NCBI GenBank assembly: GCA_018389105.1
Contig: JACATO010000631.1
Span: 992,001 to 1,056,000 of the forward strand
Reading direction: 5' to 3'
Origin: Nautilus pompilius
Lineage: Eukaryota; Mollusca; Cephalopoda; Nautilida; Nautilidae
Length of the DNA: 64,000 nucleotides
The notes beneath the pieces are model-generated. The model made no database searches, was not told where the DNA came from, and saw only the letters and a list, made by a program, of their open reading frames with translations. The position numbers were made by a program, and so were the translations under genes. Positions 1 to 64,000 of the stretch are shown in pieces (position 1 is the stretch's first letter; every line of letters starts with the position of its first letter).

Positions 1-2369
1 CATCACAGATAGATATTAGAAAGGTTTCTTGTCTTTTCTGACATAGAATTATTAATATTACTGACAAGTGTTAAGAATTATATTGATGGCCATTTATCTT
101 CCCTGGGAACTTTGCATAAGTTGCTTGTAACTAGTGAATTTTTCTAAACTATCGTTAGTTTTTCTGGGTTGAAATAGTGATGGTAAAGCACGAAAGTGAT
201 GTCAGTACTCTATCGCAGCTGACAGTTACTTTAAGCTCTTAATGCTTCTGATCCACCTACAGCTGAGCACGCTGAAAATAGAAAATAGTGGCACTTCTAG
301 TGCTCTGCAGTTCTGATGATGACTTAAACTGTAAGCAGAATTGGACTAGAGTCTGAAAAGAAATACCTGGATAGCTTATTTCGACAGTAGTCTAAAGTCA
401 GCATTCATTCCAGGGACCATTACAGCAATGCTATTTAAGCTAGGGTTTTTTTTTTTTTTTCTTTTTCAGCATTCATGGTATACTTAGATCAGATTGGATT
501 ACTTCTCCATTTTGAACATGGCTGCTTATAACATGAACTATTTGGAAATCAAATGTCTCTTAATTTCGTAGTGCTGGCTTCTGAATATTTTTTGCCACAG
601 CGTACATTTTTACATTTTACAAAAGCGATGCAGGTATTCCTAACGTTTTTTTGGGTAAGCATAACCAAGTAATGGAATCAAATGAGGAGCTACCAGTTTA
701 CCACGCAAGAGGCACTTAATTTGGATTATGTGTGATGGTGGTGCTGCTGCTGCTGCTGACATTGAAATTTGAATACTGGAATCTTGATCTTTTTTCCTCT
801 CACTGTATAAGTTCTCACTTTAATTATAGCTCAAGAATTTATATTGGAAATAAGGTATGCAATTCATTTCATGGGGCTGATTAGGGGTTTTAATAAAGAC
901 TAAGTGAAAGAGAGGTGAAAATTCTTGTAAATGCATTGCAAAACCTGATCACTGCAAGTATTCTAAAACCCTGGGGAGTATTTAATGAAAAGTAATGATC
1001 TAAATCCGATCAAACCAAATATAAAATTAAAAACAAGAAAATGAGAGAAAACCCAAAGGTGGTAATTAGCTTTTCAGTTACCTCAACCCATGCACTGGTA
1101 CTGATAAATGTGGACTCAATAAGGAGTATATAATTTATTAGTGTATATAGTGACGTGCATATTAGCATGTGACTGCCAGAAAGTTTATGGATGATGAAAT
1201 GTTTCTTTAAGATTTTGATCAAATAGACTTCTTCAAATATTCCACTGGGATATTTCCTCGTTGAGTTTACAAGTATGGCTGCTGGTATATGGGGATGATA
1301 ATAAAATTGTTTTTATCTGTGCTGGAATCTTTGTTATGACTTAGTGGGATTAACCCAGAGGAGGTTAAAATATTTCTATGGCTGACTAACAAATGGGGAG
1401 ATGAACTCAGAACTGAAAGATGAAATAGTTTTATTTGAAAAAAAAAAAAAATATTGTAAAATGAGCTGTCTGTGTTTTATATTGCTGTTTGATGGTATTG
1501 AACTAACATTGGAATCTGTAACACTCTAGGCATCTATTGTTTGGTGGGTTTTTTTTTTTGAAATTTATAGGTTTTATAATTGTGGAAGAATGCACCTTCA
1601 TAGCTGGTGTTAAACTTCATTTGGAATTGTTTAATTCGGTTTTAGAGATCTTTGAAAACTTGAACTGTTGTATAAAGAAGAGAACTGACCCGACCACATT
1701 CTGGCATGAACTAGGAAAAGTGATACTTTGCCTATATGTGACTACAATGGCTGCCACAACTGTGCATTCACCATTGAAATAGTTACTATTTCAAACATAA
1801 AAGTCAATTTATTAGCCATGTAATTACATGAATATTGGCATATGACTTAGAAAATCTATCTACAGTGACTGAAAGAAGTATTCAATCATCTCAGAATAAT
1901 AATTAGTAACAGAATAAAGTTTACCTTCACTGAAGATTGCAGAAGTCCTTTTTTTCACCTGTCACAGCATGTGAAAGCTGCTATTGTGGCTGAGGCTGGT
2001 AATACTAAATACTGTTAACACTTTGAAGCTTTGATTACACTGTACAACAAATTACAGGTTCAAAAAAAGTACAAGTTAAGAAAGACTTGTTTCTGGGTCA
2101 AAAAATTGTCCTGATTCTGAATCTGACCTTTATTTATCCAGATTAGGCACCGTTTTCCTGTGCCGTGAACCATATGTTTTATAATATACTGTATAATATT
2201 GCGTAACACAAACATTGTAAATACTGAATATTACAAAAAACAAAACAAAAATTTAGTTGGTATAACAAAACATTATTGGGTATGAATTAAAAATACACAC
2301 ATGTCAGTTTAAACAACCTTTGTCCTTCTAAACCCTTTTGTGTGGAGTGTGATCTTCTGTTTTTATACC
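1..2369. other. AT-rich sequence without recognised gene
   Basis: Only short chance frames are present, together with T-runs near 449 and 1550 and a short CTG-type run near 740. If the SLC7-like gene extends upstream, this is intronic. Its upstream exons (IGSGIF-type segment) were looked for here and not found. Confidence 0.5.
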
Positions 2370-3236
2370 CCCAGCAGTAGTCTGCCAACATGCCAGGGTT
2401 CCATTTTCCTTTGAATCATTGCTCCATCACTATATATCCTGATGAAATCTCTCGCCATGTTCATCACTCACATCACCAAGATTTTCCGCAAAAAAATCCA
2501 AATGAGAGTGGAGCACATGAACTTTTAGAGACATGTTACATCCCATGTCATGGTAATGACTCAGCAGATCATTCACAACTTGCACATAGTCCTTTTGAAC
2601 GATGTTTGCCAGGAAGTTATTGCAAACTCCTTGAATGATTCAAAGGCAAGCTTCTTTTTCTCATGAGATGTGTGATGAAGGTTTCATCAAGTACAATTTT
2701 TTCGAATTTGGGGACCTATGAAGACACCTTCTTTAATTTTAGCTTGACTCAAGGAAGGAACTTTCCTGCAAGGTATGCAAATGCGGAGGATTCCCTTGTC
2801 CAAGGCTTCACAAATTGCTTGAACAAACAAGTTTAATATGCAAAGGTGGGTAAAATAATTCTATCACTTTTTACAAGTGGTTTGTGCATAATGTTGTGTT
2901 TTCCTTGCTCAATACATCTCGGATCGGCCAATCCTTGCGTACATAATGTTCCGCTCTTGCTCTGGAATTCCATAAGCACAGGAAGCAGCAAAATTTAGTA
3001 TAGCCAAGCTGTAGGCCAGTAAGCATGGCCACAACCTTAAAATCTGCACAAATATGCCAGTTATGGTCATCATACTGTATGCTTGTTAGAATTGCTTTCA
3101 GATTTTCATATGATTCTTTCATGGTGGTGCTATAAGCTATGGGAACAGAAGGCAGAGTGTTACCATTGTGTAGCAGAACAGCTTTGATGCTGTTCTTGGA
3201 TGCATCTATGAAAAGTCGCCAGTTATCATTAAAATA
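2370..3236 (-). pseudogene. Decayed transposase-like gene of the WREP / HGERFHQDI family (copy 1)
   Basis: On the minus strand the pieces appear in gene order. First comes KAVLLHNG (near 3170), then YENLKAIL and CADFKVVAML (3000-3110), then CFLCLWNSRAR and HYVRKDWPIRD (2900-3000). EHGERFHQDI-like and ADYCW fragments follow near 2370-2470, with stops and frame shifts between them. The same blocks occur in the copies at 51.2-52.2 kb and 57.9-59.5 kb. It lacks the N-terminal third. It is a remnant with no open frame; element ends were not found. Confidence 0.75.
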
Positions 3237-3257
3237 ATCAAATAAATTAATATTAAA

Positions 3258-3281
3258 TTAAATAAAATATTTTATTTAATG
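3258..3281. repeat. 24-bp perfect AT-only palindrome
   Basis: Two 12-base arms (ATTAAATAAAAT and its complement) abut without a loop. It lies about 20 bp beyond the visible end of transposase-like remnant copy 1. AT-only composition makes chance occurrence quite possible. Confidence 0.5.
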
Positions 3282-5563
3282 ATAATAACAAAAAGGGTAT
3301 ACAGTGGACAATTCTTGTAAAACCATGCCTAATTTAACAAAAGAAGGCCAGAAATGGATTTCCCATGTAATTTTGCATATAAAGATGGCCACAGATGACT
3401 CGTACTTTTTTGAGTTTTTCACAGTGTTATGTGAAGATAGATATCAGTATTCCATAAGTTTAAACATGATGGAATATTTATTTTGGTGGAAAATTCTGTG
3501 CTGCAATAATAAGGGTACAGAAGTATTTAAGCACATTATATATGAAAACAATAGTAGGCATTCACTTTACAAGGAGTTAAACGCGCTTTAGCAAGAAGCT
3601 TTGGCAAAAGACTGATTATTCTGAGGCATTTTGATTTTTTTTTTCCTTTTTTTTAATGTCTGAAATAATTATTTTTGATAAATTGAAAATCTCCTCTATG
3701 CTTGGTGACTTATTTTATTGGTCAGTCCACAATTGCTGCTAGTGTGATTTCTGTACATTAGGCTTGTGGAACAATATAAATTGGTTCAGCAAAAGATGTC
3801 AATGAATTTTTTTAGTGCTTCAAAACTCCTGTAAATTGGTGAAAGATGGCCACCGGCAAAGGCTGTTCTTTTGATCTTGAAGTATTGCTTTCACAAAGCC
3901 GTGTTGTGTGACATGAAGGATTCTGAGTGTGGAATCTAGCAAGTTTGCTTCACTTCTATCAGCAGTGTATTTTGAGATAGTTTCAGCTGTGTATCTTGTG
4001 GTGGTTCAGCAACATCAATGATTCTGTCCAACAGACCTATCAGGTTTCTGTGATGGTTGCCATTGGACTGGCCACCCTGTAGTAGGGTACAGGATCTTAA
4101 TAGGAAAAATGTGGGGGGTGGGAGACAGATCTGATTTATTTTCTTGCTCACTAATGGCAGTGGGATGCTGTGACTTTGGATCTTCACCATTAACTGAGAA
4201 GCAACTGATATGTAGAAGAAAAAGAAAATAAAGCTATTCAAATTGGTTTTCAAACTTTCATGAAAGCTGTCTTTATGGAATAATTCTTTGCAGTAAGTCT
4301 ATCACTTTTGAATAAGTTACATCATATGATGAACCTGTAGGTGTGATGAGTCTTAAGTGTTCTCTGGAGTTAAAAAGAGAATTTAAACAGTTTTTGAAAA
4401 CTGAAGTGCTTTTTTTTTTTTTTACTTCATAAACAGATATTCAGTTCATGCAATGAATAGACACAGTGAACGTGAGTGGACGAAGTATTCAATGACACCT
4501 TGGTTATCTTTTTAGTACATTTCCCCAAATAATGTGTTTTAAGGTGTCTGTCATTTTGTATTCATCCGAATGTATTCATATTTGGAAATTAGTTTGACTA
4601 TGCCATGTCAAGTGCAGTGCCATAAGAAAATTTTGTAATCTGTATTATTTTTGAAGAATGGTCAAAGTTTGTGAATTTCAGTATTTCAAAAATTGTGAAT
4701 TAAGAGTTTATTTGCATATTCACCAAACTTGAGGTTACCATGGCAACCATGTAAATGAATTGTGAACATATACCTTGGGTTGAATTTAGGAATCTGAAAC
4801 CCCCGTTCCAAAAATGATTTGTAAAATAAATAATGAATTCTCTCCAGCTATTAAAAAAAAAAAAAAAATTAAAGTTACTCCCCTTTCATCATAATGTTGT
4901 TATCTAAATGTATATTACAAAATACAGCTCAGTTGCAAGGATATTTTTTTCTTTAGAAAAAATGGCTAATGGTATTGAGTCAGGTTATTTTGTTAGTTTT
5001 GTTTTTGTATTTGTTGTCATCCAAATAGGAAAAAATTTCCAGTGACATTTTAATGTAAAATTGTTAATATTCTGATTGTTAGTTTAACAAAGAGCTGGGA
5101 ATGAAATTTATAGGTTCTTGTGTTGAATCACTTCTTCTATTTCATTTACCATTTTAATAAAATTGTAACATGTAAGACATTTTCTAAGTTAACTTAAATA
5201 ACAGACGCAACATAATATAGCCTACGCATTGTAGATAAAAGAAGCTATTGGTGCTTTGACAGCAAACAAGATTTTCTCTCTATACCCTCCTGATATTTTT
5301 GTTGTTTTTCATTATTTTTTTTTTACTTCTATTAGAAATACCAAAGTCATATATATCTAAACTCATTCTTTGAATTTTAAATATAGTGAAAATTTGTTCT
5401 TTAATCTTTCAAACTGATCATCAATTTATATATAGGAAACTTTGAGTTGCACAAAAGACATTGGGAAATAGAGACGGATTTATGCTTTAGATAGTACTTA
5501 CAGCTGGTAACTGTAATTTGCTCAAAATACATATAGAAGAGGGTGGGGTGGGTGTGTGTGTGT
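3282..5563. other. AT-rich non-coding sequence
   Basis: A plus-strand frame at 3304-3591 (95 codons) and a minus-strand frame at 3936-4253 (105 codons) resemble nothing I recognise. They have no splice or promoter context and are taken as chance frames. Several A/T homopolymer runs are present (4410, 4853). Confidence 0.45.
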
Positions 5564-5565
5564 CA

Positions 5566-6353
5566 TTAGGTTACAAAAGCTGTGTTGGTTTTTTTTACCA
5601 CAACAATGAGACTTCATGTCATTGCTGAATGCAAAGTTTATCAATCACACTAAGTTCCATTACAATCAGTACACTTCTGCCAACAAGTTACAAGTGCGCT
5701 TATACCATTTTCCAAAAAAATCTGGATTTATGGAGTTAATAAACTATTGGAAAACAATTTCAGTTGCTGCTTGGTCAGAGAAGGATTTCGTATGCAGGAA
5801 GCTGCCAAGGTGTTTGAAAAGGTGGTAGTCTGTGGGAGAAATGTCTGGCGAATAGGCTGGGTGAGGGAGAACCCCAACATGTTCAGTTTCTGAAGTGTCA
5901 CTTTTATAACATGAGGATGAGCATCGTCTTGGAGCAACTGAGGCTTTCAGATGCTCATCATCAGAACTGGAAGGATGTCTGCTACATTCCTCATCTTTGA
6001 GGCTCAGATCTCCTGATTGAAACTTTGCAAACCATCGTTGTACTGTGCGCTCGTTTGCTGTGTCCTCGCCCCACGCCTGCTTAATGTTACGAGTTGCCTC
6101 CCTCGTTCTGGGGCATGGATTGAACTTGTGATGCAAAATGGCACAAAAAACTTCTCCATCCATGCTTCACTCAAACCCTGAAACAAATATCCATTTTACA
6201 ATTTTTAAAAAGGTAGGTTTTGCATAATATATACCAAAGCACACGCTACAAAATGATGCATAACTTATCTACATACACCTTCTCAAGCATGCAAAAAAAT
6301 GAACCCCAAATTAACATAATAAAAAAACCAACAAAACTTTTGTAATGACCTAA
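5566..6353 (-). mobile_element. Internally deleted mariner element (copy 1)
   Basis: Inverted ends read TTAGGT...TACAAAAG on both sides, continuing into TTGTTGG plus a T-run. TA follows the right end and CA the left, so a decayed TA target duplication is likely. On the minus strand the helix-turn-helix half is readable (TREATRNIKQAWGEDTANE, RWFAKFQSGDLSLKDEE). The sequence then jumps to the C-terminal part (YSPDISPTDYHLFKHL). The core with the first catalytic aspartate is missing. Length is 788 bp against about 1.26 kb for the related copy at 60.1 kb. It is non-autonomous. Confidence 0.85.
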
Positions 6354-6355
6354 TA

Positions 6356-7327
6356 CATTAACAATGATAAGTTAAAACAGAGAAAAAATCTGCTTAAAAT
6401 ATTATTTCTTACTATCTTTACCATTTATTCTAAACAGATATAAGACATTACATTGATAAAACTAATACAGGTGAACATCTTTTAGCTATGGTCTGCTAGT
6501 ACAACCATAACTCTGCATTGTGGGAACATTTTAAGAAACATTTTTTAGCTTTTATATGCCATTGCTCTTTAAAAATGAGAAACTACAGGGTTTGTGTTCA
6601 ATTGGTGGCTGAAGATGTTCAATTTATTGTGATGGGGTTTGATGTTTGCTCCAGATAAAACTGGTTAATGATTACTCGGCCAGTGCTATCACTTGAAAAT
6701 ACAAATTAAAGAAATACTAATGCTTCGGTAGGTCCGACGGAATTTCTTGTATACTATTACAGATTGCTAACACGTTCATTTAAGCTGAATGAGAGTTTGT
6801 CCTTTGATTTCCAACCTTTTTCTTAATTTGATACCAGACAGGAAAGAAAAGAAAACTAGTTAAATGAGCTACAAATGACTGGCTCCTAAGTCGGTGGGAA
6901 GCCCGTGATATTAAACAAGGGAATGTGCAAAAAAAAACAATACAGTTCGACTAACTGCCAACCTTATTGTATGCTGAAATGAAAATGGGTTTAAAATGTG
7001 ACTTATGTCAATCAAGAGGGTGACTTCAGGTGCTTCTGAAATTTTAAAATTTGCTACCTCTTACTCAAGTAGATTTTAGCAGATTTAGCCTCTACACGCT
7101 GTGAGATTTAGGACAGATAGCAGGTAAAAAGCATTCACTCAACAAGAAGCAGATTTCCTTCCAGCTCTAATTTTGAGGGCATTCAAAAACCATATAATAA
7201 AGATGACGACAATGGTGAGGATAATAATAATAATAATAATTACCAATGTTGCTTGTTACGGTTATAATGCGATCATAATATTTCTTAATATTGATTTTGC
7301 TGATTTTATTTATTTACTTATTTATAG
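6356..7327. other. Non-coding sequence upstream of SLC7-like exon a
   Basis: Probably intronic. A short (AAT)n run lies near 7222-7240 and there is a pyrimidine-poor approach to the acceptor at 7327. Nothing else is recognised. Confidence 0.4.
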
Positions 7328-7453
7328 TTCTCCTGATTGGTGTCAACTGCAGGAGTGTGAAGTGGTCTACTAAAGTCCAGGTTGTCATCACTGCCAGCAA
7401 ACTTGTTGCTCTTTTAATGATTATTATTATTGGATTTGTTTTTCTGGCCAAAG
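7328..7453 (+). CDS. SLC7A-like: SLC7-like exon a (first visible)
   Basis: Acceptor AG at 7326-7327 and donor GTAAAT at 7454. The exon begins with two bases of a split codon and ends in phase 1. It encodes [15 protein letters not shown] followed by a hydrophobic helix and FLAKG. This matches the family segment ...NC.SV.W.T.VQ...T..KL.AL.. that forms a transmembrane helix and its preceding loop. The exon before it is not in the window. Confidence 0.9.
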
Positions 7454-10400
7454 GTAAATATTCTATTCTATTTACTAAGTGCACAATGTAATAAGGCTTT
7501 TGATTGTAGATATAAATTTTAAGGTGGTGTGTACAGCATGTAGTTTAAATAACCATGTGACATTCATGGTAATTATGCATTACATTCTCTCTCTCTCTCT
7601 CTCTCGCTCTTACTACATACATAAGTTGAACTTAGACAATCTAAGCAGTTCAGATATCTTGAAAAGTACTTTGAAGCAGAGTCAAATAAAGAATGAGATG
7701 AGTCAAAGTGCCCTTCCATATTTTGTTTTACTTGGATTGCTGTAACCTCAGACATTGAACAGGCCAGGTCACAATGGTAATGGTCAGAACCATGCTGATC
7801 GTCTTCAAACCTCTGGCTTTTGTTTTTGTTCAAATATGTTTTTCTTCAAATCGTTTTGTGATGTTGCGTGTCTCACAACAGTCTAAGAATTTGACCTGCA
7901 TCATCATTGCAATACTAGTGCATGCAGATATTCTTCCTAACCAATGAAGGTCAATTGATTAAAGAGAGTTCTTCCGTCTTAGTTCAGAATAGTTGGGTGG
8001 TCCCGAGGAAGTCATCATGGCTCATGCAAAGGGAAGGAAAATATTTATCAAATCGGTTATTACCATCTGTATTGACTGTTATCTCATTCATTGACAATTC
8101 TGTTACTAGGAAAATGTGTTTTAATATCCATAGCTGTTAAGCTTCATGGAATGCTTCTGAAACTTGTGGATTTAGAAAAAAGTATTGATCTCATAGCTGT
8201 GTAATGATATCCAATGGATTATCAGTTTTCATTGCCAAAAGCTTAGTTCAAAATTAAAAAAAAAAAAATAATTGAAAACTTTACCTTCTATACCAGTGTA
8301 GTTTACTTAAGAAAAATGCTGCAGCTAGCAAAGAAATGGAAAATCTATTCAAATCTCATCACCAGTGGATCAAGAAGTATAAATGTGTAAAACCTTCATC
8401 ACAAGGTAAACTGTACGCATTTGGCGCACTGTTCAAAAGACAAAATAACAGTTTTTTTACGGTCTATGACCTCAACATGCATTTCAAATCTAAAACTCGA
8501 TTGGAAAATGAAAAAAATCAAACCAGAGAACAAAAGCTGATTTTTTTCAGGATGAAGATCAACAATCACAAGATATATGAACAAAGCAGAAATTATGTTT
8601 ACTCAGTTCACTGCAGAACACAACCTCCCTGGAGCTTTGGTTGATAACTTCACTGAATCAGCTTCCAAGATGTTTCCAGATCACAAGATAACCCAGCAGT
8701 TTCATTGCAAGAGAACTGAAGCTACCAAAATTATTTAAAAAAAGGGGGCCAATGCACCACAAGTCACTGCCCCACTTGTTGAGTACTGCCAGCAAGGTCC
8801 TTATTCTCTAATGAATAATGAATCAAATGGCAACTGAGATAAGAAGCTAGCAATACTAGTCAATGTGGTCAGTGGAGCTATGGTCATGAGACTTTAGACA
8901 TATTAATAATAGCACTGCTGAAACAATCTTCAAAACCCTGGACAAAACCGTGGGGTAAGTTTTTTTTTTTTTTTTTAATTTGTATATTAAAAACTTATAT
9001 CCAGAATGTAAATCTTCATTTAGTTTTTTTCAAAACACTAGCTAACTTTAAAACATTTTGTAGAAAATGATTGTTGATTACATTCATCTTTAATTTAAAA
9101 CTATAGTTTCTTAACATATTTACAATTTGAAGCAATCAGTTTGTAAGAATATATATAAGTAGAAAGTAACTACACACTTAGACCTTTTGCTAATACACTA
9201 TTGTTAAATGTATTGCAATGCATTTTTTATCTTTCAATTTCAGTGACCTAAATATTCCATTGGACAACTATGTTTGGTTTTCCAGTGATAACTGTAACAT
9301 CATGACTGGATGAAATAATTGTGTACTCTCCAGAATTAAAGGAAAGCAGCCTGATGTGTTCAGCACTGGATCTGAGTGTATCTGTAGGTATCAGTGAGCT
9401 CTCTGCTCCAGTGGACGATTTATTCATCTACATTCTAGACTCTTGAGCATAGTTACAGTTTTACACTATGTGTTTCCATTGTATATTTCCATCTTACTTA
9501 GCTTATTATATATCATTGCTATTTTATAAATCAGTGTGTTAAGAACTTGAATTTATATCAAATTCTATTAAATTTTCTGAGAGATTTTAAAAGTATTATG
9601 AAAAATGTTTTGTTTATTTTGATTTATCAAAAGAAAGATATATTGTGAGTTTAAAGGGTTTTTTTTTGTTTTGATTTTTCAGTGCTAAACAAAAGGAACA
9701 GTACAAAGAATTTCAAGAGTTTGCTGATGTAGCACAAGATCCTTGAACAGATGGCTGTCCCTTCAGAGAGAATTCTTGACCAGAACTCTAGTAAAGAGCA
9801 GTTCTTCCAGCCATGTTGAGAAACCTGGTAGACGGAAGCACACCACTGCAGGCAGATTTGGTGAGTCCTTTACCCAAACAGATAACTCTTCCTATTTCCC
9901 CAGATACATTCTTCCTGTGCTGATGGACTTCAGCAAACTTTTCTGGATTTACATTCTTAAATTTTTTGAACCTTTTGCCTAATTCATTTATATTCTTTAT
10001 TTTCGTGTTAGTGAGAATAAGATTTCGTAAACTGCCTGTAAATTAATTTGTCTGTAGGGAGGATGATTCATTCCTGACCCTTTTCCCATTAATATATTTT
10101 ACACGCAAATATCACTGAAAGAATTACCCCCCTTTTTTTTAGTTAGATGGAACAGAGATTGGTGACATGATCCCACCAGCATTCAGACCAAAACCTTGCA
10201 GTAATTATGGCCACAAGAACATGCTTTAAAAAAAAAGATTGCTCCAGCAACAAAGGATAAATTCTTAAGGTGATCAGTAATAACCAGGATTTAAAAATAT
10301 ATATATATATATACTGTATTTATTACTTAACTTATCTATTATATTTATATTTATTTATACATTCACATGCCTATGTTACAAATAAATAATTTGATAACTT

Positions 10401-13400
10401 TTAAAAATTATAAAATTTGTGTGAATATATCATATAAAATGTATGTAGATTTCCATAGAAAGAATACTGTCTTACTTGTTTTGTGCAATTTTTATAAAAA
10501 TCTTTTTTGAGTCTCAGTTATGCAAAATAATTTTATATTTTGGATTTTAAATGTAGCAGTTGTGGGAAAGATGCTAAAGAAGTTTCCTTTTGTTGAAGAA
10601 ATCCTAAAGAGTTGCATCTTCTTCATCCAGACATCCACTGTGAGCTTACCAATGAATCTGGTTAGTAATGCTAAATTTGACCATTTACTCTAAATAACTA
10701 CCTCTTGTAGTTGCCGTTAATACTGTTTTCATTAACACATTAAACTAGCTGTAATGCATGTACACATTTTTGATTGTTTATATTTATAATCTCATGATTA
10801 TAATCTAATATACTTGTTTGTTTTTTTTCAGGATGCTGTTACAATTGTTTTCTTTATTTTCAATCCTGCTCTTGCAGCTGCAGCTTCTGCCTAAAGATTT
10901 TGTTCTCAAGCTGACCATGCCAGCTTTGAAAGACAGATCTGAGGAGCTTGAACTTCTGACGGATGGGTGGCAAAGATGAGACAGTATCCAGGTGCAGGTC
11001 TTTTACCTTGAAGACCCCAATGAAAGCAGATAGATGTCCGATCTTTGAGATGGCTAACAAAAGCCTAAGTCTGCCCCACAGCAATGCAGACGGTGAGCAA
11101 GCCTTTCCCATGGTGAGGAAAGTACACATCAAGTCAAGGAAAAGCCTGGGAATCTACTCTCATCAGTTCTATAAAGCAAATTAATCACTGGCTTTGAGTG
11201 CTACAATTTTGCTATAGCAAAAATCCTGATCAAGAAAGTAAAAAGTGAAACCCATAGGTGCAACAAAGAACATCAATAATTTTTCAACTTCTGTGTCTAC
11301 AACGAGTATTGTTCATTCTGATAAATGAGTATTTTTACATATTTATGATAAATAAATAAGTTTCTGTACATATTTATATTGTTTTAAGTATCTGCAAATA
11401 TTTATATTGTTTTTTTTTCTTTTTTATTCTCATGTTTTAACTGTAAACAAATGTTTACTTCTGAGAAGTTTACTACCAGGGTCATTGTTTGAACCTCAAA
11501 GAAATATTAGGGCAATGCCACTGACATTTTCTTCAAGGGGGTTGACAGGTATGAATATTAAGCTGTGGCCAAAATCCCAGCCATCCTGTAATTATGACCT
11601 AGTATATGTAGCTAGCTTAAATATTATTCCAGAGTTCTCAACCATACATCATACATAACTTAAATTCAGACTTTCTTCAGGATGTCAACTGTTGCAACAT
11701 TATTCTTTACTGGTAAACCAGCAACATATGCAAAAAAAAAAAAAAATAATGTTATGCAATTTTACTATACCATTGAAAAATTGTTAGTCATGTTACCGTA
11801 TCTACTTTAAAAACCAAAAAAAAGAACACTAATAATCAATCTATTTATCTACTAAAAATAAGATTTTTACTTAACATATGTACATTGGAAAAGAGTACTG
11901 AGCAATCATAAAGCTCCAAACATTTGATTTATACCAAATTCAAGTTGTGTTAAATCATGGAAATGTTATTCTTCTTACCTTAGAACTTAACTGATTTATG
12001 TAAGCCACTAATTTGCACAAAGTGATATAAAAACTTACTTTTTTGTAAATACAAATAGATTAAATTATAGTTTTAAAGGAATACTGAAGATAATTTATTC
12101 CATAACACCACAAACATAATAACTTATCTATTATTTATGAGGATATTTTAATAAATTTAAGCTTTTATTAGGTTCCAAATCTGTATGGATGACATTAATA
12201 GCTTTCTTGTCAAGAAAACCATAAATAATGCATGCATGATAGTTGTACAAAGTGGTGTATGACATATGAATTTTGTTTTTTGATTTCCACTTCTGAAGAG
12301 TTCAGAAATAAAAGATGGCAAGTCTTCAGAGTATCAATATGAGAAGCCAAATATTTAAAAGAAGTGAACAGTCATTCTTTAAAGTACCATAGAAGAGTTA
12401 GTTATTGAGTAACACAACAGAACCAGAACATTTACAAACTGTAGACAAACTTCATTAAGGATTTGTATGTTTACTTATTCTCTTTCAAAAGTCAGTTTGT
12501 CAATTTAAAAAAAAAAAAAATTTGTTATATTTTTATTGTGTTAACTTTCACTTTATTTCAGGGGTGAGGAAGACAGTTTATTGTTATGCTTGACAGATTT
12601 TAATTTTTCTTGGTGTATGGAATTAATAATGTACCCTTAATCAGACACATCATGAATAGACTGACTTCAGAATATTAAGCATTTAAATTAGTCTGTAATT
12701 CTCAGAAATATGTGACAGGAAATTGAAGGCATCACTTAGACACCATCTTACTAGTGACATAATGCATGCACTTGTTTGTTTATTGATTTGATTTTATTTC
12801 CAGGGGAAGTAGAAAATTTCCAGGACTCTTTTAAACACAGTGACTACAGTGCAGGGGCCATAGCCATTGCATTTTATTCTGGTTTCTGGGCCTTTGGTGG
12901 CTGGTAGGTTCACCATTTTGAATTTTATTAGAAAGCTTAATTTACTGGATTTTTTTTACAGTCCTGAATTCACAAAAAAAATGAGCTATGTAAAAAATTT
13001 TTCCAACTTCTCTAACAGGACTCAAATGCAAAAGGGTTTTTTTTTTTTTTTTTTAAAATGTCTTTACATATTTACTGTATAAAGCGAACACCTGTGCTAG
13101 CTGTAATGGTTAATTTGATTTTTTTGAGTGGTGGATGGCTGTCTGCTTACCTGTGTGGTTTCTGATTGGATTTTACTCAGTCTGGTGGCCTGGTTTCTTC
13201 TTAGTCTACCAGTCTTTCATTCTTTGGGCACTCCAGTTACCTGCCACAGCTAAACAGAAAGAGTTCCAGCAGGGACTTTTTTGGGGGGGGGGGTAACTAT
13301 GGTAAAGGTTTTGCAGGTAAATCTTGACCACTACTTGAGAGCCCTCAGCTGTACCCAGTAACTTGCTTGGTTGGTGGGATATTGTCAGAACAGAAGTTGC

Positions 13401-16400
13401 AAAGAAAGAACATTTTTTTAGCTTAGCTCTGCATCAAATGCACAACTTAAATTAGTTCTAAGTTGTTGGCACATTAATCAGACATCACTAGCAAATTTTT
13501 ATTGGAAATAATCTCAAGTCTGAGCTACCAAAATGAAAAATATTTTGTTTTACAATTAATGATTTTTTATAGTTTAATAAACTGATTAATAATTATCTTT
13601 TGTAGGAGTTACTTGAATTTCCTCACAGAAGAAATTATCGACCCTTATAAGTAAGTATCATGAGCATGTTATGATATACAGTAGATATTAATTCAGGCTA
13701 CAGTCAACTAGCCACGAAGTTAAATAATTTTAGAATTGGTTTCTTTAGAAAACTAAAGTTAGCAAAAGTACCAAAATAAGTTAATATATTTGTTTGTAAA
13801 AGTGAGAGGACATCCAAACCTTACCAAAGCATTTGTACTAAAACATTTGCAAGGGATGTAATTTAAATATATAAAGAGGGAAATATCTCATTTAATTAAT
13901 GTAGGTAGTTGTTAAAAAATAATTTAAATAATATCCTAAAATATGATGGCAAAGTCAAGGTTAAAAAAAATTATCTTTGTAGTCTTTTCCTAAAACGATA
14001 ATGATGTTATAACAACAGAGGTAGTGATAAAAGCTAAAAAGAGTATGTAAAGTATAATAAACTAAATGCCATGTAAATGTGATTAATGATAATGATAGTT
14101 GTTTTGATTCTTCACATCAGCCATTAAAGATGTTGGAGTAAAGATAAGCTTTGTTCATTGTAAGAGATGGCTGTCTTATACATAACATTACAACATGAAA
14201 CAAATGGACCAAAATAGAAAAAATTCATAATTAAATGATTTTTATCAAAAGATTTGGCCCATTTTTAATGTAACTAGAGAAAGGAGACAAGCTTGTAAAA
14301 CTAAATGTGTAAGTTTCTTTCCCTGATGTCTTTAAAGTAGCACTTTCTTTGATCGTTATGCATACCTCTTATAGCACCGTCTCTTATAGTGCTGTTCCAT
14401 TACAATGCTCTTTATCTTGGAGGAAAACTCCTATCTGTTATAATGATCTCCTGTAGCGCTCTGTTTACCAAGAACATATTTTGACCACTAAGAGTTATGC
14501 CTGTATATGGACATCAGTAATCAGATTCTAGCATGTCACTTTACAGAGAAGAAAGGTTGTTATGGTTTATAGAACTTTTGATTACCTTTGAAAACGTTGA
14601 CATCATAATGCTGTAATTATTTATCATTCCCTGACCTATCTTTATTGAGGCAGTGTGGTGGTAGACTAATGGAATGCTAACATTGAGGTCCCAAGTTTGA
14701 ATCTCAACCAGGATTGGCTCAGTTTGGCATACCTACCTAGCATGATTTTTTTCTTGCTCTTCTTCACCAGTCATTGGCATTGGCTTCTTCTGGGATCTCT
14801 GATTTCCTCCCATATCTATAAATGAAGAGTTCTAGTAGGAACTTTTGCATCCCAACCCCTCCCAGTTATCTTTCACATGTCTGCCAGGCTATCCCCAAAA
14901 AATTTATGAAAGTTCTGCTGTCAAAGGAATATCCCTTCTCTTTTTTTCTCCTGTGCATAATTTTCCCTTAACATCTTCCAGAATTCTTAAAGGTTTATTG
15001 GACTTTTCTTGGTGTTAATCTGTTCTGAGAATTTAAGATAAGTATTTTATAAATCAGTCAGAAGAAAACAAAACCTAACATACATCAATTGGTACATCTT
15101 GTATATGTGGTTATTTTTTTTTGTCTTCTCCCTCTTGCATAAAAATCATCATCTTGAGAAACATCAACGTTGAAATATAAATTGCATCTTAAGGACAATT
15201 TTGGTTAGTTTGCTTAAATGTTATTATACAACTGAGGAGATACACAAGGAATCTGATTACCTTGACCACAATGATATGGAATGACTGGCTTTTATTTTCT
15301 GCTTGTTATTTGCAGATCTGCAATATTTACTAAAGTTCTTTTGCTTTCTCGTTACAGAAATCTTCCACGAGCAATAATCATATCCATGGTGATTGTGACA
15401 TTAATCTATCTCGTTGCTAATGTAGCCTACCTCACCATACTGACGCCAGTGGAGATGCTCACATCCTCTGCTGTTGCTGTGGTAAGAAAGCTTGAATAGT
15501 TTCAGATTTGATTGTTGACCTCAGCCATGTTTTCACCTTTCTTATTGTGCTAAACAACCTTTCTACTGTACAGGTTGTTAATGGTAATGTTAGAGCAATA
15601 TTGATTGTTTGAAGAATGGAAGGGAATAGATCAGTGAACTCTAATAACTCAATGAATACATTTTTTTGATTTGCTAAGATGTTGCTCCCTCTTTTTGGAC
15701 CACATCTCAAACCAGGTGACAGCTTCAGCTTCCAAGTTTTCAATTTTATACACTTCATTCAATTGTAGGATTTAGTTTTTGGATTCTTCATGTCCATTGT
15801 GCATCATTTGTACAGGATGAAGGAAAGAAAGACAGAAATTTTGTTTATTTTCTGCAGCAAACCGGCTCTCTAGTGATGAAATGATTGAGTCCAAATATGG
15901 TATAAACAATGCTTGATGGGCCATCAATATTAGATTGAAATGTCTGCCCTCTGCACTGTCTGGGAACAGATAATTCAATATTCAACTTTGACAAATGTTA
16001 TACTTTAGTGAAAATCTTGTTGAATTATTGTTGTTCTTTTTTAAATGGTGATCATGAAACACACTTATAAACTCCTGAGCATGATCATACACTTTTATGA
16101 CATCAAGTTCAACAGCTTGAAGAGCTTGTGTTACAGATTCTGGCATTGCCGAATAATTAGAAATTACAATCAGACAAAAAATAAATGTCCTTGTGCTTCA
16201 AGCGGATTAATTTGGTGTGCATTTTGTATTTTACCTGAAGCTGTAGTGGGCAATATGCTTAACTGATCAAAAATGCATTCAAAGTTGTAAGAAATTCTAA
16301 TAATTTTGTTTTTTGCAGTTTAAAATGTTTCAGATAATAGTGGACACTTGAGAAAAGATCTTCTCTTTGGACTCTCACAGAAAAATAGTATGATATCTTT

Positions 16401-19400
16401 GATTGTACCAATGATATTACATATCTCAGGTACACAGTTCAAGTTGTTCACAACCAGACTGAGTTTATAAACAGCACAATGGACAAACAGCTTTTGGACA
16501 CCTACATTTTGTGGTAGCTTGCACACCCCATTCTTTTTCTGCCATCATAGAGCATCCATCGTATCCTTGGCCATGTAGTTTCTCTGTACTCAATCCAAAC
16601 TTTGTGATCAATGATAGCATTGGCAATGGAAGTAGCATCCAGTTCATAGAGTCTTGTGAATCCAAGAAATTCTTCTTGGATAATATTTTCAATGTTCATT
16701 GTGCTGACAAAACATAAACCAAATGACAATTGCACCTTTCTAGATATGTCAGCGCTTTCATCAGCAATTATTGACAATCCAGTGGAATTGTTTGCAGAGA
16801 AACTATTTCTTCCCTGATAGTTTCTTCACAAAGAATGATTAGTTCGTTTTCTACATGGACAGATGTTTAGTGAGCATTAACTGGAGCATTTTCCAAATGG
16901 TTTTGTAGCATTACATCTCATCTCATCTCACCTAACTCAATATGAAAATTAAACAAACTTTGAACATTTTCAGTTTTGCTTCCTTTTCCACATTAAGCAG
17001 TGTCAAGTGCACAACAAAGTGCAATGGTTGACTGTTGAATATAATACTTTTCAGTTCTGTTCAAAGCACTGTCCTGTTGACACACAATGTTCATTTCTGG
17101 TTTTTTCCTGACACCCAAAAAGTTAGTTGCAGCCACCTGCATATTTCTGTGCTAAGCAGTAAGAATATGCCATCTTTCACTTTCAGGAAAATCTTTATAT
17201 CTTGTAAAATCTGCCATGGTGAAGGTTCTCTGTGTTCCATAATGGACTGGTTGTTGCTCCCAACCTTGTGGATATTTGCCAATGATTGTATGAGTCAATA
17301 TTTAGAGTTTACCTGCTTCTCATATGTTGACTTTCACTCTGAGATTGAATTTATTCATGGAATTTTAAGGTAGAATTGATTTTCCATTTCTCTCATTTAA
17401 TCCAGTACTTGGAGAGTAAGTACTGTGTATACTATCAATCGCAAAACTTTCTGTACAAACTGTATCTTTAAAAAAGGTGGTTCATTTGGACATCCCTTAT
17501 CTTGGTTTCTATACTATTCAATTAAAAGGACAACTAATGAGTTTTTAAAATTATTTTCTGTATTTAAAAATTTGCTACTCAAAATTTAATATAATTGGTT
17601 CATTCTGTTTTTTAAGGACAGAATTTTTATCCCTGGCAGGTTGCAGCCATTCAGTGATATCCCTGTAGGGCCACTGAAATCAGCAACACCATCTACCTAT
17701 ATAGGAGAGATGTAGTGCACATCTGTAATATTTTCTCCTAAACCATTTGGAACTCAATTCTGGCCACAACTTTTTTTTTTTATTGAAGAACGTAAAAATT
17801 TTGGCTATATCACCTACTTATTTCAAGTTACAGATGATAGAATCTTAATTATCAAACACTTCAAGCCTGTCCTTAATTACCAAATTTCTTCTATTTTTAA
17901 TTTATTTTTTGCTTTTCAAAAAAAAGCTAATAATTATTATAAGTTACTACATTAACTTGTGCTTCTGTAGAACATTGCTGTATTTGTCCTTTTGCTAAAT
18001 TGGTTGAAAATGACATGAATAGTTAGAAGTATCCTAGGTTTGTATATTTTTCTCAGTTAATGTTTTTAATGCTATAAATTCTTTTTCTCTTATTCTATTT
18101 TTAGAGATTCCATTTTGAATTTTGGTATTTTTAAAAATTTAATTTTAAAACGTCATCTGTTTTTTTGTTTATGTTTCTATTATACAATTATTATATCCTG
18201 TATTTAGTTCCATATATGTTTGATGATCAAGAGTTAGCTTTATTGGATAACCTTTAATAAAAAAAAACAGCAGCCATTTTGGAGGCTGGAAGAAATCTTT
18301 TCTTTAATGAGAAATACTTGTAAATAGGTAGAGAAATCTTTGTACATCTCTCCGTCTGCAGTGAGATCTTGACACCTGCTGCCTAATATGGACAGTTGAT
18401 CAGAACACACTTATTAGCTCAAAGTGGCAGATTCTTGCGGGAATGATGTATTTTTATTAACAAGAAAATTTTAAAAAGGCAGATAAGTGTTTTCATATGG
18501 TGAATTCACAATTCTGAAAATCAGTGCATATTTCACTGTTTCATGCATTTTACAAACTTTAAGGAATTATTTTATTAATCAGTTTCTTTTCCACACAAAT
18601 ACCAAAATGTTTATTCTAATAAAAAAACTATTTTTGTTTTGTTTTTTCTGAAGACATTTGCTGAACGAACCATTGGGTTCATGGCTTGGATTATGCCTTT
18701 GTTGATTGCTATATCAGTGGTGGGATCCATGAATGGATCATGTCTGTCAATGTCTAGGCAAGTACTCTTAATAATTAGTTGTAGTACTCTTCTTATTAAT
18801 GATATTGTAAATTGGTATAATAATTTAGCATAAAACCTATTGACATTGTTGTTTTAATATAGTCAAGTATAAAAAGGCCATGAGACCTTCCATTGCTGTT
18901 CTCAAATTATTATTTTGATTATTATTCTCTTATTACACAGGTTGTTTTTTATGGGTGCAAGGTATGGTCACCTGCCCAGCATAATGTCAATGATAAATTA
19001 CAAGACCCTGACTCCGGCCCCATCACTTTTAGGAATTGTAAGTACAATGTGATCGACTTCTCAAACTGTTAAACATTCTTTCAATTACTAATTGTCTCTA
19101 CATTTTAAAGGATTTTGTTTTTGCTTTGTGGATATATTCAGTAATAGACATAAGAAACATGTCTGTCCGGCTTTTGTGTTTACTGACTGTTTATAGATTC
19201 TCATTTGTTTATTAAATTTATTATGTTTTTAATGTAACCCCCCCCCTAAACAAAATATTCATTTACTGTTAGTAAAAGATAGTAAAAATCCCATTGAGGA
19301 ACAACTTTAATTTTAATCTGATCTTCATCAGTCATAAAGTACTATTGAAGATCTGCCAAAATCACCAATCTTAGATAATTAATTGTCTTATGTGTAATTA

Positions 19401-22400
19401 ATATCTTGCATAATTATTTCAGAAGCCACCATTTTGTGATTGAGATATTTTTAAAATGAAATTAAAAGAAAAGAAAAAACTGGTGGCATCATAACCCATT
19501 TAAAACTGTATAACACTGCATGACTATGGTACACCACCACTGAATGTCACAATTCTAGGCTTGAATACGATGCACACAAAGTTGTTTTGTGGTCTTCTTG
19601 ACTGGAGAGCTGTAATTTTGGTTGTAAAATTTTGTAAAGAAGACAAGTTTAGATTTTCTGACCTATCCTTGTTAAAGGTGTAGGTGAGTCACAACAAAAT
19701 GTTTATATTTATGGAGTAAATAAAATCTCTGTATTAATATAATTCATTGTTCCTTGAAGGTTTTGTGAAATAAGCTTAACTACAAATACTAGACTTGTTT
19801 CTAGTTTAGTTTGTAGATGTCTACGAAGAAATCTTTCAAAATTTTATAATGATTTAAAACTTGTCAGAGATAGTGTCACTAACGCATTCTTTAGTTATTT
19901 GAGACAAAATATTTAGAGAGATTTGCATCTAATACATACTTTCAAGTGTTTGTGCATTTGTTTGTTACTCTTTTATGTCCAAACCATAGCACATAGAGGC
20001 CCCAAATTTTCGGTGTAGGTACTTCAGATTCTGGGCAGGGTTTTAAAGCTATCATACATTAGCCATGAAGGCCATTTTGACACCAGATTACACTTAGTTC
20101 ACTGCACTCATTCAAAATAGGTGACCTAGCAGCCTCAAAGCACGATGAAGGTAGCTCAAGATCAAAGGGTACCAGAGCCTGGCCTTAAAGGCCAACAAAA
20201 GCCACCTTTCAATGTTCAGAGTTACTACAGCTTCACAGTACTCATTCAACTCAGAAGTGACCACAGATTTTAATTTTTCAACAGTCAGCCTTGAAGGTTG
20301 TATGAAAGCCATCATGGCACGTTTTGTTATCACACATGGTATAACTTTGAAAACTAAGAAGAGAAATTCATTTAGTAGTTTGCTACAGGTTTGTCATCAC
20401 CTTCTAAGCCAGCTCCATATTGGTCAGGCACTTTTTCAGATTCCTAAACAAGTCAGCTGAAACACAACCATTATGCAATTTTCAAAAGTCCACATTTTCT
20501 CATAATTCTTTTTTTTAAAGTTAAAAATAAACTGAGCTCTTATGGAACAAAGTTAAATTTAAATATACAGCTTGTAGAATGTTAATAAATGTATCATTAG
20601 CATCAATTCAGTGATCAATCAATGATTGTGCATTAAAAAAAAAAAACAAAATTTCTTTTTGAAGCTGATATAAAACCTTTTTATAAAAAGGTATCTTTCC
20701 CCATGCAGCGCTGGGTGCTCAAGATTGTTAGAACATATTCCATTAGTAATTGATGTGGTGACTAGTTCAGATTGATGTTGATGATGTTATTAATGGTGAC
20801 CATGATACCCAGCATAAAAACCACATAAATATACTCTACACCCTAGAGACTTAGAATAATCCATGATAGTTTCCCATCTCCTCGTCTGAAGTAAACTAAA
20901 ATATACTAAAATATATATTGAAGCTTGACCTCAAAAAGAAAATTTTATTATGGCACATTATCAATGAACCCCCCCCCCAACAATAAGGTCACATAATATC
21001 TGCTTTGGCTTTATCTTGCAAAATCTTTGTTTTGTCAGTCTTTATTTTTCTATCAGTTAACTTACTGATTGATCTTTCTTTCAACACTAAAGTCACAAAA
21101 TAAAAATAGTGCATGTATATTACCTGAAGTAAAATCTCTACTGCTGGGATTCCCAAATGTTAATTGTAACAAGGACTGAAATGTTATAGGAATCTTCGAG
21201 ATTACATCATCTTCTAACTTTGTCACCAATTAATTGTCTTAAAACTTTTTTTTATTTCTTTCCTTGAATTTTTACTTGGTAACATTTACTTTTTTAAAAA
21301 AAAAACAACCTCAATTTAAGGAATTACAGTCATAAATAAATGAATACATGAAAATTATCATCTGTTGAAAACTAATAGTTTTTGGGACAGAGAGAGAACT
21401 AGTCTGTGTGGAGTGCGGAGGAGTTGCATCTACAATGTTCTGGAAGTCGTCTTGCATAAACAACAATGGTTTCCTGTCACCCATGAGTAAATTAGAAAAA
21501 TCCTATACAGTAACTGTTTAGATTAATTTATTTTTAATATGAGAAGAAACTACAAATTCAAAAGTTTTAATAAATGCCAACAAACTGGGCAGATAAACTC
21601 TTGATCACTGGTACATTGCATAATCTGTGAAGTATTTTTGACTCTTCGTAACTATTTTCTGTACTCTGCTTTGTATTGCAATTCTAAGTGTACAGTTTTT
21701 TAGTATATTAACAGACAAAGGGTAGATGGGAGTAACGTTTATTGCTTTAAGCAGGATACATATAGGCAGAAGACTTGATCTTTGTTCATAGATGCATTTT
21801 CTTTGTGCAAATGACAAATGCTACAAAAAAATCTTAAAAGTATTAACAATCTTAAAATATTTTCACCAACATGTTCATTTTCACTGCTAACCAGGCCTTA
21901 TCTGTTGTAATAAAGATTCTGAAGTCTTCTACTCGGTGGTTAAGTATCACTGGCATAGAATAAGGTATCTATAGTATAAACTGAACCCCAACAGTTTTAA
22001 TGTATTACCATTATTCATGATCCAGATTCAGTTATGGACTACCTAGTTACGAACTCTCAAATATTAGAAGTAATTAAGTAGAGACTGACATCATGTGTCT
22101 GAGCTATTTTATAGCAAGAGTAAAACTTGTAAAAGCATAATATTATCATACCGTCTTGCACAGTTACAAAAAAACAAACAAAAAATATTCATATTTAGAC
22201 ATGAGAGGAAAAACAAATATAGTATCAGCAACGTAGCTGAACATTTCTGGAAAATTGGATTTTTTTTATTGCTAGCTAAATCCATCTTGAATCAAAAGTG
22301 GCTGAGTCAGAGAAATTAAAGGGGACAGACATAATGATGCAAACTATTCATCCAGCCATTGATCAGTTTTGGTGATTACAGTTCTCCAAGATAAAACAAT

Positions 22401-25400
22401 CATCATAATTCTGATGGAGACTCAAAAATAATTTTATAGTCTGATTATTAAATATTCTTGTGAAGCAATGTACAAATTGATACAAGACAAACTGGTCATG
22501 TTGGAACATAACTAACAGCTGTACTTTGAAGGAAATCCCTTCTTGTGTACTGGGCTTTAGTATAAGATAGTGTATAAGTAAATTAGGGATGGTTTAATCC
22601 CAAAAATATGATGTTTTAATTATAGTGCACTGTAATTATATTTATCATCTAATATGGATCTAAATGTGAGGTTAATTTTCTTGTATAATGTATTACAACA
22701 TGTCTCCTGATTTTATCAACCTTGAGAAGTTCTTGAATTTTGTTTTAGCACTTCAAAGATTTCTTATTGCTTTTTTGGATGTAATATTGAAAATTGTAGG
22801 GCTCAAGGCTATGATGGCACAAGGAAAATTCAAAGTTGAAGCTCATAGAATAAGTGGAAATTAGAGCAGTAGGTGTCCATTGCTAAATCCATGCACTAAA
22901 TTTACCTGTTCAACACACTTTTTTTGGAAACTCCCTCATGCATGACTTTTTGGCATGAATAGCAAAACTAGCAAATTTTTAAAAGATTCTCCTAAATGTC
23001 TAGCAATAACTCAAAATCTTGCAAAATCTGCTGAATGTTCTCAAACACACAGAGACACACAAAACACACACACCCACACACACACACACACACATTGCAT
23101 CCTACTTGTTTCACGGTTAAATTCCATTCTTTAGGAGCAATCATACCTGGAGATCTTACCTGAAGTACTGGAGACTATACAAGATTAGTCAGGGGAGACA
23201 ACCTTGTCAAATCTAAAACAGTGAGCTCTCAGGAAAAGTTGCAGCAATTCAACTTTGTCTTATTTTTGAAAATAGCCTTGAGGATTTTCAAAATTACTGA
23301 TTGGACCAGTAAACTTATCCAGTCTGAAAGAACATTATCTGGGGGTGGGTGTGAAATTTGTTGAACTTGCTGTTAAAAAAAACTTGCTTCTTTGAGAAAT
23401 GACTTTGAATCTATTTTGGATAATGCAGTCTCAGATTCTGCATGCAGATGTTCTAACCCTGCCCCAACATCAATTTCTTTTTTTGGCAGTCACAAATCCA
23501 CAAACTTTAAATCCTGAAAGATTGTTTCTTTCTGAAAAATTGTGATATGGCTGCCATTTCAGTAGAATCATGTGTAATGAATAGATTGATACCCATTTTA
23601 ATATTGAATGGAAAGCTTCTGTTGCCTTCACATAGGGTGGAATACCCAAATCTTATTTGAAATCTTTTTTGTGAACTTTTCAGCACAACTTTAATTCAGT
23701 TTTGGAAAATCTCCAACTCAAAAAAAAAAATGTATCTAGCATTACTGAAATCAAACAGGCTGTCAGAGAGAGTGGGGTAAAAAGGTTATGATTGGTTATT
23801 CAAGTTGTGTAACCTTTCAAATTGTGTTTGCTGTCAGCTGCAACCACAGCCTTTTCAGCACATCAGAAAACTCAAAACTTATTTGCGTAGTGCAGTGTTG
23901 CAGCAGAGGTTCAATCATCCCTCTATTATAAGATCATATCCAGAAACTGACATACTTGATCTTAAAATTTGTGTGAATTGTTTTATTTCATTTGGTGACA
24001 CTAAATGTTTAATCCATTTACTCTATTGTGTATGTGTATACATCATCATTTTTTTTGTTTTTGTGCTAATATACCTAATGAAAATAAGGAAACAGCCTTT
24101 TCATAGTTTTGTAGCTAGGTCATAATTCCACAAAATTCTTCTTTCTGAAACTTGCATGCCGCCTCATCTGATATTCAAATGTTTTCTACATACCTGGTGA
24201 GTGAGTGACTGGATTTTTTATTTTCTCAAATTTTCCAGATGGTTTTAACCTTAATAATGCAGTCCTCAGAAAATATTTTCTATCTCATTGAAACCATGGG
24301 TTTTGGGTTTTCCACCGTTTTGACTTTGGTGTTTGCCGGACTGATCTACTTAAGGTGGAAAGAACCAGACCTGCCCAGACCAATCAAGGTAAACTTGTTT
24401 TCCTGGCCCCATACTGACCAGATTTATAGTTTAATTGCTTGTTGTTTGCATGCACTCTGTTACATAATTTTGGGAAAACAAACAAACAAGGAGATGGCTC
24501 CAGTTCTGACAGTTTGTGTGTGTGTCTTTATTTCACAATGGCGTCACCTCGTATGCTCACAATATTCATGCATATTCATGCAAAAATCCTTAACACATTC
24601 GGGGCAGCAGGAAGTTCTTCACCAAGCAAGAGTATGTGGCGTCTTAGTCGAGGTTGTGGAAACCATGTGGTTCCCTAAGCCTTGTGCAGCCCAAATACTG
24701 CTGCTTATATCTAGTAAAGTATTGTCTTTGTTCTAGCTGCCACTGGGTCTTCCCATCATGCTGTTCTTTGGAAGCGTCGCACTTCTTGTGATTACAGTAT
24801 ACCAGAAACCTGAGGAGAGCCTTGTTGCATGCTACTGATGGGAGTTGGGATTCCGTTTTATTTCATTGGTGTTGTTTGGTCAAAACCGCCAGCCATCCAG
24901 AACAAACTTGGTATGTAGTTGTCTTCATCTAACAACTTCAAAGTAATAAACTGGCCAGTTAAATAGGGACTGCATGGAAGGGATAGTTTTATTTTTTTTG
25001 GATTCCATCAAACTATAACTGAGACCATTTAGAATCTTTTTTTTTTTAAAGAAAGGACAAATTTGGGTAGACCTATTTCTTATCAGCTTTTGTTGGTTTA
25101 TTTATGTTTAAATGTATTAGACTTTAACAATTTTACTAGAATCACCCATCAGTAGATCTAGTCTCTGTGAAGAGTACTCTTTGTAAAAGACCAAATCTTT
25201 TAATTTAGCAGTTTCTTTTATCAATTAGGATAATACTACAATGTTCAAAAGAACCCCAGCTAAAGTAGCATCACCGTGTTGTCCAGCCTGGTTTCATTTG
25301 AATTTTTTTTTTTAGTATATATATATCGATGGAACAAAGTTCTGCAATAATCATTAAAAATGATATGTAAAAGTCTTTGAGACAGTGTATTAGGATAATC

Positions 25401-27577
25401 TTTCTGTCTGTAACCATTATCAACAGTCAACTTATAGAGATAAGAACTATAAATTGTGCTTCATAGTTATCTGCAGTTTAGGCTAACTGAAGATTAGCGA
25501 TACTGATACTGTCTCATTTATTTTCCTGTCTAAAATCAAAATATTTAAAACAAAGGGATAATATTTCTGAAGACATTGGTAATAGGGTCACTCAATTTTA
25601 ATATGTTGTTGGTTTTTTTCCCTTTAATTTATGGGTAGGAACATTACACTATATAGGAGAATGAGGTAGCTTAGATATCAAACAGATTTAAAATTAGGGC
25701 TACTTTTATTTTATGGTAGAAGACCTTGTAAATAATTCTAAGGCTATCATTTCTTCTTGTTGAACCCCTGTCTAAACTTTCAAGGTCAGAGGATGTCTCA
25801 CATCAGTGAGCTAGAAAGGTGATAGGTGTGGGTGTCAGCCTTGGTGACCAAGCAAGTTACCTAGTTACAGCTGGAGGCTGCAGGCATGTTGCAAGTCAAT
25901 CAAGAGCCACCTGTGGAATGGCTGGCTAGTAAAGATTTGGACTTGATTCTCAACCATGGCAACAACCCAGTTGTACTGACTGCCCCAGGCTTCCATTTCA
26001 TAGACTTTAGTATAAAAGGCAAGACAAACTTTGTATGCATTTAAAACAGTTAATTTGGGTATGGTTCTGCATTTTTAACATTAATGTTTATCCTTGTAAA
26101 CAGCCAACTTTAAATAAATAATCTTGTTTCTCTTTGCATGTAGGTAATTCAAATTCTATCCCTATAAAATATTACATGATCAAAAGAAGAAAAGTATTGA
26201 AAACAAATAAATATGCATTTTTAAAATATAAGTAACATTAGTTAATAAAAAAACAAAAAAGTGCATGGGGATTATTTGCTGTTATTGTTGTTTTAATCAT
26301 TTGGAGTTCTTTCCCCCTGTTTAGATTTGGGTGACATATGAAATAAATCCCCCCCTCCCATAGACTAAACATGTGGCCTGAAAATAAACTAGTTGAATAT
26401 ATATGCAGGTGCATCTCAAAAAATTAGAATATCATGGAAGAGTTCAATATTTTTTGTCAGTTATTTCAGAAAGTGGAAATTGTATATATTCTAGACTCAT
26501 TACATGTAAACTAAAATGTTCCAAACATTTTTTAATTTTAATTTTGATAATTACGGCCTACAGCTCAAAAAAATAGAAAAAAGGTATCTAAAAATATTAG
26601 AATATTTCATAAGATCACTTCATGCTTCCATCTGCTGACAAGCTTTATGGAGATGCTGGTTTCCTTTTCCAGCAGGACTTGGCACCTGCCCACAGTGCCA
26701 AAACTACTAGTAACTGGTTTGCTGACCATGGTATTACTGTGCTTGATTGGCTAGCCAACTCGCCTGACCTGGACCCCATAGAGAATCTATGGGATATTGT
26801 CAAGAGGAAGATGAGAGACAGCAGACCCAACAATACAGACGAGCTGAAGGTCGCTATCAAAGCAACCTGGGCTTCCATAACACCTCAGCAGTGCCATAGG
26901 TTGATCGCCTTCATGTCATGCCGCATTGATGCAGTGATTTGTGCAAAAGGAGCCCCGACCAAGTACTGAGTGCATAAATGAACATACTTTTCAGAAGTTC
27001 AGCATTTCTATATTATAAATCTTTTTTTTGTTGTTGATCTTATGAAATATTCTAATATTTTGAGATGGTGGATTTCTGATTTTTATGAGCTGTAGGCCGT
27101 AATCATCAAAATTAAAATTAAAAAATGCTTGAAACATTTTAGTTTACATGTAATGAGTCTAGAATATATACAATTTTCACTTTCTGAAATAACTGACAAA
27201 AATATTGAACTCTTCCATGATATTCTAATTTTTTGAGATGCACCTGTATATATAAAGTGAAATATAAACAAAACTTGTAATAAACAACAAAAATTACAAC
27301 ATTGTATTTGCTTATTTTCTTTTATTTTTTATCAGTTTTTTTTTTTTTTGTTTGATCTGTCAAAGATAATGGTATAGTGTGCACTCACTGGTTACTCTCA
27401 AGTTGTCATGGTGATTGAGTGTACTGTAACTCCTGAGGCTTTCAGGAAAAGCTGACTTCTATCTCCCTTCTTAGAGAGTTCAACAGTGGCTTAATAATAT
27501 CATATGGAATGGGATGCTTAATTTCTAGAGTCAATCTTCCTGGCACATACATTTCTGTTATTGTTATAACTATAATA

Positions 27578-27624
<47 letters not shown>

Positions 27625-27731
27625 GAAAGTAATTTGTTTTCTTTGTTTTTTTTTCAGACAGCATTACCAGAGTATTGCAGAAGATTCTATTAGTGGTTCC
27701 TCAAGAGTATGGAGAAGAAACTTGGGAGTAA
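7328..27731 (+). CDS. SLC7A-like: SLC7-family amino-acid transporter light chain (xCT / b(0,+)AT-like), last nine coding exons
   Basis: Nine exons join in phase: 7328-7453, 12804-12903, 13606-13650, 15358-15481, 18654-18757, 18941-19037, 24239-24388, 24737-24910, 27658-27731 (TAA at 27729). They encode about 330 residues, the C-terminal two thirds of a family protein of about 480-530. Family landmarks in order are [89 protein letters not shown] and a C-tail with [13 protein letters not shown]. Known family members are 12-helix exchangers in the plasma membrane, bound by a disulfide to an SLC3 heavy chain. The cysteine for that bond lies in the part upstream of this window, so it cannot be checked. 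The ...LTEEI...NLPRA... and C-tail patterns resemble xCT and b(0,+)AT more than LAT1; the substrate is inferred only. Oddities are a GC donor at 18758 and a one-base deficit in the exon 24737-24910. The first exons were sought in 1-7300 and not found. Confidence 0.9.
7454..8335. other. Intronic sequence with a CT repeat
   Basis: Contains a short (CT)n tract near 7587-7607. No coding or repeat homology was recognised. Confidence 0.4.
8336..11184 (+). pseudogene. Decayed, intron-bearing hAT transposase gene
   Basis: Plus-strand blocks follow the order of a hAT transposase. First is a BED-like finger region with its cysteines lost ([19 protein letters not shown]). Next are [19 protein letters not shown] and [19 protein letters not shown] at 8590-8740. 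Then come [17 protein letters not shown] at 9255-9313, [14 protein letters not shown] at 9704-9745, and the dimerisation end [14 protein letters not shown] with VRKVH at 11070-11135. Several gaps look spliceosomal: GTAAGT at 8955 to TTTCAG at 9243, TTTTTCAG ending 9682, GTGAGT at 9861, and GTTAGT near 10661 to TTTTCAG near 10832. In-frame stops occur inside the blocks, so it is dead. It lies wholly in the intron between SLC7-like exons a and b. Confidence 0.75.
11185..12803. other. Intronic AT-rich sequence
   Basis: Homopolymer A-runs (11731, 12508) and short AT palindromes only. It ends in the acceptor of exon b. Confidence 0.4.
12804..12903 (+). CDS. SLC7A-like: SLC7-like exon b
   Basis: Acceptor CAG at 12801-12803 and donor GTAGGT at 12904. 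Phase 1 in, phase 2 out. It encodes EVENFQDSF, then an [16 protein letters not shown] helix segment that ends on the conserved GW. The 5.35-kb intron before it contains a decayed hAT gene. Confidence 0.88.
13120..13300 (+). repeat. Partial SINE-like repeat, same family as 14.65-14.90 kb
   Basis: It shares with the copy at 14.65 kb the segments TTCTTCT near 13195 and AGAGTTCCAGCAGGGACTTT near 13260 (there AGAGTTCTAGTAGGAACTTT), in the same order and orientation. The tRNA-like head is not clear here. Confidence 0.45.
13606..13650 (+). CDS. SLC7A-like: SLC7-like exon c (45-nt micro-exon)
   Basis: A 45-nt exon, acceptor TAG ending 13605 and donor GTAAGT at 13651. Phase 2 in and out. It encodes [15 protein letters not shown] with a split W codon at the left and a split K codon at the right. 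It holds the most recognisable family motif (N-[FY]-[VL]-T-E-E). Confidence 0.9.
   Translation, partial: ELLEFPHRRNYRPL
13651..14640. other. Intronic sequence without recognised element
   Basis: AT-rich. Near 14340-14450 short CTCTTATAG-type repeats recur imperfectly. No coding potential was seen. Confidence 0.35.
14650..14905 (+). repeat. tRNA-derived SINE, decayed
   Basis: The head has an A-box-like TGGTAGACTAATGG and, about 30 bp on, a B-box-like AAGTTTGAATCTC (consensus GGTTCRANNCC). A non-tRNA body shared with the piece at 13.12-13.30 kb follows. The two copies are diverged. No clear tail repeat is seen. Confidence 0.55.
15358..15481 (+). CDS. SLC7A-like: SLC7-like exon d
   Basis: Acceptor ACAG ending 15357 and donor GTAAGA at 15482. 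Phase 2 in, phase 0 out. It encodes [27 protein letters not shown] and [14 protein letters not shown] minus-strand hAT remnant begins within about 20 bp downstream of the donor. Confidence 0.9.
15490..17370 (-). pseudogene. Decayed hAT (ZMYM1 / DUF4371-type) transposase gene
   Basis: Minus-strand blocks in gene order: [20 protein letters not shown] near 16710-16775, [18 protein letters not shown] near 16610-16680, [11 protein letters not shown] near 16540-16580, [19 protein letters not shown] near 16440-16500, [11 protein letters not shown] near 16345-16385, [15 protein letters not shown] near 15850-15900, and the C-terminal [17 protein letters not shown] then KTWLRSTI at 15500-15580. Frames shift repeatedly. 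The recognisable C-terminus reaches to about 15500, almost touching the splice donor of SLC7-like exon d. Confidence 0.8.
17371..18653. other. Intronic AT-rich sequence
   Basis: Nothing recognised beyond homopolymer runs. It ends with the acceptor of exon e. Confidence 0.4.
18654..18757 (+). CDS. SLC7A-like: SLC7-like exon e, followed by a GC donor
   Basis: Acceptor TGAAG ending 18653. Phase 0 in, phase 2 out. It encodes [17 protein letters not shown] then [11 protein letters not shown] plus two bases of an Arg codon. The next exon is only in phase if splicing uses AG|GCAAGT at 18758, a GC-AG intron. Confidence 0.88.
18941..19037 (+). CDS. SLC7A-like: SLC7-like exon f
   Basis: Acceptor ACAG ending 18940, donor GTAAGT at 19038. 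Phase 2 in (completing the Arg codon), phase 0 out. It encodes [18 protein letters not shown] and TPAPSLLGI. The intron before it is only 183 bp. Confidence 0.9.
19038..22794. other. Large part of a 5.2-kb intron, content unclassified
   Basis: Several poly-C/G and poly-A runs (19230, 20636, 20970). The segment near 19980-20460 is richer in mixed sequence and may be an old repeat, but no transposase or SINE hallmark was found. Confidence 0.35.
22795..24020 (+). pseudogene. Decayed hAT (ZMYM1-type) transposase remnant
   Basis: Plus strand: [15 protein letters not shown] near 22795-22840 corresponds to the family's 'RGQGYDGA' block. Near 23810-23985 the C-terminal dimerisation block is readable across two frames: [11 protein letters not shown] then [20 protein letters not shown] and [14 protein letters not shown]. 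The sequence between is too decayed to align by eye. It is the same broad family as the minus-strand copy at 15.5 kb, in the opposite direction, in the next long intron. Confidence 0.65.
23041..23095. repeat. (CA)n microsatellite
   Basis: Imperfect then perfect CA dinucleotides inside the hAT remnant. Confidence 0.85.
24239..24388 (+). CDS. SLC7A-like: SLC7-like exon g
   Basis: Acceptor CCAG ending 24238, donor GTAAAC at 24389. Exactly 50 codons, phase 0 both sides. It encodes two helix segments and the loop [16 protein letters not shown], a strong family signature. The intron before it (5.2 kb) contains a decayed hAT element. Confidence 0.92.
24737..24910 (+). CDS. SLC7A-like: SLC7-like exon h, carrying a one-base deletion
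   Basis: Acceptor CTAG ending 24736, donor GTATGT at 24911. It starts in phase 0 with [18 protein letters not shown] and YQKPEES. Read straight through, it hits TGA at 24834-24836. The reading returns in another frame from 24829 as [17 protein letters not shown], which is clearly the next family segment. Length is 174; 175 is needed to leave the phase-1 end that the last exon requires. So one base is missing close to 24828. This is either a sequencing or assembly error or a disabling allele. Confidence 0.85.
24911..26405. other. Intronic sequence with possible small repeats
   Basis: Near 25235 ATGTTCAAAAGAACCCCAGC resembles the end of the foldback element at 30313. Near 25855 the string ACCAAGCAAGTTAC recurs on the opposite strand near 13360. 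Otherwise nothing is recognised. Confidence 0.35.
26406..27246 (+). mobile_element. Tc1-type element, internally deleted, with 212-bp inverted repeats
   Basis: The left repeat (26406-26617) and right repeat (27035-27246) are near-identical inverted copies. They begin CAGGTGCATCTCAAAAAATT and end ...ATTAGAATATTTCATAAGATCA. The TCTCAAAA(A/T)ATTAGAAT string appears at both the outer and inner ends, an IR/DR layout. TA follows the right end; the left flank is TG, a mutated TA. Between them is only the C-terminal part of a Tc1 transposase, so the element (841 bp, against about 1.6 kb usual) is non-autonomous. Confidence 0.92.
26622..26969 (+). pseudogene. C-terminal half of a Tc1 transposase (open frame, 115 codons)
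   Basis: The frame carries [13 protein letters not shown] with the second catalytic Asp, then [19 protein letters not shown] with the catalytic Glu, then [16 protein letters not shown] and AKGAPTKY, the usual C-terminus. The helix-turn-helix DNA-binding half and the first Asp are absent, so it cannot be an active enzyme. The frame itself has no stop, suggesting recent deletion or recent arrival. The residues match the well-known fish and amphibian Tc1 consensus closely from memory. Confidence 0.85.
27571..27624. repeat. (AAT)n microsatellite next to a splice acceptor
   Basis: About 54 bp of AAT repeats, ending 33 bp before the acceptor of the last SLC7-like exon. Confidence 0.9.
27658..27731 (+). 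CDS. SLC7A-like: SLC7-like last coding exon
   Basis: Acceptor TTTTTTCAG ending 27657, entered in phase 1. It encodes [18 protein letters not shown], then GEETWE and TAA. The pattern (TR.LQ.ILEVVPEE in xCT) is the family C-tail. An (AAT)n tract ends 33 bp upstream of the splice site. Confidence 0.85.
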
Positions 27732-29884
27732 ATGTCAAGTTTTGATGGATACATGAAGCGAAAATAATTTTTCCAGGACATTTTGAACAAAGCTATTTCA
27801 CCTTCATTCTTGTTAGTAGTATTACTTCTCAGCCATAATGTAACAGTTGTTGTGCCGTAATGTATCATTTTTGTTTAATGTAAAGAAACAGATGCTGAGC
27901 CTGGCTAAAGTTAGAGAATTAAAGATCAGGAGCTCTAACAGCTTCATTAAAAACAGAGAGAAAAAAAGTAATACATCTGTCTAGACCATTTTACTTTGCA
28001 TATTTTAGATCTCAAGACTTTGTTTTAAATTCAATTCAGTTCTTTTAAATATATTTAACTAAAATATAAAATGTAACCCATGAAGTACTTTGTAAAGAGT
28101 CTGTCATTAAACTCTCAAGCAGAGAACATGCACCATATATAACCACTTTTTTTTTTTTTTATCATGTAGGTTTAAGTCTTTCAACCTCAGTAATACTAAA
28201 CCAAATCCCACCTTAATTAGGGCTCAGACTTTCTATACCAGAACTTGGACCGTAGGACTATTTGTTTCTTGTCAAACGCCTGTCCAGATATTTGAGATCT
28301 AAGGACAGCTCCTCTTCAGGGAGGCTGGAAGTGGGATGGTATGGGGTACAACTCAGTCTAGAGTTATTTTGCAATACCTACACCAAATGTGTCCAGAAAA
28401 CCCTACTAGAACTCTTCAGTTTTTTTAATGTGGCAGGAAACCCAAATGGCTGGTTGGTGAAGATAAATGAGAAGAGATTGTGCCAAACTTGGGGCCTAGT
28501 TTACTAATGGACCACCAGCCACCTACCTTGTAGAATTTTTTTTTTTTTCTGAAATGTACATAATAGTCTTGAAGGCAGTTATTTTATTTTGTCTTTCTAA
28601 ATTTTAAAAGTTACCATTTTTAATTTTTGAAAGTATTTTTGCTTGGATGAGTTAAACATTCTCACATTTTCATTATAGTGGAATGTTTTTTCTTCACAGA
28701 TAACATCATTTAAAGATCCATTAACACAAAGATACTTGGCCTATTTATTAAGTCAGCATCACTAAAAGTATGCAAATCAGTAGCTGGGTGATGGGCACAT
28801 TACTAAATAAAGAAGTGATCTTGTTCCTCCTCTGGAGCTTCTCTGGTCAACAGTATAACCAAAAGGTTGATTATTTTAGCAGCTCACTGGGTATCCCCAG
28901 ATGCACTGTTTTTCTTTTAAGTTAACTCATAATGTATCAAGAGTCCTTTTTTCTCCTGAAACTGGAAATTTGGGATAAAAATTACAATAGCATCTAAATT
29001 TCACACTTGTAGGTGAAAGACTTCAGAACCATCTTTACAATAAAATTAGTATGGTTAGGTGGTAAATCATCTATTGATTGAGATTAACATAATATTAATT
29101 CCATTTGTAATTCAAAGTTTCATTAATTGTAAGGATATGTGTAGGAGATAGTTGCAGCTATATATGAGAAATAAAAATGAAAAGTTTGTCAGAATGTTGA
29201 TCTCTATTCTATTTTTTTCTTTTGTGCTGAAGCAAATTTTTGAAAAATCCCTCAACTAACACCTCGAGCACCTTGTTTCTTTGTTGTTTTCTTTAGTGTA
29301 ATATACTATAAGCTTTGTTTTTTGTGCACAAAAAAACAGTCCTTCAATTTTATAAAAATTTAAGGAAAAAACTAGTACTTTCTATAATTTATCTCCCCTT
29401 CTTGTATAGTTGAATTAGCACTAACTTTAAATTTATATAAGTACAGAGCTTATTAAATATTTATATAATTATGTCTTGTGTTATTTTTCTATAACAGGAC
29501 AATTTCTGTTGCCAAAAATTGGAATTTTAATTGTGAGATGTCATATGGAAATTACAATTTGATAATTAGAGAATTTTGTATTCTGATTGTTGCTGGAATG
29601 AAAAATAATTATTTGTGAGATAAATCTGTCACACTTTTAAAATATTTAAATTCCTGCTACATTCTATAGACTTATTCCAAAAGGAAATTATATATACATA
29701 TATAAAGTTCCTCACTTAGCTAATAGTCTAAAAATATAATTTACATTACTGTTATCTCTGGTGATTATGACAGTGAATGAATATTAGAGAACCTTGTTAC
29801 CAGTTACAAGGGAAAAAAAGGCATTGCTATCTTTCACACACATGCTGTGGCATAGGCTGTTTTTCACCTTTACTAGGATACATA
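27732..29884 (+). other. Probable 3' UTR and downstream sequence of the SLC7-like gene
   Basis: No further reading frame of note follows the stop. An AATAAA lies at 28806-28811 and others occur nearby, so the poly(A) site cannot be chosen from sequence. The tract is AT-rich with several T-runs. No repeat was recognised. Confidence 0.35.
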
Positions 29885-30312
29885 AGGGATGTTCAAATGA
29901 AACCAGCTGAAGTATTTCCATGAACATTTGGCCAGATTTCTTAATCAGTGGCTTCTACCAGGGGATGCTCAGAGTTGTTTAGCATTTTTTATGTTGAGGG
30001 GGAAGTTAAATTTGAAATATTCTACAATCTTATACAGCTTTTTTGAATACTGTTTATTCTTATTCTCACTTTGTACAGTCTATTTACTTATGTCAGTTTT
30101 GTTTATGTGGGATGCTCCATTTAATACACTGTACTGGGTCTAGTTTTCCAATTATTTCTGTTGCACAGTATATGAGCTTGGAACATTAAACTATTTAAGA
30201 CAATTTTTAAAATTGTTCATTTGTTAAAAATCATAATTTTTTTGTTTTATATATACAACCTGAACCTTGTGTAAAATGCATACTTATCCTATATATAAAC
30301 TGTATGTATACT

Positions 30313-30388
30313 AGGGATGTTCAAAAGAAACCTGGCTAAAACAGAATTTCTGAAAATGTATCTGGCCAGGTTTCAGTTAATTGTCCCT
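30313..30388. repeat. Foldback MITE-like element, about 76 bp
   Basis: The ends AGGGATGTTCAAAAGAAACC and (reverse) AGGGACAATTAACTGAAACC are imperfect inverted repeats that continue into TGGC. A related left-end string, AGGGATGTTCAAATGAAACC, occurs at about 29887. This suggests a small family of mariner-like MITEs. Confidence 0.5.
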
Positions 30389-32499
30389 TATATATAAAAA
30401 TACTCTTGATTATGTAAACCATTTCTGTGTGGTTTACGCAGTAGTGGAAAAGGACATGGACATATTAAGAGAATATCAAATAAACTGGGAAAAATTATCC
30501 ATTTTATAAATAGACGAGACTGACAAGTGAAGACTATTGTTTAATAAGATTTAAAATGTATAAGAATGTATCTTTAGATCACACACATCAATGATATTTA
30601 TTTTCTATGGCTCCCCCCCCACAGCTGTAGACAGTTTTAACTGTTGTCTCCATATATTTCATGAGATTTGGTTACCTATAAATGAATTTTGTTTTAACTA
30701 GAAACCTGTAATGTAATGACAACATTGAACTGTGCATGGTGGCTACTGATAGTCTAGAAAAATGTGAAAAATAGATTACAGGTGGTGTGTACCACTGGGA
30801 GGTAAGCAGTATGGCCTAAAAATGATGTTCCTGAAGACAATCAAAGATTGTGCTTTCTTAAAGGTGTTTCCTGGCAACATGGAGATATTTCATGGTTTTG
30901 GTTGTACATGGGTATCTTCACAAGCTTTTATGAACACTTAAGTGAAAATATGAATGTAAACATAAATATAAAAATTTGGTATAAATATGCATAAATTAAA
31001 AAATACAACTAAAAGTACCAAAAGGGCAGCATAATTGTACAAAGAGTAAATGAAAAGAATATTTTGAAGTATACCTTAGTTTATTTATAGCCAAATAAAA
31101 CCCAATTCAGGCACCAGAAATATAAGTGGAAAATATGCCTCACAGAGAGAAAAATGGTGGAAACAAAAATGATTAAAATAGAAATTTAAGATATAAGATA
31201 CAGTAGTAGCATTTTATTGTCTTCAGAACAGGATTAAGATGTTTGATAAAGATTCTCGTATTTAGGAAAATGAACCAATTCTATTTGATGTTGAAAAAAT
31301 AAAAATTAATTTCCATATGGGATGCAGTGGAGTACAAAACTTAAAGATATCTTTAAACGAAGTGAATGACAACCTAAATAGGTAATTACCTGGTGATTAA
31401 GAAACCATGTCTGAATGATCTGTTAATGAAAATAAAACATATCTGAAGTAGCCAAAACTAGCATTTTACACACTACTGATTTAAGGAATGTCAGGAGTAG
31501 AGATAGCTATAGTGCCATGATTTTTTTTATACAAACAGCTATGGTAGCAAATCATAAAGCAGCATCAAAACTGAATTATTCAGTAATTTAAATTAACATT
31601 TGAGAATCAAAAATTGTAAGGAATCTTTAACAATGTAATTAATTATTAAATGATAGCAATTTAGCAAGATAAGAAACACTTATTGCAAGTACAAAATAGT
31701 TCTGTGGGATTGTGTAAAGGACATTTGACTGCAACTGCTGGTTGGAGAAATGTATAGATTCAGAAATGAAAATGTTTTAAACTGTTAATATTTATCAAAG
31801 GAAACATTTAACATAAACATGCTTTCTGTTAATACATTGAAATTTTGAAGTGCCAGACAGTACATCTTGAACTTTCTTTAGGTATTAAATGTCTAAGATA
31901 TTAAGATATTGTATTCTCAAAAATGTAATCTGTTTGATGGTAAAGAGAACAAAGAGTGATTGTAATTTAGTATCATTCAAAGTGAAAGGCGAATAGTTTA
32001 ATAGTACTTTAGAGCAATTTGATGTTCCGATTTAATTCAGATTACAATATCAGAAACTTCTTGTGTCTGATGTAATCTTTAATAGCTTTTTGCTTCCCAA
32101 CTGTTATTTTAATATAAAAATAAAGGAAAATAACTGAATTTAAGCAATTTTTAATTCCCCTTTCTTTAAGGGGTTTCTTTAAAATAGAAATAATAGTATT
32201 AAAATTTAAATAAAAATAATAAATAGATAAATAATGGAATAATACTAACAGAAACCTGACCAAACAATTCAATACAAAATAAATAGGTAAATTAAAGAAG
32301 CTCATACTTGCAACCCAACAAAAAGGTTTTTCATACCAATTTTAGGTTGAGAGAAAAAATTAAGTAAATGGTTAGTGATAGTCAATGCAGGGTTTATGGC
32401 ATGTTAATTAAAAATTTAAAAATACTACATTTATTACTGATGGGAGGTTAATATGCAAAAAAAAATGTTGCGCAGAGTTAGTTCCCTTGATCATTAAAA
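30389..32499. other. AT-rich intergenic sequence between the two genes
   Basis: No coding potential or recognised repeat. A sharp rise in GC and CpG occurs at about 32.5 kb, where the next gene's promoter begins. Confidence 0.5.
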
Positions 32500-33480
32500 A
32501 AAAAAACTCCCCACTTCCGTATTGGTCTCAAACTTTCCCCGTGTCGGACTCATTCTCACTCGGAATCCAGCCGGACGGGCCCGACCCCCAGAAACTGCAA
32601 CCGGAAACCCCAGCAGGAGCTTAAACGAAGATCCGACGCCTGACAGCGGCTCTGTCTCCTCCCTACCCCAGTCTGGAACAGACCGCGGAGTGTCCGGAGC
32701 AGGGACTTCTGGGATTGATGGATGGATGGCGAGACAACAAAAAACCCGCAGCAGGTGAGAGCTTAGCGACTCCCCCCGTTGTGTCCGCTCGTGAGACGGG
32801 GACTGATGCTTCCCGGGAGTGGGGTCGGGGAATAAGCGGTTTTTGCTTTCAGCGGGGCGGGTGGGGTTTAAGAAGGGAATCTGGGGGGTGGGCAGGGATC
32901 CCCTCCCCTCCCGCTGCTGGCGGTGGTGGGTGGACGTAGTAACCCTTCCCCTCCCTAAACACCCTGGCCGGCTAATTAACCCCCCACCCCACCCCCAACC
33001 AGCTCCGCTTCATTCTGAATCGAATTTAACTGAATTCCCTGCCGGCGAACGGCTTGATTCATCTAGTTGTTCGGCTGCGCGGACTGGAGGTGTCAGCGCA
33101 CCCCGATCCCGTCTCAGTCAGGAGGAGGTTTCTGGAAATTTGGATGGTATGCGAACAACACGTGCGCTGGCGAGCGTGTCCCCGAATTCCTGTAACTGTC
33201 GCTGCGTGCGGGCCCCCAGCGCCGATACCCGGCTAGCTTCGCGTCAGGGTGGGGGCCCCTCTCCTCTCCCTCCCCCTGTCGTTACCATCCTAACTCCTTT
33301 ATAACTGGTTGGAGACTTAGCGGCCGGCCGGGGGTGGGGTCGTCTTCCTCCCTCTACCTGCTCGGTTCTTTGTGCAGCAGACGAAAAGCAAACAAAAACG
33401 CGAAAGAGGTGGAGACCGATCGATGAGAGAGAGCCAGGGATGATGCTTCGATGGGAATCTGGCTGGAAAATGGAATCGCC
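32500..33480 (+). promoter_or_regulatory. CpG-island promoter of the zinc-finger gene
   Basis: About 1 kb of GC- and CpG-rich DNA in otherwise CpG-poor surroundings. It has an inverted CCAAT box (ATTGG at 32521-32525) and an Sp1-type GGGGCGGG at 32854-32861, and no TATA box was noticed. The position, just upstream of the zinc-finger coding exon and on its strand, supports a promoter role. Open frames inside it on both strands are by-products of high GC. Confidence 0.75.
32718..32754 (+). other. Possible 5' UTR exon end with three upstream ATGs
   Basis: CAG|GTGAGA at 32755 is a good donor. Possible acceptors before the coding exon are CCCCACAG ending 33676 and TTTCTAACTTTAG ending 33797. ATGs at 32718, 32722 and 32726 precede the donor. 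Joining the 32726 frame to either acceptor runs into a stop before 33876, so these would be upstream ORFs, not an N-terminal extension. Confidence 0.4.
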
Positions 33481-33875
33481 GTAATGCAGCAGCAGCAGCG
33501 GTGTTTGATTTGTAGCCGAAAGCGATCTGATGTTGTTGTTTTTTTTTTGTCGCACCTGCTCTCACCTTTTACCGTCACCCCAAGAACGTTGTGGTTTCCC
33601 GCAGCTCCTATGGTTATTAGTCTCTTTAAATGAATTTTTCGTTGTTGTATTCATTTGTGCTCTTTTTGCCCCACAGATACTTTTCTCTCAATTTTTGGGG
33701 GTGGTGGAAATGCTCCCTAAGTTAAAAAAAAACGTGTAACTCTTTTGAGTTATTATTAGTTAATTTGTGTTTTCTTCTTTTCTATTTCTAACTTTAGTTT
33801 TCTTTTACAAACGATGTAAGAAGATCTGAATTTCACCGAAGGGAAAAGGGGAAAAAAAAAAAATTTACTGGCTTC

Positions 33876-34892
33876 ATGGATCAACGAGACGTAGAAAATG
33901 ATAAACAGAATGATTTGCTTCCGCAGCGAAGTCGAAAAGGTGGAAAGAAAGAGGGTAGGTATACTGCGCAGCAACATCAGCATATTGTGGGCACAAGTGG
34001 TCACAGTAGTGTCGGTTGTCAGAAGAAAGATACAGATGGTGGTAATGAAAAGAAAGAGAGGAGAAATGCTGATGGGTGTCTCGTGGAGCAGCAGAATGTA
34101 AAAGGGAGAAGAAGTGTTGTTGATGATGAGAATGAAGAAGAAGATGATGATGATGATGACAGTGACTATGATCTTGATATATATCCTGTGCAGGAGAAGA
34201 TTTCAAAATCTAGTGAAAACCAAACTGTAGAAAAAGCTTTCAAATGTGAGTTCTGCGACAAATCGTTTTCTCACAACAGTCACTATTTGCGCCACACGAG
34301 GACTCACACTGGCGAGAGACCTTTCAAGTGCAGTGTATGTGGGAGCACCTTCTTGCAAAACATTCACCTCACTCGTCACATGCGGATGCACAGTGGAGAG
34401 CGTCCATATATCTGCAAACACTGCGGAAAGTCATTTGCTCGGAATGGCATCCTCACTCGGCACATCCGCATCCATAGTGGCGAGAAGCCATACAAGTGTG
34501 AGTACTGTGGGAAAACCTTTTCAGTGAATGGTAATCTTTCGCGGCATGTGAAGATCCATCTGGAAAAGAAGCTGGACGATACAGAAGGGTCATGCTCTCT
34601 GTTTGATTATCCAACAATTGCAAAGAAAATCACTTACAAGTGCAAGCACTGCAACCAGATGTTCATCTCAAGTGAAAACCTTCGGCTGCACATGCACCTA
34701 CACCCAGAGGTGAAGTCTGAGAAGTTTGATTGTAAAGATGTTCCATACCCTGACATTGATAATATAATTAATGAACTTCCTGCAGTTAATAGTGACAAGT
34801 CGCTGTGTCGTTTTGAATGCTGTGGCAATGTATACACATCTGTTAGTGCTTTTGATGCTCATGCACTAACACATGATGAGGAATTTAACTGA
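33876..34892 (+). CDS. C2H2 zinc-finger protein, 338 residues, single coding exon
   Basis: Start chosen at 33876 because an in-frame TAG lies at 33795-33797, with no ATG between. Residues 1-30 are polar with a basic stretch (QRSRKGGKKEGR, possible nuclear signal). Residues 82-100 form an acidic run (DDENEEEDDDDDDSDYD). Four canonical fingers in tandem follow at 122-144, 150-172, 178-200 and 206-228, with TGERPF / SGERPY / SGEKPY linkers. A lone fifth finger lies at 254-276 (YKCKHCNQMF). A degenerate sixth lies at about 311-333 with C-x4-C spacing. Family knowledge: tandem fingers with such linkers bind DNA in the nucleus; the acidic part may contact other proteins. There is no KRAB, SCAN or BTB domain. 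AATAAA at 35423-35428 is a possible poly(A) signal. The target genes are unknown. Confidence 0.92.
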   Translation: MDQRDVENDKQNDLLPQRSRKGGKKEGRYTAQQHQHIVGTSGHSSVGCQKKDTDGGNEKKERRNADGCLVEQQNVKGRRSVVDDENEEEDDDDDDSDYDLDIYPVQEKISKSSENQTVEKAFKCEFCDKSFSHNSHYLRHTRTHTGERPFKCSVCGSTFLQNIHLTRHMRMHSGERPYICKHCGKSFARNGILTRHIRIHSGEKPYKCEYCGKTFSVNGNLSRHVKIHLEKKLDDTEGSCSLFDYPTIAKKITYKCKHCNQMFISSENLRLHMHLHPEVKSEKFDCKDVPYPDIDNIINELPAVNSDKSLCRFECCGNVYTSVSAFDAHALTHDEEFN

Positions 34893-37489
34893 AATATGAT
34901 ATATCTGGCATTTGTATTTGTTTATGGTACCCCCCAGTATCCTAAAAGGTTTTATTTTATTTATTTTTGTTTTTGTGCTTTCCAAGAAAGAATTGACAAG
35001 TTCAGTATATGTTTATGTTTAGAAAATGTTAAAAAATTGAAAAGCTTTTGTAATAGAATCTTAGTCAAACTGCCACTATGCCAAGGAACTTTTTTTTAAA
35101 AATTGTATTGATTTTTAAAAAAAAAAAATCAAGCAGATTGATTTAGCTTTTTTTAAATTTTCTTATAGCACAACCATTAAATAGGATGACCTAGGAATTA
35201 TCTGTTTATTCACCTTTCAGAATACAGGTAAATTTAATTTAACCTATGTATCAACCTAGCTGTATCAATTTGGCTGCAAGAGAAACGTGTGATTGAACCT
35301 TGTTAGTAAGACCATGTCAAATGATTTTATAATATCCTCAAAATGTTTTGGAGAAGTCATCTGACACACTATGGCCCATTTACTCCTTCAGTGCACACTA
35401 AATCACAGGTTTTCTCCTGTTGAATAAAATCTCTCTACCCCATCCAGAGTATCTGCAAAAGCAGCGAGTCCCCTTTCTAAACCTGTTTGCAGCTGTACCT
35501 CTCTAACTTGTCATAAGAATGTGGAAACCACATGAAAGACTTACATAAACATCATAAATTGCATGCATTATTTTTTTTTCAAAGAAATATGTGATTCCTT
35601 TGTTTGAATTTTTTTCTTTATTTGACACCTTTTTTTTATTTATCCAGAGGAGCTCGCTCTCTTATTGGAAATGGCTTTATACAGTACGACCGGAACGGAG
35701 TCATGGTAGTCAGTTTTCTTTAGGATGAAAGTAAATATTAGTTCACATTCATCATGATGTGAAAACATTGGTATTTTTATACTGTTGGGAAATCCAGAAG
35801 TGTTAAGGTCCATTTTAGGAGCACATTCAACATTATTGGTGATTAAAGTGAAGATATTGTATGGTTTATTTTTATAATGGAAAAGCAGAAATAATGCATT
35901 CACCAAAAAAAAAAAAAAAACAAAACAAAACAAAAAAACTGTTGAGTTATTGCTTAAGTCTAACATTTTAATTCTGTTTTGATTTTCAGATTACATTAAG
36001 CAATAATAAATGAATATTTTAGCATTTTGGGGGGGAAACCATCCAGAGAAAATGAAAATTGTATTAATGAATGACCCCTTATTGGACTCCTTCAGGGGAG
36101 CTAACTACAGTATTATGTAAAATTAATACACAAATTTATATAAAAAAGAACTTTTTTTAAAAAAAAAAAATTGTTTTGCTATTGTGACATGAACATTATT
36201 AGCATCACCACTTTTCATGTATCCTATGCATTTTTGGGGTATAAAGTATTAAATGGATACTGATAATTTTACCTTAAGGGGCTTACATGAAATTACGGCT
36301 ACCAAACACTGGTCATTAAGGGTCATTAAACTTTATTTATGTTGGTGATAAATTGCATCAGCATAATTAAAATGAAGGATTTTTTAGAAAAATGTCATGT
36401 ACACAGATAATATTCAAGCTTAAATTAACAATTTCCTTGTTCTGATTAAGTGTTCTCAGAAATGTTGACTCTTCTTTTTAAATATTGGAAGACACCTAAG
36501 ATGCAGAAAAAAAACTACCTAGTCTCTGATTATGTACAGCAAAAAAAATTTGTAAAACTTCCTATTTACACGATTTCCTATTCTTTATGTAGGAAAATAA
36601 GTGCATGCAATAATTATTTATGAAGTATTTCTCTCAGTCACCATGCATCTTGATTAGCAGTACTTGTTTTTTGTTGTAAAATAATTCATATGTTTGCAGA
36701 GATGTCCTTTTACAGAATCTGAGAAACTGACTTGTTACCTGCCTCTCTCACATCAAGTTCTTAGCTGTACATGCTTATTTTATCAAAGATTCAATGAAAG
36801 TACCTCTTTGCTTACTCATTGGTAATTTATAGTCTGTTTTTTAAAATGTTTTGATTTTAAAACTTAATGTACAGGCGTACATTCCTAGCCACTGATTTTT
36901 ACTTTATAAAAATAGATTATTGTATTCATTCATTGAGCATTGTTTGCTGTATTCAGATGCTATTTATGACCCTACAAGCTTGATAAATATATACATATTT
37001 GAGATTCTATTGCTGGTGGTGATAATCAAAAAGAATGTAATATCCATGAGACTTGCACATTCTTGCTGAAAAAACTACTGGAAAGTGTATTTTAAGCTCT
37101 CTATAAAATAGCATCTTGAAAGACTGTTAACAGTCCTTATTAGAACACCCCTTATATTATATTGTATCTTGACATTCTTACAAGAGATGCTGTTTTAATG
37201 GGCTGACTACCTTAAGGAATGTCTTCTAATGTAGACCAAATACCTTTTTTCTCTCCTTTGTTAGAACCAGTCTGCAGAAAACCTTGTTTTAGTATAGTCC
37301 GTGCATTTGGAAAAAACCTTCATCGATCAGTTTTAGGTTACTATCTAATCTCTTAAATGTAAAATAAAGAAAAAAATTTTAATTATTGGGGATTTGACTT
37401 TAATAAAAGTGATATTTCAGGAGTCTTTGGCATACACTACAAATTGTCAGCCCCTTTTTCTGTAAACCATATGTATATCTACATAGTAG
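34893..37489 (+). other. Probable long 3' UTR and downstream CpG-poor sequence
   Basis: AT-rich with many T/A runs and no coding frame of note. AATAAA occurs at 35423 and later. CpG stays scarce through here to about 42 kb, which would fit transcription through it, but this is inference. Confidence 0.4.
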
Positions 37490-38591
37490 CTGGCCACATA
37501 ATTAGAACTTATGTACCACAGACTTGGGCTTTACCTGAGTTGCAGATACATATTTTACTGCTTGATGTGGCAGGTGATTTCCCGTGATACAATTCGTGAC
37601 TTTGACAAATTTGCAGCCATTCTTACAGATATGGGGAAAAGGCAGCAAAGACATTACAGAATTTGAAAGGTATGGTGAGTGCATGTCAAGCAAGTGCTTC
37701 ATTGGCCAAGATAGTTTTGCTGGTAGGCTTCTCCAAAACACCTGTCATTCGATTTTATTAGCAATGACAAAAGCTGATAAAAATGTCTGCTGTGAGAAGG
37801 AATGGTGGCTGCAATCATCACATAGTGACAGAAAGTGGAAAAAAGGTAGTTAAAGAGGATAATTTAGTCCAACTGTCATTGAGAAGTAGACTAGCAGACA
37901 TGCAAGGAAATTCACACCATCTTCAGCTGTAACCTGCAACAAAAAAAAAATTGTAATCAATTAGTCGTAGCAGCAGGGGGACAATTGCATGAACCACTGA
38001 TTACAGTTGTCAACATGAGAAGATGCCTCGTGGTAAGGAATGCAGACTGGACTAAGGAGAACTGGTACAATGTGATTAGTCTGTAGTCAGACAAAGTCAC
38101 TTCGACCCCCCCTTTTTTTTTGTTGCACAGATAGAAGACAGATCTAGAGAAAGCCTCATGAATCAGCAGCTCCAACTGTCCTGGTCTTTGGTAGTGGAGC
38201 CATGTTTTGTTGGTAAAACTGTCTTCTCGTTTCCTTTAGAAACCATTAAACATTAAAACTTAGTTGACGACCATTTCTGATTATACACACCCAGCGATGC
38301 TCCATGTATACACTGATGGTGGTGGCTACTTCCAGGACGGCAGGGCTCCTATGCAAAATGCTCACATTGTGTGTTCATGTTTTGAGGAACATGATGGGGT
38401 CTTTGAGTATCTTCCCTGACCAGAACAATCCCCAGGATCTAGATCCAACTGAGCATCTGTGGAATGAATTTGAAAGACTCATTTGCCATCACAATTTTGT
38501 CTGCCTTGCTGCATGCATCACATACAACACCTGGATATTTGAGTAAATGGCGCAGTCTGTTATTGAACAGAGGTCCTAATAAAGTGGCCAG
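37490..38591 (+). mobile_element. Decayed Tc1-like element
   Basis: The ends are inverted: CTGGCCACATAATTAGAACT at the left and, reversed, CTGGCCACTTTATTAGGACC at the right. Near 38430-38480 the plus strand reads DLDPTEHLWNEFERL, the Tc1 third-motif region with its Glu. Other parts of the transposase are not readable. Length (1.1 kb) and stops show a dead copy. Confidence 0.75.
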
Positions 38592-40176
38592 TCACCAATG
38601 TGCGCACATGTAATCTGCCTTGAGATTATTTTATAGATATTTGAGAAACTATTATATTAACCATTTCTATTTATTTTTCCAATCGAATGTGTCTTGAGAA
38701 TATTTGATTATAAAAAGACTGCATTTTTAGCTGACCTGAAAAATACTTGATTCAATTGCTGTAATGTTGGCTAATAAAATTTAGCCTCAAAGGATTTTCT
38801 TATGTACAAGTGTAAAATGCTGATCTTTCAGCTGATACCAGAATCCCGAGTTTTCAGCATTGTAAAAACAAAATGAGATTACATATAGGGCTGCTTCGAA
38901 TGGGAATATCAGCATTGTTATCTGCATTATTATCTGTATGCTGTCATAAACACACAATAAAGTAAAAATAATCATTAAGTGATTCATAAAAAAAAAAAAA
39001 ACTTTAAACAAGTAAAAGATTATCCATGTAAAGTTACCATCCGACTTTTACAATTGGAGTTATCTCCCTTGACATGTAATGAACATTTCAAATGAAAAAT
39101 GTTTTACCAATTTTTTTTTTCCTGCTAAAGACAGTAATAATTTTATTTTTTTAAAATATGTATTACATCTGCTTCATCAAAGCACCTCTACCTTGGTCTA
39201 GGTTTTCTACTAAGCGTAATATCAGGCAGCATGGAATATATTCTTACCATCCTAGGGAGTTGGTAAGGCCTCTCTCTCTCTCTATTGGACTGCCCTGAAA
39301 ATGCTGAAGATGGCTGTAGCTCTAATCCACTGTTTGCATAGTCAAGATCTAGAAGGTCTTTCCTGGGTACAGTTGGTACTGGCAGACATCAGGATGGAGA
39401 GCAGCAGGGCTGCGGTAGCTTGGTTAGGTCTGATTTTGCATCTCCAATTTGTTTAATGCTTCAACTTTTAAATTTGTTATTTTTGGAGAGGGGAGTTTGA
39501 ATGCCCAATACATACAAAAATTGGTGCCAATTACAATTTATTAAAGTGGTTAAAAATGACAACACTGACTTGTGAACAGCATTGAAATAAAAAAAAACAA
39601 CCAAGCAACAAAAGTGTTTAGACCTCTCCATTCTACTGTGGAACTGTCACATTACATTAAGGGACTAGGTCACCTGACTGAACTCCACCTTATGAATAAT
39701 TATAACACAAGCTTCGTTAGACCATTTAAAATCTCCGGGTTATGAAAGAAAAGAACAAATGAAAAAATTTAATACATTTAATTTACTATGATATTGCATA
39801 TAACTTTTGTGATTTGCTAAAATGGTAACTAAAGTGCCTTGATATAAAATTAATAATTATGCAAACACTTGCCTTCCCTGCTCTTGACTGATTTTACTTA
39901 TATGTTTAAGGCTGTTCTTGGAATGAAACCCAGATTCCAGATACATTACAGCAAATCTATTTCAGCTGGTATTCCTCTGAACATCTTTCTGAAAGTTGAA
40001 TCTTTTCAGAATTTGCATAAAATACAGTAGAATATACATATATTACAGAATAATCATGTATACTTTTGCTAAAAAAGGAAACAATTTTGTAAAAATGATC
40101 ATTTGCCATGACCACTTTCACTATACATTTTTTGATGTGTGAAATATTATTGTCCCATACCTTTACTTTATAAAGT
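38592..40176. other. AT-rich sequence without recognised feature
   Basis: A short (CT)n run near 39271 and A-runs. No gene or repeat was identified. Confidence 0.4.
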
Positions 40177-41044
40177 TTCATCATCATAGATTGTTCATCC
40201 CATATTTGGGGTCTTGTCATAACTTGTATTAAAGTTACATAAATTCTCTTCTGGAGATATGTCTTGTTTACGTAGAACACCAACTGGCTGGCTATTTTGT
40301 CTAGAACTGAGCCTAATTAGCTTGTTACACACAGCCAGTTATTTTCCTACAGTTTCCTGTTTTCCAGCAACAACTGAGCTACAACTTGAGCAGTATGTGT
40401 ATTAAAAACCTAAGTAATAATAATTTGATCATTATTTCAGTTGTAACCTTTAACTCAAGCAAAGCACAAATGATGTGCGATTTCAGAGAAGTTTCAGTGG
40501 ACAGCAATGTGAAAATATAGGTTCTCTTCAACATTTGGTTGCAAAGATCAGGCTGCATGTAATTATGAGATATTAACCCTTTGAAGATCAAAAGGGTAGT
40601 TTTCAGACACAGTGAAGCATGGGTTGTAAGGTTTATTGCTGATGTTAAAACTGGATGCAGGAACTTTTTATATAATTTTGGAAGTTGTGATAAAAGCTCT
40701 GTGTATGTGTTGTTTGGCTCTCTTTCATAAACCATGATGGGATAAACCTGAAAAATCAGCAACACTGCATTTTATTCACTAATAATCCTAAAAAGAACGT
40801 GAAATTAATGAATAAAATTAGGATTGGAGAATTAGTGCAAAACCTATTGAAAGGTTCCCTCCCCAATTTCTTTCAGTTTATTAATTTTTCCATTGTCAAA
40901 AAAATAAAATTATCTAGTGAAGTGTAGTAAATGCAACTTTACCGGTAGCTTCTAATCCGAAATTCTCAACTGATGTAATTGTTCCTGGCAGTCTGTAGCA
41001 GAGAAGATTATCAGCTATGTTAAGTCTCTCACTTGCAGTGGGAG
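40177..41044. repeat. Unclassified 0.85-kb repeat, copy A
   Basis: Nearly identical, in the same direction, to 62253-63081. The match starts at TTCATCATCATAG and stops at CTTGCAGTGGGAG, with small indels. One is a 7-bp TTTCCTG duplication in B; another is about 50 bp present only in A near 40960. A minus-strand frame (40379-40765, 128 codons) has the near-identical C-terminal counterpart 62461-62820 in copy B, but the middle differs by an indel-caused frame change, which argues against coding. No inverted ends or target duplication were found. Confidence 0.85.
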
Positions 41045-44000
41045 TTCAATTATTCTGAAATATTGATCTGCCACTTTCTAAAATAAAAAAGAGTGATATA
41101 TGTAAAACAATCTGATTGATTCAACTTTAGTATTCCAAACCAGGGTTTCAAGAAGTCCATTATTTTCTAGATAGGCATTGAGTTTTGCAGTGTCCTTTGG
41201 ATTATTATCTTTTTGCAGAAAAAAACCAGTCACCTATCATGATGTCTTTATGGAAATGCATGGTATTATAATAGTGATATCTCACTGTGACAATTCTAAT
41301 TTTTATCAAGTTATTAGCCAAATAACCAGAGAAAGCAAAACATACTTTCACATTTCTATCACAATGCTTAAACATAGGCACAGGCAGTTCTTGTGCTTTT
41401 CCCAAGCCTTTCTCTTGTTATGCTATTTTTGCTGAACCAGATATTTTAGATGTTATCCATTCACAATACATTTCATCATTGATCCCAGATGAAGTTTTGA
41501 TGTTTAGCTTAGTCAAATCACATTTTTTGTGTTACCACATCTGGTGCTTTCTAGCTACTACTTAACCAATCCAACCGTTTAGCCATGATTTGGTTAGAGA
41601 AATTGAGATACTAAATGTTGCAGAAAAATTATGGCCAATAGTTTAATTAGCTACCTCTTAAGAAGAGATTTGTTTTTGGACTTTTGAACCAGGAACCTGT
41701 CTTCCTATTTCATGATTTTCTCTTTCCATCTCAGTCCTATAAGTTCATGGCTGAAGCAATTCATTCTATAATTGGTTGTTGACATACCATCCAGCATAAC
41801 TCAAACATTTCCACAAATTCTTAAGAAACCACTTTCACGATGGGCAATAACAAATCAAAACGTTGTTTTATATAAACATCTGTGTTTGGATATCAATTTT
41901 TTCTGTCAAATGGCAATAGCAGTCAGGAATGATGAGGTGCCTCATCATTTATGCAAAGGTATGCATAAGATAATTCATGTGAGTAGCAGGAGGGGGGAAC
42001 ACTGGATGAATGCATTAACATGCTTTTGGTACGAACTAAATTCAACATTCATAGATAACTGACTGGATCCATATTTATGCAAAAATCCTGAAGTGATTCT
42101 AACACATGGTTTGTGTTGAATTTTAATGTGTTTTCATTTGGTGTACTAGTAATTTTGATTCGCTGTGTACACACTAAATAAACCGGTAAATGTAGGGCAA
42201 AAGCACAGAAGAGCCTCAGCTTTCTAAAGCTGTAAAAAAAAATACCAAACTTGAATATTTTGAGGTTTCAGCTGGCAGAATGAAGGAGAAATGCTTTTGT
42301 CACAACAGCCAGTGGGGCACTTATAAGCTAGGGGTTAAAAAAATATTATATATATGTGTGTGTGTGTGTGTGAGTGGCTTATAATATTGTTTAAAACGAT
42401 ATATCTAAAAATATACTGTACAACAATTGATATTGTAGTGTGCGATTCAAGGGAAATAACTCTAACGTGGAATAAGAAAGGAATTAAACTTCCTGAACAC
42501 TGGTATGGTTCGCATCCCGCGAGTATGAAAAAAAATTAACTTTTTTTTTTTTAAATACGTGGTTAAATTTTGTAAAACGTTCACAGTTCATGTTGTTTTG
42601 TTATGCGCTCAAACAAATGTCTGGCGCATGTATCTCGTCGGAGCCAGTGAGTTGCATTCGTGTTTTATTAGCCAATCGATGAACAGTTGGGAAACTTGTC
42701 GGGGACCGCTCTACCAATGTTCTGGTATGTCGTAATCCGGTAACCTTAACGATGCTGCCTCTGGTTAATTTTTTTATAACCCTGATGTTGAAACTATTTA
42801 TTAATTTGAAAAACAAGTTATATATATTCTTTAAGTATAGCAATTTTGAACAGCATGGATAACGACATGACAAAAAAAGTCCTACAGCGTAATATTTTGT
42901 GTATATCATTTGATGTATGAAATAACTTTAGGTTTCGGTTCAGGTAGATAACTATCACGATTATCGTCCAGGTGTACGTTCAGGTTCGTGAAGTTCGCGT
43001 GTGCAACTGAAAGGGGGGGATGGGATAAGAGGAAATCTGATGTCCAACGTTGCTCTCAAAGTGAGAAACAGGTGTTCTGTGGTTTTAAAATGGCTTTGCT
43101 GACCCCTAAACAATTAGAAGTTTCCCAAAGTAGACATTTTAACATCTGCTACAGCCTGCAAATGTATATTGAAAATAGATAATTAAATGTCGTGAAAAAT
43201 GTAACACTTACAGCATCTTCTTTACTATTCATGGAGAAGCACAATAGGATGGAGGTTGTTAAAGTCAAAATGAATTTTGTTACGAATAAAATCATTGCGA
43301 TTACAGAGGCAGTTTCCATTTGCTAATCATTTATCTGGAATTAAAGAATTAACATAATCATAATAATAATAATAATGATAATAAATCTTTAAAACAGTAG
43401 AAGTGTGTTCTTAGTAACAGACATTAAAAACGTCAATACAACAAAAATGAATTTGCCGTGCTGAGAAATGCGGAGCCGCCTTTGCATTTTAGAATGAGAA
43501 GAGAATTTAAAAGGGAAATGTAGGCGGTAACTCGAGACAGGTATCGCAGAAAGTGGCGAGACGGCTGACATCTGTTAGTCAGATCGGTCGCGCCGCCAGG
43601 GAGGCTGTTCTGTAAAATTGTAATGGCGACAGATTAACCGGGCGAACTGCTAAAAGTCGGGACCCGAAAGCGACAAATGGGAATTCCCACTCCCTGTCTC
43701 GAAGCGCCGGGGGCTCCGCCGGTCACAGGGAATCACGTTGTTTAGAACTTTTCACCTGTCTGTTTCAGCTTTCGCATGAAAAATTCTATTTTTAGTAACG
43801 ATAACTGTTCCACTAATAAGATGATGATGGGAAGTACCCGAACTAATCTATTCTCTGTAAACAACGCAGCGGAACTGGTCATCATCAGGTGTACGGGCAC
43901 TTTAATGATTCCCACTATTACCTGGAATCGAGGTCACATCCCACCGTGAAAACCGCTAGAATCTGGAAACTGCAGGTTTCTAAATTTACTATATCCTGAG

Positions 44001-46338
44001 ACCCGATATCCGTTATAATCATTTTAAATTAAATATAAAATAAAAAAACAACAACAACAAATTGCCGATTAATCACAGACTTTTTAAAATTCAATTAAAT
44101 ATTCAAAGAATCATGACTCCGCTATTTTCGGAGCGAGACGAAATTGATGCCAAGATGAAGATGAGAAACGGGAAAACAACTCAACTCTTGAAGCAAAATA
44201 CCTTTTTATCGCTTCATGACCCCTGGCTAGTTGTCGAGCTCCTTTAACTTTTGCAGTGTTTGGCTCTGAGACAAGGTCTGCGATAGTAAACCTACTCAAT
44301 GGATAACAGAGGGTCAGGAACTGAGTCCGAGAAGTTTCTAGGGATACGTCCTTCCTTCCGCACGATAAACGGTTCTGTGGTAATATAAAACTTGCTCTCC
44401 CCCCAACCAGCCTCCTGTCTGTGCCACTACGTGGAATGGCACCAGAAATGAAATTTATATATAGGTAACAACTCACGATTGCGCGAAAAAGGTCCAGTAT
44501 GTTTTAAAAATCTGAATGGATTAAAAGCACCAATAAGGGCCATACTAGGGCTGTCTGATTTTAAATTCCAATATTTCTCTAGCTTCGAGACGGCACATCT
44601 CTTATCGTATTCATAAAATACAGCCTTGCACACACCTGCATTAAAATTTTCAGCAATTTTCTTATTTTTCTGCTAGGATTAATAGGTTGCTGTCCCCTTT
44701 TACTGTACATTCTTCTTCTAGAAACCCCTCCCCCATGCCTGTTTCCAAGGTAACGCGAAGCATGTGGTAAGTTGAGGCTAAACTCCCGAACATCTCTCTG
44801 AGTCGATGTTAGTCGTACAACTGCCGTCTCGTGTCACTGTAAATAAAAGTATCAGGGAACTAGAGAGCATTTCTAGCCAACCATACTTTTTCTGTAATTG
44901 TAGCCATGAAAACTGACAGTGTCAGGTACCCCGGGACTTCCAGAATAATCCAAGAGATGTTTATCATCAGCAATGAAAATTTCTGGAAAATAAGTAAATA
45001 GACTTACAAGGAGATTTTTTTTCAAAGACGAGTGTAAAGTGTAAATGAAGGAACAATGTGATCCAGTCAGGAAGCAATGGCGTATGAACTTACAATACGG
45101 GGATCTGTCTTGGCAAAAAAAAGGGGGGCAGGGAGCCATGAAGGGTTACGCTTGTACACATCAATGCCTTTACCCGAATATCTGTCTGGTTCTTTAATTC
45201 TTGCCAGGAATGCTCAAGAATAATCAGTTTTGAATTCGCTGACCGCGCAATTCTAGCTGGTAGTCCATGTGACTTGCTCTGAGCCATAAAACCCGTCTCG
45301 TTAGACTAATAAAATAATCGTCTGATCTTATATATATATATATATATGTGTTTTTAATAGATTTCGTCGATTTTATGTTTCAATGAAGCCTCCCTGGCCA
45401 AGACGTGACCTGGTTTAAACATTTTCCCCTGTCCTTTGTAAACGAAAAATGATAAGTGGCTCAGATACGTAACCAAACCGAGTTATCATTATTTCAGGTA
45501 AGTAATTATTCACAGTACATTACCGGTTAGTAAAATAATCAGCTAAAGTGCTTCATAGCTTTCGTGCGAGTCTCCTTAAGAACATGAGCACCGTGGCTGT
45601 GATTCTCTGGTGGAGTTCTCCCTCGGTGCCCACTCGCATTCGCCAGACCTTCACCCGCTCCACTCCATCTTGGAGTCCGGCTTCGATTGTGCGACCACTT
45701 CACAAAGATAATTAATTACCTGAGTCTGCGCTATTTTCATTTTACCTGGTTGATCTTGGACTTTCCTTTTGCCATTCTAATCGAGACCTTTTGAGAAAAC
45801 CGTTCTTTCTTATAAGATCAGCACTCATTGTTTCGCTTAATGAAGTCACCCGATGCTAAGAGAGTCATCACGGCTAAAACTGTAGCAGATAATAATAATA
45901 ACAATAAAAACACGTTGCTTCCTTCTAACTTGCTCAACTCCCCTAATTATCTTGCAATTAATTATTTTTTTTTTTTTAAAAAATCTATTTCTTTCCGTAA
46001 TTTATCTCTGACTGAACAAGCCGTAGGTATTTCTCTGCGAACCTGCACAAGGTCCGCCAGACTGGAAAAGAAAGGGACATAACTTCTGAGGACCGCTAGT
46101 TAAACAATGGCGGATTAAACGACCTCCAGGCGTCGACAGTTTTGAAATAGTACCCTAACTTTTGAACCGAGAGTAAAATATTCTTTATGGAATTTGGGGT
46201 GTGGGTCTCGTCTTTGCATACTCACTGATGAATGCACAGTTTTGAGAAGTATCTCGCACCGTCTCCCTTCAGGAAGAAAACCCTTTCAAAGATGATCTAA
46301 TCAAATATTCGCAAGTTTGGTGCGAAGTGTTAAATTCA
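41045..46338. other. Non-coding sequence containing the CpG transition
   Basis: CpG is sparse to about 41.8 kb and becomes common after about 42.1-42.5 kb. Short TG (42351-42372) and AT (45332-45347) repeats occur. No gene was recognised; frames at 42601-42909 and 44111-44476 (minus) have no family resemblance I know. Confidence 0.4.
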
Positions 46339-46358
46339 CATCATCATCATCATCATCA

Positions 46359-46451
<93 letters not shown>

Positions 46452-46481
46452 TATTATTATTATTGTTGTTGTTTGTTGTTG

Positions 46482-46560
<79 letters not shown>

Positions 46561-46562
46561 CA
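46339..46562. repeat. Long compound trinucleotide microsatellite (ATC/ATT/GTT)
   Basis: About 224 bp of CAT, then ATT, a short GTT island, and ATT again. The apparent poly-Ile, Leu or Tyr frames over it are artefacts. Confidence 0.95.
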
Positions 46563-47480
46563 GAAAACCCTGTGGTTTACTTACTAACCTTGGTCCGTCC
46601 GTAAGCGAATGGCGGCTGAGTATAGCAGAGGGTGAAAACTCTTAATAAAAAACCCTGCAAATAAAATAGTCAAAAGATGATTTATCTCCATTTTAAGGAA
46701 TATAAGAAAAAAAATAAACAATTAACTATTTTGTAGAATAGATTTCGTACATCCAGACGAAAGTTATAGAAACAGATTTAAAGGATCACGGGGAAGATAT
46801 TAAATTCTGGTTTCTAACTTTCCCAATGTATTATATAATTTTTAAAAAGCTGTAATTAGCGATGCACTATTCTGTCTGCTGGGCAGATGAAGTGTTATTA
46901 AGTCTTTTAATTTATTTCTATAATTTGTATCGCTACTGCGTATAATATAGCAAGGGTATTCAAATTTTCTTCATTAAAGATGTAAAACGTCATTAAATAA
47001 ATAAATGCATACATATCCCGAAAAAGTCCAGCTCGGTTTGGTGGCTAGCACACTGGCTGGCCAGGTGAGTTTGGTCGTACACCGGAAAAATGTAAATCCT
47101 AGTATCGTGGTAGGGGTCACGACGATCAAGCCAACAAATGCATCCATTCCGTTAATTAATTCAAAGCAGTTTATCCTTGTATTTGCATATTTATTCTCTG
47201 CGTAAGCATTCGTGCCACAAAGGCTGATTTTTTTGTGTGTGTTTTACGAGAACGGTTATTCTGTCACCTCTGTTACCTATACCTTTTAATATTTGTTGTA
47301 ATATTGCCTTCTATAGTGGCGTGTTACTGAGCTTTGTCTCTTTCTTCCGCACATAACGGTACGACTTTTTCAAAAGGCAACAGATGGTTATCCCTGCCCA
47401 TTAAAACTGAGAATGCACGAACGGTGTAGCACTTCTGTAAATTATCTACGAGTATTTCTGCACCCTGTTACTACACCTCT
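46563..47480. other. Sequence without recognised feature
   Basis: No coding, repeat or RNA signal was seen. Confidence 0.4.
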
Positions 47481-48040
47481 GACCACTTCTAACTCTCCGC
47501 TCGTGAACAGTAGTCCACACCTGTCTTCATGACCTATAAGGTCACACCTGTGACCACTTCTAACTCTCCGCTCGTGAACAGTAGTCCACACCTGTCTTCA
47601 TGACCTATAAAGTCACACCTGTGACCACTTCTAACTCTCCGCTCGTGAACAGTAGTCCACACCTGTCTTCATGACCTATAAAGTCACACCTGTGACCACT
47701 TCTAACTCTCCGCTCGTGAACAGTAGTCCACACCTGTCTTCATGACCTATAAGGTCACACCTGTGACCACTTCTAACTCTCCGCTCGTGAACAGTAGTCC
47801 ACACCTGTCTTCATGACCTATAAAGTCACACCTGTGACCACTTCTAACTCTCCGCTCGTGAACAGTAGTCCACACCTGTCTTCATGACCTATAAGGTCAC
47901 ACCTGTGACCACTTCTAACTCTCCGCTCGTGAACAGTAGTCCACACCTGTCTTCATGACTTATAAGGTCACACCTGTGACCACTTCTAACTCTCCGCTCG
48001 TGAACAGTAGTCCACACCTGTCTTCATGACTTATAAGGTC
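47481..48040. repeat. 71-bp minisatellite, eight copies
   Basis: Units begin GACCACTTCTAACTCTCCGC at 47481, 47552, 47623, 47694, 47765, 47836, 47907 and 47978; the last is slightly short. Units differ by only one or two bases (AAGG/AAAG, GACCTAT/GACTTAT). Each junction carries the palindrome GTCACA-CC-TGTGAC, and each full unit has two CACCTG hexamers. Confidence 0.95.
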
Positions 48041-50459
48041 TTTCTCACATTAAATTAGACTCTATTAAGAAAAATAAAAAAAAAAGAATTCTAAGGCGAT
48101 TCAAAAATTTTTGGACGCGGCTGCACTAAACACGCTCTACAGGCGGGCTCCCTTAACGCTACAGCAGGTGGGTAAACAGTCTTAGCCTAACAGAATTGTA
48201 CATCTAATGAATAGAAAGCACTAAAACCGTTTTTTTAAAAAAAAACAACAAAAAACACACACTTACTCTGGACTTACGAAGAAATAGACTAAAAAGATAT
48301 TTTGATCAGCTGCAACATAAATTTACAAAAAAAGAAAGGTCAGGTGTATAGATATTTTCCCAGCCTGGCATATACCTAGACGAACGTAAGTCAGGGCTGC
48401 TCCATCGGAGAATCCACAAACAAGCGCACGTGCCACAGTTCTCTACTATTGGGAAGTAAAACCGTGACCCTGTACTGACAGTTGGCTTGTTTTTTCTTCT
48501 GTTACGCTAGAAATGTCTAAAAATGAATATGGGGGAGGGAGGGATTTCACATTTACAGTATCTAATTTATCTATCATCATCATCATCACTCGTCATTCCG
48601 GGTGGTCGACAGTCCTGGATCATCATCCACGACCCGAGAAAGACAAGGGGGGGGGAGCACTCTCGTGGTAGGTCCTCCTCCACCTTAATCCTTCCATGTC
48701 CGTGTGAAAACCCGAAGGTCCTCTTTTAACTCTCTCCTTTCAGATGCGATAGGAAAATTGAGTGCCCAGATTATAATCCGCTTGGCCGACCGATAAAGAA
48801 GAACGAAAAGAAACCAGGCCAGGAATCATCGACGCTAACGAAGTTTGACCCTGCGAGACATCATCTATTAGATGTGTGAAATAAGCAAATGGTGTCGGTT
48901 TCCTTTGTGGTCGGGATTTTCCAAAAGATCCTCCAGAACGTTTACACGGGCGCAAACTTCTCTCGTAGTCAAAGGTTACGTATAAATATAGGCCTTTTAG
49001 AGAGTCTGGCTAATTCGGAGGTCCAGTGGTTAAAATAAACTTGAGACAAAGGCTCCGTTACTTTAATGAACACCAAAGAAGCGAATACGAACAATACCTT
49101 TTAACATCAAATGTCACCGATCTCATATAAAACAATCATTTAAACACCCTCATAGCGCTACTTTGAGGCCTGCCAGTTAATGTCTCAGGGATCTATTACC
49201 GAGGGTGAAGACGGCGGTGACGTGGAACCTGCAAAATCTTCTATCTCGGGAGAGTAGAAAAGGTGTTGACACTGGAGACTCGGCGCATCCGTGGTTTGTG
49301 GGCAGTCAGTCAGAGAGAGAGCGAGAGAGATGGCGGCTATCTGTACACATTATACACGTCCGAAAGCCCCTCAAGGTCCCCTGAAGTCAGAGATAAAGGT
49401 AAATTCGTTCCATACAGGTGTTCACGAACTTCCGTGTTTTTTTCGGCAACGAAGGAAGAAGAGAAATCGGTTGAAGAGCACGCACCAGGATCAGAAATCC
49501 GACGAAGATGAACATTTGATCTTTCACATTTTGGCTCTTGCAGGGGAGAATTGTGCGGAAATATAGCGCAGTGCCGTTAGAAGGGACGCGATTTAGATGC
49601 AGAAGCATCCCCAATTGCAGGAACACCCACGCTGCAGACGATGACGTCGAACGCCAAATTGGAGATGGAAACTCGATAAAAGCATTCCCCACGACAGCAG
49701 ACTGACAGCTTTGCCTGTTGTCTTCGCCTTTGTTCTTGACCATTATTATTTACTCTGCAAAAACGTGCAGAAATGAGAGAAGCCGCCTTTAAAAAAGACA
49801 GTCCAAACACCGTCTTCGGAAGATATTGTCTTTAAAGCGTAATCCATATCTGCTGCTTTGTCTTTGTCCGACAGTTTAAAATTTCTTTCCCAGATTGCAC
49901 CACTACAAAAAATACCACCACACACACACACACACACACACACCACACCCACCAAATGTAAAATCTTTAAATTATTTCCAGATGGTTCCAGAAACTAACT
50001 TCTGAGTCGGGGAAACATCCCAAAAGTGTTGCCTCATTCATTTTGTAAATAGAAACCAGTACAGTAATGGAAACTTTACAGAAGGTACCTTTCATGTATC
50101 TCTCCCCACTGGTGAAGTAGATGGGAAACACGGAAATGTAGTTTTAAAGGACGCCCCACCGTTGCTACACCCGATGAACATAGAGATCGGTAACTGACAG
50201 TTATTTCAGCTGAAGGAATTTCGCCGACTGAGATTAGAACGACGTGTGTGAGCGGACGCGAGCGCAGTCGGGCCCGAGTAAATCGTATGGAAAGTGTTAA
50301 TCCGAGAGAGGCCTGCTACAGCTGCTACTGGGACTGGTGCAGTGGCACGAGATGAGTTATGAGTCTCTTTGACTACCGATGACAGTGGATGCTCTAAACT
50401 TTGTTTAGTTCCAATCAGAGTGATTGCGCCTTTATGTTCTCCACACAGCGCAGACGTCC
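48041..50459. other. CpG-normal sequence without confirmed gene
   Basis: Near 48570-48720 a patch with GATGAT-type repeats on the minus strand may be the tail of an old retroposon, not classified. A (CA)n tract lies at about 49920-49942. A candidate first exon at 49330 is listed separately. Confidence 0.35.
49330..49398 (+). CDS. Candidate first coding exon (unconfirmed)
   Basis: A GA-rich leader runs into ATGGCGGC, a favourable start context. Twenty-three codons (MAAICTHYTRPKAPQGPLKS...) end at AAAG|GTAAAT, a fair donor. No partner exon with recognisable homology was found, and the peptide is not known to me. It may be chance in a CpG-richer patch. Confidence 0.2.
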
Positions 50460-50734
50460 GTCTAGTCCAGGGGTGGCCAAACCTGCTTAACGTAATAGAG
50501 CCACATACGATAAACTTCAGGTGTTTGAGAGCCGCAACACATGAAAAAATATTACAGACACGTTTTTACTCTTACATGCACATTTTGTTACAAAAATTTT
50601 ATATAAATATCAAGAAATACACGTGCGTAATAATATTTATTCGTGTATGTAATTTTTAAACTGATAATTTGTATTACTTTCAATAATAAAAAAGTACACA
50701 TCTACATACCAAATATTTTCAAAATACCGACTTA

Positions 50735-52531
50735 TTACACTGGTCAACAAGTATTTTTCATCAAGCATATGTCAAGGTGTATTTAGTGTAGTTTTTAATG
50801 CTGATTTCAAATATACAATTAGTTTTTTGACATCACGTACAGTTTTCAAGATGAGAAAGTTTTTTGGTTTTTTAGCTCATGCATTATATAGAAATTCCAA
50901 TTAATGACGACGTGTATGGATGTATTTCATTTACATCATGGAAACATACCTTTAAAATAAACTACATTATTCATTGCTGCATAATTCAGATGCAATATTT
51001 CATCATCTTAAATTAACCAATCAAGTTTTGTCTGATGAAATAGGTATTTCAACATCTCAAATTGTCCAGTCATAATTGGTCTGATGAAATATTTCATCAT
51101 CTCAAATTCAATATAAGTATAACCGTTGTATCTATTTCCTTACTTGTTTTACAGTGTTAACAATGTCAAGACAGTGTAGAATCCTCCTAATGTGTTTTGT
51201 TATGTCTGTGGACAATTTATTGTGAAAGCTCAAAAAGTACAATAACACCAGAGATCAAGAAGATTTATAAGCTATACTTTGACTGTCCTCTTGGAGATCA
51301 GGACAAGTTATGGGCACCACATTTTATCTGCTCAGCTTGCTCAAATGGCTTACGTGACTGGTTCAATAAGAGGAAGAAGTCTTGCCATTCCAATGATATG
51401 GAGGGAGCCGAAAGACCATGAGAATATGGAACTTTTACTTCATGCCATTGCCTATGAAAGATACTCATGGAAAACATGTGGAGATTTAAAAGTCATTAGA
51501 ATGTTAATGGGAATGCAGTCAGTTTCACAAAATACTGTTGTTTCTTGTGTCTATGGGATAGTCGGGCAACTGACAGACATTATTCGGAATCAAACTGGCA
51601 GACAAGAAACATCATACCAGCCAGGACTGTCTAGCGTCAAGAATACACCTCTTGTAGATCCATGTAATGTCCTATTGCCTCCTTTGCACATAAAGCTTGG
51701 ACTGATGAAACAGTTTGTAAAGACACTAGGGAAGAGAAATGCCAGAGGGGTTTGAGTATATTGTAGAAAAGTTACCCAAAATCACACAGGCGAAGTTGAA
51801 AGAGGGTATCTTTGTCGGACCCCCAATTAGAGAAGTACTCAAAGATGTCAACTTCAAGACAACACTGGATGAACTGGAACTGCCTGCCTGGAATGCTTTC
51901 AATTGGATCTGTGAGAATTTCTTGGGCAACAAGAAGGCAATGGACTACAAGGATGGCATCAAGAATCTTCTGAAATGCTACTCAGCAATGGGTTGTCGCA
52001 TGTCAGTGAAAGTTCACTTCTTGGACTCCCATCTGGATTTATTCGCAGATAACCTTGGAGCAGTGTCTGATGAACATGGTGAAAGATTTCACCAGGACAT
52101 TAGTGCTATGGAGAAACGGTACCAAGGCTTCTGGAATGACAGTATGCTGGCTGACTACTGCTGGACACTTATACCGTGATCAACCAGATCAGGAACACCG
52201 CAGGAAATCCAAATCACAATGTTTCTAACTCTGTTGTTCTAACTTTGTCTTTTTGTCTGGCCCATTTTTTGTGTATTCACTCTTTGTAGAATGATAGTGA
52301 TGATTTTTAACTCAATAAACTCATTTACTTTCTAAAAATAATATGTCCTTATTTATTACGTTAATGATTTCATATATACAAATATGTAAATATTTGCATG
52401 TATCTACTGAAAAACTGATACGTGCTGCATAAATGGGTGAAATTTTGAAATCAGCATGAAAAAATTAGTCTAAAAAAGTTGGTTTGCATTCATAATGAGT
52501 ATAATACATTTAATTTTGTTGACCAGTGTTA
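50735..52531 (+). mobile_element. CACTG-ended DNA transposon nested in the hAT element (copy 2 of the WREP family)
   Basis: Perfect 13-bp inverted ends, CACTGGTCAACAA at 50738-50750 and its complement at 52516-52528, flanked by TTA on both sides. The 1791-bp insert interrupts the hAT downstream of the hAT transposase stop. CACTG ends with 3-bp duplications are typical of the CMC group (CACTA, Mirage, Chapaev), which I infer as its class. It carries a decayed transposase-like gene on the plus strand. Confidence 0.88.
51190..52240 (+). pseudogene. Transposase-like gene of the WREP / HGERFHQDI family (copy 2), internally deleted
   Basis: It starts with CYVCGQFIVKAQK near 51198 and, after a frame change, WAPHFICSACSNGLRDW. 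Together these look like a C2-x-C2 zinc-binding head. SLAIPMIWREPKDH follows, then it jumps directly to YERYSWKTCGDLKVIRMLMG. Against copy 3, roughly the acidic spacer and following block are missing. After a frame shift it continues as LLPPLHIKLGLMKQFVKTLG, FVGPPIREVLKD, FLDSHLDLFADNLGAVSDEH and GERFHQDISAMEKRYQGFW, ending near ADYCW. At least two frame shifts make it inactive. Confidence 0.85.
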
Positions 52532-52544
52532 TCGTGAGTCTCTA

Positions 52545-54345
52545 TCTTGGCTGTGAGTCTTTGAAAATCCAGCTCAACTATGTTGTCAAGGCTGTACGAA
52601 TTAGCTCCGTCAGATGCTGATTTGTAAGGATCGCACGATGCTTCGACTTCACAAACTTCATAACAGAGTACAGTGATTCACAGCAGTATGTTGTGCTGAA
52701 AGTTGAGATGAGTCGCACACTGGTCTTCTTCAGTTCAGGATATTTCATTTCTGGAACTTGCTTCCAGAACTCAATTGTAGATTGGGATTTATGGGTCATC
52801 TCTAGATCCAGTCCTCCTGTAATTCCATTAGTTACATTTCCACAGCAGATGAATCTGTAGCAAGAGGGCCGAGAATTGGACAGCCATCCTTGATCACATC
52901 AACCATGAATGAATTTACAAGAAAGGCAAAGCAGGGCTTCAGCTTCAGCAAGTTCTCAAACCTGGCAAGGAAATTATCAAGCAGTCCTTGTATTCTTCCG
53001 GTTTGTGATCTTTTATTTCAATATCAGGGAATGTATTTACTCTCCTTTGGAGACTGGAAAAGTGATTGAAGTTTCTTGACAATTTGTCTCTTTGAAAAAC
53101 TCTTCTTTTATTCTGAAAGCTGAAAATTGTCCGAGTAAGATCAGAAACAATCCTATCCTTCCCTTGGAGTGCCAAGTTGAGAGTTTGTAGATGATTTATT
53201 ATATCAGTGAGGAACATTAGATCATGCATCCATTCCTCATTTTCTAGTTGAGGATAGAATCTTTCCTTTTCTACAAGAAAAGTAATAACAGGCTCCAACA
53301 GATCCAAAAACCTACTCAAGACATTGCTGGTTGGCAGCCACCTCACACTGTAGTAGAAAGAGACATCACTGGGTTTATCTTCAAGCTCCAGTTCGTCAAT
53401 AAAATTTTTGAACTGTCGGTGGGTCTTCCCATCTAAGCATATGTAATTGACAATTTCGAGGACAGATATCATAACATCTTCATACTTATAATATCTGGCT
53501 GCCAGGTGCTCACGATGAATAATGCAATGCACAGGAAGAAACTCTGAAAAACGGGGATCACTTTTCCTTAATCCTGCATTTCCCCCACCATTACAGGTGC
53601 TCCATCTGTTGCAACACTGACGAGTTTATCCAGTGGAACATCAGCACTTGTTAAGGCTCTTTCAAGCGAATTTTTAATGTCAACATCACGAGTTGTTTCT
53701 TTTATTGCGACTAAATCCAACATCTCTTCTTTCACAGTTACATCAGAGGAAAGATAACGAACAAATACGCCAGTTGTGGGTTGTCTTGTATGTCTGTAGA
53801 TTCGTCAAGAGCTTTAAGTCATTTTGCATTTTGCCTGCAATATCAGCACTGATCTGGGAGATACGCCTTTCTGTAGTGCGGCGTGAGACTGGTGTTCGTG
53901 CTATTAGTCGCTGAAGTTCTGTGTTGTTTGGATCTAACACTGCAACGACTTCAGCTACATCCTTCTTAACGAATTCGCCATCAGAATATGGGCGTTTAGC
54001 ACGAGCAATATTCCACGATATAACGAAAATAGCTTCATTCTTTGTATCGTCTTCCTTACTGAACGTTGCCAACAGTGTCTGCTGGCCATTTAGTGATGAT
54101 TTTAACACAGTTAACTTGTTTTTCCGTGGTTCTGATTTAGGTGGATAATCAGACGAAAAGTTCTTGTGATTTGTTTCTTAGTGGCGTTTTGAGTTACTGG
54201 CCTTGTAATGACTCAGCGACACATTGCAGATAAGACACACGGGGTTACCTCCCTTAACGGTGAACGCAAAATCTCCCTCCCACTCTGGCTTACAATTTCT
54301 GTTTTCATCTTCAAGCTTTCGCTTCTTACGATTTGATGACGCCAT
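52545..54345 (-). pseudogene. hAT transposase (GTF2IRD2 / SCAND3 / ZBED-type), decayed
   Basis: Minus-strand blocks in order: a start near 54345 with a Lys/Arg-rich N-terminus (SSNRKKRKLEDEN), then a Cys/His region near 54230 (BED-like). Next are FVISWNIARAKRPYSDGEFV near 53970-54030 and TTERRISQISADIAGKMQND near 53820-53880. Then come CIIHREHLAARYY and VNYICLDGKTHRQFKNFIDE at 53390-53530, VRWLPTSNVLSRFLDLLEPV near 53270-53345, and the C-terminal IEFWKQVPEMKYPELKKTSV and TTYCCESLYSVMKFVKSKHR at 52620-52770. Three frames are needed, with stops between. It lies within the 50.5-54.7 kb element, between its ends as expected. Confidence 0.88.
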
Positions 54346-54661
54346 CTTCGTTCACAAAATATTTCACAGGCACTTGTAACAAAATTAAAGTGAAAGGAAA
54401 CAATAAGCTCCAACACGAGGAACGCAACCAAACTCTACAGAGCCCAGAATCACACTAACACCCCGCTAATTCGACTGTCCGCAACACAGCCGCACACGCC
54501 ACAATCCACGCGATCGCAAGCCACGCCCACTAAAACTGCCATTGTGAGCACCGGCTCATACGATTCCTGTTTCAGCCAACATATTTCCGCGAGCCACACA
54601 TTATATATTAAAGAGCCGCATGTGGCCCGCGAGCCGCGGTTTGGCCACACTTGGTCTAATC

Positions 54662-55344
54662 GGTCCACCGAATAGAGAGGCGCACCTGGACATCTCTTCG
54701 AATACGAACATCGCTGCATGTCTGCCCACTCCCATCATCATCCGACCCTGTCGGCTTACTGGCGCGGGTTCAGCCCTGACCGGGTAGATACCAAATGGAA
54801 TAGGAAACCGCAAGGGTTATTTTAGAAAGCTTCTTTTCTGTCTATTTTTATTTGTAGGGGATAAGGAGTACGGAATTTCTAAAAGTGAATAGGATGCTTT
54901 ATATTTAGTGTTCTTCGTATAATATTTGCCGATAGACCGAGAAGGCGAGTTTGTAGTGGGTTCGTCAGCCCGACGATAGAACCTCATCTTTAGTAGCTAG
55001 AATTAGGAGATCGAAGACAGTTATTATCTGTAATTTATCGGAAATATGCCATCGTTTATCATATCTAATGTATATGTGAATACTGCGTAAATAAATTATT
55101 ATCATGATTTTAAAATATCTTATTAATAATGCAAATCAAGTAAATAATAAAACAACGTAATATTTTTTCGGTTTACCTGTTAATGTGGCCCCTACGTAGC
55201 AATGACAGGTTCTTTAAATGCAAAAGTAGAAAAACAGCCAGTCCGAACAGTTGATATTATTAAACTTTAAACCAGTTATCATTTTGCAATCAGAAGAGAT
55301 CGGTGCTAAGATATTAAGACATGAATTGGTCACACACACTAAAA
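54662..55344. other. CpG-normal sequence without recognised feature
   Basis: No coding or repeat signal was identified. Confidence 0.4.
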
Positions 55345-55381
55345 AACTTAGAAACTGGCCCTGTGAACCAGTTTCTAAGTT
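55345..55381. repeat. Perfect 14-bp hairpin with 9-nt loop
   Basis: AACTTAGAAACTGG, loop CCCTGTGAA, then CCAGTTTCTAAGTT. It is too short for a typical pre-miRNA; it may be a MITE scar or a structured RNA element. Confidence 0.6.
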
Positions 55382-55475
55382 CTACAGTTGAAAATACGGC
55401 TAAAGTCTGCGTAATCATAAAAGGGCTCGCCAAGGCTGAAAGCCGGAAGCAGTTTCAAATTAATGCCATTCTAAA

Positions 55476-56072
55476 TACAGCCGACCCCCCCCCGTAATCG
55501 CGACCCCGGTTATTCGCGGAATTTTCCTTAGAACCTGACTAATAATTGTTTGTGGAAACCCCCGCATATTCGCGGAATCGCAAATATCTTCCGCTATTTT
55601 TTATGGTTTTTTTCCTGGCAATATATATTTTTTTCACGCTTTTTAACGCTAAATCATTAATAACAATATAATTTACTAATTTTGTAATATAACTACTAAC
55701 GTAAATTCAGCAAAATATCAATATAAAATAAACGCCATTGGCTGGAGGTTTGAAAGTAGCCAATCCGAGAGCGTTGTTCATTTCTCCTCGCTGCTGATTG
55801 GCTGCTGCTCACGAGGTGCTGTCTCAGGCAGATGCAGCCCATCAGCCCCGCAGCATCCCAGTTTAGCGCGTGTAGCTATCTCTAGTGTTTCTCTGAGTGT
55901 TGTGTTTTTAATTAAATTATTATTATATATTTACTTATATTTTTATTATATTTTACGTTATATTTTGACGTTTATAGGCATTTTTATGGACCACGTCCAA
56001 TATTCGCGGTTTTTCACTCTTCGCGGGTGCTCAAGGGACGTAACCCCCTGCGAATACCGGGGGACAACTGTA
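55476..56072. mobile_element. pogo/Tigger-like MITE
   Basis: The ends are CAGCCGACCCCC at 55478 and, reversed, CAGTTGTCCCCCGGTATTCG ending 56070, flanked by TA on both sides. Inner strings TATTCGCGG recur in both halves in opposite sense. These ends resemble Tigger-group repeats. The 593-bp interior holds no transposase. Confidence 0.75.
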
Positions 56073-57207
56073 ACTGCAGTTTCTGCTTACCGTCGGTTTT
56101 ATCCTTAATTGTCTAATCAAGGGAATCTAAGACCCCATCTTATAATTGGCATTCTTCTCGCGAGAGATATTATTTGTAACATGTGAGCCGTCTGGATAAC
56201 GTCGACAAACATGCATCAAGATACTGTTCGATAAGCACCATCTTCAATGGTCAGGTATAATTACGTCGTCAGACCGGTTGTGATGTGCGTCTGTGGGCAA
56301 TGTTGGACATGTCCCGGACAGGACATTTCACGACCTCCTCCCCACCCACGGGACTAAGACTGGGGCAGGAGTGACCTAGATTTGTATGTAAACTATCTTT
56401 CGCCTTGGAAGGAAACCGGTCCAATGTCAGAAACATTACTCGATTTACAGAACATCTAATCCACGTGCTGGGTAGCAGGGCCTCCTTGCCACACCTGTAC
56501 TTATTTCGGTAAATATCTTTTCTTTTTTTAAACTGATAATATTAACGATAATAAGATTAATATCTTCGGGGACACTGCCAAAAGATGCCAAATCATTGGA
56601 GTTTAAGTATTCCTCTGTACGCAGGATCCTCACAGCAGTCATCTCTCGTTAATATTTGTTTGTCTTGCATAATTTGTAAATTGAATCAATCCTCAACTTA
56701 TACATCTGTGTTTTGGACGGTGAAGGAGACTTACCCAGACTGTGGCTCCATCTACCATACAGAGATTTAACAAGCGATTACTTATTAAAGCAAGAACTCA
56801 AGACGAACAAACGAACGGAACTTACAACTTTCTCTTTGGATTTATACTCATAGGTTCTTAAATGAGACACTTACATTTTTCATTATTTTGTATACGCGCA
56901 TTAAAGATTAATGTAATTTATTAGAAAACAAGATTTAATTAAACACATTCCTGCCTTTGTAAATTATCGTAAACTTGGCCAATCCCAATTTTCAGGTGTT
57001 AGTTAAGAAACAACCAGGAAAGTGTTGTCTCTGACTTTCAGGCAATACTTAATTTGAGAATAAGTTGTTTTTTTTTTTTTTTAAAGAAATGCTTCCATTC
57101 TTATCGAGATTTGACGATATATAAAATTTAACGGAAACTGCTATCTCACGGGTAAAAATTCTAGGTCCGGCAGTCCTGTTGTTGACCGAGTAGATTTATA
57201 TCTTTAA
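56073..57207. other. Sequence without recognised feature
   Basis: Short chance frames only. Confidence 0.4.
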
Positions 57208-59819
57208 ATTCACTGTAAACAAGTATTTAAAAAAATTTTTTAAAATCTTTTATCATTTGTAACGATAATAGTTTAAATATAAAGCAATATCACCCGTGTT
57301 AGTTTCCTGATCTGTCCTACATTGGACGGTTTACATTAACCGTGTCGTCCTAAACAACAGACTTCGAAATCAGAAATTTATTTTAAGTGACTTCTTAAAA
57401 TCAGACCCCAGCTTCTTAGACCGATAGTTTGCTTTTTGTCAACTGTCTCTCCTTTAAGACAAAAGAAGTCGGGTATAAAATAATCTAAATCCAATATACG
57501 CTCAAACAGAAACATTTTTGTTTCTTAATTTAGAAATTTCTAGTTATTATTTTAGTTTAAGCTCTCTGTTTTCTGCTTATGAGACTTTAAAATGTGATCG
57601 TCATATCTATCTGACCGATAACGCAGGCCTGCAAAATCTGGGTCTTTGATAACTGTCTGCCATGTTATAACTGATTCCTATGTTGTCTGGTGCGCTGATT
57701 TAGAATACGACCACCATTTTTCTCTATCACATGAGGATTTTCCACAAAGTGAATCTGAAAATATGGGAAAAGAGATTATTAATACGTATTCTGGTTGAAA
57801 CATTCATTTGCAAAAAAATTTAAAAAATAGTTTCATTTGCAAAATTATTGATAGAAAACCGTTCTCAACACTTACTCACCTTTACAAGTCTTTATACTGC
57901 CTTTTCTGTTCTCCCTCCAAGCTCCTTTTGGTACTTTTTCTCTTATAGGAAGCTTGTGGCTCTTCTCTGTGCAGCATCCAACAGTAGTCCGCAATCATGT
58001 TGACATTCCACCTACCCTGGTATCTGCGTTCCATCTCCTTGATATCTTGATGAAATCCTTCCCCCTGCTCTTCACTAACAGCACCAAGATTTTCGAGGAA
58101 GTAGTCTAAATGAGAATTCAGGAAGTGTGCCTTCAAGCTCATCGAACAACCAAAGTCTTTGAATTTCATCAGCATGTTTTCAACAATACTCTTAAAGTTT
58201 GGATCCATATAATTCCCAATAAATTTCTGTACAACTTCTTTGAAAGCTTTCCAGGCCTCTTTTTCAACTGTTCCATTTTTGTTTCAAACACAACATGATC
58301 ATATTTCAGAAGTTTCCGAATATCTGGACCGACAAAAACACCTTTTTTCACTTTTGCTTCTGAGAGTCCCGGGAACTTGTTGTGCAGGTATTTAAAACAC
58401 TTTCCTTCTTTTGACAGAGCTTTTGCAAATTGTTTCATTAGTCCAAGCTTGATATGAAGAGGAGGCAGGACGACTTTCCTTGGATCAACCAATCTTTCCC
58501 TTACTACATTTTTGCTTCCAGGTTCTAATTCTACCTTACACGGCCACTCATTTTTGATCCAGTGTTGGCCCCTATCCCGGCTGTCCCATTCACACAAGAA
58601 GCAGGGGTACTTTGTGTATTCTCTCTGCTGTCCAAGAAGCATGGAAATTACTTTTAGATCGCCGTATATCGTCCATCCATGATCTCTGTATTTCAGTTCG
58701 GTGAGATTTAAGGCTAAATTCTTGTAGTATTCTTTCAGATACACAGTATGCCATACTGGTACTGAAGCATACTTGCTGCCATTGTGGAGAAGCACTGCTT
58801 TGAGGCTTCTTTTTGACGAGTTAATAAAGCGCTTCCATTCGTTCACATCATACTGTATGTTAAACCACTTCATCAGTCCAGGGACATCGCTACAGTAAAC
58901 CAGGTCACCTTCTTTAGAAAAGTATGGAATGAAATATTTTTCTCTATTTCTAAACCATGAGAAAGAGGTACCAGGGACCAACAAGTTCTTTTCCTTTAAC
59001 CTAGAGCCTAACAGTTCTGCTGCATCTCTAGGAAGACTCAAGTCTCTGACTAAGTCATTCAATTCAAACTGTAAAAAAAGTTGGGGCTCGCTGCTGCCTG
59101 AAACATCGTGAAAGTCCTCATCAGAATCCTGGTCTTCTTTTTCAGAGTCTTCAGGTGTGTCTTCTAGTTTTTCTGGAGGTAAAGGTACTGGTATACCTGG
59201 ACCATGAGGTACAGGGCATATTGCCGATGAGAGGTTCGGATAGAAAATTTCTTTCTTATTTCTTAGATTGAACCCCTGTACGTTACATGAAAAGTAACAG
59301 TCATCACTGTGATTTCGGGGTTCCCTCCAGATCATAGGGATCCCAAAACGGAAAGACTTTTTCTTACCATGAGACCACTGTCCGAGTTTTCCATATAAAT
59401 AGACACCCTTATGTGGGTCCCACCAAAATACGCATAATACACTTGTTAACAAACTCTGTAATGTTTCTTCACTACAAAGTTCCCACAAATGTAACAAAAG
59501 TTATCAGGTGCATTAAGACAACCCCTTTGCAGCCATTTAGTCCACTTATAAACAGAAGTAAACCACAAATAAAAACCACTAAGGGAGAAAACAGGTAAAC
59601 TTCTGCCACGTCTGGAAAAGTACACTGGTTATCACGGAACCTTCTCACACAAAGATCTAACTGCAACTGAGTCCGAGTGGGGAATGTGGAGAGGGGGAAG
59701 CAAAAAGGAGTGAATCATCATCTTACCTCGCTGTCTGGAGAAGGGGAAACAAAAAGGAGTAAAAAAAAGAAAAATTAATTACAATCAGTTTTTTGTTTAG
59801 AAGCTTAATACAGTGATTC
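57208..59819 (-). mobile_element. Candidate full element for copy 3 of the WREP family
   Basis: At the left, CACTGTAAACAAGTATTT (57211) resembles the nested copy's CACTGGTCAACAAGTATTT. At the right, TACAGTG ends at 59816. Both are flanked by ATT (57208-57210 and 59817-59819). Inverted identity is only 7 bp (CACTGTA), so the limits are tentative. If right, the element is 2.6 kb and contains the long gene on the minus strand. Confidence 0.45.
57882..59500 (-). pseudogene. Transposase-like gene of the WREP / HGERFHQDI family (copy 3), nearly intact
   Basis: Two minus-strand frames, 58169-59497 (442 codons) and 57882-58208 (108 codons), make one gene broken by a single shift at the T-run 58260-58264. 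In order: a remnant head (FCYICGNFVVKKHYRVC near 59480-59440, with a stop just after, out of the main frame), FRFGIPMIWREPRNH, PVPHGPGIPVPLPPEKL, an acidic spacer (EDTPEDSEKEDQDSDEDF), KAVLLHNGSKYASVPVWHTV, GDLKVISMLLGQQREYTKYP, CFLCEWDSRDRGQHW, VLPPLHIKLGLMKQF, FVGPDIRKLL. In the second frame follow NSHLDYFLENLGAVSEEQGE, FHQDIKEMERRYQGRW and ADYCW. The family is widespread in arthropods and other invertebrates as 'uncharacterized' proteins. D in GDLK and E in the HGERFH-type block (here QGEGFH) are candidate DDE residues. A transposase role is inferred from the ended element of copy 2. Confidence 0.8.
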
Positions 59820-60142
59820 TGGAGACATTGAAATCGAAAATTTGAGCTTGTGGAAAAATGGTACGTGATGGAATTATTGAACTATTTTTACTGAAAATAG
59901 CGCCCAGAAATCTATAAGAATCAGCTATTAGTTTTCGGACAATTCTTCCATTGCAGGCCTGTGTTATTATTAGCTCATATATTTAAATTAAGTCCTTTTA
60001 TTTGCGATGTTAACAAATAATTCTATGGAATCCTAGAATAACTCTAACTGTGACGTAAAGTTGCAAGCGTAGGCGGAGTAACGAGATCATTCCACGTTCG
60101 GCTGCGGTGCCTGTTTTTTTTTCTTTAAAGAGAGGAGGCTGA

Positions 60143-61404
60143 TATCAGGTCGTTACAAAAGTATTGTCGGTTTTCTACCACATCAACGAGACTTCATATC
60201 GTTGCTGAACGTGAAGTTTATCAATCAAAGTCAGTTCCATTACAACCAGTGCACTTCTGCCAACCAGTTACAGGCTCATTTAGACCATTTTGAAAAAATC
60301 TGGATTTCTGGAGTCGATAAAGTTTTGGAAGGCAGTTTCGATTGCTGCTTGGTTGGAGAAGGATTTCATAGGAGGAAGCTGTCAAGGTGTTTGAGAAGGT
60401 GGCGGTCTGTGGGAGAAGGTCAGGTGGATAGGCTGGGTGAGGGAGGACTTGGTGCCCAAACGTGTTCGGTTTCTGAAGAGTCACGAGGGCGAGTACTGTC
60501 GTGGAGCAGGACTGGGCCTCATCGACTGATCAATACCGGCTGTCGTTGGGAGAGTTTCTGATGAACAACGTTTAATTCACAACAGTACCTTTCAGCTGTG
60601 ATGGTTTCTTCAGGTTGCAAGAAGTTATAGTGGATGACACCAGTTGCAGTCCACCAGACAGTGACCATGACCTTCTTTGGGTGGAGGCTGGGTTTTGGAA
60701 TGTGGTTAGGCGCCTTGTCTCTGTCGAGCCACTGCGCTGATCGTTTGCGATTGTCTTAAACGGTTCACTTTTCACCACACGTAATGATTCGGTCAAGAAA
60801 TGGGTCTTTTTTGTTTCTTATGACAAGGGAAGAGCAGATCTCCAAACGACGATTTTGTTGTTGTTCATTCAACTCGTGAGGCGCCCACCTGTCGAGCCTT
60901 CCACCTTTCCGATTGCGTCAAGATGCCGGGAAACAGTTGCAGTGCTTACGCCGAGCTCTCCAGCAATTTCTCACTGTTTTTCTTGAATCAACTTCAACTA
61001 AGGTTTTCAGATGGTCGTAATCACAGCTGGAAGGATGTCCGCTGCATTCCTTATCTTCAAGGCTCACATCTCCTGATGGAAACTTTGCAAACCATCGTCG
61101 TTCTGTGCACTCATTTGCTGCGTCCTCGCCCCACGTTTGCTTAATGTTACGAGTTACCTCCCTCTTTTTGGGGCCTGGTTTGAACTCGTGAAGCGAAATG
61201 GCACGAAAACGTTTCTATCCACACTCAGAACCCTAAAACTAATATCCATTTTACGATTTTTCTAAAGGTAGGTTTGCATAATGTATGCCAGAGCGCACGC
61301 TGCATATATAACTTATCTACATACACCTTTACAAGTTTGCAAAAGGTGAATCCCAAATTAACATAATATAAAAAATCCGACAAATCTTTTGTAACGACCT
61401 GATA
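60143..61404 (-). mobile_element. Full-length but decayed mariner element (copy 2)
   Basis: The inverted ends TCAGGTCGTTACAAAAG start at 60145 and end at 61402, flanked by TA on both sides. The length of 1258 bp is normal for mariner. On the minus strand are RNIKQTWGEDAANE and RWFAKFPSGDVSLEDKE (61060-61150), then TATGVIHYNFLQPEETITAE (60580-60650), then LPHPAYPPDLLP (60440), the usual mariner order. Stops and frame shifts abolish the protein. It is the same family as the deleted copy at 5566. Confidence 0.9.
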
Positions 61405-62252
61405 TTACACCTGCGAAAATAACACGGTAAGCTACTGAACCCTTTCCCGACCGGCAGGAGGGGTGCGAGTTACCCTGGGGAGTTTTAGCTATTTGTGTTA
61501 TTCCCTACGGGCTGTAAAAAGACGAGGTGCTGACAAAGATAATCGTCGTCCTTATCTCCCTCGAGGTTACTCGACGATTAGTGCGGAATCATCCACCTGA
61601 CTTTGCTGTGATGAGTTAGGTGTCCGTGGAGGAGGGTCGCGAAATGGTTCAGACTGCTGCTGGAAAGAACTTCGTTGGCCACGGACCTGACGCGCAAACC
61701 GTGGGAGGTAAACGGTTAACAATTATCACACTGGCATGTGTAAAATCAAGAACGAGCTGTCCGAAAAGTCCCCTCTGGCTGGAGCTGTTGGTCGCTTATT
61801 GCCCGCTTAAGCCAAACCCTATACATTTTAGGTTATTCTAAGGAAAACGTTGGAATCTAAATAAATAAACAATTAAAGTCCACGATTCTCGTGTAACACT
61901 AACAGCAAAACCATTAGTTATGTGCCCGTGTTTAAATTCCACTATACAGATCAAGCTATTATTTTAAATGTTTCATTTGCCTCAACATATAAAGAATCAT
62001 CAGATATTAAATTTGGTGGATTGGGATCAAGACGGAGCAAATAAGGATCCCAATTAATGATATATTTTCATAAATTAAACTAATATTATTTTTACTTAAA
62101 ATTGATTTACAGCATTCAGATTATTCGACGGTAAGCGTTAATGTTCTCGTTTACCATTTATTACCCATGTTCGGGTAACTCTATGCCATATCTCCAAGAT
62201 ATCAGAAACTCCCTCACCATCTTTATTTTCCATTTTTTTCCTCCAACATTTA
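61405..62252. other. Sequence without recognised feature
   Basis: A 73-codon frame at 61620 has no recognisable relatives. Confidence 0.4.
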
Positions 62253-63081
62253 TTCATCATCATAGATCGTTCGTCCCATATTTGGGTCTTGTCATAACTT
62301 GTATTAAAGTTACATAAATTCTCTTCTGGAGATACGTCTTGGTTGCGTAGAACAGCAACTGGCTGGTTATTTTGTCTAGAACTGAGCCTAATTAGCTTGT
62401 TACACACAGCCAGTTATTTTCCTACAGTTTCCTGTTTCCTGTTTTCCAGCAACAACTGAGCTACAACTTGAGCAGTATGCGTATTAAAAACCTAAGTAAT
62501 AATAATTTGATCATTATTTCAGTTGTAACCTTTAACTCAAGCAAAGCACAAATGATGTGCGATTTCAGAGAAGTTTCAGTGGACAGCAATGTGAAAATAT
62601 AGGTTCTCTTCAACATTTGGTTGCAAAGATCAGGCTGCATGTAATTATGAGATATTAACCCTTTGAAGATCAAAAGGGTAGTTTTCAGACACAGTGAAGC
62701 GTGGGTTGTAAGGTTTATTGCTGATGTTAAAACTGGATGCAGGAACTTTTGATATAATTTCCTTGGGTTTTCTCTGTTGTGATAAAAGCTCTGTGTATGT
62801 GTTGTTTGGCTCTCTTTCATAAACCATGATGGGATAAACCTGAAAAATCAGCAACACTGTGCATTTTATTCACTAATAATCCTAAAAAGAACGTGAAATT
62901 AATGAATAAAATTAGGATTGGAGAATTAGTGCAAAACCTATTGAAAGGTTCCCTCCCCAATTTCTTTCAGTTTATTAATTTTTCCATTGTCAAAAAAATA
63001 AAATTATCTAGTGAAGTGTAAGAACTAGCCAACTTTACCGAAGATTATCAGCTATGTTAAGTCTCTCACTTGCAGTGGGAG
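62253..63081. repeat. Unclassified 0.85-kb repeat, copy B
   Basis: Direct copy of 40177-41044, retaining CpG at several sites where copy A has TpG or CpA. It contains the minus-strand frame 62461-62820. A small insertion and substitution near 62757-62778 changes the frame relative to copy A. Confidence 0.85.
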
Positions 63082-63255
63082 ATATTTTTGTTAAACATTG
63101 AACTGAAATCCAAGTTATAGATCCTGTTACAAACTCTACAACTCAAAAGGATGAAAGTCTGCTTCCTTATATAAATTATTCTTGCCGGACAGACCGCTCA
63201 ATTAAAGACAGATTAGCCGTCCCTGCCAACATTTACGTCCGGATCTTCTGAGCGG

Positions 63256-63313
63256 ATGTCAGACGCTTTTGATTTCTCTCAAGAACGGAGGTATCCTAAT
63301 ATGATAATTACAG
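63256..63313 (+). CDS. Candidate first coding exon (unconfirmed)
   Basis: ATG at 63256 in CpG-containing sequence opens MSDAFDFSQERRYPNMIIT plus one base, ending at ACAG|GTAAGC, a strong donor. A second possible exon with ATG at 63616 (MNVAQFEISSDNLYFIPLLL) ends at TACAG|GTAAAA at about 63678. Neither peptide is known to me; the rest of the gene would lie beyond the window. Confidence 0.3.
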
Positions 63314-64000
63314 GTAAGCGGTATTTACTTTCACTGTTCAGTTTTTATTGCAAAGAAACAAAACAAACAAAAAAAATGACACTGTTTCACTGTTTGTTAC
63401 TAACCTTAATCAACGTATTTCTAATTGTGAAATATTATAGACAAAACAGGACAAACCGAATTTACAAAGCATCGGGTAATTTGTTAACTTGTGTCTGTTT
63501 CTTCCTCTGTGAAGATCAGAGGCGGCGCGGCTGTGGAAGGGTTAGGGTTAAGGGCGGTGTTCGCGATTTTCCCTCAGAACTGATGCTCTAGTAATAGATG
63601 AGGTCGCTCGTCGCATGAACGTTGCTCAATTCGAGATCAGTTCAGATAACCTATACTTCATTCCACTGCTACTACAGGTAAAAAAATAACTAACAAAAAG
63701 TCGATTTATACATGAGCTCGTAATAAATGGTTTAATAACTATAATGAAACCTGTCGCGCACCTATCCACAAATAAGCCAGGCTAAGCCTTTCTGTGAACG
63801 TAGATAATCGGCCAAGTAATCCGCAATGAATTACACCTTTGTTCTCAATTAAAGCTGTCGTTCTGTTTTTGAGATAACTTATATTAACCAGTAAAATCCA
63901 CACAGCGGGTAAATATTTTGATAACCCTCAATGCATGGCTACCCGATTTAATTTTGATAATTTAGTGAACACAATTTATTACTTACTAATCACAGCAACT
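63314..64000. other. Window end, no confirmed feature
   Basis: If the candidate exon at 63256 is real, this is the start of its first intron. Confidence 0.35.

Follow-up and report, generated by a model that had tools for sequence, protein, structure and literature searches.

A sharp CpG step in the genome of Nautilus pompilius as the probable downstream edge of a germline-methylated block of three genes

The window analysed here is a stretch of 64,000 nucleotides of Nautilus pompilius (contig C607, 992,001–1,056,000), which we examined together with 80 kb to its left and 120 kb to its right; negative kb values denote positions left of window position 1, and searches covered 727,640,739 bases in 2,558 contigs. 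Three genes were recognised in the CpG-poor block described below, namely two SLC7 transporters and one C2H2 zinc-finger gene, all on the same strand. The SLC7 genes, called A and B, lie in tandem on the plus strand. The N-terminal exon of gene A was found at -55.86 to -55.35 kb, with more exon matches downstream, near -44.4, -37.6 and -18.4 kb, and that of gene B at -3.69 to -3.08 kb, ahead of the matches listed in Table 1. PDB relatives of gene B include the LAT, y+LAT, b0,+AT and xCT light chains. Between the zinc-finger frame and 43.2 kb, Pfam searches (34.6–38.5 kb on the plus strand, 38.4–43.2 kb on both) revealed no further gene, the sole match being the tail of the zinc-finger frame, below cut-off, and Rfam and tRNA scans of the window gave no matches. 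The right side is not devoid of genes, since DUF229 open frames are present there within a 26-kb tandem duplication.

Table 1. Genes, repeats and CpG segments of the window (o/e, observed/expected CpG unless another dinucleotide is named)
Feature	Positions	Strand	Remarks
CpG-poor DNA	1..32517		o/e 0.19; part of the block that begins at about -54.4 kb; holds SLC7 gene B and the spacer behind it
mariner copy M2	5565..6368	-	in CpG-poor DNA, o/e 0.39; Mos1-type HTH_48 match
SLC7 light-chain-type amino-acid transporter (gene B), exon match	12794..12919	+	PDB phmmer, residues 932-973 of the frame-1 translation; paralogous gene A exon by tblastn
SLC7 gene B, exon match	15341..15487	+	PDB phmmer, residues 1781-1829; paralogous gene A exon by tblastn
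Open frame with the last recognised gene B exon match (24,239-24,403)	24209..24733	+	AA_permease_2, 19.3 bits, under the cut-off of 27; PDB match
CpG-rich island	32518..34577		o/e 0.81-0.82; covers the start of the zinc-finger frame
C2H2 zinc-finger open frame, last recognised gene of the block	33798..34892	+	begins in the 32.5-34.6 kb island
CpG-poor DNA	34582..42378		o/e 0.20; from the island end to the boundary
0.85-kb duplicate, left copy	40177..41070		o/e 0.19 over 40,177-40,944
Boundary	41820..42511		change point 42,397 (best estimate) with its 95% set
CpG-rich DNA	42397..50911		o/e 0.94
CpG-poor patch in the rich side	50928..53617		coincides with repeat-like open frames; TpG/CpA 1.36
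CpG-rich DNA	53621..57708		o/e 1.09
CpG-poor patch in the rich side	57711..59607		overlies a repeat-like minus-strand open frame of 443 aa
CpG-rich DNA	59609..62346		o/e 0.90; contains the right mariner copy
mariner copy M3	60149..61405	-	in CpG-rich DNA, o/e 0.81; HTH_48 match
0.85-kb duplicate, right copy	62253..63105		o/e 0.38 over 62,253-63,040; CpG-poor amid CpG-rich DNA
CpG-poor patch in the rich side	62353..63185		two-state model

The CpG content of the window was described by a 1-kb profile and by a two-state model of P(G|C), from which the segments of Table 1 derive. The change from CpG-poor to CpG-rich DNA was located at 42,397 (log-likelihood gain 72.4), its 95% set falling within the interval 41,500–42,600 where the preliminary description had placed a boundary. 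The o/e does display a step near 42 kb, from 0.20 on the left to 0.94–0.97 on the right, that is, a roughly fivefold change, and the observation of a CpG step is thereby confirmed. That description had CpG scarce up to about 42 kb and common thereafter; the step is real, but the right side contains three CpG-poor patches, and the island that it located at 32.5–33.5 kb, although present, is longer than claimed.

With regard to the other dinucleotides, TpG (and equally CpA) has an o/e of 1.29 left of the step and 1.02 right of it, the excess being confined to the poor side, while GpC stands at 1.12 and 0.96, respectively, and does not fall where CpG falls. Low CpG accompanied by raised TpG/CpA is the signature of deaminated 5-methylcytosine, not of base composition. 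Across the step, CpG loss is paired with TpG/CpA gain and not with general composition. The G+C content does rise across the step, from 0.33 to 0.40, and one could imagine that the CpG drop merely follows the lower G+C of the left side, with no methylation involved. We consider this extremely improbable and rejected it on three grounds: the o/e ratio corrects for composition, and CpG is about fivefold down where GpC and TpG/CpA take the values given above; and loci sampled elsewhere in the genome at a G+C of 0.34 fall in both o/e classes (0.21–0.28 at three loci, 0.87–0.96 at two). Read together with the mariner copies described below, the step would be a clear instance of the patchy methylation known from invertebrates, readable from the sequence alone.

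The wider profile places the step in another light than a left-right split of the region, which is how it had first been presented: it is instead one edge of a CpG-poor block some 97 kb long, which runs from about -54.4 to 42.4 kb (its first 8 kb being mixed) and is flanked by CpG-rich DNA on both sides. From -80.0 to -54.4 kb the DNA is CpG-rich, then mixed but mostly poor up to -46.4 kb, and CpG-poor from there to 42.4 kb except for two islands, at -5.73 to -3.14 kb and at 32.5 to 34.6 kb. To the right of 42.4 kb it is CpG-rich as far as the examined DNA reaches (+184 kb), broken by poor patches of 0.5–4 kb.

Gene B and the zinc-finger gene both lie inside the poor DNA, as the preliminary description had it, and the start of each of the three genes falls, in this one block, in CpG-rich DNA: the first recognised exon of gene A just ahead of the block, which begins about 1 kb after it, that of gene B across the end of the left island, and the zinc-finger frame in the right one. 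The block ends 7.5 kb past the stop codon of the zinc-finger frame, the last gene recognised. When gene ends are set at the last recognised exon, the o/e along the block is 0.28 in gene A, 0.31 in the spacer behind it, 0.22 in gene B, 0.13 in the next spacer and 0.20 past the zinc-finger frame. The spacers at -18.4 to -5.7 kb and 25.0–32.5 kb are thus depleted as strongly as the gene bodies, and the DNA outside the block is CpG-rich; the depleted intergenic spacers are the feature that was least expected. Simple gene-body methylation does not predict depleted spacers, unless the genes have long 3' ends or transcription reads through. As for strand asymmetry, taken as a possible sign of transcription, an excess of T runs from about -46 to 25 kb, with a z of 0.1 at 25.0–32.5 kb; after the zinc-finger gene, in 34.6–42.4 kb, T/(T+A) is 0.510 (z 1.4). 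AATAAA or ATTAAA occurs at 28 sites in 34.9–43.5 kb, one of them at 42,177, which carries little information in such A+T-rich DNA.

A sharp step with a rise in G+C could also arise if the right part had been newly inserted, were of foreign origin or came from an assembly join, and its CpGs had had too little time to decay. A genome search with the segment 42,300–44,300, in which all 35 first-look candidates were scored, revealed no long match besides the segment itself; the 44 others were short pieces, of which 43 cover two repeat-like tracts (query 39–84 and 1,038–1,109), the remaining one being 143 bases long at 71%. It is therefore unlikely that a repeat has recently inserted at the edge. 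Furthermore, the CpG-rich state persists, poor patches apart, to +184 kb or beyond and recurs to the left of the block, the same repeat families occur on either side of the step, and diverged mariner copies lie within the CpG-rich DNA, where they have retained more CpGs. A foreign or newly inserted right part was rejected on the extent of the CpG-rich DNA and on the missing long match; in our judgement it is almost certainly not the explanation.

The 26-kb tandem duplication of the right side allows CpG loss to be compared between poor and rich DNA of the same duplicate. Transitions at CpG differ at 2 of 35 sites in its poor part and at 12 of 593 in its rich part (p=0.18), and within the rich DNA the CpG count (12/593) is not significantly different from that of GpC (6/635; p=0.15). 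A CpG-rich patch bearing a transposase (Transposase_1 match), located within the poor stretch, gave 6/75; poor DNA and transposase patch together reach 8/110 vs 12/587 for the rich DNA (p=0.007), a grouping chosen after the data had been seen. Taken alone, the duplication reveals no significantly faster CpG loss in its poor part. On the minus strand of L015, Pfam gave no match.

Repeats with copies on both sides of the step had been put forward as internal clocks. For the 0.85-kb duplicate, the claim that differences run one way was borne out, with five positions holding CpG in the right copy and TpG or CpA in the left one and none in reverse; three or four CpGs are in common, depending on the alignment end. 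As an independent clock, however, the pair was rejected: the 40 candidates scored, of 244, included no third copy, the 41 other matches covering only query 1,136–1,974, an old repeat adjoining the left copy, and the right copy is itself CpG-poor (0.38). Since it is CpG-poor in a CpG-rich setting, the right copy probably derives from a template in methylated DNA. Of the 15 mismatches in the pair, seven are in the first 116 bases, three in the remainder and five beside gaps, and this crowding (p=0.00016, the five gap-adjacent mismatches excluded) suggests gene conversion or a composite origin. The pair is consistent with the methylation reading, but as a weak clock it adds little weight.

The mariner copies proved more informative. 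In the window pair, aligned as two pieces, CpGs kept on the right and lost on the left outnumber the reverse by 20:5, where the GpC control gives 11:10; the first piece was aligned over 489 bases, beyond its 339-column BLAST match, and the second piece alone gives 10:2 for CpG and 6:5 for GpC. The earlier tally of about eight losses in the 5.6-kb copy against about two in the other direction was right in direction, but too low. Among four local copies, which are not independent, 70 of 95 CpGs are lost in the two in poor DNA vs 34 of 106 in the two in rich DNA, with GpC losses of 33/106 and 37/115, respectively.

We then compared 20 further mariner copies, 10 from each of two hit lists, hand-picked before their CpG content was seen; 16 came from the first selection and four were substituted. 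The lists (40 scored of 4,125 and 40 of 4,109 first-look candidates) are ranked by likeness to the window copies, so that the sample is not random. The flank of each copy was taken as the adjoining 840 bases or so on the 3' side, and called poor at an o/e <0.5 and rich at an o/e >=0.69. CpG loss amounts to 100/181 in the 12 copies with a poor flank vs 27/116 in the eight with a rich one (Mann-Whitney p=0.0025; one-sided permutation p=0.00043), and the GpC control to 32/252 vs 26/167 (p=0.44). Both lists go in the same direction, with 34/60 vs 21/88 in that resembling the rich window copy and 66/121 vs 6/28 in the other. Under 12 definitions of the columns used, p was 0.0022–0.0053 in nine and 0.26 in the three that left two columns. 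The rank correlation over the 20 copies is modest (-0.46, p=0.042), and two copies are exceptions, namely L058, with a poor flank and 2/14 lost, and L053, with a rich flank and 8/15 lost, which may represent a recent arrival and a shifted edge, respectively. When polarised with other family members, as had been proposed, mariner CpG loss thus tracks the flank of the insertion site in 20 copies, GpC remaining flat; within this one family, and L053 and L058 apart, CpG decay follows location rather than repeat family. Pairs from a DUF-like repeat family differ at CpG by 2:2 and 2:0, numbers too small to be informative.

The mariner difference might nevertheless reflect subfamilies, the CpG-poor copies descending from a CpG-poor source instead of decaying at their sites, and the two local CpG-poor copies are indeed 87–89% alike, compared with 79–84% to the two CpG-rich ones. 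On a tree of 24 copies built without the CpG columns, the flank label is unclustered, with seven changes vs a shuffled mean of 7.8–7.9; 172–176 of 500 shuffles gave as few. With 20 of its 21 inner branches open and an unsettled bootstrap, the tree has weak resolution, which makes the result an absence of signal and not a proof. On the unclustered labels of this weakly resolved tree we rejected a subfamily effect, which we regard as very unlikely; because the labels do not cluster, loss at the site, after insertion, appears to be the simplest account of the missing CpGs.

The two CpG states are not confined to this locus. Among 20 sampled 2-kb loci, 13 have an o/e of 0.12–0.46, seven of 0.77–1.13, and none lies between; likewise, 132 consecutive 2-kb bins of the examined 264-kb region give a two-peaked distribution with none at 0.5–0.6. 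The 20 loci were taken at round-number places on 19 contigs, all of which carry an old repeat that occurs in CpG-poor DNA. This choice of contigs may overstate the share of CpG-poor loci; the two-class pattern is unaffected by it. By a hand estimate from CpG densities, a genome with about 65% of its DNA depleted would still hold only about one quarter of its CpGs there. Depleted DNA being CpG-sparse, methylation could therefore extend over most of the genome length even if the percentage of methylated CpGs is low.

At the level of exons, the genome also encodes parts of a methylation machinery. DNMT1 matches were found on contig C649, with two PF00145 matches, of which one contains internal stops, and two DNMT1-RFD matches; a PDB match to DNMT1 reached 1.7e-38. 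SRA-domain exons are present on two contigs, and an exon of the DNMT3-type ADD domain, near 64 kb of contig C2302, matched 21 PDB sequences, all of them DNMT3A, DNMT3B or DNMT3L.

Taken together, the step at 42.4 kb is very probably the downstream edge of a germline-methylated block, belonging to a mosaic, gene-associated CpG methylation, and the earlier reading that the left part is methylated in the germline is supported by the pattern of decay. On this view, long-standing germline methylation would have turned most CpGs of the block into TpG/CpA by decay; those beyond its limits would have stayed unmethylated, and hence survived. Gene starts would be protected from methylation, and we propose that each gene begins in CpG-rich DNA because its start is kept methylation-free. 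The mark would be 5-methylcytosine in germ cells, laid down by a DNMT3-type enzyme which transcription-associated chromatin may recruit, a step borrowed from Nematostella (PMC13345969), and maintained in the germ line by DNMT1 and an SRA partner. The edge at 42.4 kb may then correspond to the end of transcription of the last gene, or of its read-through. Such transcription-linked recruitment of a DNMT3-type enzyme, with upkeep by DNMT1 and an edge where transcription ends, appears to be the most likely mechanism.

Alternatively, methylation of the block might be a property of the chromatin domain and not depend on transcription, spreading from one gene to the next via the spacers and stopping at a fixed boundary element or chromatin edge at about 42.4 kb. 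The spacers depleted like gene bodies, the promoter islands that escape and the 13 CpG-poor loci among 20 arbitrary ones, though their contigs are possibly biased that way, would all agree with such a domain. However, the three genes share one direction, and about 1 kb separates the first recognised exon of gene A from the start of the block, both as expected if methylation were tied to transcription; the spacers could be covered by long 3' ends or read-through. We hold the independent domain to be possible, if rather unlikely.

Comparison with known systems places the locus in a familiar category, and for gastropods a review reports mosaic methylation (PMC11050768). In sperm of Ciona intestinalis, nearly fully methylated and unmethylated domains alternate with sharp boundaries over genes; the account given of that species describes a dip in methylation just upstream of the gene start and a boundary that is not tied to the stop codon (PMC3827831). 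The Nautilus block resembles these domains in its sharp edges, its position over genes, its spared starts and an edge away from the stop codon (PMC3827831). Unlike in Nautilus, where the spacers are CpG-depleted, methylation in Ciona is described as depleted at gene ends, and the two-gene domain reported there comprises converging genes, whereas the Nautilus block spans three in the same direction; moreover, methylation was the quantity described in Ciona, whereas the Nautilus state is deduced from CpG decay (PMC3827831). Among cephalopods, Octopus bimaculoides methylates the gene bodies of a subset of genes, leaves transposons largely untargeted and has <10% of its CpGs methylated; the passage that names DNMT1 and UHRF1 as found gives no outcome for DNMT3 (PMC9476566). 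Nautilus is likewise a cephalopod with DNMT1, its SRA exons standing beside the UHRF1 of the octopus, but in Nautilus 13 of 20 sampled loci are CpG-depleted, and a DNMT3-type ADD exon was found (PMC9476566). In Nematostella, transcription-associated chromatin predicts the restoration of methylation (PMC13345969). This would offer a plausible recruiting mechanism for the Nautilus block, although the Nematostella work is experimental and the Nautilus evidence is sequence decay (PMC13345969). The locus thus fits a known kind, mosaic methylation, and would differ by a single block extending over three same-direction genes with depleted spacers. Literature searches found no Nautilus methylome, the words 'methylation', 'DNMT' and 'CpG' are all absent from the main text of the paper on the Nautilus genome (PMC8257504), and a search for work on CpG decay in transposons at their sites of insertion gave no papers.

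With regard to the biology of Nautilus, a germline methylation map may be readable from an assembled genome, many copies of one transposon serving as location-dependent clocks, and the stability of methylation edges could perhaps be read from transposon copies in the same way. The depleted spacers and the DNMT3-type exon raise the question of how large the methylated share of the genome is in a shelled cephalopod compared with the octopus. One answer would be that germline methylation extends over the greater part of the genome as long domains, each comprising several genes and the spacers between them, with only promoters and separate unmethylated stretches spared. We regard this as unlikely, having lowered our estimate slightly because all 19 sampled contigs carry a repeat from CpG-poor DNA. 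If it were true, a cephalopod possessing a DNMT3-type gene would show a state intermediate between the invertebrate mosaic and the global pattern of vertebrates, and standing transposon copies would record where domain edges stayed stable over the lifetimes of the copies.

The old repeat lying shortly before the boundary, that is, the step from CpG-poor to CpG-rich DNA in the window, has at least 41 further matching pieces, mostly at 64-77% identity, in a genome search in which the best 40 of 244 candidates were scored. All six of its loci read elsewhere in the genome are CpG-poor, with CpG o/e ranging from 0.09 to 0.19. With regard to the 0.85-kb repeat pair, whose copies lie on either side of the boundary at a distance of 22 kb, 7 of the 15 mismatches between window positions 40,177-40,944 and 62,253-63,040 are crowded in the first ~116 bases, with few beyond. 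This pattern points to gene conversion between the two sites or to a composite origin.

Features in and around the window and at loci elsewhere in the genome
Feature	Position	Remarks
Old repeat	window 41,136-41,974	shortly before boundary; also at loci L003-L008
Two CpG-poor patches in CpG-rich DNA	window 50,928-53,617 and 57,711-59,607	both overlap repeat-like open frames
26-kb tandem duplication	contig C607, window coordinates 77,146-103,150 and 103,512-129,376	outside window; copies 98.3% identical
Exon matching DNMT3 ADD domain	L071, contig C2302:64,159-64,257
Short Tc1-like element	window 26,398-27,254	inverted repeats 93-98% alike; DDE_3 match
71-bp unit, eight head-to-tail copies	window 47,473-48,040	98% alike; within CpG-rich DNA

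The short Tc1-like element has ends similar to those of fish Tc1 elements. To the right of the window, the tandem duplication contains open frames for DUF229 proteins, and parts of it recur in inverted orientation near 138.6-153.3 kb (window coordinates). Both of its copies carry a CpG-poor stretch enclosing a CpG-rich patch, and in the first copy this patch includes a Transposase_1 match. The DNMT3-type exon is listed here for Nautilus; for Octopus bimaculoides, DNMT1 and UHRF1 are named as found in section 6 of the octopus methylation paper, which gives no outcome for DNMT3 (PMC9476566).

The TpG/CpA value is 1.36 in the first of the two CpG-poor patches on the right side. These patches may either have been depleted before arrival or belong to a repeat family that is itself methylated; most mariner copies in CpG-rich DNA lack CpG depletion. 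Two mariner copies from elsewhere in the genome are at odds with their flanks: the L053 copy is CpG-depleted although its surroundings are CpG-rich, and the L058 copy has kept its CpGs intact although its surroundings are CpG-poor. In such cases an edge may have moved, or the copy may have arrived recently.
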